Shown piece by piece: positions 1-64,000 of a stretch of DNA of 64,000 nt. The notes beneath the pieces were generated by a model, which did no database searches, was not told the origin of the DNA, and was given only the letters and a program-made list of their open reading frames with translations. The first letter of the stretch is position 1. Each line of letters opens with the position of its first letter. This stretch comes from Diphasiastrum complanatum (lineage: Eukaryota > Streptophyta > Lycopodiopsida > Lycopodiales > Lycopodiaceae). The position numbers were made by a program, and so were the translations under genes. The stretch lies in NCBI GenBank assembly GCA_029204225.1, contig CM055095.1, positions 53,719,944-53,783,943 of the forward strand, written 5' to 3'.

Positions 1-23
1 ATCATCAATCAACTAAGGCCTAG

Positions 24-621
24 AAGACCAAAGATCAGAAGGCCCTAGCAGCGATCACGCTGAATCTAGCCGACTCCCAAATATCACATGTTACCACGTG
101 CAAGTCCTCCAAAGAAACATTAGACTTGTTATCAAATTTGTATGAGACTCACAATGTAACTACAAGGTTGCATCATAGACTAAAGTTTTTTACTTTAAGA
201 ATGTCTGATTCTACAGCCATTACTTCTCACATCAACAGTTTCAAGTCTTTATTAGATCAGCTATCAGCTGTAGGATGTGCTATTCAAAATGATGATGTTG
301 TCATGACCTTGCTTTCTTCTTCACCAAAGTCCTTTGAATACTTTGTTGTTGTGATCTCCACTCAATCTGACCTGACTCTTCAAAAGGTCATCAGTCATCT
401 TCTTCAAGAAGAACTGCGGAGAAAAACCAATGATCTGTCCATCAAAGACAAGTCCTTGGTCCTATACACCAAGAAGAAAGACTATTCCAATGGGCAAGAA
501 TCAAATGCAGCAGCAAAAGCCTCGTACTCAATCAACGAGTAGTGGATCGAACAAGAAACTCTTCTGCAAATATTGGAAGAGAGCTAATCACAACATTAAG
601 GAGTGTCGTATCCGCATCTAA
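24..621 (+). pseudogene. Copia-1 Gag fragment (UBN2 type, zinc knuckle damaged)
   Basis: This is the remains of a Ty1/copia Gag, the nucleocapsid protein that packages element RNA. The reading is open from about position 24 to 542 and aligns by eye with the gag at 19171 (shared features: an ISHV-like stretch, then a SKE.x.L.x.LY helix, then HIN.FK). The zinc knuckle is reached only after a change of frame near 430-540, so there is at least one frameshift. In the knuckle, the second Cys of CX2CX4HX4C reads Trp, so zinc binding is probably lost. The 5' LTR and start codon lie outside the window. Dead relic. Confidence 0.8.
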
Positions 622-666
622 AATGAGGCAAAGAAACAACAACAACAACAACCAGACTCCTCCAAT

Positions 667-1314
667 GTGGCGGAATTCAAGGAGCAAGATTTTGACAAAC
701 CATCACACTTGTTAATGGCTTACAATAGTAGCAACAAAGACTATGATAGCTGGTACCTAGACAATGGCGCTACCCAACACATGACTTCTCTCGAGGAATG
801 GTTAATTGAGTATGCAGCTTATAGCAAAGATCAATTCATCTATCTCGGAGATTCAAGCACCATTTGCATAGAAGGAAAAGGAATAGTCAAGATCATATTC
901 AAGAACGATCTTTCTATTTGTGTTCTGAATGTTCTTCACATACCTCAGCTATCTAAGAATCTGTTATCAGTCTCTAAGATAACAAATGAAGGCTACCTTG
1001 CTATTTTCTCTTCTAAACAGTGTACAATCTTCGATGAAGATACCACTCTGACTACATGCACTAGAATCGAAAATCTATATGTACTCTATGACTCAGTTGC
1101 ATTAGCTAGTACTTCTCATGAAAATGTAAACAATCATGCTATTTTGTGGCATAGTCGATTTGGACATGTGAATACAAGATCACTTTCTTACATGTGGTGT
1201 AATAATTTAGTTGATGGATTGTATTTCACTCTTTAATTAGATATTAAATTATTTTTCTATGAATCTTGCATCTATGGCAAATACTCTAGGAGCAAATTTC
1301 CTAGAACACATTCT
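667..1314 (+). pseudogene. Copia-1 protease and GAG-pre-integrase fragment
   Basis: This continues Copia-1. It holds a retropepsin-like site with DNGATQHM in place of the usual DSGAS.HM, then the typical 'NLLSVSKIT' stretch. The GAG-pre-integrase motif (LWHSRFGH) follows, then the ESC..GK..R.KFP zinc-binding segment. One in-frame TAA at 1234-1236 interrupts the reading, which otherwise runs in the same frame to 1314. There NA-1 has inserted; the integrase resumes at 6902. Confidence 0.8.
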
Positions 1315-2180
1315 TGTGAAATTTTAGAGAAATAAACCAAGAATAGATCTAGATCAGATCCTCAAAAGGTATTGGAAGCTAGATTACTTGATCTACTAAT
1401 CAACCAATGATTAGATCTAGAATAAGATCAATTTTCCATCAAAAATCTAGCAAGAACAACAAGTAAATGATTAAACTTAAGACCTACTGCCTTCACACAT
1501 GTGAATAACAGTAACTATACGGACTTACAGCAGAGAGTGAGGTACATAAGTGTTAGAAAGCAATAGAACCATAAAATCACAACACAAATATGAGAATACT
1601 CAAGATATGCCTCCAAAACCAAGATCTTGTTTCATTGATTTCTCAAAGTGGATCCATCATGGATTAAATACAAAAATCATCATACTCTCTCTCTCTCTAA
1701 GACACTTCTAGCACGTGTGAGACAAGTCATAGTGCTTATCCATATCCACTTTGGCTAAGATTCCATCAATTTGCTACATCATCATTGGTGGCTAGTGTTG
1801 ACCTTCTAGACTCCTACAAATTAGGAGATAGGTCCTACAATCTAGGAGATTTGACTTTTGACTTGTATGAAAACTATATACAATGGATCTAAACTTTCTA
1901 TATGATATTTCACACATGGGAGACCACTCCTACCCATGTGATATAGCACTTTCTACCACTAGAATGGTGCCAAGTGGCATAATACTACTAAACTAGTTTT
2001 TGGCCAATTTAGCCACTAGTTTCCAAATCAAATGATATGTACAACCTATTTGATCTATCTAAATGACTTAGGCATAGATTTCACATGTGGGAACAGGCAC
2101 CACCATGTCTAATGATGATAGGTACAAGTCATTATGGTATTTACAAGATTTAACCAAGTTAGCTTTTGCCAATTTTAACA
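1315..2180 (-). repeat. 3' LTR of element NA-1
   Basis: Long terminal repeat of 866 bp, beginning TGTGAAATTTTAG and ending CCAATTTTAACA on the plus strand, so it has TG...CA ends. It matches 6124-6901 with many substitutions. It also carries roughly 85 bp (about 2030-2120) that the other copy lacks. Next to it, inside the element, is a minus-strand purine tract (TTTTGAGGAGGAG, about 2181-2193), the expected polypurine tract. It holds the motif TTCACACATGTGAA near 1492-1505. Confidence 0.85.
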
Positions 2181-2241
2181 CTCCTCCTCAAAACTAACTT
2201 GATACATCTATGGTACATCTATTTACAACACTTAAAACTGA

Positions 2242-2998
2242 TCATTGCAGGTTCATAGGTGTGAAGATTAGCCAATACGTTTGATGAAGATCCAAGATCA
2301 CCATATCTGATAGTGCCTCCTTGATGTTGACTTCTTTGATGAACTTGAGAGCTTTACACCACTTGATCACTTTTTCCATTGATTTGTTCCATCCTTGAAA
2401 CATATGGTTGATCCAAAAGCTCCTCCTCCTTAAAAATAGCTGCAGTTCCATGAGAAAATAAATATTCCTTCTTGACTCATAAGGATCACAAAGATCCAAC
2501 ATCATGTTACCAAGATCCCGAGAATTAGGCTCATCAACATTGGCAAGACTATGCATGCTATAATAACCAAGAGTTTGCATCATATCTTCATGCTTGATTT
2601 CCATGCTAATCTCAGATCTCATGAGGCTAAATACTTCACTATGTAGATAAGTATCCTTAGAGGATGATTCACTTACTCTCATAAAGAGTTTACAATTTGC
2701 CTCAATACATGAAAAAACACAAATTTTCACACTATGAGTGAACAAATCACTCTTGCTCTTGCAAGACTAAAGAGCATACATTTGATAAAATAACCATTTT
2801 CTTTCTAATTGATCTAAAATCAATTTCAAATCATTAAGAACATCAACTATGTTCTCAAGAGAGACATCATACTCAACTAGCATTGCTTTACTCCAACTTT
2901 GAGTTGCAAAAGTCTCACTAAAGCAAATTGATTCACCAAATGACATAAGAGAAGCAAGCATGAGATGTATACCACTTGAAATGTGCTGCTCTTTCCCT
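2242..2998 (-). pseudogene. NA-1 C-terminal module, copy 2
   Basis: Two minus-strand open stretches (2767-2961 and 2242-2745) together form a second copy of the module encoded at about 3000-3655. Shared landmarks, in order, are an LMS..E...CF.E.F..Q.W.KA.L block and then CKL.MR.SE.S...DTY.H..V.SL. Homology is also visible at DNA level around 2640-2720 versus 3330-3430. I recognise no known domain and see no protease, integrase or RT motif. Stops and frameshifts show decay. The position next to the PPT makes it the 3'-most coding part of the element. Confidence 0.55.
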
Positions 2999-4267
2999 TA
3001 AAATGTGAGCCATATGAGCTCAACCATGTCTCTTGATATTCTTCTTGGAATCATAACTTGAGAAGGACTCTCCTCCTCGATCGTTGGCACACTTGAACCT
3101 TGAGATGACTCCTCAAGGTCAACTTCTTGGTGCTCCTCCTTGATGGAAATCTGAGACCTCCATGTCTCAAAATGATCACAACAAACATGATTATATAATG
3201 TGCACTTCATATGATCATCAACATTACTTATGCTAAAACCATAAGTCCAAAAATCACCATAGCTTGGCATACTTTTTCTAATATTGAAATCAAAAAGCAT
3301 TTCCATCTCAATAAGGCTAACTACTTGCTTATGGATATAAGTGTCCACTTTGGATGTTTCACTTATTCTCATAAGAAGTTTACAACTTGCCTTTAAAATT
3401 AAAAATTTACAATTTTCAACATTGTGAATGAACACATCATTCATGATCTTATTTAAACCAAAAGAAAATACATCATGAAGACATTTCCATTTCCTTGTCT
3501 TTATACTCAATGTAAGTTTACAAGGAAAACATGCTTTGTCTAGTATTGCCTTAATCCACCTTTGAGATACAAAAATCTCTTCAAAGCAAAATAGTTCTTC
3601 ATAAGATGTCATGAGAGCATAAATGGAACTAGATTGCTCCTCCTTACTCTTGCTTGGTTTATCTTGGATCATAACAATAACTTTGAACTTATCCAAAGTT
3701 CCAGACAAAATGCATTCCAAGGACATGAAATAAATCCAAGTGACATTAATGAAAGTGAGATCTATCTTTGCATCTTGGACCAAAGGCACTTCCAAATAAA
3801 AACTTCAAAAGGTTTGAAATGTGTGGTGATGGACTTTTGAACACAAATCTTGTAAGTCCTTGTGAGACTCCAAGCCTCATGCATCTTTCCACAAAGGAAA
3901 CACCTTTCCTTGGATTTGACCTTCTTGCCTTTGCACTTTGAACTTGAAGCTCCATCCTTCACCTCAGCCCCCTTGCTTTGGTTCTCCTTGGATGAATTGG
4001 TCTTCATTTTGTAGCATCTTGAGACAAAATGATCTCTCTTGCCACAAAGGTTGCACTTGCCTCCAATAGGTTACCACCTATTGATGCCATGATGAGGAAG
4101 TAAAACCTTGTGATATGACTTTTAAAAATGTAATTTGTGACTCTCAAGAGACTAGATTTGAACACATTCAACAATCTAGAAGGATCTACACAAGATCTAG
4201 ACCACAAATTTCGAATCATATCTCTTTTCAACCTAGTCAAATGGAAACTAAGCTTTGCTTTGATCAC
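2998..4267 (-). pseudogene. NA-1 Gag-like zinc-knuckle region plus C-terminal module copy 1
   Basis: Reading the minus strand from 4267, a Gag-like zinc knuckle of form CX2CX4HX4C (CNLCGKRDHFVSRC, plus 4015-4060) is reached by joining the frames at 4004-4267 and 3762-4007. A Lys/Ser-rich linker and another Cys pair (CFLCGKMH) follow. The ORF at 2998-3795 then encodes the unrecognised C-terminal module: LMTSYEELFCFEE...QRW.KAIL, CKLLMRISETS..DTYIH, and a QEVDL acidic tail. No pol domain is present in the internal region, so the element appears non-autonomous. Frameshifts separate the blocks. Confidence 0.55.
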
Positions 4268-6110
4268 TAAGACAAAAGCACTCTAGAAAATCATAAAAAT
4301 AAGATCCAAACATTACTATTGGACTCAATAAACACCAACGACTCTTTCTATTGAGATTTGAAATGGATTTGAAAAGATTTGACACCAAGATTTTCCTTTT
4401 CTCTTGACTAGTTTACTCAACTTTTGAGATTCTTGAACAAAGGATGGGTTTTGTTTCAAACACATGAAAATAAAACTTAATCACTTATTTTGGATCACTC
4501 TTGGCCCAAATACTCTACCATTTTAAAGTTGGATTGAATTTAATTTGGTTTGACAACAAACTATACCACAAATTTTCACTTAAAAAAAGGATCTACTTGA
4601 TCACATAAACTTTACATGTATAGTTGATTCAAACACACAAAGATCAGATCCAATTACCCCTTTTGGAATCCCTCTTGACCCAAAGAATCTCACTCTTGAG
4701 ATTTGGAATGGATACAAAATGGTTTGATAACAATCTATGTCAATAATTTTTCACCAAGCTTAAAAATTTAACATCTAGAGATTCACAAAGATCCCAACCA
4801 TGTATGAAAACTCAAATATGGACTCCTCCATGTTCTAGACACCCAATGGGATAACAACTTGACCCTCACACTCTCACAAAGAAAGGTGAATAGAACCTAT
4901 TTGAGTTTCATACATACAATGTCAAATTTGCTCAAAAAAATTGAATTCATTCACCCCTATTGGACTCCACTAAGTACCAATGACTCTACCTCTTTAGAGT
5001 TGGAATGAAATTCAAATATTCAGAAATGTGATGCTTATTTCTCACTAAGATATGTGCTTACAAAGAGCTAATGCCACTTAGCAAGATTTGATCACCATGA
5101 AGCAGACAATATTTCCACCAAAGTAAAGAAATGAGTTACTAGATCTTGCCCTCTACAAAGGAAGGAACTCTTAGGATTTTTGGATCAAACACTACACATG
5201 TGACTCACACACCTCTATGACTCTCTTTCAAGCCAAACGAAACTCAACCCTTTGAGTAGGAGTGGAACAATGTGACTTAGATCTCAAAAATCACTTCTAG
5301 AACTCTCCAACAATGCTTATCACCTTGTATTGGTAGATTTTGCCTTTATGAGTGTTTGTGCTCTAGAAATCCACTTAAGATTTCACTTGGAGGACTTATT
5401 CAAGGGTGGATTCTATCACTTAGATGCTTCTAGTCTCAACCCTTTCACTCTTGAACACATCTAGAATGAAGGTACAATGGATTTCAATCTCTTCCCTTGC
5501 AAATCACTCCTTAATCTATGGTTTTTGGCAATCTTTCACTCTCAACTTTAATGCACACCCAAAGCATCTGAGAATCAAATTTAATGTACTGTAATAAAGC
5601 TTCAAATCATCTACATGATTGATCTATACCAAGAATAAATCAAAGGAATAGAAACAATGCATTAGAAAGCTTGAAAAATGCACTAGATTGACTAGTTTTG
5701 GGTGTATTAGACATTAAATGCACCAAAACTAAATTTTATTGCTCAGAACAGGTTTTGTATGGCCTCACACGTATGGGGAGTACACTTGAATCGCACAACA
5801 ATATTTGGTACAAATATAATGATTCTATCTATCCATTCAAACTCGCTACCTCAAGATTAGCTAGTTTCCAAAAACTTGCTAGTTTGGGTGTATGAGTAAG
5901 ATATAGCATCAAAATGAAAAATATAGCTCCAAAACTAGTACTGTATAGACTCACACGTGTGAAAAGTACCCCTGCAGGCCACAACCAAGTTTGATGCACA
6001 AATATCAAGGCTAACTAATCTTCAAACTCGCCCACTCAAGATTAGTAAGTTTTCTCAAAAACTTGCCAATCTGGGTGTTGTTTAGATCAATGCTTCAATC
6101 TCTTGTACTT
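4268..6110 (-). repeat. NA-1 long 5' leader with degenerate tandem units
   Basis: About 1.84 kb between PBS and the first gag-like ORF without convincing coding sequence. At least four related segments recur near 4316, 4488, 4660 and 4957. Each has a TTGGA(C/T)TC...CCAA.GACTCTACC...GAG.TTGGAATG-like core, and the first three are about 170 bp apart. The end near the PBS (about 5890-6110) matches the leader of the related element at 18426-18775. Confidence 0.5.
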
Positions 6111-6123
6111 GGCTCTGATACCA
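6111..6123 (-). other. NA-1 primer binding site (initiator tRNA-Met type)
   Basis: On the minus strand, TGGTATCAGAGCC directly follows the LTR end (...TTTCACA). This is the usual plant copia PBS, complementary to the 3' end of initiator tRNA-Met. It fixes the element's orientation as minus. Confidence 0.85.
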
Positions 6124-6901
6124 TGTGAAATTTTAGAGAAATAAAGACCAAGAATGGATCTAGATCAGATCCTCGAGAGGTGTTGAAAGCTAGATTCTTG
6201 ATCTACTAATCAACCAATGATTAGATCTAGAATAAGATCAATTTCCCATCAAAAATCTAGCAAGAACAACAAGCAAATGATTAAACTTAAGACCTACTGC
6301 CTTCACACGTGTGAATAACAGTAACTGTATGGACTTACAGTAGGAGTGAAGTACATAAGTGTTAGAAAGCAATAGAACCATAAAATCACAACACAAATAT
6401 GAGAATACTCAAGATATGCCTCCAAAACCAAGATCTTGCTTCATTGATTTCTCAAAGTGGATCCATCATGGATTAAATACAAAAATCATCATAATCTCTC
6501 TCTAATCCACTTCCAGCACATGTGAGACAAGTCATAGTGCTTATCCATATCCACTTTGGCTAAGATTCCATTAATTTGCCAAATCATCATTGGTGGCGAG
6601 TGTTGACCTTCTAGATTCCTACAAATTAGGAGATAGGTCCTACAATCTAGGAGATTTGACTTTTGACTTGTATGAAAACTATATACAATGGATCTGAACA
6701 TTCTATATGATATTTCACACGTGGGAGACCACTCCTACCCATGTGATATAGCATTTTCTACCACTAGAATGGTGCCAAGTGGCATAATACTACTAAACTA
6801 GTTTTTGGCCAATTTAGCACTAGTTTCCAAATTAAACGATAGGTACAAGTCATTATGGTATTCACAAGATTTAACCAAGTTAGCTTTTGCCAATTTTAAC
6901 A
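6124..6901 (-). repeat. 5' LTR of element NA-1
   Basis: 778-bp partner of the LTR at 1315-2180, in the same orientation, with TG...CA ends. It lacks about 85 bp near its right end. Flanks are ATTCT (1310-1314) and ATTTT (6902-6906), a 5-bp target duplication with one mismatch. A perfect 14-bp palindrome, TTCACACGTGTGAA, lies at 6302-6315. Its many differences from the other LTR imply an old insertion. Confidence 0.85.
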
Positions 6902-6984
6902 ATTTTGTCAAGACAAAGCATGTGTTAGACCTTGTACATAGCGATTTTTGTGGTCCAATGCCAACTTCATCCTCATTCCATCTA
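6902..6984 (+). pseudogene. Copia-1 integrase fragment after the NA-1 insertion
   Basis: Reading resumes as ...FVKTKHVLDLVHSDFCGPMPT, the integrase zinc-finger/core junction (LVHSD.CGPM) that should follow the KFPRTHS sequence ending at 1314. This confirms that NA-1 sits inside Copia-1. It stops abruptly where a different copia begins. Confidence 0.7.
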
Positions 6985-7454
6985 TTACCAAGAATTTACT
7001 TAGTGTGAGTCAAGTAAAAGACAAGGGAAGTTGTTCAAACTAGATGCTTGTGTTATTGCTAACCAAGTTGGATGTGTTGCAAGAGAGCAAATATCTATTC
7101 AAGAGGTTTCGCATAAAAGGATGGGGCACCTCAACTTCAAGTCATTGGAGGTAATGGCTAGGATGCAAGTTGTGATTATGGTCTTCCAAGTTCCTTAAGT
7201 AGCATCAATCATGTTTGTGAGTCTTGTGCTTTGTCAAAGCCACATAGAATACCTTATACTAGATTTACATCTAGATCTACAAAGCCTTTTCAAATTGTAC
7301 ATTCGGATGTTCATGGAATTACTACAATTAGCAATAGTAGAGCTAAGAAGTATGTAAGTTTCATCGATGATTTTAGTAGATTTTGTTGCATCTATCTACT
7401 AAAGAGCAAAGATGAAGTGTATGATGTCTTTGTTAGGTTCAAGAATGCAAGGTA
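6985..7454 (+). pseudogene. Copia-2 GAG-pre-integrase and integrase N-terminal fragment
   Basis: This opens with a NLLSVSQVK-like stretch, then HKRMGHLNFKSLE (the GAG-pre-integrase HR.GH motif). Next come CESCALSKPHR...F and IVHSDVHG, followed by KKYVSFIDDFSRF, which contains the first catalytic-core Asp region. At about 7445 the sequence jumps straight into the RT domain, removing the rest of integrase. Several frameshifts are present. It is related to the copia at 42257-45258. Confidence 0.75.
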
Positions 7455-8161
7455 GAACCAAGTGGTATGAGGCTATGAAGCAAGAATATGATGCATTGAT
7501 CACCAACCATATTTGGGAGCTTGTGGATCCTCCATCCAACAAGCATATTATTGGTTGCAAGTGGGTATTTCGAATCAAGTACAACAAGATGGCACCATAA
7601 ACAAGTACAAGGCAAAATTATGTGCAAAGGGATTTGTTCGAATCCATGGACTTGATTATGAAGAGACCTTTGCACTCGTGGCGGAGATGGTGACAATAAG
7701 AATCATCATATCTATTGCTTGCTATTTCAAATGGAGGGTATTCCAATTGTATGTTTTCAATGCATTTCTCAATGGATATCTTGAAGATAAAATATATATG
7801 GAACAACCTCAAGGATTCATCAAGGATGAATCAAAAGTGTGCTTGCTATTCAAAAGTCTTTATGGACTCAAGCAAGCACCAAGATCTTGGTGTAATAGAC
7901 TCAACTCTTTTCGTATCTCACTAGGATTTATCCTAAGTGACTATGATCCTTCTATATATCTAAAGTTTGTTGCTAGTGATCTTGGCATTCTTATCATCTA
8001 TGTAGATGACATTATCCTTTGTGGAAGTTGTATCAAATTAGTTTAAAGCTGCACTTGGAAATGAGTTTAAATCTAGGAGAGATCCATTATATCTTAGGCC
8101 TAGATATTGACTTTCATGATGATTATGCTTTTATATGTCAATCTAGATATGATCTATCTAT
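7455..8161 (+). pseudogene. Copia-2 reverse transcriptase (part 1)
   Basis: Ty1/copia RT domain: EAMKQEYDAL..N.IWELVDPP, GCKWVFRIKYN, LCAKGF...GLDYEETFA, then NAFLNGYLE...YMEQPQGF, SLYGLKQAPRSW and the catalytic IYVDDII box near 7999-8016. Frameshifts lie near 7590 and 8045, and the MVTIRI region carries substitutions. Reading reaches YAFICQSRYDLS and is then cut by the non-autonomous element at 8162; it resumes at 13548. Confidence 0.85.
8157..8161. other. Target-site duplication TCTAT (left)
   Basis: The 5-bp direct repeat TCTAT immediately precedes the LTR at 8162 and recurs at 13548-13552 right after the other LTR. This is the expected integrase footprint, and the host copia reading frame continues across it. 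Confidence 0.95.
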
Positions 8162-8808
8162 TGTGAAAAATACAGATCCTAAGTGGATCTAAACTCCAAG
8201 ATCATTGGCTTGAATGCTTGCACTCCAAACTACATAAGCTAGGAATTGGCAACACATTCTATGCTACCTAGAATGCAAAGAACTTGATCAAAAAGCATTT
8301 ATCACAAATGGAAACTTCCATAAACATCAAGTGCGGCCCAAAATAGCATTATACAGTCCATAATACATCAGCCTACCACTTTTGGAAAGCACCTAAGATC
8401 ATACACACAAAGCTTGAACTCAATCACTACACAATGCCAACAATGGAAGGAGAACCCAATAGAAAAATCTCTCATTAAGCAAATGAATACAATGGATCTG
8501 CTCCAACCTGTTTCTCCACGGCCTACCTGCTATATATAGCTGAGAGAGATGACTCTCTCTCCTCTCTCTAGACCCTCCTTACCTAAAATATGCCCTATAT
8601 AGGTAAAATTGGCATATATGTCCAAAATACATGAAAATGGACTCATTTCGAAGGTCTTGAAATTTGACACTTCTTCATACTGAAAAAATACACTTACTAA
8701 AAATATCTAGACCTGTTTCACACGTGTGAAAAGTCAGATCCTAAACTATGTGCCATTTTTAGCAATTTTGGCCTAAAACTAGACAAGGAAATGTTGACAA
8801 TTTTCACA
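8162..8808 (-). repeat. 3' LTR of TR-GAG-like element
   Basis: 647-bp LTR with ends TGTGAAAA...TTTTCACA. By eye it is identical to 12901-13547 except for one A/G difference near 8661. A TATATATA-containing stretch lies near 8531-8538, possibly a promoter element. It carries the 16-bp perfect palindrome TTTCACACGTGTGAAA at 8716-8731. The near-identity of the two LTRs implies a recent insertion. Confidence 0.95.
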
Positions 8809-8821
8809 CTCCCTCTTCAAC
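8809..8821 (-). other. Polypurine tract of TR-GAG-like element
   Basis: On the minus strand a purine-rich GTTGAAGAGGGAG lies directly upstream of the 3' LTR and directly downstream of the ORF stop codon. This is the expected plus-strand priming site. The copia at 14706 has nearly the same sequence next to its LTR. Confidence 0.85.
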
Positions 8822-11800
8822 TTAACTTGCTAGTTTTACAACACTACTTTGTTCCAACTTAAGAATGATCTCCATCATCAGAATAGATCTCTTCTCAAGG
8901 ATCCTAATATGTACAAAATAGGACACAACATAATTGATATAGATAATAGTGTCCATATAGGATGCTTCACTATTTCTTACATCAATTTTACATAGAATCA
9001 TAAAAATGGTACATGTAAAAGAACATAGAATCTCAATTAATGAATTCCTCCATGTATCCATCTCTGGTTTCTCTGTAAAATAGCAGCAAACAGGTTGTAA
9101 ATGAAAGTGATCAACAAGTGTTTGCATGCCTCCTCCACATTTCACTATACATATAGTGAATGCAACATGTATCTCCATGAATGAACTTCCATCACCACCT
9201 TGCCTTTGTAGATCTTCAATCCATGAAAGCCTTTGAGTGAATGAATGCCAAAAAGATGTGTTCCCTACTCCATTTGAATGACCAAAACCTGAACTTGAAA
9301 TACTTGAAGTACCTCCACAAGATTTGCACACAACGCTTGATCCTACAATGTCAACAAGTTGCCAATTTGCCAACACTAGAATACTAGATCTTGAACTTTG
9401 TTCAAAAGAAAACATATTGACCACTTCAATACCTTTCAAGATCTGAATGAATTCATGTACTTGATCATACAAACCAGCAATGATAACTATTCCATCTCCA
9501 AGATCCAAAGGATGCAAAACTATGGAACTAGTTTTATTGAAATTTGACAATTTCAACACATTGACATAACAATGTTCATACATGAGATTAGGCAAGTGAG
9601 GTAGAGTAAGAAGACACTTCCTTGCAGCTCCAAAGACCTTACTTGAACCTTCAAGAACCTGTAAAAACAGATCCAAAATGCCTTGACCATTTGTCTCTTC
9701 TTTGATGCTTTTCACTAGCTTCGAATTGCCACTTGTCTCTTGGTGTTGATGAAGCAATCCAAGATCAACCTCTTGATCTTCCAATAAGACATCAAAGATC
9801 TTGCATATGTGAACATCTTCAGATCTGAAACTCTGAAGATACTCCCTCTCAAACACATGATTAAGATCCCACAAGATCTCATCAATGCTCAAATTTGACC
9901 CTTCACTATAGTTAGTGAAAACAATGCCACCATCATAAACCAAAAGATAGATTCCAACATTTCTATTTAACATGAAGTAGAGTAGGTGAAGATGAGTATC
10001 AAACCTAATCAAAACAGCCCTCTTGAGTTCATAACAAACCTCAATAAGCTCACCAATGATATCTCCCTTGCCTTGAAGAAGTTGCCACTTGAGTTGCTCC
10101 ATGTAGTCTTCTTCAACCAACCTTTTGCCATCTTGACCATGAATGAACAATCCACCACAATCATAGAATGCTTTGAGTTGATGAAGAGATGTTAGATCCA
10201 TGCTTTGGATCTTCCCAAGAACCACTCTTCCATTGCCCTTTCCTTCACAAGACTCCCTCTTAATGCTAGCACCACAAAAGTTAGAAACCTCCCTCTTGAT
10301 AGTTGCACCATAAGAAGTAGAAGACTCTTGAATATTAGAAGCCAAGAAAAGAATCCTTAGTACCTTCAACATAAGAGTGATTGAAGTACTCTCTCTTTTC
10401 AAACATGAACTTCTACTCAATGATTTAGGTAATGAGTCATATGATAATGATTCTTCCTCACTATCGTTCATAAAAACATCATTCAAAGTACATCCTACTT
10501 TGAACACTTCACATACTTCTCTTCCTTTTGACTTGTGATCTCCCTCACCAAGTCTCATGATAGAAACCTTTGATCTACTCTTTTTATGAAGAAATGTGAC
10601 ACCACTTGTTGCACAAATGACTTTATCACAAAAAGATGTAAAAGAACCATTTCCTTCAAGCATGCTCAAAGCACCATCATCTTTTCCCACATGATTACAT
10701 ACATCAATATGAAAAGAATTAGAAGAACAACCATCTTCTTGCAAAGAATGACACTTAGCATCTCCATCTTTTTCCATATGAACAAACAAGTCATTAGCAA
10801 CAATCACTTCCAAAGAAGAATCTTCATCAACTCCATTGATGAAGTTAGCTCCTTCCTTACCTTTTCCATTTTTGCACTTGCCATCTAGTTCCATTGAAGA
10901 GCCACCAAGACTTGAAAATCTATGAGTAGAAGAGTTCAAACATGATACTAATTTAGCACCACATGACTCCATTTGACTAGTAGGTAGCACTAGTCCATCT
11001 TCAAGATCCAATGGATCCAAAAAATTGACCATAGATTCACCAAAGCTTGCCAAGTTAGCACAACAATTATCATCTCCAAGAAGTACATTAGATCTCAACC
11101 TAGATCTAGCATTTTGTTTCTTATGGCATTCATTTGCAAAATGTCCTTTCACTCCACAATAAAAACATTTGAACTTGGACTTATCTTGCTTCCTACTTTG
11201 CAAAGAAGAAGAATGCTTTCCATGCTCCAAACTACCTTGCTTGGACCACTTGCCTTTGAACTTGCCCTTTGTGAAAAGAGCTTCTTCATCTCCACCTTGT
11301 GTTGATGCACCACCACCTTTGGCTTGCAACCTATGCTCTTCAGCCACCAAGATCTCTTGCAAGTCATTGACACTTGGCAAGGACTTTTGTATAGCAAAGC
11401 ATTGTACAAGGTTAGAATGTTCATCAAGCAAACCATTCAACATGACTTGAACTAGTTCCCCATCCTTTATGCTTTCATCTATGCATGCTAGATCATCATT
11501 CAAGGATTTAACCTTCAAGACAAATGAATGTGCACTCTCTCCCTCTCTTTGACAACTTTGGAAGATTTGCCTTCTTAGGGTGAGAACCCTAGATGTGGAT
11601 TTGGACTCATAGATCTTCTTCAAAGCATTCCATGCTTCACTTGAAGAAGTACATTTACCAACTTCTTTAAGAAGTTCATTGGTAACATTCATCTTTATGA
11701 TATGTAAGGCTCTTTTAGCCCTTCTATCAAAATTTAGTTGCTCTTGAAGAATTAGAGGTCTTTCTTCAATTCCCACAACTATATCCATTAGCTCATTCAA

Positions 11801-11896
11801 CTCTAGTAAAGACTCCATCCTCACTTTCCAAGTTGAATAGTTTGTAGAGTTTAACCTCTCTTTAGCTTCCAACATGATTCCACCATTGGATGTCAT
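8822..11896 (-). CDS. Gag with very long unknown C-terminal region; sole ORF of a pol-less LTR element
   Basis: Intact 1024-codon reading frame from the ATG at 11896 (MTSNGG...); the frame is open 22 codons further upstream, but without an ATG. Residues ~10-170 are a copia Gag of the UBN2 type (STNYSTWK..ME, SEAWNALKKIYES, TLRRQIF, LVQVMLNG). At ~243-256 lies a perfect zinc knuckle, CFYCGVKGHFANEC. From there about 770 residues have no family I recognise. I see no DSG protease, DDE integrase or YVDD RT motif. Near the C terminus, CKIDVRNSEASYMDT resembles a motif found twice in NA-1 (2242-3795). Two internal segments, PLDLEDGLVLP and PLDLGDGIVII, look like an internal duplication. With LTRs, PBS and PPT intact, the protein probably supplies Gag while RT and integrase come from a related copia. 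This is inference; expression is unknown. Confidence 0.8.
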   Translation of the reverse strand: MTSNGGIMLEAKERLNSTNYSTWKVRMESLLELNELMDIVVGIEERPLILQEQLNFDRRAKRALHIIKMNVTNELLKEVGKCTSSSEAWNALKKIYESKSTSRVLTLRRQIFQSCQREGESAHSFVLKVKSLNDDLACIDESIKDGELVQVMLNGLLDEHSNLVQCFAIQKSLPSVNDLQEILVAEEHRLQAKGGGASTQGGDEEALFTKGKFKGKWSKQGSLEHGKHSSSLQSRKQDKSKFKCFYCGVKGHFANECHKKQNARSRLRSNVLLGDDNCCANLASFGESMVNFLDPLDLEDGLVLPTSQMESCGAKLVSCLNSSTHRFSSLGGSSMELDGKCKNGKGKEGANFINGVDEDSSLEVIVANDLFVHMEKDGDAKCHSLQEDGCSSNSFHIDVCNHVGKDDGALSMLEGNGSFTSFCDKVICATSGVTFLHKKSRSKVSIMRLGEGDHKSKGREVCEVFKVGCTLNDVFMNDSEEESLSYDSLPKSLSRSSCLKRESTSITLMLKVLRILFLASNIQESSTSYGATIKREVSNFCGASIKRESCEGKGNGRVVLGKIQSMDLTSLHQLKAFYDCGGLFIHGQDGKRLVEEDYMEQLKWQLLQGKGDIIGELIEVCYELKRAVLIRFDTHLHLLYFMLNRNVGIYLLVYDGGIVFTNYSEGSNLSIDEILWDLNHVFEREYLQSFRSEDVHICKIFDVLLEDQEVDLGLLHQHQETSGNSKLVKSIKEETNGQGILDLFLQVLEGSSKVFGAARKCLLTLPHLPNLMYEHCYVNVLKLSNFNKTSSIVLHPLDLGDGIVIIAGLYDQVHEFIQILKGIEVVNMFSFEQSSRSSILVLANWQLVDIVGSSVVCKSCGGTSSISSSGFGHSNGVGNTSFWHSFTQRLSWIEDLQRQGGDGSSFMEIHVAFTICIVKCGGGMQTLVDHFHLQPVCCYFTEKPEMDTWRNSLIEILCSFTCTIFMILCKIDVRNSEASYMDTIIYINYVVSYFVHIRILEKRSILMMEIILKLEQSSVVKLAS

Positions 11897-12888
11897 GATG
11901 CTAAAATCTTCTTGTGTCCTTAGGCTCTGTTCTAATGCACCTAGCACTCTCCTTTCTCTCAATAAATGAAGAAGGAGAAGATCTTAAAAGATTTAGAACC
12001 CTAAATGACCTCTATCTTGAAACTATTTGGCTTTCAAGCATAGAAAGGAAGATTGAAACACATGCAACACTTTGCACACACTAAGAATGGATTACAAACT
12101 CAAACCAACCTGAACACACTCTTGCTTAAGCTCTCAAACTTTCCAGCAAGTGACCAAATCAAGTTATGGTGTGAAGAGTTACTTGCATTCTTAGAAAATA
12201 CCCAAAACTAGGATGCCAAAATTACCTAGTAATGAACAAACTTGATCAACATATGATCACCACACTAAGATATTGATTCAACCTGTAAAACCACATGTAA
12301 ACCACACTTCTAAAAGTTTATAAACTCCAGCAAGTGATAAATACAAGATTTAGAGGTGAATGAATGAGCACACTTAGTGAATCACAAGACTAGCTTCACT
12401 ATCTTGTCAAAATTTGGTGTTTAGATGTAGATCTAAGATCACTTCACATGAGAATGTTCCTCAACCTGTTAAGAACCTGAAAACACACTTGCATAATGGT
12501 TAACACCTTCCAGCAAATGCTCCAATCAAATTACATAAGGAGAGTTACTTACATGCTCAACAAAGTACACCAAAATTTATGCCAAAATTGATGACAATCT
12601 TTACAATATGCTCTTCACAATGGAGCTTACAATATGTTCACCCAAAAAAGGGGATCTTTCATCCAAATGGGAGCTTTGCTCAGCCTTTAGGAGAATTACA
12701 ACTCACTCAAAAGAGCATTTGTCATCCACTTAAGGAGAAGTTTCATCCACTTAAGGAGAGTGTTCATCCAAGAATGGAGATTGTCAACAATAGGATTGAA
12801 AAGAACATTGTTAGTATTGAATATGCACAAGCCTCACAATCACAAATGATTAGGTGTTATGATCTGATCCAAAATAGTTTCTTTTCAG
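11897..12888 (-). repeat. 5' leader of TR-GAG-like element with three ~183-bp tandem units
   Basis: Non-coding stretch of about 1 kb between PBS and ATG. Three diverged units carry the landmark CCAGCAA(G/A) at about 12143, 12327 and 12510, spaced 183-184 bp. Each has AACCTG...CACACTT before the landmark, and the outer two share GAGTTACTT..AT and ATGCCAAAATT after it. A short 21-bp duplication (CATCCACTTAAGGAGA) sits near 12715-12755. It may hold packaging or dimerisation signals; that is speculation. Confidence 0.6.
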
Positions 12889-12900
12889 GCTCTGATACCA
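12889..12900 (-). other. Primer binding site of TR-GAG-like element
   Basis: Minus-strand TGGTATCAGAGC immediately follows the 5' LTR end (...TTTTTCACA). It is the initiator tRNA-Met type used by plant copia elements and is unmutated. Confidence 0.95.
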
Positions 12901-13547
12901 TGTGAAAAATACAGATCCTAAGTGGATCTAAACTCCAAGATCATTGGCTTGAATGCTTGCACTCCAAACTACATAAGCTAGGAATTGGCAACACATTCTA
13001 TGCTACCTAGAATGCAAAGAACTTGATCAAAAAGCATTTATCACAAATGGAAACTTCCATAAACATCAAGTGCGGCCCAAAATAGCATTATACAGTCCAT
13101 AATACATCAGCCTACCACTTTTGGAAAGCACCTAAGATCATACACACAAAGCTTGAACTCAATCACTACACAATGCCAACAATGGAAGGAGAACCCAATA
13201 GAAAAATCTCTCATTAAGCAAATGAATACAATGGATCTGCTCCAACCTGTTTCTCCACGGCCTACCTGCTATATATAGCTGAGAGAGATGACTCTCTCTC
13301 CTCTCTCTAGACCCTCCTTACCTAAAATATGCCCTATATAGGTAAAATTGGCATATATGTCCAAAATACATGAAAATGGACTCATTTCGAAGGTCTTGAA
13401 GTTTGACACTTCTTCATACTGAAAAAATACACTTACTAAAAATATCTAGACCTGTTTCACACGTGTGAAAAGTCAGATCCTAAACTATGTGCCATTTTTA
13501 GCAATTTTGGCCTAAAACTAGACAAGGAAATGTTGACAATTTTCACA
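12901..13547 (-). repeat. 5' LTR of TR-GAG-like element
   Basis: 647-bp partner of 8162-8808, with the same TGTGAAAA...TTTTCACA ends and the same palindrome at 13455-13470. The flank TCTAT (13548-13552) completes the target duplication. Confidence 0.95.
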
Positions 13548-14057
13548 TCTATGTTGAAAAAATTTCATATGGAAAGTTGTAAGAGCATTGATACATCACT
13601 GGAGCATATTGTTCTAATAAGGGAGATGAAAGATCCTTCGAGGACATCACCCTTTCTAGGAGTCTTGTTGGCTCCTTGATATGGCTTACTATCACTAGAC
13701 CCGACTTGAGCTATTGTGTGCACAAGTTGAGTCAATCTATGCAAGATCCAAAGATCCATCTTTGGAAGATGGCCAAGAGAGTGCTAAGGTACATATCTCA
13801 TACTCATGATTATGGTTTGCTTTATGAAAGTGAATATCTATCCATTATTGGCTACTCGGATTCAGATTTTGCTAGTGATAAGGTGGATCAAAAATCCACA
13901 AGTGCATATATTATATTTCTTGGAGGTAATCTCATATATTGGTTGTTTTAAAGCAAGATACTATATCTCTTTCTTCATGTGAGACCGAGTATAAAGCACT
14001 CACTACATCAACAAAAGAAGTGCTTTGGATCAAGAGGATATTATTGGAGCTAAAGTG
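13548..14057 (+). pseudogene. Copia-2 RT end and RNase H (part 2)
   Basis: The Copia-2 frame resumes after the insertion (MLKKFHME...) and enters the RT-RNase H connection: IWLTITRPDLSYCVHKLSQ, WKMAKRVLRYI, YSDSDFASD. After a frameshift at about 13950 come DTISLSSCE.EYKAL and EVLWIKR. At 14058 it is interrupted by the LTR of Copia-3, in the middle of the segment that in the 42-kb copia reads LMELKCIKEDD. Confidence 0.85.
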
Positions 14058-14705
14058 TGTGAAATAATTCAGATCATTGATGATCCAAATCCATAAAAGA
14101 TCTTTGGTTACAAAACAAGCTACTCCACCAATCTTGCCAATGTAGAAAAATCAGCATCTACACACAAAATAGAATGCTAACTCTAATAGAACTTGATCAA
14201 ACATGAATCAAAACATAAAGCACTATTGCTATTTGTACAAAACTAGCAAGCTACTGTATTTCACATGTGTGGATCCAAAAATAACAAATATAGATCATTC
14301 TACACATAGAATTGCAAGCAATCACAAGTATATTGCACCAATGGATAGTAGAACCCAAGAGAATCATGTATAAGCATGAAATGAGATAGAGAAGAGAGAA
14401 GATATGTCTCTCCATGAGTTACATCCTTTTATAACAGATCCAAACCCTATTTGGCCACTTGGCTTTTCCTCCAAAATGTAAACCCTACTATTTTTTTGGT
14501 CTAGATTCAATGTACCCAACATTTAAATTTGAATCTACTCAAACTCGACTTCTAAGTTTTCCACATTTTCAAAAAGTGTTTATTAAAATGAAATTTAGAC
14601 TAATTAACTGTGAAAAGTCAAACTTCAAGTCTAATATAAAGTTGTCCTCAACTTGCCAAATATAAAAATGTAGCAAATATGATCAAACTAGTTGAGTCTT
14701 TCACA
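14058..14705 (-). repeat. LTR of Copia-3
   Basis: 648-bp LTR, TGTGAAATAATTC...GAGTCTTTCACA on the plus strand. A PPT (minus strand AGTTGAAGAGGGAG) abuts it at 14706. It has a TTTCACATGTGTGG version of the recurrent palindrome near 14258. No partner LTR occurs in the window, so the element is truncated at its 5' side. Confidence 0.8.
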
Positions 14706-16575
14706 CTCCCTCTTCAACTAGTTTTAGCATGGACTTTGATAACACTTCAAGTGATGTCCTATGCTTCATGAACAAGTCCTTTCCCAATGCTTTGGTGAAG
14801 ATATCAGCTACACATTCCCTTAAGGACACATGTTGAAGCTCCACCTCCTTTGCAATGACTTGCTCTCTCACAAAATGATATTGCACCTCAATATGCTTGC
14901 TCCTAGCATGAGAGATAGGATTGGTTGCCAGCCTTTGAGCTGATTGATTGTCACAAAAGATGATTGGGTTCTCTGAAAAATCCAACAAGTGAAGATCCTT
15001 GATCATCCTCTTGATCCATACCATCTCCATTGTGCAATGTGTAAGAGCTTTGTACTCGGCCTCACTAGATGACAATGAGACAATGGCTTGTTTCTTCGAC
15101 ATCCATGATATAGCTCCATCAACTATGAGAATACAAGTAGAACTAATAGATGTCCTATCCATTACATCTCCAGCATAGTCCAAATCTGAAAATCCAGAAA
15201 TATTAGATGATGATCCCTCATATAATATGCCAAAATCTCGAGTTTCAATGATGTACCTCAAAACGCGTTTTCCTAGCTTCCAATGCTCCTCACTAGAATC
15301 TTGCATAAATTGACTCAATCTTCCAACACAATAGCTTAGATCAACTCTGGTAATGGTTAGATAGATGAGTGAGCCAACTAGCTTTCTATAAAGAGTAATG
15401 TCCTTGAAGGATCTTTCACTACCTCTTATAGTTAGATTTACATGATACTCCATAGGTGTATCAGTAACTATTGCATCTACCATATGAAGTCTTTCTAGAA
15501 TAGAATTAGCATTATTCTCTTGACAAATGAAAGTATATTGAGAAGATCTAATGAGTCCTATTCCCAAAATGTAATGCAAGTTTCCAAGATCATGCACCTC
15601 AGATTCCTTCTTAAGAGCACTCTTGATATCCTCCACATCTTAATTGTCTCCACCACTCAAGATCATATCATCCACATAGATTAGAAAAATGGTAACATCA
15701 TTTTCAGCAAACATATAATAAAGTGAATGATCATACTCACTCATAACAAATCCTTGAGAGAGTAAAAAAGTGTTAAGCTTAGCATACAAACTCCTTGGTG
15801 CTTGCTTAAGGCCCTTTGTAGTAGACACACATGGTTTGGCTTTGTTGATGAAATGTAGCTCTTGGGGTGCTCCATGTACATTTCTTCCTCAACATCACCA
15901 TTCAAGAATGCATCTATAATATCCATTTGCCATAGATCCCATCCATAAAGTGTAGCAAATGAGATGATGACTTGAATGCTTACCATCTTTGCCATGGGTG
16001 CAAAGGTCTCATCATAGTCAATCCCTTGTTCTTGAGCATATCCTTTTGCCACCAACCTTGTCTTGTACTTGTTGATAGATCCATCTTGGTTTGTCTTCAC
16101 CTTGAAGATCCATTTGCATTTGAATAGCTTTCTTGTCCTTAGGTAACTCCACCAATCTCCATGTTCCATTCTTCATAAGGGCTTGATACTCAAGATCCAT
16201 TGCTTTGGATCCACTCCTCTTCTTTCCTTGCTTCATCTACACTTGTAGGTTCATCAAAAGAGGTTAGGAAAGCAACATAATTTCCAAAAACTACTTGCTT
16301 GCCCTTTTCATCATATGTGAGCGTTGAAGGCATTTGTCTTTCGGTTGATGTTCTCCTTGGCTTTTGACTTGATGAAGGTCCATTATCATCACCATCTAAA
16401 GTAGGATCCTTTACGTCAATATCAATAATGTTAGATCCATCCAAATCATCATCAATAGTACTTGTAGACACTTTTGGAATGTTACCCTCATAAAAAATGA
16501 CATCTCTACCAAACAATCACTTTGTTAGTAGTAGGAACGTAAACCTTGTAGGCTTTACTAACCTCACTATGTATG
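14701..16575 (-). pseudogene. Copia-3 reverse transcriptase-RNase H, 5'-truncated
   Basis: Minus-strand pol C-terminal part. From right to left: KAYKVYVPTTNKV..RDVIFYEG, RTSTERQMPSTLTYDEKGKQV, a WYQ..KNGTW.LVELP-like region, WIFKVKTNQDGSINKYKTRLVAKGY..., NGDVEEEMYMEHP, and the catalytic IYVDDMILSGG. Then comes an intact 311-residue stretch (14701-15636) with RT end and RNase H: VGSLIYLTITRVDLSYCVG, SLSSSEAEYKAL, CDNQSA, and VADIFTKAL. Its TGA stop overlaps the LTR edge. Frameshifts lie near 15640, 15800, 16150 and 16510. It joins an opposite-strand copia end at 16572. Confidence 0.85.
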
Positions 16576-16661
16576 CTGATATTTTGACGAAGCCATTGTC
16601 TAGAGATAAACATTATACTTTAGTAGATATGATAAATCTCAATTGTAGTTCAGATTCATAG
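16572..16661 (+). pseudogene. Copia-4 RNase H C-terminal tail
   Basis: A 29-codon plus-strand tail starting YADILTKPLSRDKHYTLVDM and ending in TAG TAG. This is the conserved (V)ADILTKPL terminus of copia RNase H. It is joined directly to the minus-strand Copia-3, so the junction is a rearrangement. A PPT (TAAGGGAGAG, 16671-16680) follows. It might be the far 3' end of Copia-1; this cannot be shown. Confidence 0.75.
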
Positions 16662-16680
16662 TAGTAAGCTTAAGGGAGAG

Positions 16681-17460
16681 TGTTGGAGTTTAATCTTATT
16701 CCTACTCATCCTAACTGCCTTCCTTCTTTTTCATGTAAATCGGTCTCTCAAGTAGTCTGCAAAAAATGAACTATTTTTCAACAGTCTGCATTCTTGCACT
16801 GGTTGTCGCTACAGTTTGCATTTTTACTCAGGAATTTTTACAGGCAAAAAATCTGGCACTGTCGTCTTTGTCACCTTCAGACCATCCTGAGCAACTAAGT
16901 GTTTTTGACACTTGTGTTAACTCAGTTTTTAGGCCATTTCAGACACTTCCAGAAATGCGACACTACTTTACATGAAATGCAAAAAAGATGACACTCTACA
17001 AAAATACACAGGATTCCAAGTACAAACTGTCTACGTCTTCATGCTCCAATAATAACTGATCTAATTAGTCAGTTAATCAGTTGTTAAGCGATCTTGTAAA
17101 TGCAAAGATAGAATAATACAAGATCTTCTAGTTGCTATATATGTAAATGAGCGATTGAAGGGTCATACAAATTCAAAAGTTGATTTTTTAGATGATACAT
17201 GAGATATATGGAGATCTACGACCAAAATTGGTCTTTCAGTAGCTAACTCCTTAGAGTTAGTGATCATAAAGAAAGAATAGATATTTAGAGCAATAGTTAT
17301 TGTCTTGTTTCTGTTAGTAGAATCACGCGCTTATCAGTGCTATTGTTTTGTGGTCTGATCGTTGTTTTTACAACACTAATATACAAATTCGCTATTGTTC
17401 CATTTTCTTACATTCTTGTTGAATGTTAAGTAACTCTCACTCTTCTTCCGCAATGTCACA
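16681..17460 (+). repeat. LTR of Copia-4 (3' LTR, end uncertain)
   Basis: It begins TGTTGGAG directly after the PPT, the common copia LTR start. The right end is not defined by a second copy; ...AATGTCACA at 17460 is a reasonable guess. No coding sequence is seen here. Confidence 0.55.
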
Positions 17461-17707
17461 GACAAGAAAATGTATGGCTATCCTTGATGCCTAATTGTAA
17501 TTACATTCCTTTATATCAGAATATCAGGATTAGTGAATTGCATGGCTATCTTAGACGCTTAATAATTTATCTAAAAGGCTGTCTAAGACACCTACAGTGA
17601 TACTCTCATCAGAAGTAGCTCTTTAATATCCATTCTCCAAGTAATCCGAGATCCTTTAATAGGAATTAATTTTATAGTTGGCATCAACATCCAAGCCAAC
17701 ACTTTTC
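17461..17707. other. Unassigned AT-rich segment
   Basis: No gene is visible. A loosely duplicated phrase, ATGGCTATC(C/T)T.GA(T/C)GC.TAAT, occurs near 17475 and 17543. Confidence 0.4.
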
Positions 17708-18425
17708 ATGTAGTATCATCATATAGGTTGTACATCTGATTTAAATCAAGTTCTAGTGGCTAAAAAGGCCAAAATCATGTTTTTTAGTCATATGCCACAT
17801 GGCATCAATGTAGAGATTGCATGAGCCACATAATGAGTTTAGGTGTCAAATCCCATGTGTAGAAGTTTGCTCACACGTGTGGAATAAGCTGAGGAAGTCG
17901 AGTTTGCACTTCTAGAAGAGTTTTCTATATAGTAAAAAATTGACCAAAAAGTGCTCAAAATAGAAGGTTTGGTCCTAGTGTCAATTTTGCAAGATGAATC
18001 ATCATATGATTAAGCACCCTCACACATGTGAGATCAAAGGGATGATCCGTGCCAAGAGCTCCCACTTTTTGTATTTATAGAGCCACATTTGGCCATAATC
18101 ATCAAGCAACACCAATCTTGATTTTAGAAGCAAGTTTTTGTCACTCTCTCCATTTGTCTTCATTTGTTTTGATTGAATTGAGTTCCTATCATATTGTACT
18201 TTGTTTTCAGGATAGAGTCCGTACTTTGATTAGGTTTTACACATGTGAAACCATCAAGTACAATTTCCTTCATTAATGATTGTTCTTGTTATATTTTCTC
18301 ATCTAAATTTGACCTAGATTGATCTAAATCTTGTGTAGATTGGTAGATCAATTGTATCTAACATCCAATCCTGCTTGTGGATCATTTTAGGATCCATTAT
18401 TGGTCCAATTTTTCAGATTTTTACA
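17708..18425 (+). repeat. 5' LTR of an NA-1-like element (start approximate)
   Basis: It ends ...CAGATTTTTACA and is followed by TGGTATTAGAGCC (18426-18438), a PBS with one change from TGGTATCAGAGC. It contains TCACACGTGTGG at 17871 and TCACACATGTGAG near 18008. The start TGTAGTATC at about 17708 is inferred from TG...CA only. Confidence 0.5.
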
Positions 18426-18775
18426 TGGTATTAGAGCCAAGTACAAGAGGATTTATTGAGATTTGATGGGGTTGATCCAAAACTAAGCCCAAATTAGCAA
18501 ATTTTTGGAAACTAGCTAATTTTGATGTGGCGAGTTGGATTGGATAGATATACTCAAAATATTTGAATCAAACTTGGTTGTGGGCTGCAGGGGTACTTTT
18601 CACACGTGTGGTAATGTACAGTACCAGTTTTGGAGCCTTATATTACAGTTTGATGCTATATCACCCAAATTAGCAAGTTTGTGGAAACTAGCAGTAGAGA
18701 GTTTGAATTAATAGATAGATTCAATTTTTTTGTACCAAAACTTGTTTTAGGCTGTAGGTGCTCTTTGCAAATAAT
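18426..18775 (+). repeat. PBS and leader of the NA-1-like element, truncated
   Basis: The leader matches the reverse complement of 5890-6110 of NA-1. Shared parts include GAGCCAAGTACAAGAG, the phrase before GCAGGGGTACTTTTCACACGTGTG, and ACCAGTTTTGGAGC (its NA-1 counterpart reads ACTAGTTTTGGAGC). It breaks off at about 18775, where another element's LTR sequence begins. Confidence 0.6.
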
Positions 18776-19012
18776 TCGTGACTAATAATTTGTCTAGCTA
18801 TTCGCGACAAATTATCTTTCTGATGTTTTGATGTTTAATGTTTGGCTACGTAATCAGATCGAACGTGATTTCTATCGCTAATGTTCTGTTCGAGTCTGAT
18901 AAGCGTAGTCATGCTTGAGATAGCTCATTCAGCTGCGCATGAACACTTTCCATTCGTGTTCATTTCTTTTTGAGCTATTTTTGTTTCTCACACACACCCT
19001 CTTTTTCCCCAG
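18776..19012 (+). repeat. Copia-5 LTR 3' portion
   Basis: The sequence just upstream of a degenerate PBS (TATAGTATCAGAG, about 19013-19025) and the gag ORF at 19171 is inferred to be an LTR end. No second copy is present, so this rests on position only. Confidence 0.4.
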
Positions 19013-19170
19013 TATAGTATCAGAGTTATTTTCCATAGCCTGATAAGTTTCCACAGTAACAACACTCTACCAGTTGATAGAATATTTATCTTCTTGTTTT
19101 GTAATTTCGCACCAGATTTTCATACTTAAGTCACTGATAGTTATTCCTATCACCTAGATTAACCTTCCAC

Positions 19171-19550
19171 ATGGATTTTCAAGGGAAAGCCAGTCCTATC
19201 ATGGACAAGCTTGATGGAGCCAATTACCATATGTGGAAATTTAAGATGAAAACAGTGCTAATGGCTAAAGAATTGTATGACGTTGTTACAGGTGCAGAAG
19301 GGAAACCCGAAGCAGATGACGCAGCAAAGCTGAAGGATGGAGAGGCTTTTGCGCTGATCATCCTCAACATCTCGGATACCCAAATCAGCCATGTATCTGA
19401 GGCCCAGACATCCAAAGAAGTCTAGGACATCTTGAGCACACTATACAAAGTGTGAGATATAGCTTCCAAGCTACATCTCAAAAAAAAAATTTACTCCCTC
19501 AAGATGATGAATGGTGATTCCCTACAGAATCACATCAACCAATTCAAGAA
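19171..19550 (+). pseudogene. Copia-5 Gag N-terminal fragment
   Basis: It starts with an ATG (MDFQGKASPIMDKLDGANYHMWK), the typical copia Gag opening in which L.G.NY..W leads the UBN2 fold. It continues through LIILNISDTQISHVSEAQTSKE. In-frame stops at 19423 and shortly after break the LYK region, but the frame goes on to HINQFKNS. It is cut by the TRIM array at about 19551. It aligns well with Copia-1 Gag at 24-300. Confidence 0.8.
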
Positions 19551-20480
19551 CTCGGGCCGCGTGTGGGATCCCATCCCCACCGCCTAGCCACCCACCATCA
19601 TTCCCCTTTAACCCCAAAAGGGCTGGTACCAGAGACAAGGGTACATTGTCTACAATGAGCTTATATGTGGGTCCTATTATAGTCTCCATTTGCTTATGGG
19701 ACAAAAATTCGCTCTTTTTGGTGCCTTTTTGGATGCAACCGCTTTGCGTGTAGCTTGCATCCTCCAACACCCCCACTCAAGCGAGCACAGGGCAAAGGAA
19801 ACCCCCACTTGCTCATTTAGGACCAGAACACTTGCTCTGATACCAACTCAGAGTTTGTGGGTAGCGGAGAGCAGTCCAGTAGATGATGTGGCACGTCGTG
19901 CGCGCCTGCGGGTCCCGTGCGAGATCCCATCTCCACTGCCTAGCCACCCGCCATCATTCCCCTTTAACCCCAAAAGGGCTGGTACCAGGGGACAAGGGTA
20001 CATTTTTTACAATGAGCTTATATGTGGGTTCTGTTATAGTCTCCATTTGCTTATGGGATGAATGCACTCTTTTTTGTGTCTTTTCGAACCCAGCCACTTT
20101 GTGCGTAGCTTGCATCCTCCAACACCCCCACTCAAGCGAGCACAGGGCGAAGGAAACCCCCACTTGCTCGTTCAAGACCAGAACACTTGCTTTGATACCA
20201 ACTCAAAATTTTGTCGGCAGCAAAGAGCGGTCCAGTAGACGATGTGGCGCGTCGTGCACGCCTGTGGGCCACGTGCGGGATCCCATCCCCACCGCCTAGC
20301 CACTCGCCATCATTCCCCTTTGAGCCCAAAAGGGCTGGTACCATGGAACAAGGGTACATTGTCTACAGTGAGCTTATATGTGGGTTCTGTTATAGTCTCC
20401 ATTTGTTTATGAGACAAATGCACTCTTTTTGGTGCCTTTTCGGACACAGCCGCTTTGTGCTTAGCTTGCATCCTCCAACA
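19551..20480 (-). mobile_element. Tandem TRIM array (LTR-internal-LTR-internal-LTR)
   Basis: Period of about 356 bp, 2.6 copies, more GC-rich than its surroundings. On the minus strand each LTR begins TGTTGGAGGATGCAAGC. LTR2 is 19856-20124 and LTR3 is 20212-20480, both 269 bp; LTR1 (to 19769) is missing about 60 bp at its outer end. Internal parts of about 86 bp (19770-19855 and 20125-20211) hold only a PBS (TTGGTATCAGAGCAAG, or its AAG variant) and a PPT-like GAGTGGGGG. No coding capacity. This is the arrangement of tandem terminal-repeat retrotransposons in miniature. Confidence 0.8.
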
Positions 20481-22545
20481 CATCCAAGTGTTCCAACTCC
20501 ATAAGATGTTTTGTCTTGGTAGAAGACATCAAATCTGGATCCATATGTGATTTTTCCATATAATAAGCCACCTTTGACTTGATCTCCTTGACTATTGAAG
20601 ACATAGATTTGAAATTGGAAACATGCAACTTCCTATGCCATACTTCCTCCTTGGAAACACAAGTCATCAATGCAACATCACATGTACTTGCATGCTCATG
20701 CACATCTAACTTGAAAATGCCTCCATATCTAGGATCTCATCTCCTTTCTTTATAAAACAATTATTGACATCGAAATCCACTTCAAAACCATCATCAAATA
20801 GCTTTCCAACACTAATCACATTCTTTGTGAGATTAGGAACATAAAATGCATTGGAAAGTGATAAACTCATAGAAGATGCAAAATTCAAGGAACAAATTCC
20901 AACTCCTTCAATTGAACATGCATTACCAACAGTAAAAAGAACTCTTGGAGCAACTCATGTAAGTTGTGGCTCCACTATCAATATATCAAGATACATCATT
21001 AAAGGGTAAAGAGGAGAAACTAGACATCATGAAAGATGCTTCTCCTTCACTTGCATGTGAGTCTTCTATGATAAAATTAGCTTGATCTTCTTGAGTCTTC
21101 TTCTTGAAGATAGAAGAATGAGTTGAATCATCTTCTATCCTCCTTGGTCTTTGTCCTTTGATTTGTCCTTGGTGAAGGCTTGAGAAAATTTGTTCTTGCT
21201 CCTCCCTCTTGACTTGTCCTTGGCAAAGTGAGCTTTGCCATAACCACCATCTTACCTTGAAAGTGTGTCAATCTTTAGTAGCTTGTTTTTTTGCATGCAT
21301 TCTTCAGCAATAAGAACATCATGAAGAGTCTCCATAGATGGTAGCTTCTCCATGATAGATAAATTTGCACAAAATTTGAATACTATTTTCTAGGTCCATT
21401 AAGGACTACTTGAACAAGTTGACTATTCTCTACAGTATCACCTATACATGCTATCTCTCTGTGAAGATCTTTAACTCTCATTACAAAACTTGAAACACTT
21501 TCATCAACTCTTTGAAAACTAGAAAATATCTTATTTCTAAGAGTAAGAAGTCTTGATGTGATCTTTGCCTCAAAAATGTTCTTAAGGATTTCCCAAGCCT
21601 GCTTGGCTGAGTTGCATGGACTTATTTCTCTCCACAACTCATCAGAGATGTTTATCTTAATGATATGAAGAGAAATCCTTGCTCTCTTTTTGAACCTCTG
21701 AGCCTCATCACAAGCTTCATGTTATCTAGTTTCTCACTAGCTTCAAAGAGAAAATCTCCTATAGATGCCATGAATGTGAAGACTTCTTGTAATTGGACAA
21801 CAATATGTTTGAGCTTGTTTCTAACAAACTAAATGTTGCTACACTTCTCACTATAGGAATTTTCAGAGGTTGAACTACCAAATCTAATTTGGAATCTTGC
21901 AACTGTATTTGAGATAGGTCTCAAATATTCCACCAATACAATGCAAACTAGATCAACCTCTCAAAGTGAATTGGAGTATAGACAAATTTTGGTTCTTTCT
22001 TCTTTTGGCACGTGTTGAATGCTCAAAGACAACACTATTGACTCAAAAGAGCTCAAATTGTTTGAAGCAATGTGTTAAATGACTCAAAACTTTGTCTAGA
22101 TCTCGAGTTTGTTGAATTGGTATACTCAAAAAATGGATTTAAATGTGTTGCTTCTCTTTACAATAGGAACCAAAAACAATTAGGTATTCTACCAAATCCT
22201 ATGCAAAAACTTGCAACAGTTATGTGAGTTCTCACAACAGAAAATCAATCACTTTGAATTTGGAAAATAGACTCTTCTAGCTTTCCAACAAGCTATAATG
22301 TCACTACTTTGGATCTAACGTCAAGGAAATAGAATGAAATGAAGTACTCTGATTTTCACAAATGTGAAAAATCAGAATTTCGTACAACCTGTATTCAGAC
22401 CTGAAAGTATCAATTCTAACCTCATTCATCCAAAAACTGTTCAAGAATAAATAGCAGAAAAAGTGCTAAATAAACAACTTCCTAGCTTGAATTGTCACAA
22501 AACTCTTCATACACCTGATGTTAGTAGCATTCAAAGCATGGTATG
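20481..22545 (-). pseudogene. Copia-6 Gag-protease-pre-integrase fragment
   Basis: Decayed minus-strand copia. Reading right to left: gag near 21740-21383 (CNSAKQAWEILKNIFEAK, TLRNKIFSSFQR, LVQVVLNG). This is closely similar to the Gag of the element at 8162-13547. Then a protease/spacer piece (20706-20888, NVISVGKLFDDGFEVDF). Then GAG-pre-integrase (20461-20703, EEVWHRKLHVSNFKSM), ending at LMELEHLDV where the TRIM array abuts. Several frameshifts. About 21780-22545 is a leader without ORFs. It could represent the autonomous partner family of the pol-less elements. Confidence 0.7.
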
Positions 22546-22557
22546 GCTCTGATACCA
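22546..22557 (-). other. Copia-6 primer binding site
   Basis: Minus-strand TGGTATCAGAGC sits directly inside the LTR that starts at 22558. Initiator tRNA-Met type. Confidence 0.85.
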
Positions 22558-22940
22558 TGTGAAAAATCCAGCAACTTCACACGTGTGGGAAACCACAACA
22601 ATAATTGAATGATCTTTACCATGCTTTATGGTGGCACACAAATCACCTGTAGAGTAATACTACAATCTACTACAATCTACCAACAGATCTGAGGCTAGAG
22701 CACAATCTAGATGCTACAGATCAAAGCTTCATTAATTCCTCACAAATAGGGAAAGTACACAAGCAAAATAATATATGAAGAAGACACCAATCTTCAGTCA
22801 GGGAGAGAATACAATTACAAGCAAAATAGAATGAGATCCAATTCTGACATTATGACCTTATCAAAGCTTGATTCATCATTAGAAATGAATGAGAAGCATA
22901 TGTACATATATAGGAGAGCCTAAATTCGTGGTACTACTAG
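22558..22940 (-). repeat. Copia-6 5' LTR, truncated
   Basis: It starts TGTGAAAAATCCAGC on the plus strand, sharing its first ten bases with the LTR at 8162, and has TTCACACGTGTGG near 22575. It is lost at about 22940, where helicase-coding sequence begins without a TG...CA boundary. Confidence 0.65.
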
Positions 22941-22946
22941 CATTCA

Positions 22947-24147
22947 ATGCATTCCCTAAACCTCATTATCGACGAGATGTCCATGATGACCACACAGATA
23001 TTATGTCTTGTTGTGCTCCAAATAAATCAAATAAAATCCACTTCATGCAATGCACCTTTTAAAAATTATATTCTATTACTGGTCAGTGATCATGCACAAT
23101 TGCTAGCAATATGCAGACATCGAACAGAAAGTCTATGCTCAATATATCACATTTCGACATCTGTATATTGGAAAATGGCTACTCAAATGCATTTGAGTCA
23201 CTCGATTAGACATTCATCTGACACCTTGTACCTATCATTTTTTAACACAATAAGATTTCGAAAACCCACATTGCAAGAGATTGACAATACGTTGAACATA
23301 CAAATTGTTCCAGAAGACCAGCTCTTCCAAATGATTAACTCTGATGTCACAATCATATGTACACACAAAGAAAATGTAAGAAAATTTAACAAATACGCAT
23401 TGCAAAAAATCTTTCAAGAAAATGACATTACAGAGGTGCCCGTGAAAACAAATGCAGCAGACAACACGGAATTGAAATCATGGCTTGAAGATCATACATT
23501 CCACCAACTAGAAGAAATTGCCAAGAATGCAAAGATAATGGTTCTTTCAAATTTGGACATACAAAATGGTGTTGTCAATGGAGCAACGAGAACAATCGAA
23601 GACTTCCATGTGGTCCAAAAATGGCAAGGAAATAGACTCTATTTCGATAAAACTCGATGCAACCAAAACAAAAATAAAAATCACTCCATCCACAGTGCAC
23701 AAAATTAGATACGATTCAAAAACCTACTATAAATGTACCTTCCCGCTGGCATTGGCATATGCTATCACAGCCCATAAATCCCAAGGCACAATGATACATG
23801 GCACCGCCATACTTGACATTCAAAAAACATTTTGTCCAGGCCTAGCCTATGTGATATTGTCTCGAGTCACCAAACGAGAACACATATTCATCACACGTAA
23901 ATTGACTTGTGACGATTTTGATCCAATATCACCTATTGTAAGTCAAGAAAACATTTCGTCAATGTAATTTCTACCTATCAACACAACTTCGATGTCATGC
24001 CTTTCATGGAATTGAATCAGTTGCGTGCGTTTTCTTAAATTTGTCTGTAGTATTTATTTTTCATGTTCACATGCTTTGCCATTTTTTTCTTCGGTTTGAA
24101 AATAGGTCATCGACATGGCAGCACATGAAATTACAGAGGCGGAAGAG
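22947..24147 (+). pseudogene. PIF1/Helitron-type DNA helicase, C-terminal half
   Basis: It begins inside the helicase fold at Walker B (LIIDEMSM), so Walker A and everything upstream is missing. Later motifs follow in order: SDHAQLLAI (motif III, normally GD..QL), IICTHKENVRKFN, VLSNLDIQNGVVNGA, then after a frameshift near 23640-23700 FPLALAYAITAHKSQG and GLAYVILSRV. A GTAAGT donor at 23938 and an AG acceptor at 24105 would join phase-correctly to a 14-codon exon (24106-24147, VIDMAAHEITEAEE), itself followed by GT. The family acts in DNA unwinding and, in Helitrons, rolling-circle transposition. I cannot tell whether this is a Helitron remnant or another PIF1 gene. Confidence 0.75.
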
Positions 24148-24227
24148 GTACATCGTTTCCATTTTGTTCATTCGTCTAAATGCAATGTCCCAAAATATAT
24201 ATGTGTAGCTTTTTGCTTTCTATTTAG

Positions 24228-24906
24228 TCACAACGATTGATATTCCCAAAGTCTTTGATGGTTATTCCGAAAACTGAAAGACGAAACAAGAAGATCACAA
24301 CTTGTGACCTCTGAGCAACTTGATGAGGTACGTATTTATCCCTCCACACAACAGATGTTTCTCTTGAATGCATGTGGGATTGAACCGAGCAAATACAAAA
24401 ATGGCTTCCACAACAGCTACACAGTGAGCACCTTTATTACATCACAAAAACATGCTAGAGAAGCTTATGTGCATCAACATCATGGAGATCCCATAGAAGG
24501 TACAAACTTGTATTTATTTTCTTTTTGTACACATTTTTTTATGGTGTTTGTTATTAACATTTTCATCTTATGAAAATTTCATGATTCCCATGTTGTGTTT
24601 CCAGGATTTCTAAAGCATTTTTACAAGTTTGCGATTTCAATTCCAAGCTCAATACAAACAAATCGAGCTACTATTCAGCATTTTGAGGCCCACTCTGACA
24701 AGGGATATTATGCGATCCGGAATTTGTACTTCGGATATAATATCGCAGTTTTTGATTGGAGAGAGACGACCCGCGCAAAATTGAATGCTATTAGCAATTA
24801 TATTGACAGGCAGCTTGGGCACATCTCAGAAACAGGAGTGCGCCTCACTGATGGCCCAATCTCCATTGATAATTGTGTTGAAAATCCTCGAGAGAGAGAT
24901 CCATGA
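24228..24906 (+). pseudogene. Exon-like sequence downstream of the PIF1 helicase
   Basis: Two open blocks are separated by a clean 105-bp intron-like gap (GT at 24500, TTTCCAG acceptor ending 24604). Splicing restores one frame (HHGDPIE|GFLKHFYKFAIS). A frame change near 24300 precedes the first block. The translation contains QLDEVRIYPSTQQMFLLNACG and a hydrophilic C-terminal part. I recognise no domain. Its place between helicase and nuclease on the same strand suggests one transcription unit. Confidence 0.45.
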
Positions 24907-25028
24907 CACACCAACCATTACAACAACTGATTCACAAGTTTGCAATTTGCAACGACTCTAAATTATGTTATATTATACATGCAACTTATTGTGCATCTAA
25001 ATATTCATTGCATACTGACAAATAACAG

Positions 25029-25533
25029 CCCATGGATCTCTTGGCAACAAACAACTCAACCACCATCTTCCAACATCGAGGTATGCATGCAAAACTATAA
25101 TCTGTGTTCTTCAATTCAACACGAATCTTGTTCCACCATGAAAAACCTCATAATGAAATGACATCTTTCTTGCAGGACCCCTCACATCCACCTTCAAAAA
25201 GGCCACGAACAAGCACATCACACTATACAAAATAGCATCACGTGTCGACAAGTTGGTTTACATCGGACAAACTACCGACTTCAATAGGCGTGTGCAAGAA
25301 CGCACTCGAAAGCCACCCAACAAAATGCTTTTAGCCAATACGCATGCTAGTCTTTTTTATGCCTTTCATGTTGACATACTAGAAATTGTCGAAGATCGTT
25401 CGATTGCAAATAGATAGAGAACTTTTATATCAAGATGTACAAATCTCAGAACATGAAACTTTGCAACAACTTGGCTGGTCACCCTTCAAGCTCGCGCAAA
25501 TATTGGTACCTAAAACGACCCTCCCGCATATGA
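25029..25533 (+). pseudogene. GIY-YIG nuclease domain exon
   Basis: A short exon (25029-25080, flanked by AACAG and GTATGC) joins in phase to 25176 (after TTGCAG). It gives TLYKIASRVDKLVYIGQTTD followed by FNRRVQERTRKPPNK, the opening of a GIY-YIG homing-type nuclease with the YIG variant and the catalytic Arg region. After a frameshift near 25410 the frame reads IENFYIKMYKSQNMKLCNN, matching the family's Glu-containing helix and the Asn near the end. A stop follows at 25531. Biochemically such domains cut DNA. It is damaged by at least one frameshift here. Confidence 0.65.
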
Positions 25534-26815
25534 GAAAACTTCAAATAAACATTCGTTTGTAAATATTTGGTAGTTTTAATTCATGTTACTCTTTGTTTGG
25601 AAATGGCATGTTAATCAAATTCGTTAATCATCCTAGTTTTTGTTATACTCTTGCGCTTAAAATGGCATGTTAGTCAAATTCTTTAATCATCCTAGTTGGC
25701 TCACTTGTACTTTTGCGTTTCTACGCCCTATGCTGGTGGGACAAAATTGCGTTGCTAGTTCACAATCCCGTTCTAAACACGCTCGTATTACCAATCGCAC
25801 CAAACTTTTGGCTTCCCCCGCATTGTGCTCGCTTACAATTGCCAACTGCCGAATCGTATTCATGTACGTGGAGATTGTAGAAAGGGGCAGCCCTATGCGT
25901 GGCGATTGCAAAAAAGGGCTAGATTGTAGGGAGGTAAAAGGGAATATTTTTTCTACCTCGTCCGTGTGCCCTTGCATTCTCTCTCTCTCTCTCAAAAACA
26001 CACCCACGAAAAAAAAAACACTTCAAATGGATCAAGCTAATCCAGCAACCTTCCGCGTAGCCAAATTCAAGGAAGCTTCTCTGCATAGCAAGAAATTAGA
26101 GGCTAATTTCACCATTTATCACAGCCGCTAACACTTACAACGCCCTTCAACCTCTTCTTCATAAGCGCTGGTTTGAGAAGGGCACACTTTTTCTTCCTGG
26201 ACAATGTGCCTACCCTTGCAAAACATGGGCTTGAAACAATTGATTTCCTCACAATCCTCCATTGCCGATAGAATCAGGCTGCAACACGAGATTTGCACTA
26301 TAAAATGGGGTGAATAATCCAAGTCTGGCTTCCATGCTTTTTCAAAGGAGCAAGATTAATCTCCAGCAAATCTTCACGCTAGCAATGTAGGCGGATGGGG
26401 AATGAAAAAACTCCAGGCGACATGAGAAGAGAATTTACGCGACTCACAGGTCAATCATTAAGCATTATTCACATACGACAGCCAGCAAACATCAAATTTC
26501 CCTCATTCATTGCAGTCTCTTTAGGACAGAACCAAAGCTTAGATCTATCTCTACAAAAAAGAAACTTTTGCATTGTAGATGGTCCTGGCATTAGCCATAT
26601 CTTACTCTGGTACCATGTAATAATCATAGCACACAACACCCATACACAACACGGAAAAAAAACAGATGCAACGCTCGAGCATGTGCGAAAGAGACTAAGT
26701 AACAACCCTCTCTGTGTCCCTACACATTTTATAAATACATGTTTGCTAAAGTGGTTTCAAGTCCAATAGGAACCGGACCACTACTAATCAAAAACATTGC
26801 AAGCATGTTCAAACA
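25534..26815. other. Region after the GIY-YIG exon, no recognised gene
   Basis: A 35-40-bp phrase (ATGGCATGTTA.TCAAATTC.TTAATCATCCTAGTT) occurs twice, near 25604 and 25663. Short ORFs (25667-26131, 26395-26769) match nothing I recognise. A (CT)n run lies at about 25978-25994. No Helitron terminal hairpin with CTRR could be picked out. Confidence 0.4.
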
Positions 26816-28240
26816 TCATAGTACATTCTGAATACATTCAATAAAAGAACAATAAAGTACAATATGACTAAATAACACATGGCTAACTGCTGCATTGAAG
26901 TTTTGTCCATGTGGCTCATGCCAAGTCTTGATGTTGTCCATCAAGACTTGGATTTGAACTTTGAAGGTTATATCTCCAACAATAATAATGTCATAACTAT
27001 GTAGCTCTACAACAAGAATCAAAAGGTCAACACCAAACCATCCCCCAGAAAAAGATAAACTCCAGTCTCATCACTTTTAAGGTCCTCAAGATCCAAGCAT
27101 CAAATGTAGTTTTAATTTAGAACATATTTTCTTGAGTAGACCCTATACTAAATTCTAACAAAGAAGTAAATGAGAAATAGCAAGAACGAGTTCAGTATAA
27201 AGGACAGAACAAAATATCTACAAGCAATCATCATAAAGAAACGGATGGGGATAAAAGAGCGAGAGAGACATCACTAGTTTCTGATCAATAACCTTTTTGT
27301 CCAAAGTTTCTTGAAATAAACCATATTGGAAGTTTTAATACTACAAACCAGCCTCTATCTAGAAAAATCATTTGACATGAGATCAAAGAGTTTACTAGAC
27401 TATCTTTTCTAGATATAGGATGTTCCCAAAAATTCTTCTTACTGAAAAAGGAGAATAAAACAAAGTACAACGCTTAAAGATTCACACATTTCCAAACAAT
27501 CTGGGCCCCTACAGTGCCTACAAGATCAGTGATCTCATAAAGGGAAAACAAATGTAAAACCTAGATGCCCTCATCGGTGGCTCAACCTATCTGTTTTTAC
27601 TGATAATTTGGAATTTAAATCAACTAATGATTTTCATTTTACATTATACTTAAACATAGACGAATTTTGCTTTTCACCTGGGCATTTATGTCTGAAAGCC
27701 CGTGACATCATTCACCCTTCACAATACATAAACAATCAAATTCATCAATGCCTTTGAAAGAGGACTATTGCTCCAACTTGGAAAACAAAATTTCTTTCAA
27801 TTTCACTTCACATTTTTCATTTAAATCAGTAAAAGTAGACACAGGTCAAAAATGTTTGCCATTTGCAGACCCATAGGATCATTGTTGTCATGGAAGAACA
27901 AAAGTAATTACAGAGACAAATTTTAAAAGCACAAAATCAGCTCACATGACTACCTTCAGGATGTGCTGATCCATGCTAGCTTTCCTTAGGACCAACACTG
28001 GATGTGTTTATTTCAATGTCCAGAGCTTGACTCAAATCACATAAAAGCCAATGTGATAAAGACTGCCGAGCTCTATAGCCCAACATCCCAAAGTGATTTC
28101 TTGCTCTGCTCCACTAACACCTGCAGAATGTATCTGAAAATTTTCACCAAACTTGTCATTCATTTTAGCAGATTTCGGAGATCGTTTGGAGCAAAGCTCC
28201 CAAAACTTTATAAAATACCAGTTCAGAATCAACTTAAGGA
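26816..28240. other. Intergenic region and probable 3' flank of the 7TM gene
   Basis: AT-rich, no ORF with coding character. The 200 bases next to the stop at 28241 probably include the 3' UTR of the minus-strand gene. No clear polyadenylation signal was fixed. Confidence 0.4.
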
Positions 28241-29563
28241 TCAAAGTTCAAAATCCTCATCATGCAGATCCTCGTGCACAGGATGATCCTCGTCCTCATC
28301 ATCCAGCACAAAATAAGGATTATGAACAGCAGGCTGAAATTTGAAACCCGTGAAAATGTAAAAAGCCAAGGTTGCCAATTCGACAGAGAAAAAGCTGAAC
28401 CATCTGTATTGATAGGTAGCCATTGTGGTCAATACGAAAACTAATATCCTTGTGAAATATATATAACAGATCAACACAATGTAGTACTGCCTGAAAAGTG
28501 TCAGCCTCACCAGATTTCTAGCTGCTTTGCCATCCGTATGTGATGCTTCCCTCAAATGCTTAATTGACCAAACAATCGGAAACAAAACAGCACAGCAACA
28601 GATAACGTCCAAAAGCAAAAACAATTGTTTCCATGTGAACCAATCTTTGGTTGCTGGACTTGTCTCATCAATTATAACATTAGCAATATTGGCCAATACC
28701 TGGAGCGGAATCACCACCATTAGCACCTTTTTCTCTTTTTCTTGAAGAAAAGGCTTGAGAATTGACCAACCTGTGCCTATCAGAACGAGCACAGTAAATA
28801 ACATGATACCTCGAAAAAAACCGAAGATGTAAAAAACAATATCCCATCCATGTGCAGTTCCAGTTGTTTTTATATATATTAAGTCCTCTACTTCAGCAAG
28901 TAGATTGAGCGCTTTCAGAAATACCAGGACTCCCATGAGGATATGGATCCGGTGAGCCGTTTCTTTGTGCCTCACACATATGTATATCCAAACAGCTCCC
29001 AGCACAAGATAGGATAAAGAGAAAGAAAAGTAGATCACTGGTAGTTGGGTCTGACCAACCGGAAGATAATTCTTGATTTTATTCTTTCCCTGCAAGTTGT
29101 ACATGGCAGTTCTCACATTCATGCTAACACCAAACTGAGGCTGGCAATTTTCAAAAAACAGGGTATACTCGTTAGCTTCAGGAATCTGATATGTGTTATT
29201 AAAGTGGGCATGCTGCTGCACTTCCCTCAACAAAGCCAGTACTTTAATCGCAGGATTTTCTAATATACACTGCTCTGAATCCTGGTTAAGATCGCTAAGA
29301 ACCTTAATTAAGCCCTCCTCCGTGCTCAAAAAGAACCCCATCATAGATAGATCTGGTGCTGGACCTTGCTTCAGAGGTTGCACCTGCACATCCGAGACAG
29401 CAAGATCCACCATTCCACCAATATCGAAGCCGAACGTTTCAAACATAATGAATTGACGGTCATCTTGCTTTATAGAAATGTGTTTGATCTCCGCATAACA
29501 AGGAGCAACACCCAGCAAAACAACAATCACGCTAAAAGCTCCTATCATCCACATCGTAGACAT
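28241..29563 (-). CDS. GPR107/CAND6-7-type lung seven-transmembrane receptor family protein
   Basis: Complete single-exon gene of 440 codons. The start is the ATG at 29563 (MSTMWM...), the first ATG in frame; the frame is open 12 codons further without an ATG. Residues ~1-25 form a signal peptide (hydrophobic IGAFSVIVVLLGV, then CYA|EIK). A luminal domain with a Cys pair follows (EQCIL..., ENCQPQ). From ~180 come seven hydrophobic segments, beginning YFSFSLSYLVLGAVWIY, with the conserved GWDIVFYIFGFFRGIMLF and TRILVF regions. The tail is acidic (DDEDEDHPVHEDLHDEDF). Length and layout fit the plant CAND6/CAND7 and animal GPR107/108 family, Golgi/endomembrane 7TM proteins with suggested trafficking or G-protein-linked roles. 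No frameshift or premature stop, so it is probably functional. It lies alone among transposons. Confidence 0.9.
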   Translation of the reverse strand: MSTMWMIGAFSVIVVLLGVAPCYAEIKHISIKQDDRQFIMFETFGFDIGGMVDLAVSDVQVQPLKQGPAPDLSMMGFFLSTEEGLIKVLSDLNQDSEQCILENPAIKVLALLREVQQHAHFNNTYQIPEANEYTLFFENCQPQFGVSMNVRTAMYNLQGKNKIKNYLPVGQTQLPVIYFSFSLSYLVLGAVWIYICVRHKETAHRIHILMGVLVFLKALNLLAEVEDLIYIKTTGTAHGWDIVFYIFGFFRGIMLFTVLVLIGTGWSILKPFLQEKEKKVLMVVIPLQVLANIANVIIDETSPATKDWFTWKQLFLLLDVICCCAVLFPIVWSIKHLREASHTDGKAARNLVRLTLFRQYYIVLICYIYFTRILVFVLTTMATYQYRWFSFFSVELATLAFYIFTGFKFQPAVHNPYFVLDDEDEDHPVHEDLHDEDFEL

Positions 29564-29970
29564 CTTGAATGTTTCCGCAAACGCTACCTCGACCGGCACA
29601 GATCTGAGAAAACTTGTTAGAACAATCTATTTCCAAAACATCACACAGCTGCTGATGTAACCATAGACATCCCTAAATAATTCCCCAAAAGCTACCTCTC
29701 TCGGCACAAATCTGAGAAAACTAGTTGATTCCAGAATATCATACAACTGCTTATCTAGTCGTAGGTATCCTGAATGATTCCGCGATTTGCAAAGATCTGA
29801 GAAAACTGGTCGATTCCAGAATATCATACAGCTGCCGATGGAATCATGACAGATCACATCTTGAAAGACTCCGCAAAAGCTACCTCGATCGGCACAAATC
29901 TGCGAAAACTGTTCAAGGCAATCAAGGAATCCAGAATATCATAGAACTGCTGATGCAAACGAGACAAATA
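29552..29970 (-). repeat. Four imperfect ~100-bp tandem copies covering the start of the 7TM gene
   Basis: Units share (plus strand) GT..AT..TGAATGATTCCGC, GCTACCTCGATCGGCACAAA, TCTGAGAAAACT and TTCCAGAATATCATACA-like parts. The first unit contains the gene's own ATG (29563). Equivalent positions upstream are ATG TCT ATG (29670), ATA (29768) and ATG TGA (29859), spaced 107, 98 and 91 bp. They probably lie in the 5' UTR or promoter. Confidence 0.75.
29641..29670 (-). promoter_or_regulatory. Candidate upstream ORF (9 codons) of the 7TM gene
   Basis: Minus-strand ATG at 29670 opens a short frame, M-S-M-V-T-S-A-A-V, then TGA at 29641-29643, about 77 nt before the main ATG. It derives from a tandem copy of the main start region. 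It acts as a uORF only if transcription starts upstream of 29670, which is not known. Confidence 0.35.
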
Positions 29971-30351
29971 AGCCAGATGAGATTATTTCATTGGTCTGGG
30001 GATTGAAATATAACAGCCTTGGCTGGTGCACACATCAAATGCTTACGAAAGCTTGGGCTTTGATCGAGACGATGATGATGATGCTGCGGCTATGGCGAAG
30101 CTAGACTGTAGATCGATCGGGCATCAAGCTGCTTCGACTCGAATTAAAATCCACGGCTTCTTCTCACAAATGGAGAGCATTTCCATTTCGTGAGTGGCGG
30201 GCGACGAGAGCGAGGACGTATTCCAATTTCTGGCTGCTGTAGCAAAGAAAAATAAATTTTGTTTCTTTTCATTTGTGGCACCTTAATGAGCCTAAAAAAA
30301 TTTTGAAAATCCTTAACGGGCAGAATGTCCTTTGCCCTGCCCCTTCCATTG

Positions 30352-30557
30352 CGTAATGGATTTTTGGATCCTTTTAAAACCAATCCTTAGCTGCCACGTG
30401 GCAAGTGCAAGCAAAATCAGCACTAAAAAAATCGAGACCAATCCGATGCTGCCACATGGCAGACGCAGGCAAAATTTGCACTAAATTTTTTTTTTTTAAA
30501 TAGGTGACTATTCTACTTTTCAAAAATGGGCAGAATAGTCACCAAAAATCCATTACG
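30352..30557. mobile_element. Foldback/MITE-like element, 16-bp perfect inverted ends
   Basis: Ends CGTAATGGATTTTTGG and CCAAAAATCCATTACG are exact inverted repeats. An inner stem GGTGACTATTCT/AGAATAGTCACC lies at about 30503-30542. Between them is a ~58-bp tandem duplication with GCTGCCAC(G/A)TGGCA. No target duplication was seen and there is no coding capacity. Confidence 0.6.
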
Positions 30558-30737
30558 TGTAAATTATTCCAAGTCTTACAAACATAAAATAATAAAATTA
30601 AAAATAAATAAAAAAGATACTCAATATCTCAGACAAAATTTAAATGGAGCAATGTCGTAAGCCCAAAGCGCCCTTATAAGATTTAGATTTCAAACTTTTA
30701 ACTATATATATAATTTTTCTTTTTTTCTTTTTCGTTT

Positions 30738-31090
30738 ATTGGAGGCACTTCCCAATTTGGAGGGTGGGGGTGTTGGCTTGCTGCTCCCATGATAGCGGCT
30801 GCCCAAGGCCGTGTAGGTCCAAAGGGCACCTGCCAAAACCTTGCTCTGGGACTTCACCCATCGTAAAGACTATATTATTTTTTGTAATGCCTTGCTCTCG
30901 GACTTCACCCATCGTAAAGACTTTAATATTTTTCTGACAGTTTTTGTAATGCCTTGCTCTGGCAGGATGCTCAACATTATGGCCATACCTCCGTAACCAA
31001 ACCAGAGACTCGAGAGGTTGCATGAGCTGCCCGAGCGAGGCAACACCATGTCACAAAGGCTTTTAAAAGATGGTGAGGTCAGAAGACGAG
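30738..31090. repeat. Short tandem duplications
   Basis: The phrase CCTTGCTCT(G/C)GGACTTCACCC plus its continuation ATCGTAAAGACT occurs twice (about 30840 and 30892), with a third partial copy near 30950. No gene. Confidence 0.5.
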
Positions 31091-31427
31091 TCATTTTCTA
31101 TAGCAAGATTACCCAATGAAATTGTCAATGGGAAATCCCATTCTCTTACAAAAAGGATAACCGATGGTATCCAAAATGGCAAGTGTGACCTCGGTCAAAC
31201 TTTATCGAAGCTTAATGAGAGTCCCAGCATCTTGAAATCTTTATGAAAATATTTATAGCATGGCTCAACTCTTTTTATGGACTCAATGGTTTTTGCGGAA
31301 TTTAAGCCTCTTCAAAAATACGGTTGGTCGTTCGTCGAATACTCAACTATGTCTGCGGCCCAATCGGGTACAGCATCCACGTAAAATAAACAGCATCCGG
31401 TAACTCATCATCAAGCTGGGGATCCTT

Positions 31428-32081
31428 CTATGTCGATTTGATTCTTGATACATGATCCGCCATATAATGTTGTTTGCCTTTGTGTACCACTATTCGAAAA
31501 TCAAACTCGAGCAACAAGAGTAACCATCTAGTGATTCTCCCTGTGTTGCAGGTTTTGTTGACTAGGTAGAGCAAAGGTTGATGATCAGTGTAGAATGCAA
31601 AATGAGTGGCCATAAGATGATGGCGAAACTTCTTGACCGCAAATATCATTGCCAAGGCTTCTCGCTTAGTCGTTGAATAGTTGATTTCAGCATCGTTGAG
31701 TTGTTGACTGGCGAAGCGAATAGGAAAGTCTTTCTTGTACTCACCTGGCTGGGTCATTACTGCTCCTATAGCATACTTTGATGCATTAGTATGCACATGA
31801 AACTCAATTGTCCAATTGGGAGGCCGTAAGATTTCCTCCGTCCAATGTGGATCAATTGTCAACTTGTAGATAGGACGTGCCAAATCTGCAAAGAATAGAA
31901 TGAAGATTCGGTAGTAATTGGCATGTCCCATAAATACATAGACTCCACGAATCGTTCCAAGGGGTGGAAGATCCATGATAATACATATCTTAGACAAATC
32001 AGTGGCGATCTTGTGTCTAGATACAATATGGCCCAAGATAAGACCATGTGTGACCCAAAATTGGCATTTCTCTAGGTTCAA
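31428..32081 (-). pseudogene. Ty3/gypsy RT end and RNase H
   Basis: Open 217-codon frame. NLEKCQFWVTHGLILGHIVS is the end of a gypsy RT, followed by the thumb/connection. The gypsy RNase H comes next: IRFASQQLNDAEINYSTTKR, EALAMIFAVKKFRHHL, FAFYTDHQPLLYLV, MADHVSRI. The TxxD and REAL blocks are preserved. RT catalytic YxDD is absent because the preceding block is inverted. No integrase follows; only a DDELPDA-like linker is visible before 31400. Confidence 0.8.
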
Positions 32082-32275
32082 TGATGGCTTCAGTGGCTAC
32101 AACCAAGTGAAGATTGCACCGGAGGATCAACACAAGACTGCATTTGCTACTGAATGGGATACATATGCCTACAAGGTCATGCCATTCGGTCTTTGTAATG
32201 CCCCTAGCTCTTTTCAACGCGTCATGCAAAAGGCATTCAAAGACTATTTACAGAAATTCCGGGCTCTAAGTTTCT
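32077..32275 (+). pseudogene. Inverted gypsy RT palm fragment
   Basis: On the plus strand it reads FNDGFSGYNQVKIAPEDQHK, TAFATEWDTYAYKVMPFGLC, NAPSSFQRVMQKAF. This is RT blocks 3-4 of the same kind of element, in the opposite orientation to every neighbouring pol part. It abuts the NLEKC block exactly at 32077-32081. The segment that should carry the YLDD catalytic box is missing. Confidence 0.85.
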
Positions 32276-32879
32276 CTAATGTCAGTTGATGTAGGTCTTG
32301 TAGGAGACAAGGAGACGTTTGAGATAGACGAGTTAACAGGCTTTCTATCCATCTTATGCCATACATAGACTCAGTCTTCATTTGTGCCCATAGTTTAGGA
32401 GCGGTATCAGAGGAGGAGTATTTGTTAGGTCCATAATTATGATAGACGTCTTGACTGTACGATAAGTTGGGTAGCTTGTCGGCTCTCACATTCTCGTTAT
32501 GCGGGGTATGCATCCATTCCACTACAGTAAACTCGTGCGTCAATTGATGTATGGCCAAGGCGTAGGTTTTCAATCTTCAGTCTTTTAAACGGTACCTATT
32601 GGTCATCCCATATATTAATAATTGTGAATCCCCGCACACCCTAAGATGGCTCTCTTTTGGTATCAACTTTGTTGCCATGTGTAGTCCTAGTATGACACTC
32701 TTAAATTCTATAGTGTTGTTCGTAAAATGTGTTCCCAAATATACTCCCATGCTAGCTATTTCTTCACCTTTTGGATTCGTCAAACTCGTCCCTATTGCAC
32801 CTTCTTTTGTATGATGTCTACATGCGCCATCAACTGTTAGGGTGTATACTTCTTTGTCAGATGTGATTTCCATTTTCAT
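32244..32879 (-). pseudogene. Additional RNase H domain (RVT_3/archaeal-like aRNH) of the gypsy element
   Basis: Two overlapping blocks (32577-32879 and 32244-32573, one frameshift). TLTVDGACRHHTKEGAIG, then NNTIEFKSVILGLHMA, then VCGDSQLLI supply the D-E-D residues of the second RNase H type. VEWMHTPHNENVRADKL is the C-terminal block. Such a second RNase H is known from Tat/Ogre-lineage plant gypsy elements. Here it lies between the two halves of RT, which is not the family order. Confidence 0.8.
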
Positions 32880-32910
32880 TCATCCTCTTATGTACAAGTA
32901 AGTTCCTCTT

Positions 32911-32931
32911 CCCCCCCCCCCCCCCCCCCCC
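32911..32931. repeat. Poly(C) run of 21
   Basis: Twenty-one consecutive C, flanked by CTCTT and GTC(T)n, i.e. a poly(G) purine tract on the element's coding strand. It sits at the boundary between the RT fragment and the additional RNase H. Length may be affected by sequencing. Confidence 0.9.
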
Positions 32932-33035
32932 GTCTTTTTCTTTTCTTTTTTTTTCTCTATGGTTTAAGTTGGAGGTCGAGCCCCTTTCGGGTAACAGGTG
33001 AGGTTAATTATGCCATGTCAAGAATTACCCCCAAT

Positions 33036-33596
33036 TTAATCCCCCAAAGAAATTGGTGATTCATGACCGCTCCAGCTACTCGATCCAAGACGTTCTGTGA
33101 ACGGTAAGGGAAAGTGATCCTTCCGTGTCACAGCGGAAAGTGCCTTCAGATTGACACAAATCCGCATTTTGCCATTCTTCTTGGGAACAATGACTATGGG
33201 TGACACCCATTCTGTGTGCTCGATTTCATAAATGAAATCGGCATCGAGCAACTTCTGCAACTCTTGCTTGATTAGCTCGGTGTAGTTCGGGTTGCAGCGG
33301 TAATATCGGCTCACCTTTGGCGTTGCTCCTTCGACCAAAGGTATGGTGTGTTGGACTACAGACGATGGAATTCCTTTTAAATCTTTGTAAGACCACACAA
33401 AGTAGTCTTTATACTCCATCAGTAACTTCTGCAGTTGGGTGAATTGTGAGGGCGTGAGTTGTGCTCCCACATGAACAATTTTGTCTTCATCTCCTGGCTC
33501 TGCTAGATTCATCGGTTGAGTGCGAATTGGTCCCTCATAGACTTGTTCTTCTTTTTTCTGATTTGCATCAGGTTCCCATTGCGCTTTTGGCATCAT
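33036..33596 (-). pseudogene. Ty3/gypsy reverse transcriptase N-terminal half
   Basis: RT fingers: EWVSPIVIVPKKNGKMRICV and NLKALSAVTRKDHFPLPF are canonical. Upstream are the YKDYFVWSYKDLKGI and VQHTIPL motifs of gypsy pol. After HFPLPF the frame degenerates and stops. It overlaps the preceding block with a -1-type frame change near 33593. Confidence 0.85.
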
Positions 33597-34129
33597 TCGT
33601 CAAAGGTATAACTCTTGAAGTATTCTAGCATATCATGGACTGGTGCCTTACTCGTTTCTTCCTTCAAAAGGTTGATCTTAGCACGATTGGTGAGTGATAT
33701 CTTGTGCATTGCTTCTGACATTTCTGAAGCTAATGTCGAAGCTTGGTCGAATGACCCTTGAGCATGCAATTCAGCAACTTTCTTTTTGCCTTGTATATTA
33801 TTGTTGGTTGTTGCTGTTTCTTTGCTCGTTATCTTCTGTTGAGGTTCTTTAACATTCGCCACATGGTTCCGAATGTCTTCATCCACTGTTGCTATAGCCT
33901 CTTCGGGTAAATCGCTCCACTTGATCACCTGATTGTATCTTTGCTTTTGTTGATTTTTCTTTGGTATAGGTGCTTTCGGTGGTGGCATCTTGGAGACTTT
34001 AGCATGTTGAGATTTTTGAGGCAGTTGAGCTGGTATTCGTAGAACTCCATAACGCGTAGAATCCATGTGGTGTAGGATCTGCTCATCTGTCAGCTCAGCT
34101 TCCTCGTCATAGGATAATGCATTTGCCAA
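33593..34129 (-). pseudogene. Gypsy pol spacer between protease and RT
   Basis: 178-codon open block, hydrophilic and Lys/Gln-rich, with no known domain. It begins with ANALSYDEEAELTDEQIL and ends in a short aromatic-acidic YFKSYTFDE. It is frame-shifted relative to both protease and RT. Confidence 0.6.
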
Positions 34130-35061
34130 GAAACTAAATCATCTTCAACAGATTCTGGAATAGGTTCCGGTGACAGCCATGCTACGTTTATCATGTTCAC
34201 CCCATATGAGATAGGCGTGTCAAGGGTGAATCCTCTTGGTGGTAATTCGCTGGGTTCTGAATCTAGATCTGGATCTGGATGACATGTATGCCCAGCCATA
34301 CAGTCAATAGTTGCCAATGCATCCGTCCACAACACGGTATCTGTTTGTGAATCATAATGAACACCCATTGAAGCTTTCGGACGATCAATGCTATGGTCCG
34401 TTGTGGAAGAAGTGTCATCAGCTTTGGGTGGTACAGGCTTCACCGCCCATGTGGAGGGATCCACCTTTACTGCCCGCTCTCTATTCTCAAATGTGATTTT
34501 GCCAGTCCCCCAATCATGAACTACTTGTGCAATTCGTAACCAAGGTCGTCCCAACAAAACTCGATAGGCAGTGGGTGTTTCAGGAATGTCCACCACCACA
34601 AATGTGATGACAAATTGTACCCCTGCTATCTTGACTGGAATGTCTTCTACAATCCCCTTTGGCTGCACACATGATTGATCAGCCAGTTTGATGGCGAACT
34701 TGGTAGCTTTTAGGCCTTGTAGATTCCACTTCTCATACAAAGAAGTGGAGATAAGGTTGACACTTGATCCTCCATCTACAACAGTAGCTTCTTCTCCAAA
34801 GAGTTTGTGCTTGATAGGAATAGTTATATCATGTTGCTCACTCTCCCAAGCCGCTCCCACGTCCAGAACATTGTTGGCTTTGTCAAAATCGGTGCAAAAT
34901 AATGGTTCTTTGGAAGGTATGTCTGATTCAATGTTCAACCAATCTGACAAGACACCCTTTGCTTGAGGTGCAAGTCGAAGGAACTCTCCAATAGAGATAT
35001 TCATTCTGTTGGATAAGATGCTCATCAGTAGTTCCATCCTTGGAGCTTCAGGTTCTGCCAT
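34090..35061 (-). pseudogene. Ty3/gypsy aspartic protease region
   Basis: 323 codons from an ATG. The retropepsin active site reads VVDGGSSVNLIS, with DGG in place of the usual DSG/DTG. The flap region and the plant-gypsy marker VLLGRPWLR follow. Upstream, SIGEFLRLAPQAKGVL. The protease would process Gag-Pol. Stop 34090 overlaps the next block. Confidence 0.8.
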
Positions 35062-35088
35062 ATGGAATGGTTCTTCCCGATGGTGTAG

Positions 35089-36132
35089 TCACACGTTCAC
35101 ATCTGATCTGTGTGGTGAACCTTGTGGTGCATTCGCATGTTGATCTCTTTTTGGTGCAGTGTCTTGAGGAGCTGTCGGCTGATGTGCAGCTTGAGCAGCT
35201 TCCTCCGCTTGTGATTCTTGTATCCAATGTTTGATCTTCTGATAACGTCTTTGTTCATCCTTCACATTCGGATAAGGTAATCTCACTCTTCCTGATGTTG
35301 AAGGTTGGTCAACTGGCACTGATACAGAGTGTGGTGATGATGGAGCTACCTCCTTGCGCTTTTGTGCTCGCGTAACAGCTATCACTAGAACGTTACAATA
35401 GGGAGGTCTCCTTGGTATAGTTGAGTGTGGATTTGTGCTTGGGCCTGCTGATTGAACTGCAATCCAATTCAATGGTGCGTTGGTGCTGGCTCTCAATGGA
35501 CAATTCTTGTAGCAATGTCCATATCCACACTCGCGACAAAAGGGCATATAAATTCCTTTGTTTGGACATTCTGCAATCCTATGTCCTTCTCCACATCCAT
35601 AACATCCATATAATCTGCCCCCTTGGCGTTGTAGTTGTGCAGCGTATGTGGCATAATACTCATTAATAGCAGGATCGATGAATGGTTCATCAGGTCCATA
35701 CCATTGTTGCATTTCCTGTTGGGAAAATGTTTCAGCTTCTGCCGCTGTGAGATTCACCTGGGCTGCTTGAGGATTATTTGGCCCTGGTGGTGCTGGTAGT
35801 GCCATTCTTTGTTGTTGAGGGCCTGGTCCAAGCCTTGGTGCTGCATTAGGTGCTCCTTGATGGTAAGCATAAGAGGTCTGGAATTGAGTTCTCTTTTGTT
35901 GTATGATCCGTGGGTTGTAGGGGCAATACATAGTGTCATGCGAGGATGCATTGCACAAATGACAATATCTGTGCGTCAACTTCAAATTTTGCTTCAGTAC
36001 CAGACACTCGTTGGAAGTGTGATTTTGGGTACAAATGGGACACCAAACATTGTCCCGTCGAGGATACTGCTGCTGATAAGGATCTGGTTGTGGTGCTACA
36101 GTATTTTGAAGAGCCTTAAGTTTTTGGTCCAT
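35089..36132 (-). pseudogene. Ty3/gypsy Gag C-terminal part with multiple zinc knuckles
   Basis: 347 codons from ATG 36132. Four Cys-rich units: CPICTQNHTSNEC, CHLCNASSHDTMYC, CYGCGEGHRIAEC and CRECGYGHCYKNC, all of CX2C..H..C type; a Gln/Pro-rich spacer separates the two pairs. The capsid domain of Gag is missing upstream, where the leader begins. A capsid piece of similar type exists on the plus strand at 40973. A decayed homologue of the last knuckle is at 62575-62645. Confidence 0.8.
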
Positions 36133-36139
36133 CAAATTT

Positions 36140-37889
36140 GGGCAATTCCAATCTGGGAGATCTTCTGATTGCTTGTAGAGGTACCGCTGGCATAGGAATA
36201 TTTTGATCTATTGGATTTGGCTAATTTGGTCGGATCTCTTCCACTGCTGCTTGATGTAGCTCTGGATTCTTCGTAGGTAGTATTCTACCAGATCTCAATC
36301 TCATTCACTGTTCAGGTTTGATACAATGTGAAGGTATATGGCAACAGTGGATCTTGTTCGGGTGCTGATCAGTGGTTGATGATTAGAAGGGATGAAAGGA
36401 ACACGAATAACTAACAAATTTTACAGGATGACAATTGAAATGGTTATTGAGAGATGATTGTATGGTGGCACATATTTGAATGGAGTTGATCACACACAAA
36501 AAAATGGATGTTGTAACGGTGCAGTTGGCAACAATGGTGAGTGATAGATGGCCTCGATGGTGCCGGGGCCTGGGGGACTGCACTGGCCCCCAGCACTAAA
36601 CGGTATGACTTGTATAAGATCGAATAGGTATTTTGCGAATCAAGTCACTAGTAGTATCAATAATTTTTTTGGATTTCCTTAACAGAAATCTTCGCCTGAC
36701 TGATATATGTTTTATCACAGTGTATTACCACTTTACGAAGCTCGACGAAGGTTCTTGTTGGTGAAGGATGGTTCAGCGAAAGTTCTGAAAACAATTTGGA
36801 CACGATTTGGACTGGGAACCTTCGCCACTATCCTTCTGATGGAGACTAACCTTTGCCAAGCTGCTGGGAAGTACAGATTGATGATCAGAGGGCTGGCGAA
36901 GATTAGGCGAAGATTATCATGGCGAAGAATAGTCTGGCGAAGGTTCAGAAGGCAATTTGGCACTTTTGAGAGTTGGAAACGTTTGCTGGACTAGTTATGG
37001 GTAATATTAACCTTCATCCACTTCACAGATACTTCAAAACAATGTTTTATGACTATTCTGAGCTCGACCAAGATTAATGATATACTGGCGAAGGTTTATG
37101 AAGGCTGGCGAAGGTTCAAGGGACTTAAATTTCTCTCTGAGTACTGGAAACGTTTGCCTGACCACTTATTCTTAATACTAAACTTCGTCAACTTCACTGA
37201 AGCTAGAAAACATGGAAAAGTAGCTACTGGCAAACTGGCGAAGGTTTACAATAAGTATTTTTGCAAATATTGAAGTTGGCGAGGGTTTTGATGGCAAATT
37301 CCTATTTTTGGTGAGCAAGAACCTTCGCCAGAGCTCGTACACTCAGTATTAACCTTCGCCGACCTCCATGATGGCTCTGAAGCTGAAAATGAAGTTGGGC
37401 AAAAGTTGTCTGGGGTGTTTTGGGCTACTTTGAGATTCTGGACATTTTTTACAAAGGTTTTTTCATTTTTTTGGGCTGTTTTTTGGCAATTTTGGCAAAC
37501 TAGCTGGGAAATAACCTTCGTCTGACTAGTTGTAGGTACTGATGGTGTGGCAGAACGTACTGCTAGGTGGGTGAAGGTTGGTTTGAGCAGATCAGAAAGT
37601 TATGAGCCCTGATAGGTGTTTTTGGGCTCTTTTCTGGACAGTTTTTCAAAACTACATGGTTTTTTCTGATTTTTCTGATTTTTAGGATTTATGGAAGGGA
37701 TAGGGTGCTGGGATCTGATGTTTTTCACCTCTAAATCTCCCTCCACAGATCATACAAGCAACAAATCATGAAAAAACAACAAATCTAACCTCTATTCCAC
37801 ACTAAACTACCCCCCACACATCCATTCCACAAGCAAAAATCACAAGATGAATGCATGCAAGCTAAAAAGCAAGAAAATGCTAATCTATT
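36140..37889 (-). repeat. Gypsy leader rich in GGCGAAGGTT motifs in both directions
   Basis: No convincing coding sequence. The motif (T)GGCGAAGGTT or its complement AACCTTCGCC recurs about a dozen times between 36740 and 37560. Related forms reappear at 40585-40760 ahead of the gag fragment at 40973, so it seems a family property. Confidence 0.6.
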
Positions 37890-37906
37890 CCCCGACAACG
37901 GTGCCA
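37890..37906 (-). other. Gypsy primer binding site
   Basis: Minus-strand TGGCACCGTTGTCGGGG, one base from the classic plant gypsy PBS TGGCGCCGTTGTCGGGG of Athila/Tat-type elements. It marks the 5' end of the minus-oriented element; the LTR should lie at about 37907 and beyond. Confidence 0.75.
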
Positions 37907-38177
37907 AAAAATTATAGCGGCCTTGGTTCACCTGTCACGCATAGATTCGTTCCCAAGGAAATAGTGCTTCCCTTGCGAAGTTAGCTTGCAAATCCTACTC
38001 TAACCACACCTAGATTAACCACATCTAACTATCCACCCTACTTTAACCACAAGCATGAGAAGGAAGAATAGATTACAATGGGGGAGGTGCTTACATCCTA
38101 TCCTCTCTACTCTCTTAGAAATCATTAACAACATGCAAGTAGAGAGAAGAAGCAAATGGAAAGCAAATACAAAATGC

Positions 38178-38269
<92 letters not shown>

Positions 38270-38550
38270 CAAGGATGTTCAAATCTCATTTGGGCATAAT
38301 CTCCTCCTCCTATTGAACATGGAAATATGGTACAAAGGGTGCCTTTTTATGGATGGGAAAGGCCCTTGCCCCTTTCTCCTGTTGGTTAATTACAATGGCA
38401 AGGATCCTAATCCAAGCCTCCTATACTAACACAAAATGAATCTAGTGGTTCTAGAAAAGCACAAGGGCACTCACATGATTCATGTGAGTTCTAATTTGGG
38501 CCCTTTTAGCTTTTTTATTAACAACTTGACTTAGGGCCTCTAATGTCATT
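37907..38550 (-). repeat. Probable gypsy 5' LTR (outer end not defined)
   Basis: Sequence beyond the PBS, expected to be LTR. It includes the (GA)n run. No second copy occurs in the window, so boundaries are inferred. Confidence 0.35.
38181..38267. repeat. (GA)n microsatellite, about 87 bp
   Basis: Uninterrupted GA dinucleotides, inside the presumed gypsy LTR. They create spurious Arg-Glu and Leu-Ser ORFs. Confidence 0.95.
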
Positions 38551-38926
38551 TTAGAGTTTTAGGCCCCTAGTCACTTATTCCTAATTCTACAAGTTCTACA
38601 AAACCAAATTGCGTGCTCATTGCGTTGGGCTTATACACGTAGGAAGCCAGTGCCCTCGCACTTATTGCTCTACATGTACAGTGTACTGTGGTGAGGCCCA
38701 CTAAGTGCCCAACAACGAATGATAAGCAGAGGCCACGTGTCATATTGTCCAATTTTTGTCAAAAAGTCTCTTTTTTGTAAAAATAGCAGTATTATATTTG
38801 TAACTTTTGCCAAAACCTTTGTTGAAACTTTTGAGGGTTCTATTCATAGTAAGTTACCATTTTTGAATTCAAGGAATGTTAATTTTGTCAGATCTAGAAA
38901 AATATCTATTTTTACCCTCGCCAAAC

Positions 38927-39231
38927 TGTCAGAAATGGTGAACTCTTGCAACTTTGCCGCGCCGCGAAAGTCAACGTGCCTTGACTCGAAGGTCGAACGA
39001 TTCGTGAAGATCAAACAATTCGCGAAAGTCAACATGCTTCCAGGACAAACAAAGGACGAACCATTCGCGAACCATTCGCGAAAATCAAAAATGCCTCTAG
39101 GACCGCAAAAACCGCAAAGCGACGCAAAACGAAAAGAAACGAAAGAAACAAAAGGAAATCTTTCGCACTGCCAACTGGCAGCTCAACGGGCTTGGAGTCT
39201 TAAACTTCATGCCCAACTGAAATGGGTAGTA
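38927..39231 (+). repeat. Copia-7 5' LTR, truncated
   Basis: It begins TGTCAGAAATGGTGAA and parallels 39806-40110, with several small indels and substitutions, including a local GAACCATTCGC duplication. It ends where internal sequence starts. Confidence 0.75.
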
Positions 39232-39805
39232 TTGACAAAATGGCAAATCGAATCCTATAGTATCTGAAGGCTACCCAAAATATGAGATGACCTACAGAGA
39301 TGAAAACGAAAGAAAAGGATTCGAGTTGCACCACTACAGTGATGTAAGCTGGGCGACTGCAAAGATGACAACAAGTCCATAACTGGAGGATGTACCATAG
39401 CGTGCAGAGTTGCAATCAGTTGGATATGCAAAAAGCAAACCTTGGTAGCTCAATCTTCTTGCGAAGCTGAATATGTCGCAGTTTCAAAGGTGGCGAACGA
39501 GGAAGTGTGGTTATAGATGATGCTGGAGGCAATCGAGATACTACAAGGAGGACCATGCACGATGATGATGGACTCTCAGAGTGCCATTTATCTATCCCAG
39601 GATCCTGTCTCAAAGACAAAACACATACCTCTGAAGTACCATCACATTCGAGATTTAATCTCAAAATGAGAGCTCCAGGTCCAGTACATAAAATCTGAAG
39701 ACATGATTGCAGATCTACTCACGAAGCCGCTCGACAAGCCACTCTTCACCAAACAAAGAAAGACAATTGGATTAAACATGCAAAGCTGCAAGGTTCAAGA
39801 GGGAG
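39232..39805 (+). pseudogene. Copia-7 RNase H remnant
   Basis: In shifting frames it reads GFELHHYSDVSWA, ITGGCTIACRVAISWICKKQ, LVAQSSCEAEYVAVSK, MDSQSAIYLSQDPVSKTKHI and MIADLLTKPLDKPLF. This is the copia RNase H from its first Asp to the DLLTKPL end. PPT AGAGGGAG precedes the LTR at 39806. Everything from PBS through RT has been deleted. Many frameshifts. Confidence 0.8.
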
Positions 39806-40492
39806 TGTCAGAAATGGTGAAACTTTACCGCGACGCGAAAGCCAACGTGCCTTGACTCGAAGGTCAAACGATTCGTGAAGATCAGACAATTAGCGAAAGC
39901 CTAACGTGCTTCCAGGACAAACGAAGGACGAACCATTCGCGAAAATCAAACATGCCTCTAGGATCGCAAAAACCGCAAAGTGACCAAAAACAAAAAGAAA
40001 CGAAAGAAATGAAAGAGAATCTTTCGCGTTGGTAGTTGGTAGCTCAACAGGCTTGGAGTCTTAAATATCACGCCCAGCTGAAACGGGCAGTAACAATGGA
40101 GAGTAATTGATTAGCTGATTAGCGTTAACTACTCTTGTAATTCTTTGGTTTAGCTATCTTGTAAACTCCACACAATGGAGATAAAAACTATATTTCTGGA
40201 TTATAATGGATACAGAAAGATACAGTGAGAAGTAGCAAGTAGAGTAGAAAAAGAAAAAGAAGAGAAACAAAACAGTTGTGTATGAAAGTCTGCCAACGAG
40301 CAGAATGCAGCAAAAGAGCAGAGCGTCAACCGCCAACGAGCGAGACACTGACCATCTCGCTCTAAAAATTAAACTAATAAATTGATTGCTCTATTTTGTG
40401 CATCTCCTCGTCTTCCGTTGTCTTGATTGCTAGAATGAAATGTGTTCTGTGATGTGTAGTTGTGTGTCTAGGTTCCTATAAGCTTCCGCACA
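39806..40492 (+). repeat. Copia-7 3' LTR
   Basis: It starts TGTCAGAAATGG right after the PPT. The end ...TTCCGCACA near 40492 is a guess from TG...CA. It contains TTCGCGAA-type palindromes. Confidence 0.65.
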
Positions 40493-40972
40493 AAAGAAAG
40501 TTCAAAGAAACAAAATCGTTTGCGACAACGAACCAAATCCGTTCACGACACAAACTACAAAAGCCCTATTTTTGTGCATAAAGAACCTTCACCGGTTTTA
40601 CCCTAGCCTTATCTAAAACGGATTCACTATCTGAGAGTTCGACGAAAGTTAGTTTTACCAAATTTGTCAAAAACTAGCCTGATCAGAGATCTTTTATCCA
40701 AAATAACATTGAAGAACCTTCGCTGAGTCAACCTTCATCCAAAAAACATTCGCCAATACTATTTTTAGGTTTTGATTTTCCAGATCAAGTCTGGGTCAAA
40801 TTTTGAAAAATTCTGTTACAATTTGTTTCTGATTCTAAGAATTCATCATTCTTAGAAGTGTCTATCGCCTGATCATAGATCTTATTCCAAAAATCAGAAA
40901 TCTGATTATTGTCAAGTGAAAGAAATTTTGCAGATCTGAACTGAGATAGATTCTGATAGAAAATCACCATAG
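40493..40972 (+). other. Leader-like fragment before gypsy gag
   Basis: No ORF of its own. It carries ACCTTCGCTG, CCTTCACC, ACATTCGCC and GACGAAAGTT variants of the motif seen in the gypsy leader at 36.7-37.6 kb, so it probably belongs to a relative of that element. Confidence 0.45.
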
Positions 40973-41237
40973 TTGGATCTACCCAAGTACAATGGATTAT
41001 CTGATCCAGTCAGACTTCTCCAAATATATGCAGAATCTTGTGAAGTTTATGGCAAACTTTTTTCTCAAGATAAACTTAAGCTATTTCCAATGGCTTTAAC
41101 GGGTGCAGCACAAGATTGGTATTATAATCAAGATGAAACTGAGCGTACAGATTGGAAAACTATCAAACGAGCCCTTATCACACAGTTCAAACCTCGGAAA
41201 GTTTATGGAAGACCCTTTCCTACTTCTAAGTCAAATC
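40973..41237 (+). pseudogene. Ty3/gypsy Gag capsid N-terminal fragment
   Basis: DLPKYNGLSDPVRLLQIYAE, then LFPMALTGAAQDWYYNQ and WKTIKRALITQFKP: the retrotransposon Gag capsid fold (L...L.G.A..WY). It is cut at about 41237 by the LTR of Copia-8. It may be the same family as the minus-strand gypsy, whose own capsid part is missing. Confidence 0.75.
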
Positions 41238-41242
41238 ACACG

Positions 41243-42238
41243 TGTGGATGCAAGATCAACAACAAAAATGACATTCCACATACTAGAAATCAAGACATCT
41301 TGAGAAATACACATGAGATGGACATAAAATCAAAAGCGATGAACTCTCCACATAAAATGAGAATAGATACTTTCTCCATGATGGTACTACTAGTTATAGC
41401 TGCTAAAATGTCATTTGGTCAATTTCCCTAAACTTGCCTTGAATGGTAACTTCTTGGTACTTCATCAAAATACCTAGAAATTCTAGTCTAGATGCAATGC
41501 ATGAAATCTAGCCAATTAGAATGGGTCCAAATCCGACATCATCCATTTATCTACTTGCCAAAAATAGTACAAACACTATTTAGGCCTTTATTAGACAAAT
41601 ATAAATATATCTCTAAGTTGAAATTGTTGAATTCACACATGTGGGACGCCCTACACATGTACTTTTGATCTCCTAAGCCCAATAATACCATAAAGATCAG
41701 ACTAGCATTGATTGACAATAGGAAAGCTGATCATACAAGAAATATTATTGTGTTAAAAGCAAGATCTGTCAACAAAACATGAAACTAAGCACAATAAATG
41801 CCTCAACTCGGCTAGAGAGAGCATATGAAAGTACAAAACTCGAGTAGAGAGAGAGGGCACAAAGAGCTTAGTCTCCAAATTTGCATTACACACAAATTTC
41901 ATCATCTTCTCAATGAGAGTACATCACATATATATAGACCCATGGACTCTCCTCCTACTTTGAGTTGAATTGGAGTTATGAATCCACCTCTCAAGCTATC
42001 TAGACTTATTCAAGCCACCTCACTATGTCTAATTGTGCCACCTAGTCTTTTCATGCATTAAATGTGGCAAGCAAAGTACAAATGGCAATTCCTATGGTAG
42101 CTCGAGTTTCTACTTCTACCTACCTTGAATATTTTATTCTAAGATGGGTCTTTACTAAGCCAAAAGAGCTTAATTCATCTTTGGCATTTTTAGGACCCCT
42201 ACTTACAACATTAGATAGATTTTTCCAATATTTTGACA
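41243..42238 (-). repeat. Copia-8 3' LTR
   Basis: On the minus strand it starts TGTCAAAATATTGG next to the PPT (ATTTTCAGGAGGAG, 42239-42252). The outer end at about 41243 is inferred from TG and the loss of gag reading. Positions from about 41735 to 42238 match 45262-45770 at roughly 97-98% by eye. It contains ATTCACACATGTGGG near 41630. Confidence 0.75.
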
Positions 42239-42256
42239 CTCCTCCTGAAAATGTAT

Positions 42257-45200
42257 CTAATGTGGATCAAGCATCGATCTTGAGATAAGTCTAAGATTAG
42301 ATCTATGCTTTGAAAAGGCACTTTTGCAAAGTGGCTTTGTGAGAAGATCAGCAATACATGAAGATGTGTCGACATGTTCCAAGTTGATTTCACCTCCAAT
42401 GAGCTTTTCCCTTACAAAATGGTGTGCCACTTCTATATGCTTGCCTCTTGCATGAAAAATAGGATTGTTTCCAAGAGCTTGGGCCGATATGTTGTCACAT
42501 TTGATCAAGGGAAGATCATCCTCTTTGATACACTTTAGCTCCATGATTAACCTCTTGATCCAAAGCACCTCTTTAGTTGTTGTAGTGAGTGCTTTGTACT
42601 CGGCCTCACAAGAAGATAGAGATATGGTATCTTGCTTCTTTGAAAGCCAAGACACAAGATTGCCTCCAAGAAAGATAGTATATGCATTAATGGACTTTCA
42701 ATCCATTTTATCACTTGCAAAATCGGAATCCGAATAGCCAACAATGGTTAGATCTTCATTCTTGTACAATAAACCATAATCTTGAGTAGAAGACACATAT
42801 GTTAGAACTCTCTTGGCCATTTTCCAATGTTGGATCTTAGGATCTTGCATAAATTGACTCAATTTGTGCACACAATAGCTCAAATCGGGTCTAGTGATAG
42901 TAAGCCAAATTAAAGAGCCTATAAGACTCCTATAAAGTGTGATGTCCCCAAAGGATCTTTCACAACCTTTAATAGGATCTTTTACATGTTGCTCCATGGG
43001 AGTATCTATGCCTTTACAATTTTGCATATTGAATTTTCTCAACATAGAAAAGACATATCTAGATTGACAAATAAAAGCATACTCTTCATGAAAATCAATC
43101 TCAAGGCCTAAAATGTAATGGCTCTCTCCTAGATCTTGCATTTTAAATTCTCTTCATGATGCTCTTTAGTTTCTTGAACTAGCATCAAACAACTTCCACT
43201 AAGAATAATGTCATCTACATAGATTAGAAGAATGACAATATTACTACCATCAAACTTTAAGTACATAGAAGGATCATAGTCACTAAGCACAAATCCTAAT
43301 AAAAGTAGAAAGTTGTTGAGTCTTGAATACCATGATCTAGGTGATTGCTTCAAGCCATAAAGACTTCTAAATAGCAAACACACCTTAGATTTATCCTTGA
43401 TAAATCCTTGAGGTTGTTCCATGTACATCTCCTCCTCAAGATAGCCATTCAAAAAAGCGTTGGAGACATCAAGTTGATACAATTTCCACTTAAAAAACAA
43501 GGCAAGAGAGACTATGATTCTTATTGTCACCATCTTTGCTACAGGAGCAAAGGTTTCTTCATAGTCAAGGCCATATATTTGTGCAAAGCCTTTAGCACAT
43601 AATCTTGCCTTGTACTTGTTGATGGAGCCATCATGATTGTACTTGATCTTGAACACCCACTTGCATCCAATGATATGCATGTTAGGTGGTGGATCTACTA
43701 GCTCCCATGTGTGGTTGGTGATCAAGGCATCATATTCAATCTTCATGGACTCATACCACTCCTTGGTATTGAAGGCTTCTTGGACATCTTTGGGCTCCTC
43801 ATGAGAAACAAAATAAGCATAAGTGGAATCAAGATCCACTTGTTTTCCTTTGTCATCATAAGTGAGCCTCTTAGGCTCGGATCTCTCCCTCATGGATCTT
43901 CTAGGAGTGAAAATCCGAGGACTTCCATCTTCAAATCTCGAATCCTCCATATGTTGATTGTCTTCAATAACAAAAGGTGATACATTTTGAGGTTGCTTGA
44001 TCTCGGCCCCTTCAGGATTGTACTTTTCTTCTTCATGAAAAACTACATCTCTACTTTCAATTACTTTAGAAGTAGAGAGCATGTAGATTCGATAGGCTTT
44101 CTTGTTGGATGAATATCCAACCATTACTCCTTTGTTTGCACATGGATCATCCTTCTTTCTCGTTTCCAAGGGAATATGGACAAATCATATGCATTCAAAT
44201 ACTCTAAGGTGATCAACCTTAGGTTTTTTCAAATAGAGTGTTTCATATGGTGACTTTCCTTCAAGTGCAACATGAGAGTGTCCATTGCAAAGATAGTTTA
44301 AAAAATTGATGGCCTCACCCCAAAAGTCTTTTGGCAAGGATGCCTCAATTCTAATGGTTTTGGCACATTCACACAAGGTTCTATTCTTTCTTTCAGCCAC
44401 CCCATTTTGAGATGGTGTATATGCACAAGAAAACTCCCTTTTAATGCCTTCAAGCTCACAATAATCATGAAATTTATTGAAAGTGTACTCACCACCTCCA
44501 TCACTTCTAAGAATCTTGATTTCGTATGAAAATTGCTTTTCAACTAGAGCTTTGAACTTTAGGAAATAGTCAAACACCATAGACTTTGAAGCTAGAAGAT
44601 ATAACCAAGTAAATCTAGTGAAATCATCAATGAAAGTTACAAAGCAAATAGCACCACCCTTGCTCTTTAAAGATGATAAGTGCACATCCGAGTGTATGAG
44701 CTCCAACGGATGTGTAGTCTTGATAGATGACTTTGAAAAAGGCTTCTTATGAGACTTAGATATGGCACAAGCCTCACATGGTTTGAAATTCTTGGAGATA
44801 AGATTAGGCAAGCCAATAGCTTTGGCTTTCTTGACCATGGACACCATAGAACTATAGTTAGGATGTCCCAACCTTCTATGCCATAGTTCCTCCAAAGAAA
44901 TATGAGAAGCAAAAGCACCATCACAAGAGTTAGCATACTCTTTGGGATCAAGCTTGTAGATTCCACCATATCTAGACCCAAATGCAAGGATCTCATCATG
45001 CTTCTTGATTGTACATGTATCAACATTGAAATTCACATCTAGTCCACTATCAAACAATTGCCCAACACTAATAAGATTTTTTGTTAACTTAGGAGCAAAA
45101 AGTACTTTAGATAGAGAAAGAACTTTTGATGAAGAAAGCTTTAGGGGAATAGTCCCTATGCCTTCAATAGCACACTCATGATCATTTGCTGTGTAGATGG

Positions 45201-45258
45201 ACTTCTTGGCTCCTTCATAAGGTGACATGGATGAGAAAGAATGCTTGGAACTACACAT
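42257..45258 (-). pseudogene. Copia-8 protease end-integrase-RT-RNase H polyprotein, nearly readable
   Basis: Reading right to left: a protease tail (HMCSSKHSFSS) and GAG-pre-integrase ELWHRRLGHPNYSSM come first. The integrase core follows: LIHSDVH, TFIDDFTRFTWLY, RSDGGGEYTF, SPSQNGVAERKNRTL, giving D-D-E. RT covers 44169-43129 (NHTWELVDPPPNMHIIGCKW, YGLDYEETFAPVAKM, LYGLKQSPRSWYSRL, LIYVDDIILSGS). RNase H ends at DLLTKPLCK and the TAG at 42257. Breaks: in-frame TGA at about 44185 (from a Cys codon) and at about 42695 (probably from CGA), and a frameshift near 43140. Gag is absent. It is the youngest-looking pol in the window. Confidence 0.9.
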
Positions 45259-45261
45259 ATG

Positions 45262-45770
45262 TGAGGAACAAGAAATATTATTGTGTTACAAGCAAGATCT
45301 GTCAACAAAACATGAAACTAAGCACAATAAATGCCTCAACTCGGCTAGAGAGAGAATATGAAAGTACAAAACTCGAGTAGAGAGAGAGGGCACAAAGAGC
45401 TTAGTCTCCAAATTTGCATTACACACAAATTTCATCATCCTCTCAATGAGAGTACATCACATATATATAGATCCATGGACTCTCCTCCTACTTTGAGTTG
45501 AATTGGAGTTATGAATCCACCTCTCAAGCTATCTAGACTTATTCAAGCCACCTCACTATGTCTAATTGTGCCACCTAGTCTTTTCATGTATTAAATGTGG
45601 CATGCAAAGTACAAATGGCAATTCCTATGGTTGCTCGACTTTCTACTTCTACCTTTTTGAATATTTTATTCTAAGATGGGTCTTTACTAAGCCAAAAGAG
45701 TTTAATTCATCTTTGGCATTTTTAGGACCCCTACTTACAACATTAGATAGATTTTTCCAATATTTTGACA
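45262..45770 (-). repeat. Copia-8 5' LTR, inner part deleted
   Basis: About 509 bp matching 41735-42238. The outer end is intact; the inner end is fused directly to protease-coding sequence. The rest of the LTR, the PBS and gag were therefore removed by a deletion. Confidence 0.8.
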
Positions 45771-45828
45771 GAAATTTCATGTTGGCCTCAAAATCGCCAA
45801 AATAGATCAACTAAACTAGTTGAATTTT
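45771..45828 (-). repeat. Fragment of an LTR end
   Basis: It ends AACTAGTTGAATTTTTCACA, resembling the end of the Copia-3 LTR (AACTAGTTGAGTCTTTCACA at 14686-14705). It is probably what remains of an older LTR that hosted Copia-8. Confidence 0.5.
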
Positions 45829-47336
45829 TCACACGGTCCAGATTTCTACCAAAATCACACGATCCAGACCATTGATCTGAGTGAGGCATGATTTAATGAA
45901 CCTTGTGTGTTATGTGTGCTGATGGCATGCCTTGTGGCTACTAAAACCCTTGGAGAACTAAGCTCCCAGGTTCCTTGGCAGCATTTGAGTTGCTCCACAC
46001 GTTTTATTCTTTCTTTCTAGGCAAACCATTCCACAAGAGTTTCAAATAGATTTGGCATCTCAGTTGGAAAGACTGTGAATGTCCCTGTCTAAAATGTTTT
46101 ACTTATAAGCCCTTCACTGGAAGCACGGATTTTAGCTCAATCAAATGCTCTAGTCAATATTGGCCTACTGATTCTAAGTGCTTTGATAGTTTACACGTCC
46201 AATTTGGTGCAAAAAGTACCATTTTGGAAGAATAAAAAAGTGTAGCTTTTCTTTTCAAGCGTCCTAAAGTTGCATTTGAATAAAATTTGCTTTATAAAAC
46301 AAGAACATTGTGGCATACCATAATATACGATGATACTAATGGTGTTTATGTTCATTAACGAACACTCTTATTTTATTCTTTAGCTCATACCCCACTTTGG
46401 ATGAAACATTACTTGCATGTATGACCAAGACTTAATGTACCTATCATTTACTATAGCTTGCCTTCAAACTTTTAGGCATCTCTTCTAATGTTGACTTTTT
46501 CACAGACTACATTGACCAACTTAAACACATAATCTTGCCTTTGCAAGGCAAGAGAAACAAATTCAAGTGAATTGTGCTAAGGGAGGCAACACAATTTTTT
46601 GTTGTGAAAAAGCAAAAATTGAATTTATGATGAGTGAAAATTAGAGTGTTGAGCTATATGCATGCAAGAGTGGCCACATGAGGTCTTTTAGAGCCCAGTT
46701 CCTAGCTATGCACAAGGAATTGGTTGGAAGAGCTAAGCTAGTTCCTAGCTATGCAATAATGCACTCATTGGCTATGATAGTAAAACCATGAACTCATTTT
46801 TTTGGGAGTGCCATGAGCCAAGCTTACAATTATGCACCATGTGCCAATTTTTGACACCATTGCACAATGGCACTCTAATGTGAAACCTCTAAGATACTCC
46901 TACAATTCTCAAACTCACTCTTAACACACTGTTGGGTGTTTATGGTGATTTCACACACGGGGGAACATTGATTTTATGTTATATATCACTTTTGATTATA
47001 GTGAACCTCATAACAAGTCATTCTGAAGTCCCCAAGGAGTGGGAAGTTGTTTTTAAAATCAAGTACTTTGGTTGTTTCAAGAGACTACCACGGTTCTTAA
47101 CTAGAGAGTTGAACAAACACGAAAATAATAAAGAATGGATCATAGAACAAACCAACCCAACGAAATTAGATTGACTACATCTAGCCTTGAGCTATGGCCC
47201 TTAGAGCACGTCCCCATGTCGAGGAAACACAAAATTGTGAGTTGAGGGCATTGAGAAGGTGGGTAGCAAGCTCACAATTGTAGAAGCACAAAATTCAATC
47301 AAAAGTTGGATATGTTAGTATTGGAAACTATGGTCA
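45829..47336. other. No gene recognised
   Basis: AT-rich sequence. The short ORF at 46932-47174 has no recognisable feature. No repeats with clear boundaries were found. Confidence 0.4.
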
Positions 47337-47678
47337 AATATTTGGACATCGTTTTCAGGTGGGTTGTTTGTGGGCCTAAATAGCATCCGTTGATTGAATT
47401 GCCATGGCATGTTTTGTTTGGCAGAGGCTGTAGTTATATGATATTTGACCATAGTTTTCAGGTGGGTTGTTGTTTTACAGGTTGGTTGGTCCTAAATAGC
47501 ATTCATTTTAGCATCGGTTTAATTTCCATGGCATGTTTTGTTTGGCTGAAGCTGTAGTTATGTTGATATTTGACCATAGTTTTCAGGTGGGTTGTTTTAC
47601 AGATTGCTTGGTCGTAAATAGCATTCATTTTAACATCCGTTTAAATGCTATGGCATGTTTTGGCTGTAGTTATGTTGA
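47337..47678. repeat. Three tandem units of ~104-125 bp
   Basis: Units starting at 47337, 47441 and 47566 share ATATTTG(A/G)C.ATAGTTTTCAGG, CTAAATAGCAT(C/T)C and GCATGTTTTG...GCTGTAGTTAT. Function unknown. Confidence 0.8.
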
Positions 47679-47956
47679 AGTGGATAAAGCTGGTTAAGGC
47701 TTTCTGGGCGCTGACTTGCTTATTCTCATGTCGGAGCTGGTATGGTTTCTGTTTGTTGTAGAGCACAGAGATGATGACCAATATTCTCACGTTTGAGCTT
47801 GTTTCATTTTTATTTGTTGTAAAAACCCGCTTTTAGGTCAAAATGTCTGTCAAAACATGAACATTTTAGCCGTTTGTACAAACTAATAACTTCTGTTTCA
47901 ACATCTTTAACATCAGCTGTGTGCCTTACCTAGGTTTCCGTGCGCTTACCGTGCAG

Positions 47957-48355
47957 GAAACTCGTGCAGTGAGGATCATGGAGCTTGACACTCTGAGAGG
48001 TATGGTGTTATGATTTATCTTTTTCTTGGAGTCTATATAAATTTGTCTGCCGCTCATCACTAAGAAGTGGGTATTCTTCAGGCCTTATGCAAAACACCCT
48101 TTTAAGCTGGTTCAGTTAGAGCACTTTGATTTACTAGACTACATGTGCACTTAGCAGAATATGTGAAGCTAATTTTTTGTTGCAGGAATTATCATAGCCG
48201 CACTCGTGTTGTCCTAGAGTGCCCACATTTGCAAATCATGTAAAAGTTTTATTCTACCTTTGAATACTGCAGAGTGGACTGTCTTCGAACTTCTCACTGC
48301 CTGCACGAGTGCTCTTAGGACTAAACTGATTGTGAAGGATCATGCCGTAACCTGA
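47957..48355 (+). pseudogene. Two exon-like segments that splice in phase (unidentified)
   Basis: Segment 47957-47999 (after CCGTGCAG, before GTATGG) joins in phase to 48273-48355 (after ACTGCAG). The spliced frame reads ETRAVRIMELDTLREWTVF, then ELLTACTSALRTKL, and ends IVKDHAVT and TGA. An alternative block at 48186 (after TTGCAG) stops quickly. I recognise no family. It may be the 3' end of a gene fragment or chance. Confidence 0.25.
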
Positions 48356-48420
48356 AGATGGTCGTTATTTGTTAAGATGGAGGTGATGTATAGATTTAAT
48401 TTATCAGAGATTAATGATAC

Positions 48421-48553
48421 GTTGCTTCTCACATAACATTTAGGGACCAGGTGTTGAGAATAAGGTCATAGTTCTAGTCATCAATGACTGATTACATGTT
48501 GCTTCTCACATAACATTTAGGGTCCAGGTGTTGAGAACAAGGTCATAGTTCCT
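48421..48553. repeat. Tandem duplication, period 77 bp
   Basis: GTTGCTTCTCACATAACATT and the following ~35 bp (TAGGG(A/T)CCAGGTGTTGAGAA) occur at 48421 and 48498 with few changes. Confidence 0.85.
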
Positions 48554-48793
48554 AGGTATTTCAAATTAAGGAGATTCGAATCACATTTTGAACCGATTTG
48601 AATCGAACTCCTGCCAAATGATTCAGCAAAATTTTAAAAAGCTTTGAAATTCTTTAAAAAAATTGGCAAAAAAAAGGGTACTTTTGATTTTGTTTTTCTG
48701 GCACCTTATAAAAGGGATTTGAATTGTGAATTGACACAACCCTTCAAATTTTGATCCTTCAGAATTATGAATATGATATTTTTGCCTAAAACC

Positions 48794-49225
48794 ATAGAAT
48801 TAATGAACCGTGTACGGTTCACCACGGTTCTGAGAACCGTACAGTGAACCGTATGGTTCTCAGAAAATTTTAGCTGGAACCGTGGTGAACCGTATAGTTA
48901 ATTAATTTTTAGATGCCCTTCTTTTGCTATTTGTCAAAATTAATTACCAAAACCATCTTGTTCTGTATTATGTAATTACTAATCAATAACAAATCAGATA
49001 CTATCAATCACATATTTAACAATCAGATGTTCTGTAATTAATCTTATTTGTAAATGTTCTGTAAATGTTTTGTAATTGTTCTGTAATTAATCTGATCTGC
49101 CTTGGGAGGGGTTTTAATCAATTAATTAATAAATTAAATACTGGAACCGTACCACAGTTCATGAACCGTGGTACGGTTCATCCCACGGTTCCCAGGACCC
49201 ACGGTTCTGGGAACCGTGGGTTCTA
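48794..49225. mobile_element. MITE-like element with an 11-bp target duplication
   Basis: It is flanked by TGCCTAAAACC at 48783-48793 and 49226-49236. Ends ATAGAA...TTCTAT are inverted. Subterminal zones are filled with GAACCGT/ACGGTTC in both directions, able to form a long foldback. The middle is AT-rich and non-coding. A duplication of about 9-11 bp would suit a Mutator-type transposase; assignment is tentative. Confidence 0.7.
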
Positions 49226-49236
49226 TGCCTAAAACC

Positions 49237-52200
49237 GATATACCTAATTTATTTAATGCTTTGATTGATCGTCATGTAAAAGCTGACATATATTACACAT
49301 GCTGGTATTCTGGATGACCTTCTAAGAAGAATTTATAGCTCTGGAGCTGATATTAGATTCTTCTCAACTTACAAACATGAGATTGAGAATGGATGCTTTT
49401 GTTGACTCTTTTATTTAACAATTGAAAGCTGGGGTTTATATTGTTACAAAGCTAGGAGAGTGGTGATCTGCCTTCTACCAAGCAAATATACTCCATTTTG
49501 CTAAATTTTGAACTTGAAGCAAGAGATTTTAGAATCTTGCAACTAGATTGCTATGAAGCACAATGAAAAACTATTGTGCACTTAATCGTTATACACAACC
49601 ATTGATTCTCTTTATTCTATTGGCTCTACTTTTTATTCAAAATTCAAATTACAAGCAAGCCTAGTTGATAAAATGTAAATATTGTTTATTGTTTCTATGA
49701 GGACAACCAAGCCCCGAAGAGCGGTGCAGCGCTTGCACACGCCAGGGGCTCCCGCACTCAGGCACGGGCTCTCGGATGGCACAGATCCTTTGCTAAGCTG
49801 GGTACTTTCGTAAATATAGCATTGATATATGTCGTAACACATAGTCCATGTAGCACATAGTCCATGCTATGTATGATGGAGTTTATGAACATTGATATAT
49901 GTCATAACATGTAGTTAATGCTATGCATAATGGAGTTTATGATCTAAGATATTGCAATCAGACTCCCGTGAAGTTGAAAACTGCATGCCTTTTTTTGTTA
50001 TGTTGGGCACCATCCTAGAATTCTAACATGGATGTATTATTCTATCATATTTATGGACATGCAGTTCTTGTTTGAGATCTTCGTTGTGCAGGTTGTAGCC
50101 AGCTCGTTTCTACTAATTACTTTTATCTTCATTGGTCTGTTTTAAGTAGGATATTGATCAAGCTGAAACATGATTCTTTCATTGCTTTCTACAATTGTTT
50201 TTTCTCATTAGTGCTGGCTTTTGTCATGATTGAGTCTATCCTTCACCGTTGGAGAACTGATAGGAATTCTGTATGTTGGCCTTTGTATACTTGGATGCTG
50301 ATACTGTACGGATGCTGTAGCATTTAGTTCATGCTACATGATGAAGTTAATGGTGGGCAGGAGCACAATGATGTGAAGTTGTCCTCAAAAATGCATCAAA
50401 TAGTTTAGAAAGGATGGAGTTTAGAATGGGGAATTCAATCACGACTTTGATGATCTATATGAGGGAATCCTCAATGCTCCCTATTGCAGAAAACCATACT
50501 TTCTAGTCAAATTCTAAAGTCGAATAAAAATTCAAACCTCTCCCCTTGGGAGGTTCGACTCAGAAATCTCAGTTTTAAAATATGTTATGTGAAATTTCTC
50601 TTCTTGTTCCTCTTCTCCTTCTCCTCCTGTTCCTTTCCTCCCCACGTCCTCCTTAACTTGCCCCTCCATGTCCTCATCCTTTCCCGTTTGCTTCTCCTTT
50701 CTGCTTTTCTACCTTCTTGTGCTTGTTCTTGCTTGTGAAATGCAAATCAGGCTCCAGTTTTTAATGCTTGGGCCCATATATTCCAAGAACAATCAATTCA
50801 TTTCGATTTGAACTCATTTGCTCAGTTTGAATCATGAATCAACTTTGAGTGGATTTAATTTCAATAAATGCTGAAGACAAATATGTAAGTAGATTTGATT
50901 GAAGAACAGGTGAAAAAGATGAAGTTCCTAAAATTGGCAATCTTGGTGTGTGCCCTTTTGGAACCTTGTGTAAAGAATTTCATGCACTTGCTTCAACTAC
51001 TCACCCCAAGGAATTTAAAATTGTTGTCAGAACTTAAATTTGACCTCTATTGGAAATTCAAGTCAGAATTAGGGTAATCATGAAAATTAGGGTGTTTTTC
51101 CAAAACCCAGCAGTCTGATGCAAAAGCGGTGCCCATTCTAGAATATCTGACGCTTGAAGGAGCTCACTGTCTCTATGACCAAAAAAATTCTGTGACACCT
51201 AGTTGTGAGCAAAAGATCACAACATAATACAGATAGAGAGAACATGGCAAATGTACAGATTAACATGATGTAGAACAGAACTGAATGGCTATCTTTGCAA
51301 ATAATATGGTTCAAATAAACCGAATATACATTGAAGCTATGCCATATGAATCTCAAGCTATTGTTTAATTCAAAGGTTAATCTGAGACACTGAGCTGTTG
51401 ATATTGAATCTTTGAGGCATATTTATATAGTCCGAGGAATATGCCTACCTCTAAGGGTGCAATAATGGCCAAATAACCATTAATGTTAATAGTAAATTTC
51501 TAATTGTGACCAAGGGCCCAAGTTTCTGAATCACAATCTAATTTCAAAATATTAACTTGGTGGCAGAAGGGTGAAGGAGCTGCTGGACATATAGCTGTAC
51601 TATGTAGTTGCTATATTGTCTGAGCCGTACATGCTATGCATTCTTACTCACAATTGTGATAAGTACTAATCACTTTATGAGCTGTGACAAGGAAGAAGTC
51701 AGAACTTAAGTGAGTGCGGAGCTGTTGCCCAGCTACTAGTCACAAATTTTTGGCAAGGAAGTTCAAGTTTTGGATACAGACAAGATGCTAGTCTCATTTT
51801 CTGGGATAGTGTCAAGGACTGTTCAATACTCGTTCAACGGAGCCAAGAATACGTAATTGATGTTCCAGGTTTAACCTGCTACTTTAGCTCATGATTACTT
51901 TTATTTGGTAGAGTCTGCACTGGTTTAAAAATCACAGTTGACATGTTGAGATTCGAGTTTTTAAGCTCAGGAGTACTTGAATATCAAAAGCCAAAAATGA
52001 CAAGAAGACATAGGATGAAGTATTTATTCCACATGTTCGTGAGACATCAAAGAGGTTTTTGCGGAGGGCACATCAGATGTGCTTGTTCCCCATAATGAAA
52101 TGATACACTTCACTCCTGATTGGACCATCATTGGTTTCTTCCTTTGGTCTATGGTTATGGAACTCGGTTCCAATTTTGCTGCCGTTGGTTCATAAAAGAT

Positions 52201-52959
52201 TGCGCCTTTATTTCCATTATATTGAGCTACTACTTTTATAGACCCGAGAAAGATATTTCAACTTCTTCTAGTCAATTTTTTGATGTGCAGTTTCCTTTTA
52301 CTTAAGTAGCTTGTGTTTGATATTTGTGTCAAAATTTGTGAGTTAAATTTTTTCAAGCTGCAGCTTCTAATGTTCAAATGTGGTTCACGATATCTAGTCT
52401 CCCTTGAAGGAGATTTTTATGTTGGAACACCCTTAACATAGGAATACTAAGTTCCACAAATCAAAGTAGTAGCGTGACAATATGCATCTTGACATGTCAT
52501 ATTTTGTCTTACAAGGCATCAGACTTAGCCGATTATGATTATTCATGCCCTGTTGAAAAATTTTCAGCTTTGCTATTTCCTGATTTTTGTTGGAATGGTA
52601 GCTTCTTTGACTTTGTGAGGAAGCTATGATTTGTTTTTTTTACTTGCTATGATTTTAAGGTGGCTTTCTCAAAGACGATGCATCTGCCCATGAATGAAGC
52701 TATGAACTCATTTAGGCTCCAGCTGCTGGTGTAATTTATCTTTGACCAAGTTTAGTTTTTTTTCAGATGAATTTACATTTTCTAGTTCATGTAGGGCCTC
52801 TGTGAGTTGCTTTAAATTTTTCTGAAGTTATTTGGTATGGCATATAACAGAGGTCAACTATGCAACAATCGGTAAAACCCTTCCAAATGTGTAATATAGT
52901 AAAGCTTCATGTAGTTACAATCTGAGTTGATTTTTAAGTTTTACATTATAATTTGTTAG
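49237..52959. other. No gene recognised
   Basis: AT-rich, short ORFs only. A GC-rich patch at about 49690-49800 (AGCGGTGCAGCGCTTGC, GGGGCTCCCGCACTCAGGC) stands out and could be an old SINE or other insertion. A phrase around ATATGTC(G/A)TAACA(C/T) is repeated near 49826 and 49894. A CT-rich stretch lies at about 50590-50720. Confidence 0.4.
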
Positions 52960-52965
52960 CATTTG

Positions 52966-53140
52966 GCAAAGTTCCAGGTGCCGTGGGTGCCGTACAGGTG
53001 CCGTGAAAGTTCCACGGCACTTGTTTTTTTAATTTTTTTTTTAAGTCATTTTTAATGGAAAAAACTTTAAAAAAAAAAAAACCAAGTGCCGTACAACGGC
53101 ACGTGCCGTGGTACGGCACCTGTGCCGTGGAGTACTTTGC
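52966..53140. mobile_element. Foldback MITE, 175 bp
   Basis: Inverted ends GCAAAGTTCC / GGAGTACTTTGC, flanked by CATTTG at 52960-52965 and 53141-53146. TGCCGTG/CACGGCA repeats on both arms give a long hairpin around a T-rich/A-rich loop. Non-coding. Confidence 0.7.
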
Positions 53141-53146
53141 CATTTG

Positions 53147-56099
53147 GTTTCATATTTTATGCTACGCTCTGCTTTGTCAAGTATTCATGTTTGGTAATAA
53201 TTGTAACGAAGGTTACTTCAAGGCACAATCACAAGCGAGTTTTGAAGTTTGTGACCAACTTATGATTCGAACAGTCCAATGATGCACAATTTAGTAATCC
53301 TATCTGAGCCATCATAGACATTGCCAATCTATGCTCCTTCCACACCCAACAGTGTGGATGGTTGTAGCGAGGGTGACGGCTTGTTAAATGTTGCTGCTCT
53401 ATTGAGGAGATGTGGTTGCTGAAGGGCTTTGAATTATAATCTCTTATTTGTGTGCCTCTCTTAAGTGTAACATTCTAATCTCTTTCCTTCTTGCATTGTA
53501 CAACTATGCATTCTTTTTTGGTTTGTTTCCTTGTTGCTTTTGCATTTTCCTACTGCAGTTATGTGTCCATTTGATTGGTTCCAACTTAATATTCGACTTT
53601 CTGACTTGCTTTTTAAGAGATAGCATAAGCAGTGATACATATTACATTGGTGACTCAAAGAGACAAGTTTTGACAATGTCGAGAGACATCCGTTGAGAAT
53701 TACAAGATCTTAAAATATTTTTCATAGGATGCTTCTCCAGTAAGTTTAGAATGACCAAGAGCAAGGACAATTGAGAAGGAATAATGAAAGCTCACTATTA
53801 TCATGGTGCAACTTTACACTTGTATAAAACTAAAGGTCTCAAGTCACGCTTAACATCTCTCTCATGAGCAACAAGAGCTCCTTGCTTTCATTAGGTTTGT
53901 TATTGTAGTATGAACATCAATGTAATCATTCATAAGATGCATTTCCTGTATGAAAGTCCCTAGGAGTTTAATTAGTTTGTTGGAAAATGTACAGGAGCAT
54001 ATTGTAATGATTGCATGTAATTGGAAGCAACTTCTCCTACTTTGCTCGATGGGCTCCATGCCTTTGCTTCCCGTGACATTCTTACTAGTCTATGCAAATG
54101 ATGACTTTCTTAGGAGTGGGCTTGGTTTGGATTGTGAAGAGATTAGTGGTGAAGGAAACAATAGATGAGGGTGCGTGGAGGTGAGAGTGAATAGGAAATG
54201 TGGTGGACAAGAGAATTGTCGATGATGGGTGGGAAATGGAAATGTGGGGATTTTGTGGATCTGTACATCATCATCACCATTATTATATATGTCTTGGACA
54301 TCCCCTACTTTTTAGAATGACAAGTTTCTTCTATTTGAAATCAGATACATCCTGGCTTTCAATTTGGCAAGAGCTGTGATATTTTTGAACAAGCTTTCCA
54401 TCTCTAGAATGTAATTTCATCTCTGTAAGAAGATACTCTTCTCTTTGAGTATGGTCTTGATGCCAAATATTTCAAGCTCCTTCGAAGAAACTTGCGTCTC
54501 CAAGTCTACCTGGTGGTGATGAATGAGGCTCCTTTGAGTAACAAGTTGCAATATCCACTCCTAGTTGCTCACTCTAGCTTTCCATTTTGTCCTTAAACAA
54601 AGTTTTAAGCTTTTTGACTTAATAAATAAGATATTTTATATCTTGTATTTGAATCAATCTCTATATAGGGGATATCAATAAAAAATGTAAAAAAGATTAG
54701 AGTTTTGATTGAAAGGATCTTGTTACGCAAGAGTTATGGGCTTAGAAACTTAATTATTTAAGTTCTACTGGAGTATTTTTTTTGTGTGGCAGATTGGTCA
54801 AACTCTCGACCTCAAGTAGAGTATAGGTTGTCCTTAACAACTCGTCGCTTTTGGAACAACAATTTGCTAGAGTTGAAGGTCCTTATTAGGGATAAAGATT
54901 TCAAGTTGATGTAGGGTAATAGGGCTTAAAGTTCATGACAAAAGGATGTAAGATTATGCAATGTGCAAAATTTTAATTTTTTGTAACGTTTGCATTATGG
55001 CAAGAGCATATAATAGTTGAAGAAGGCAACTTATGTCCATAAGTTTGCACTTTGACCACGAAGAAGAAAAGTGTGTTTTTACAAACTCGAGGACCAGTAT
55101 TTCAATTTGTATAATGAACTTCTTTCGAATCGACTTAGATATCTACAATAAGAAGATAGTTGATATTCATCCAAGCAACCAATTTGTTAGTGTTGATTTT
55201 TTTCAGTCTTTACGAGTGCATTTTTTTCACGAGCTATGACTTTTAATTAGGTTTTAAGCAAGTTGGAGTGATGAAATGTAGATTCTTTTTATATAACTAT
55301 GACGAAGTAGGGATTCCATTTTATTGGCTTTGCTCTTCATTGTTGGCCTTTATCAAAAGTGAGTTTTGATGGGGCAAGGGAGATAAAAGAACGTGACCGG
55401 AGAAGAGAGTAGAAATATTGCGGAACAGCTCTCCTGTTTCAATCAGTTGCTAAATGCAAAAACAGTCTAATAGGTAGCTTATGCTAAATATAGTCATAGC
55501 TTTAAGTGTTCTAATTGCCCAACAGGATCTTAGAAATTCATACTCTAAAACAAGAGTACAGTCCACCGAAGAGATTAGAGATGACTTGTGTGTGGTACTC
55601 TTGAAATCAGATTCAATGTGACGTATAGTTCTGGAATAAATGGAAGAGTAGTATAATATCGCGAGTTCCACAGGCATCAAAGACAACTATTGTCTGATCA
55701 AAAATTGAGGAGTCGTAGACGTCCGTGTTCTGATCAGAGTGAGTAAACAAGCTCGATCAAACAGCAGTGAAAGTGCATTCAATCACAACAAGGATTCATC
55801 TACGTTGTACACAAATAGAAGCAAGCTGCTGGTATATTACACTAAAGCACACTACAAATAGTAATTATAGCCAAAATTTGATAGCGTAATTGGGAGGCTC
55901 AAATAATGCGTCTCATAGACGGAGCAACCAATAATCTGTGCTTAGATGATCTATTTATAGATTTTATCCGTGTATTAATTACATTGAATGCTTGTCACCT
56001 AATTAGGAAAGCCGTTGTGCTTGGAAGTATATGGCTTTTGTGACAACTATACACAGTATATACGGTCAACAATTCAGCATTGTCGACGCGGACGAGGAC
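53147..56099. other. No gene recognised
   Basis: AT-rich intergenic DNA. Short ORFs (for example 53448-53696, 55033-55239) lack coding character. No repeat boundary was fixed. Confidence 0.4.
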
Positions 56100-56144
56100 G
56101 TCGTTGGAACGTTCTTCGTTTATTGTAGACGACCTTCGGAAATT

Positions 56145-56345
56145 TTCTCTCTTCGCATTTTTCGCAAAACCTCGAAGGTGTCTTCCAAAAGACGATGATG
56201 TTTTTAAAACAGTTTAACGCATGAAAAATAGATGACCTTCGGGAATTTTTTCTCTTCGCATTTTTAGCAAAAAGCCGAAGGTTTGTTAAAAACAGTTAAA
56301 CTTTTGAATTATGCAAGTTTTCGCATTTCGGAGAAATGCGAAAAA
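56145..56345. repeat. Hairpin-forming duplication with CCTTCGG/CCGAAGG arms
   Basis: GA(C/T)GACCTTCGG.AATTTT is followed by TCTCTTCGCATTTTT and GCAAAA.CCGAAGGT; this occurs at about 56147 and again at about 56231. The second copy has perfect CCTTCGG/CCGAAGG arms. Confidence 0.6.
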
Positions 56346-59100
56346 GCCAAAGTTGTTGAAAACATAGTGTGTTTCTACAGACTGTTGGAAAAGTAATGTA
56401 TTTCTGCAGACTTGTTCTAAATGCAAGTTTTGTGGAAGTCTTTGAAGATGGCCAGGTCTTCAATGACTTCAAGTTATTAAACTTAACATTTGAACTTTGA
56501 AATTATGACAGGATTGGTTACCCTTTGCTAGAGATCAGCCGGAAGCCCGTTGTAGACGTTCTTCAAATAAATTAGTTGTCTAAGTTTGTGATTCCTGCAG
56601 GTATCAGATGAGCAAACGTAGAACCAAAATTGGCTTCACCTGACCCTAGATCAATGATCAATAAACATGCAGGAAGAATCATGAAATAGAAATTAGTCAT
56701 TCACCAAGGAGGCAAACTATGGGCTTAATTTCCAACAAGTTTATCATTAGAGAAGTGATAATAATTTAGTACATTGGTCTATGTTCAAGCGTATGAAAGC
56801 TAATGTGGAGTATGCTTGTGATTGTGATTGACATCTCTTGGGCACTGATGAACTGAGAAGAAATGTCATAGAATTTGTTCACACATTGTGTGATGAAGTT
56901 AGTGGTCTCAAATTTTTTAATTGGTCTTTTAAGGTTGATTATTGAATGTCTCTTTTGTTATGTTGTGTACTATCTTGGACCAAGAAGTTGTACATGTTTC
57001 TTTATGTATTAGTGAACATATGATTCTTAATTGATGTCTTTGTCCAATTAGTTATTAGTGTGCATTTTACCCATTAGCTTTGCTATTAGAAATGGGAAGT
57101 GAAAAATGCAAAAATAAAAATAATACTTTTATATGAGGAACTAAAATCTTTATTTGACTAGCATTGCTCTTTAGTGCTAGCCTTCATCATGATGGAGTCT
57201 ACCTTTGAAACCTCAAATGTTTGTGCATGTGGTTTAAACTTGCTCTTTGGCATAACTAAAGTTAGTAGGGATGTTGTAGCATTTAATCCATGATATAATT
57301 GATGGCGACATATTTTTTTGTTGTGTTGGTGGACATGCATTTCTTATTCAAGACCATCCAAGTCGTGGCCTATTTTTTTTGTGCTAAAATTTCCTGATTT
57401 TAGTGGTACATGTTGTCCACTTGTTATGCTATTCAATTAGGTCTTGAGCACGTTTAAGTAATGAAACAAAAGATTTTCTTATTTTATCCATGATGAGATT
57501 GCCACTTCATTTGATTGGTTTTGCACTTTTGTGTTGATCTTAATCATGATTGTGTTTTTGCTTCTTCATTCCATTTTTAGTGGTCGTGTTGCCCACTTGT
57601 TATGCTAATCAATTATTTGGCATGAAGCTGAAGTGATCAGAATTTCCAACATTGAGAAACTAGATAGAGCCCTCTTAGAGAACCTTTCCAAGCAAGTTCG
57701 TGACTCTCTCAGCTTGTTCTTAGGTGAGAGGTTTTGCAATACAAATAAAAAATAGCTCTTGGAGAGCACGAGTTGGAAACCAACCATCTGACTTGCTGCT
57801 TTCAATGTCTATGGTCGTAGGTTTCAACTGTTTACTATTACTATTGCTGCATCATGATCTAATGTTGCAAGCTTTCACTGAAGTTTGCTCCCTCTTGCTC
57901 TCCTGGGTAGCAGGTCATAGATTTTGTGCGACAGGTTATTGCATGACAAGGCCTGTTGTAGCAACTTGTAAACATCCACCCCCTCATTGTTTTCCATGCT
58001 AATCTCAATAACGAGTGAGGGGGCGACATGGAAAGAGATCCTTTACATGGCCTTTTGGCTTTTGTTGGCAAGTGTTTTGAGTGAGAAGAAACTCTGACCA
58101 CTCTTACTATTTGATCTTGAGCAATTTGCATCCCATGCATGGGAAATTTGCCATAGGCAATTGCATAATCAACCCACTTGAGACCATTTAGTTATGTCGT
58201 AAGTTGAGGGTCCTCAACGTCTCTTCACACACCCATTTCAATTCAATTGTAGTCATAGACTTCCCATTTGCCTAATTGTACCTCAAGATCTCCCACTAAG
58301 TATTTCATGAACAAAAGCCCAACTTGGGTCTTTTGGGGTCTCATTACTTTTTGATAGTGTATAAGTATCTAGTTGCACTTTTGAGGGTGGGATCCGTTAT
58401 ATAGTCTACATAACAATCCCATAATTATTGTACCTTTGGATGTTGTTGGTGTCAGTCTCTTTTTGCTTCTTTTCAACGTAGTGGGTGCTGTGTTTCCAAT
58501 GTTGCCTTGAATAATGTGATTCTGTAAGTTTGCCCTTTTGAATTTGGAGCTGAAGCATATTGCACTAATGAATCGTCTTGTGTGACTAGAGGCATGTATT
58601 AGGCTAAGTCGCAGACCATTATATTGAGCTACTTTTTTGTGGCCATGAAGCTCCATAACTAGCTTAAGTGGAAACCTGGTGGGACTGCTTCAGATTGCAG
58701 TGTTAGGGAAAGTGGTTTCCATTGTCATTTGAACTTTGAGTGTAGATGTCCTCCTCTCCTACTTGATAATCTTCATCCAATTCCTTTTTTTTTAGGTTCT
58801 TTAGAAGCAGTCTTTAATGAAGGTCATGGTTGCTTGAATGGTCTTTGATGTGTTGTGAGTCATGTTGCCTATTGTAAAATGAAATTTCTAAGTTTTTGTG
58901 ATGATAATGATAACTAAACATTTTAGCAAGGGTAAGAGTGCTTAATATCATTGCAACAAAGTAGGGCATGTTTGTGTTGTTAGGGCAATGTTTGTTAGAA
59001 GCTCTATCTTGTCAATGTAAAATACACTCACTCAATGTAAATTTTCTAATTCTAGTTGGAATAGTAGCTTTTTTGACTTTGTCATACAACTACACATATG
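56346..59100. other. No gene recognised
   Basis: AT-rich DNA with short unremarkable ORFs. Phrases about TTGTTATG(T/C)T and AGTTGGAAC recur, but no unit is clear. Confidence 0.4.
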
Positions 59101-59102
59101 GA

Positions 59103-59476
59103 TGGGAATTTTGCCATGCGACGTTGTCACGCGAACTCAGTACTTCACCAAAAATTTGACATTTTTATTTTGCATGGCTGTGTCACGCGTGGCACATCCA
59201 CACCAACTTTTTTTTCTAGGGACCTTGCCAGTCAAAGATAAGTTGGAGGTGGGGCAAGAAAGCCATTTTTGAATTTTCGCCTGCCATGCAATTTTCTTTT
59301 AGATTAAAAGTTAAAAAATGAGTGCCAAAATCTTTTTACATGGTAGAGCCACACGTGGCATTGCCACAGACCTTTGTTATTTACCACATTTCCTATGGCA
59401 AGTATCTCTGGACATTTGCCATGCATGTCAAAAGTTAGAAGTTTTTTTTTTAAATTGCCACGCCTGGCAAATTTTA
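59103..59476. mobile_element. Degenerate foldback element
   Basis: Ends GGGAATTTTGCCATGCG and CGCCTGGCAAATTTTAC are imperfect inverted repeats. The interior has many TGCCA/TGGCA pairs, for example GTCACGCGTGGCAC and GCCACACGTGGC. No clear target duplication. Confidence 0.45.
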
Positions 59477-60014
59477 CTAATTTTAAGAATTGTATTATTT
59501 TTTTTTTTCAAATCTATAGTGAACAATACGTTGATAAACAAACAACTCTATGATTAATTTAAAAGTAAATGAGGTTTTTTTTTAAAAAATTGTGGATAAG
59601 TGTGGACTAATAATAAAATGATCGTTATGTGAAATTATTTTTTTCTTCATATTATTAACCCCATGAGATTGCAACATATTAAACTTGGGTGGGCAAGCCC
59701 AACTCAAGCATGATAGATCAACTCACAATGTGTGAGAAGATTATGTCAAATTATGATGCATTTGAATAAAATTTGAAATATATTGATACTCAAATAAGTA
59801 ATATTAACTATCATGTTGTACGGTTTTGTGAGGAACCGAGGAGAGTGTTTCTATTTCTGGCTGTCCGCCGACTTTTGTGAGATAATCAATCGACGATGAC
59901 TGCTCATGCTTCTTCGACTAATTGAAATTATTTTCGGTCAAATATAATCTGCTATCTTATGCATTTATAGACATCATGATATGTGTCTATGCACTGATAC
60001 CAAAAAAATGAATA

Positions 60015-60089
<75 letters not shown>
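60015..60089. repeat. (AT)n microsatellite, about 75 bp
   Basis: Uninterrupted TA/AT dinucleotide run. Confidence 0.95.
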
Positions 60090-60092
<3 letters not shown>

Positions 60093-60399
60093 GTTTCAAA
60101 AAAATCAAAATATGTTATTTTTTCTAATATTAAGAATGCAAGGTTGTATATGTTTGTGTGTTTGCAAAGATGAATGAATAATCGAATGTGGCAAAATGCA
60201 TTCTTGTCTAGATGTTACCACAAAGAAAATGCTTCCTCATTAGAATATATAAATAATCAAAGCCTTACATTTTCTAATTGTTCTCTTAATTAGTTCAAAC
60301 ATCTATTGATAAATTTTTCCAATTCTGAGTGATTGTGAGATGTGTTTGAAATGAAACTTAAGAAATGAAATATTGTATCTATATATATTAAAACTTTAC

Positions 60400-60610
60400 T
60401 GTTCACGGGCAGCGCTCACGTGGGACAGTCAACGTGAGAGCTTTTTTTTAAAAATTATTTTCCCTTCCCCTCCCCCTCTTCTCTCTGGCCGCCTGCCCAA
60501 GTGGGTGGGCAAACGTATTGTGGGAAGGGAGGCTTCTGCGCCCTCCCTAAACAAAATATTTTCAAAAACGTTTGCCCGCCCAAATGGGCGGGCAAATTGC
60601 ACTAGTAAAG
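60400..60610. mobile_element. Foldback-like GC-rich segment
   Basis: GTGGGTGGGCAAACGT and ACGTTTGCCCGCCC are inverted copies, followed by a local CCCGCCCAAATGGGCGGG palindrome. An ACGTGGGACAGTCAACGT segment lies at the left. Boundaries are not defined. Confidence 0.4.
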
Positions 60611-62559
60611 ATGTAGATTTTTTGAAAACAATATATATTGGCCACAAATGTATTGTTTTATAACAAAATTAATTCTGACATATAAATGGTTTATTCATCA
60701 TCACAAGATTCAAATTCATCAGCCAATACATCTTGCAATTTATCTATGCTTAGATGATATTCATTATCACTATAGAAATTGGACCCTCTCTCAATATTGT
60801 CCTTATGCAGAGAGTCACTATTGTTCTCTTCATCATTTGGGTCAAAATCATTTGATTCATTTATTAAGCTTTCAAGATTTATAAAATTTGAAGATATATG
60901 TACATTTTCATTAGATATATTTGTGTTGTCCAAATTTAGATCCTCCATTTGTTCTCAACATATGCATTTTCAAATACATGTCTTGCATGTGGCTTAACTT
61001 GAACAACATATCATCGATTGTTGTTTAGTCAATCTAGTTGAAAAAATACTTGCACATTAAACAAAGTTAAGATTAGAGATATGTTATCATAAAATTTCAA
61101 TTCATAATAAATAGATGTAGTGAAAAAGTGTAGATGCTTAATATAATATTGGTTATGATCGAAAAAAAAAAGAAAAAAAAATGTGAAACTCATGCGCACC
61201 TGTTCACAATGGCAGGGCAACACCAATGTGTCTGAAAAGTCCATGCTTAGTGATTGATAGCAAAAAATCTACCACGTTCCTTTTTATGATTGCATTTGAT
61301 CCTCTATAGTTGATTTTGAATCATTGCATGTCAAACAAAAAATATTTACCCATTTCATCAAAACACATCTTATATATGGCTTGTATGGTTTCTACATACT
61401 CAAGCTTTCTAGAAATTGGCTCGAGCACTACTTCGACTTTCTTGATGAAAAGATGACATCACACCACAATCATAAGTTCGTCGCTTCATATCAGTTCGTT
61501 CGATGCGATGATGATGACCTTATGCCCACATTGCACTATACTTTTGATCCAGTCACATTTTGATTATAATTTAAACAATAATCAATCCTCATACAAATAA
61601 ATATTGTTTACTTTAAAAAATAGAGTTCTAGACAAACATTTCAATCACATCCTCTTGCAAATTTCCATTAGAACATTGATATGCTTAAATGTTTGATGTT
61701 CAGACAAAACTATAAGAGAACAAAAATATAACAATTGATCAAAAAGCATTCTGACATAATACTAAATGCAATAAAACCATAGGATTTTATTCAAGCATGT
61801 AAAAATCAGATGAATTACGAGCACAAGACTATAGCAGATGCAACCACGTACTCGAAACAATTTTGAAAAATAATCGTCTCTGTCTGATCCACTTCCGCTA
61901 ATAAGTAGTGAAATGCTGCTAACAATACTCTATCATAAATTGAGTTCTTGAATCAATTGACTTGATTGATTCTATGTTTTTTTTATATCATTAGCTTAAG
62001 AAATGATCAGCTATTTATACTAGTCAGGAATGTCGCATGGGCTTATCCAACTGACAGTTTACGACAGTCGTTTTTCCCAAGTTGTAATTGGTACTTAGCC
62101 ATATTGAGCTATAGATCGCAATTGGCATTGAGCCAGATTAGTTACAAGACAATTACTTGCCAACAATGGTTAGAGCAAGTCATTAGTAACATGTTCTGTT
62201 AACTATCGACAAAATATTTGTCGACCCTTTGATAGTTGTTCGATAGATATTTGTCGTTGTCATGTTTGTGAGTATTTATAAGCAATCGTAAGAGCGAAAG
62301 CCCACGATCATGTGTAAAGACTCGTAAACGATCAAACAAAAGCTCATGAGCAAATGTAAGAACCCACAAGTAGACCTAAAAAGCTCATAAGAGGCCGTAA
62401 GCGATCGTAAATTTGCTTTGCGATTCTCTTGTATTTTTGCAGTCTTTGCAATGATGAAAGTAAATCTATAACAACTGGATAAATAAATGGATGTAAATTA
62501 ACAATTAGATTAGAATAATAAGAATAATAATCTAACAACTCCGACCGAACAAGTGGGGT
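60611..62559. other. No gene recognised
   Basis: Contains an acidic 85-residue minus-strand ORF (60691-60948, Asp/Glu/Asn-rich) and a His/Asp-rich plus ORF (61324-61563, CDDDD). Neither matches a family I know. The acidic ORF might be a transposon N-terminal piece. Confidence 0.35.
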
Positions 62560-63545
62560 GGTAGCCTCTTATTGCTTATCTTTCCTCAAAGGACATGCTA
62601 GATACAGGTCCCTGTATCCACAATTCTGGCAAAATGGTATGAAATTGCCTTACAACTTGTTAGGGCCTCAGCTATTATTGATTCTCTCCACATCCATAAT
62701 ATAGCAGCTCTAAATCTAGTACCACAAAACTATTGGCAACGATTGTTATCAACTCTCCATTCACTCCATCAATAAAATGCATAGGAATATTTTTTGATTC
62801 TTCGTCTTCTGAGTTGTAGGGTTCTTTAGTTATTTTCACCATATTCATCTATTGAGTCGTTGATTGTTGGTTTTGTACTACTTGCCCTTGGTTATAGCAT
62901 GAATGGGGGGTAAGGCCAGTCTCGATAGTGGTTATAAACTACGACACTTGGTTGATGAGCCAAAGGAGCAGTATTTGGAGTTGGGTGTGCAACTTGGTTT
63001 CTAAGATTATATTGACAATCATTGTGTCGTGACTGGTCATATGGCGAATGCGGTATTATTGTGTAGATCGTTCTAATATTTGCCTCAACTATGGGCATTT
63101 GTTTTCCATGTAATTACTTGCACAATGAGGACACCATGTAGATTCTTGTCTTGCGTACTCTTGGGTGGCGGATTCGGGTACGAGCCATCCAACTTTTGGT
63201 CGACGACTATGGAAAGGTCAGAAGAGAGATTTCTAAAGTGCTCATTGCACTACATTTGCAATTTTTCTATGGATGACATTATCGTGCTAGTACTATTGGC
63301 TGTAGAAGTGAAGCATCATCATGAGATTTATCTTTACATTTAGCTCGTTGTTCTTTTCTACGTTTTGAGGGTTTAGGGTTGTCTGAGTCAGAATTCGTGC
63401 TTTCGCTATCGTCTACCCTCTTGATGGCTTCAACACCTGTGGTTTGGAATGAGACATACTTGTCTCGTCTTTTCATCAATTGTCTAATTTTCCTAGGTAA
63501 TACCTGCCATGAACCAAGTGATGATGCTATGGTCTGGAACACTCT
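62560..63545 (-). pseudogene. Decayed Ty3/gypsy Gag fragment
   Basis: At 62575-62645 the minus strand reads FIPFCQNCGYRDLYLACPLR, clearly like YMPFCRECGYGHCYKNCPLR of the gypsy Gag at 35.5 kb, but with the zinc-binding His replaced. Open pieces at 62892-63098 (Pro/Asn/Gln-rich) and 63279-63542 (basic, SKRRKEQR) would be upstream Gag parts. The evidence rests mainly on the knuckle. Confidence 0.5.
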
Positions 63546-63612
63546 CGAGATTGCAACCGCTTCATAATCTCTTTATCCGTTCAATGTAGTCACATAGGGA
63601 TTCGCGCGTTGC

Positions 63613-63616
<4 letters not shown>

Positions 63617-63694
<78 letters not shown>
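63617..63694. repeat. (GA)n microsatellite, about 78 bp
   Basis: GA dinucleotides with one GGAA interruption near 63648. Confidence 0.95.
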
Positions 63695-63697
<3 letters not shown>

Positions 63698-63960
63698 AGA
63701 TTCTATTGTTTTGATTAGTCCACGTGTCCTTTAGGATTGACCAACATAGGTCAACCAAAATTTGCTTGATTGGCAAGTGCATTTCACTTTATCCTATTAC
63801 TATATGTTTTGTTTTGATTAAAAGTTGCTGTATGTCGTGTTCTTTAGACATCTTGCAAATGTGTGTAGATACAACTTTCAAAATGAAAAAGCATGTTAAA
63901 CTTAGGATTTATGTAAAAATTAGGTTTTGGGGAGTTAGAATAACGATAAAGTATAGTGAT

Positions 63961-64000
63961 ATAATATATATATATATATATATATATTATATAATATATA
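63961..64000. repeat. TA-rich microsatellite at window end
   Basis: ATAATATATATATA... run reaching the window edge. Confidence 0.85.

Follow-up and report, generated by a model that had tools for sequence, protein, structure and literature searches.

The window, a stretch of 64,000 nucleotides from Diphasiastrum complanatum, contains an LTR retrotransposon that encodes a conserved Gag of its own and in which Pol is not detectable. Its one open reading frame continues beyond Gag into a long C-terminal part. The reading we consider probable is that of a non-autonomous Copia-type element that supplies Gag and borrows Pol, and that maintains an open C-terminal frame with no detectable constraint on its amino acids.

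Layout of the element and its family

8157-8161 and 13548-13552, no strand: left and right copies of the target-site duplication TCTAT
8162-13547, minus strand: whole element, with LTRs, primer-binding site (PBS), polypurine tract (PPT) and one ORF
8162-8808, minus strand: 3' LTR, 647 bp, one mismatch to the 5' LTR
8809-8821, minus strand: PPT GTTGAAGAGGGAG, adjoining the 3' LTR
8822-11896, minus strand: single ORF of 1024 aa, ATG at 11896, stop codon at 8822-8824
8825-11110, minus strand: C-terminal part, aa 263-1024, without known domain, frame open
11111-11896, minus strand: Gag part, aa 1-262, Copia-type Gag with CCHC knuckle, strongly constrained, differing between subfamilies
11897-12900, minus strand: 5' leader, 1004 nt
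12888-12900, minus strand: PBS TGGTATCAGAGCC, adjoining the 5' LTR
12901-13547, minus strand: 5' LTR, 647 bp

These features bear out the structure given in an earlier note on this DNA, which had described a very young LTR element with 647-bp LTRs differing once, the TCTAT duplication, both priming sites and a 1024-codon ORF. The sole difference between the LTRs is an A at 8662 against a G at 13401. Assuming 1.3e-8 substitutions per site per year, a rate that may not fit this plant, one mismatch in 647 bp corresponds to about 60,000 years. The stop codon lies 13 nt short of the 3' LTR. Within the 5' leader are two repeats of about 117 nt (12107-12223 and 12474-12589), 73% identical to each other, and the window copy lacks about 170 nt directly after the PBS that is present in the other copies, as read directly at 19 of 20 loci; BLAST gave the same offset at the twentieth, L025. 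The element is nested in an older plus-strand Copia, whose reverse transcriptase (RT) lies to the left at 7461-8046 and whose match to a related Copia picks up again at 13548.

The long reading frame is not a product of chance, since shuffling the internal region base by base, 200 times, gave a longest open frame of 186 codons against the 1053 observed. Each of the remaining five frames through the ORF carries 51-111 stops. In Pfam, family matches were confined to its first 260 or so residues. Residues 27-193 match Retrotran_gag_2 (E=5e-22), there is a match to DUF4219 (E=2e-6), and the CCHC knuckle at aa 243-257 matches zf-CCHC with E=0.002 at 18.6 bits, just below the cut-off of 20.8. A Retrotran_gag_2 Gag with a CCHC knuckle, a feature of the Copia superfamily, is present, in line with the UBN2 Gag and CCHC knuckle seen by the earlier note. 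Copia elements carry pol in the order protease, integrase, RT, RNase H. No pol was found in the element by Pfam or by tblastn with Pol ORFs of the window. The absence of protease, integrase and RT motifs held up in these searches: Pfam listed no match beyond aa 260, and six window Pol ORFs gave a best E of 0.43 against the element, so that we rejected a diverged Pol as the identity of the C-terminal part.

We used the LTR as a query against the genome from which the window comes (1.74 Gb, 5176 contigs) and obtained at least 41 matches, 40 of them scored from 343 first-look candidates; nearly all those scored were 100% identical over the entire query. Twenty of the 39 other places listed were read, giving 21 copies with that of the window, and all twenty hold the whole internal region beside the 647-bp LTR. 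Of the 5' LTR, 19 loci gave 394-414 bp, at which point the fetched region ended, and L026 gave 115 bp. An ungapped 394-bp comparison of the LTR pairs showed 0 or 1 differences in 16 of the 20 copies. It gave 11 differences in L011, 197 in L026 and 179 in L028, and in L025 no LTR end motif was located; by BLAST the LTRs match at 99.2% in L011 and 99.8% in L028, with one gap each, and over 411 bp at 99.8% in L025. The family is young and high-copy, and the near-identical LTR pairs together with the copy number suggest recent movement. All 20 LTR neighbourhoods read were of the Gag type, and none held a Pol-bearing element with the LTR of this family.

The ORF, of 1024 or 1030 aa, is open in 15 of the 20 copies; L013 and L018 are broken by a 1-nt deletion and L015, L016 and L022 by a stop. 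The C-terminal part is therefore not a captured gene of the window copy alone, an outcome for which the earlier note had allowed.

The C-terminal part and Copia relatives of the element

Searches with the C-terminal residues, which the earlier note had proposed, yielded neither a Pfam match above cut-off nor a meaningful fold match. Taken alone, the C-terminal part gave nothing at E≤1 in one Pfam search, and rows below threshold elsewhere (E 0.12 and 0.042) were judged to be chance. Nothing was found at E≤1 in PHROGs or at gathering scores in Rfam, IMG/VR held no relative with the whole ORF, and in the GTDB genomes 11 stretches fit a C-terminal-part pattern, of which none was confirmed. A PDB search of the ORF listed the knuckle only (E 0.13 and worse); the best row outside it, at E=1.4, was judged to be chance. 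Single-sequence AlphaFold2 gave a pLDDT of 32 for aa 262-1024 and 42 for aa 560-830. A fold search of the PDB with this low-confidence model of aa 560-830 returned nothing at E≤0.001, its best value of 0.19 not being meaningful, and a roadblock-like fold for aa 560-680 was a by-eye impression without computed support, which we set aside. An internal repeat in the C-terminal part was matched in score by 3 of 200 shuffles.

Another element in the window, E2, has ORFs that are weakly similar to the C-terminal part (hmmsearch E 0.002 for a stretch in a single-target search). In the reverse profile search an E2 frame ranked first with E=0.31, against 1.1 for the best control. We regard this as too weak for homology, apart from one 55-nt stretch at about aa 969-986 that is 74.5% like E2.

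For the C-terminal part a single diverged relative was found. Locus L025 holds, beside its young copy, an old fragment at 6814-7593 (minus strand) that aligns with aa 701-811 and 869-995 at 49% and 43% amino-acid identity and 71-73% nucleotide identity. Its counterpart of the 55-nt stretch is also 74.5% like E2. An overlapping frame at 6540-6824 of L025 reads through the end of this relative and then into ...VADIFTKALGKDLFMKHRTSLGVLSKSMLKLVEEGV, a tail that corresponds to the final 70 residues of RNase H in a Copia and ends KLVEEGV at the PPT. The fragment is a dead copy with one frame change ahead of the RNase H tail. The same tail ends an ORF in the window that belongs to an older Copia relative, one of several kin found there.

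14058-14705, minus strand: 3' LTR, 648 bp, of the older Pol-bearing Copia relative
14701-15636, minus strand: ORF with RT end and RNase H of the older Copia relative, ending ...KLVEEGV at the PPT
20479-20951: integrase-like stretch, after the decayed Gag relative
21344-21706, minus strand: decayed Gag relative, 47% amino-acid identity, downstream of an LTR end and PBS

We take both tails to be RNase H from the Copia layout; for the window ORF a second basis is 53% identity to another Copia in the window. Its RVT_2 match (E=3.8e-6, 27.1 bits) is below the cut-off of 31.6. The 3' LTR of the L025 relative is 84.9% identical to 14058-14705 over 648 columns. The common RNase H tail and these LTRs indicate that the extension probably replaced pol, and this one fragment suggests that the exchange happened in a Copia lineage with Pol and reached as far as the RNase H tail. 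In the family of the window the RNase H tail is gone, and the PPT and LTR edge are retained.

The element PPT and LTR edge are the same at 21 of 21 nt as 14699-14719 of the Copia with RT and RNase H, and both this edge and the PBS core are common to the Pol-bearing Copia kin. The element LTR aligns with 14058-14705 in its 3' half only, at about 60%, or over 72 bp at 74% with stricter scoring; with z 8.9-10.8, this similarity beats all 200 of the dinucleotide shuffles made. Between the element and the L025 relative the LTRs align over 28 bp only. Given these partial likenesses, the older Copia and the L025 relative are kin of the family and neither is a proven helper. The decayed Gag relative follows an LTR end and PBS at 22545-22571, with 96% identity over 27 nt. 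Comparisons of the element LTR with the E2 LTR and with 22558-23205 showed no similarity, as 84 and 188 of 200 shuffles respectively scored as well.

Tests for selection in Gag and in the C-terminal part

The 16 intact copies fall into subfamily A, with 1024 aa (the window copy, L009, L012, L019, L025 and L028), and subfamily B, with 1030 aa (ten copies); the five broken copies were excluded from this comparison. L009 (A) and L010 (B) differ at 10-19 sites per 60 nt over a region that begins 100-150 nt upstream of the ATG and extends to about aa 249; in the stretch where B carries 18 extra nt, 35 of 78 columns differ. Elsewhere the two differ by 0-3 per 60 nt, except for 7 at aa 310-329. The subfamilies have LTR, leader and C-terminal part in common and differ in their Gag genes. 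The simplest reading of this pattern would be a Gag swap through recombination. The divergence of Gag ends at about aa 249, which is the site of the knuckle. Fixed codon differences between A and B number 88 synonymous and 71 nonsynonymous in Gag and none in the C-terminal part, where the selection test, with 17 differences, has no power.

Gag is strongly constrained. Over its first 205 codons dN/dS between the window copy and L010 is 0.10-0.19 by four methods, and the A/B comparison gives about 0.1 at a dS of about 1.1, with identities at codon positions 1, 2 and 3 of 0.87, 0.88 and 0.63. Against the Gag at 1336-2163 of L026 the value is 0.18; two further Gag pairs are saturated in dS.

A different picture was obtained for the C-terminal part. 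Against the L025 relative we could compare 226 of its 762 codons (aa 701-805 and 875-995, after trimming 12 of 238 aligned codons at the edges), and identity at the three codon positions is 0.69, 0.66 and 0.70. The dN/dS values are 1.04 (NG86), 1.01 (LWL85), 0.80 (YN00) and 0.96 (ML), all of them inflated by the relative's own decay as a dead copy. A separate NG86 script gave 0.93 with a bootstrap interval of 0.64-1.37, a range wide enough for moderate constraint or for a mixture of constraint and diversifying selection. When this alignment was read in its two wrong frames the statistic was 0.66 and 0.67, so the right frame bears no sign of purifying selection. Variants in the C-terminal part of the 21 copies comprise 41 nonsynonymous, 10 synonymous and 2 stops, against a neutral expectation of 38.1, 11.1 and 3.8. 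Gag variants within subfamilies are 14, 17 and 1 against 22.3, 7.2 and 2.5, a count that takes in L018, whose Gag may be recombinant. Change is also evenly spread in the E2 ORFs, where two copies of one repeat gave 0.59, 0.61 and 0.59 identity at the three codon positions and a dN/dS of 0.84.

The frame has nevertheless stayed open. We simulated the accumulation of stops on the element branch, starting from present-day sequences, and obtained means of 11.6, 20.1 and 27.1 when a quarter, half or three quarters of the divergence was assigned to that branch; at each setting all 500 runs acquired at least one stop, and the element has none. Neutrality does not explain this openness. The L025 ORF of 259 codons has no stops either, against 4.7-8.2 expected; here the openness is less striking, as 1.4% of runs remained stop-free at a quarter share. 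On the recent scale stops in the C-terminal part are not rarer than expected (2 among the copies against 3.0-3.8). It therefore seems, on the single relative available for the test, that the C-terminal frame is kept open and that amino-acid constraint is not detectable. The earlier note had reasoned that an open C-terminal part probably has a selected role, and that generally broken copies with dN/dS near 1 would tell against it. The openness stands, as most copies are unbroken, and the selected protein role is weakened by a dN/dS near 1 against the L025 relative and by neutral variants among the copies. Selection seems to act on the open frame rather than on its residues.

The main rival is a rapidly evolving accessory protein fused to Gag, loosely constrained or under diversifying selection, with a possible role in the particle, in RNA selection or against silencing. 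We hold this to be possible but doubtful. The 15 open copies and the 20 or so missing stops would fit such a protein, as would the lower bound of 0.64 on dN/dS, a codon-position composition like that of a coding region, and the 55-nt likeness to E2 in element and L025 relative alike. Against it, differences from the L025 relative are spread over the codon positions as 70, 76 and 67 without a third-position excess, the variants among copies occur in neutral proportions, and neither a family match above cut-off nor, from a low-confidence single-sequence model, a fold match was obtained.

We consider it unlikely that the C-terminal part is a host gene captured by transduction, now family-wide and drifting in its residues. 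That foreign sequence apparently replaced pol in the L025 relative would agree with capture, and T at third codon positions is 0.45 in the C-terminal part against 0.32 in the element's Gag; the value of 0.45, however, is close to that of an integrase ORF from a Copia in the window (0.42). A decaying capture should also gather stops, of which there are none, Pfam gave no row above cut-off, and the PDB gave none better than E=1.4 outside the knuckle. That the element is an ordinary TR-GAG with extra length by chance is very improbable and was already disfavoured, for even though breakage among recent copies is close to neutral expectation, 762 codons have remained open through substitutions worth about 20 stops, most copies read have the full ORF, and the other frames are full of stops.

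Known systems and the role of the open frame

Elements of both published kinds that come near to this one, Gag-only TR-GAGs and GAG with an added domain, are already described in the sources consulted. The closest precedent is RLG_Quinta of wheat, the non-autonomous member of a pair with RLG_Cereba, whose ORF consists of GAG and a domain without known function (PMC11302176). Quinta has its PBS and LTR ends in common with its Pol-bearing partner, the second half of the LTR being conserved, and its A and B lineages have different GAG genes on a backbone more than 90% identical, a difference put down to recombination, likely by template switching (PMC11302176). The window element is like Quinta in two respects: its ORF joins Gag to a domain without a match and lacks RT and integrase, and its lineages carry different Gags on a common backbone. 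The earlier note's remark that no family was known for it thus holds for the C-terminal residues, which are without a match, and not for the arrangement, for which Quinta is a precedent. The two differ in that Quinta is a centromeric, Gypsy-type (RLG) element and ours has a Copia-type Gag, and in that Quinta's LTR ends are identical to those of its partner, while for the window element no such partner was found. The passages on Quinta offer no functional hint for its DUF1 and contain no selection test of it; the extension of the window element has been tested in this way and looks unconstrained in its residues.

The TR-GAG AT5TE33540 (ATCOPIA63) is mobile in Arabidopsis ddm1, probably through proteins of a related element (PMC8704663). 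As described there, it resembles the window element in having two LTRs, one Gag-encoding ORF and no Pol, and differs in that its ORF is a GAG of 562 aa, where ours combines a Gag of about 260 aa with 762 residues without a match, so that the label of Gag alone does not apply. "Semi-autonomous" RLG_Sabrina and RLG_WHAM elements supply GAG, with protease in Sabrina_SA, and other Sabrina variants have unique coding segments instead of GAG-Pro (PMC9744471); the likeness is in the supply of GAG, and from what that paper describes those elements are Gypsy and arranged differently. Additional ORFs (aORFs) of plant LTR elements are extra coding sequences of unknown origin near the 3' LTR (PMC7264820, PMC11963269). 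According to these accounts most lie downstream of pol and before the 3' LTR, in either orientation, unlike the extension, which stands where pol would be and is fused in frame to Gag. Relative to these sources, our analysis adds a Copia-type case, a relative in which the end of the apparently replaced pol survives, a probable exchange of Gag in a non-Gypsy element, and a test of the extension for selection.

How might such an element work? In LTR elements the transcript from the 5' LTR is both message and copying substrate. Here it would serve as the message for Gag plus extension and as the substrate for copying. The element would supply Gag particles, and copying and integration would be carried out by the enzymes of Copia relatives with matching PBS, PPT and LTR edge. 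Its origin may lie in the replacement of pol by foreign sequence between Gag and the last 70 or so residues of RNase H, with the L025 relative as the one intermediate, and the RNase H tail would have been lost afterwards in the family of the window. The step of which we are least sure is that translation through to the 3' end, rather than a specific folded protein, may be what is selected. The gain we prefer would be escape from decay triggered by a 3' UTR of about 2.3 kb after a Gag stop; alternatively, the open frame may keep RNA length or stability. The literature consulted on nonsense-mediated decay held nothing specific to the case of an open extension.

In its general form, which we put forward tentatively from these comparisons, this would make the extension a translated spacer: selection would hold the 760-codon frame open and not its residues, and Gag-only parasites would depend on an open frame where pol used to be. 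The contrast that was measured is between a strongly constrained Gag and an extension that is open yet unconstrained where tested. With it, the role of the extra protein becomes a question with two testable answers, selection for a protein or selection for an open frame. Should the translated spacer prove true, GAG-plus-DUF elements such as Quinta might be explained in the same way.

Second LTR element of the window

Features of the window

1315-6848, minus strand: E2, an LTR element whose LTR pair is 94.7% identical
2998-3795 and 2242-2745, minus strand: E2 ORFs following CCHC-like motifs and together holding two copies of one repeat
8938-8992: 55-nt stretch of the focal element, encoding the protein CKIDVRNSEASYMDT
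E2 sense 2740-2794: counterpart of this stretch
E2 sense 3430-3483: further counterpart, 71% alike
28241-29599, minus strand: host gene encoding CAND6/7 N-terminal and GOST seven-transmembrane domains

E2 has the same PBS as the focal element, the young Gag-carrying retrotransposon, and is apparently inserted within the same older Copia. By eye we observed CCHC-like motifs upstream of the two repeat-bearing ORFs, for which a Pfam search returned no match above the cut-off. The repeat copies share 36% amino acid identity, with a dN/dS of 0.84 between them. E2 looks like a further non-autonomous element, combining a knuckle with unknown sequence.

The 55-nt stretch is 74.5% alike between the focal element and E2, as it is between E2 and an old diverged fragment at L025 related to the focal element's C-terminal part. 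Elsewhere in the window, tandem repeats with a unit of ~356 bp (at most three copies, parts 77-91% alike) occupy 19553-20481, adjoined by Copia fragments.

Leader of the focal copy

The focal copy lacks ~170 nt that other copies carry 3' of the PBS (window 12888-12900). Two ATCAGAG repeats bracket the jump, and the 13th base of this copy's PBS, C, agrees with the initiator-tRNA sequence, a layout that could have arisen if plus-strand transfer reached the second repeat. At 19 of the 20 other family loci read (L009-L028) this stretch contains GTAAGTAT and, further on, TTTCAG, which resemble splice sites and are candidate sites only.

Copia elements at L026

L026 1336-2379, plus strand: Copia element, Gag 61% identical to that of the focal element
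L026 2425-4674, minus strand: Copia element, Gag 41-57% identical to that of the focal element

Judged by eye against known motifs, we take Gag to run on into protease in the first and into PR-INT and RT in the second. Both are possible kin of the helper lineage, the Pol-bearing Copia relatives that probably supply enzymes to the focal element.
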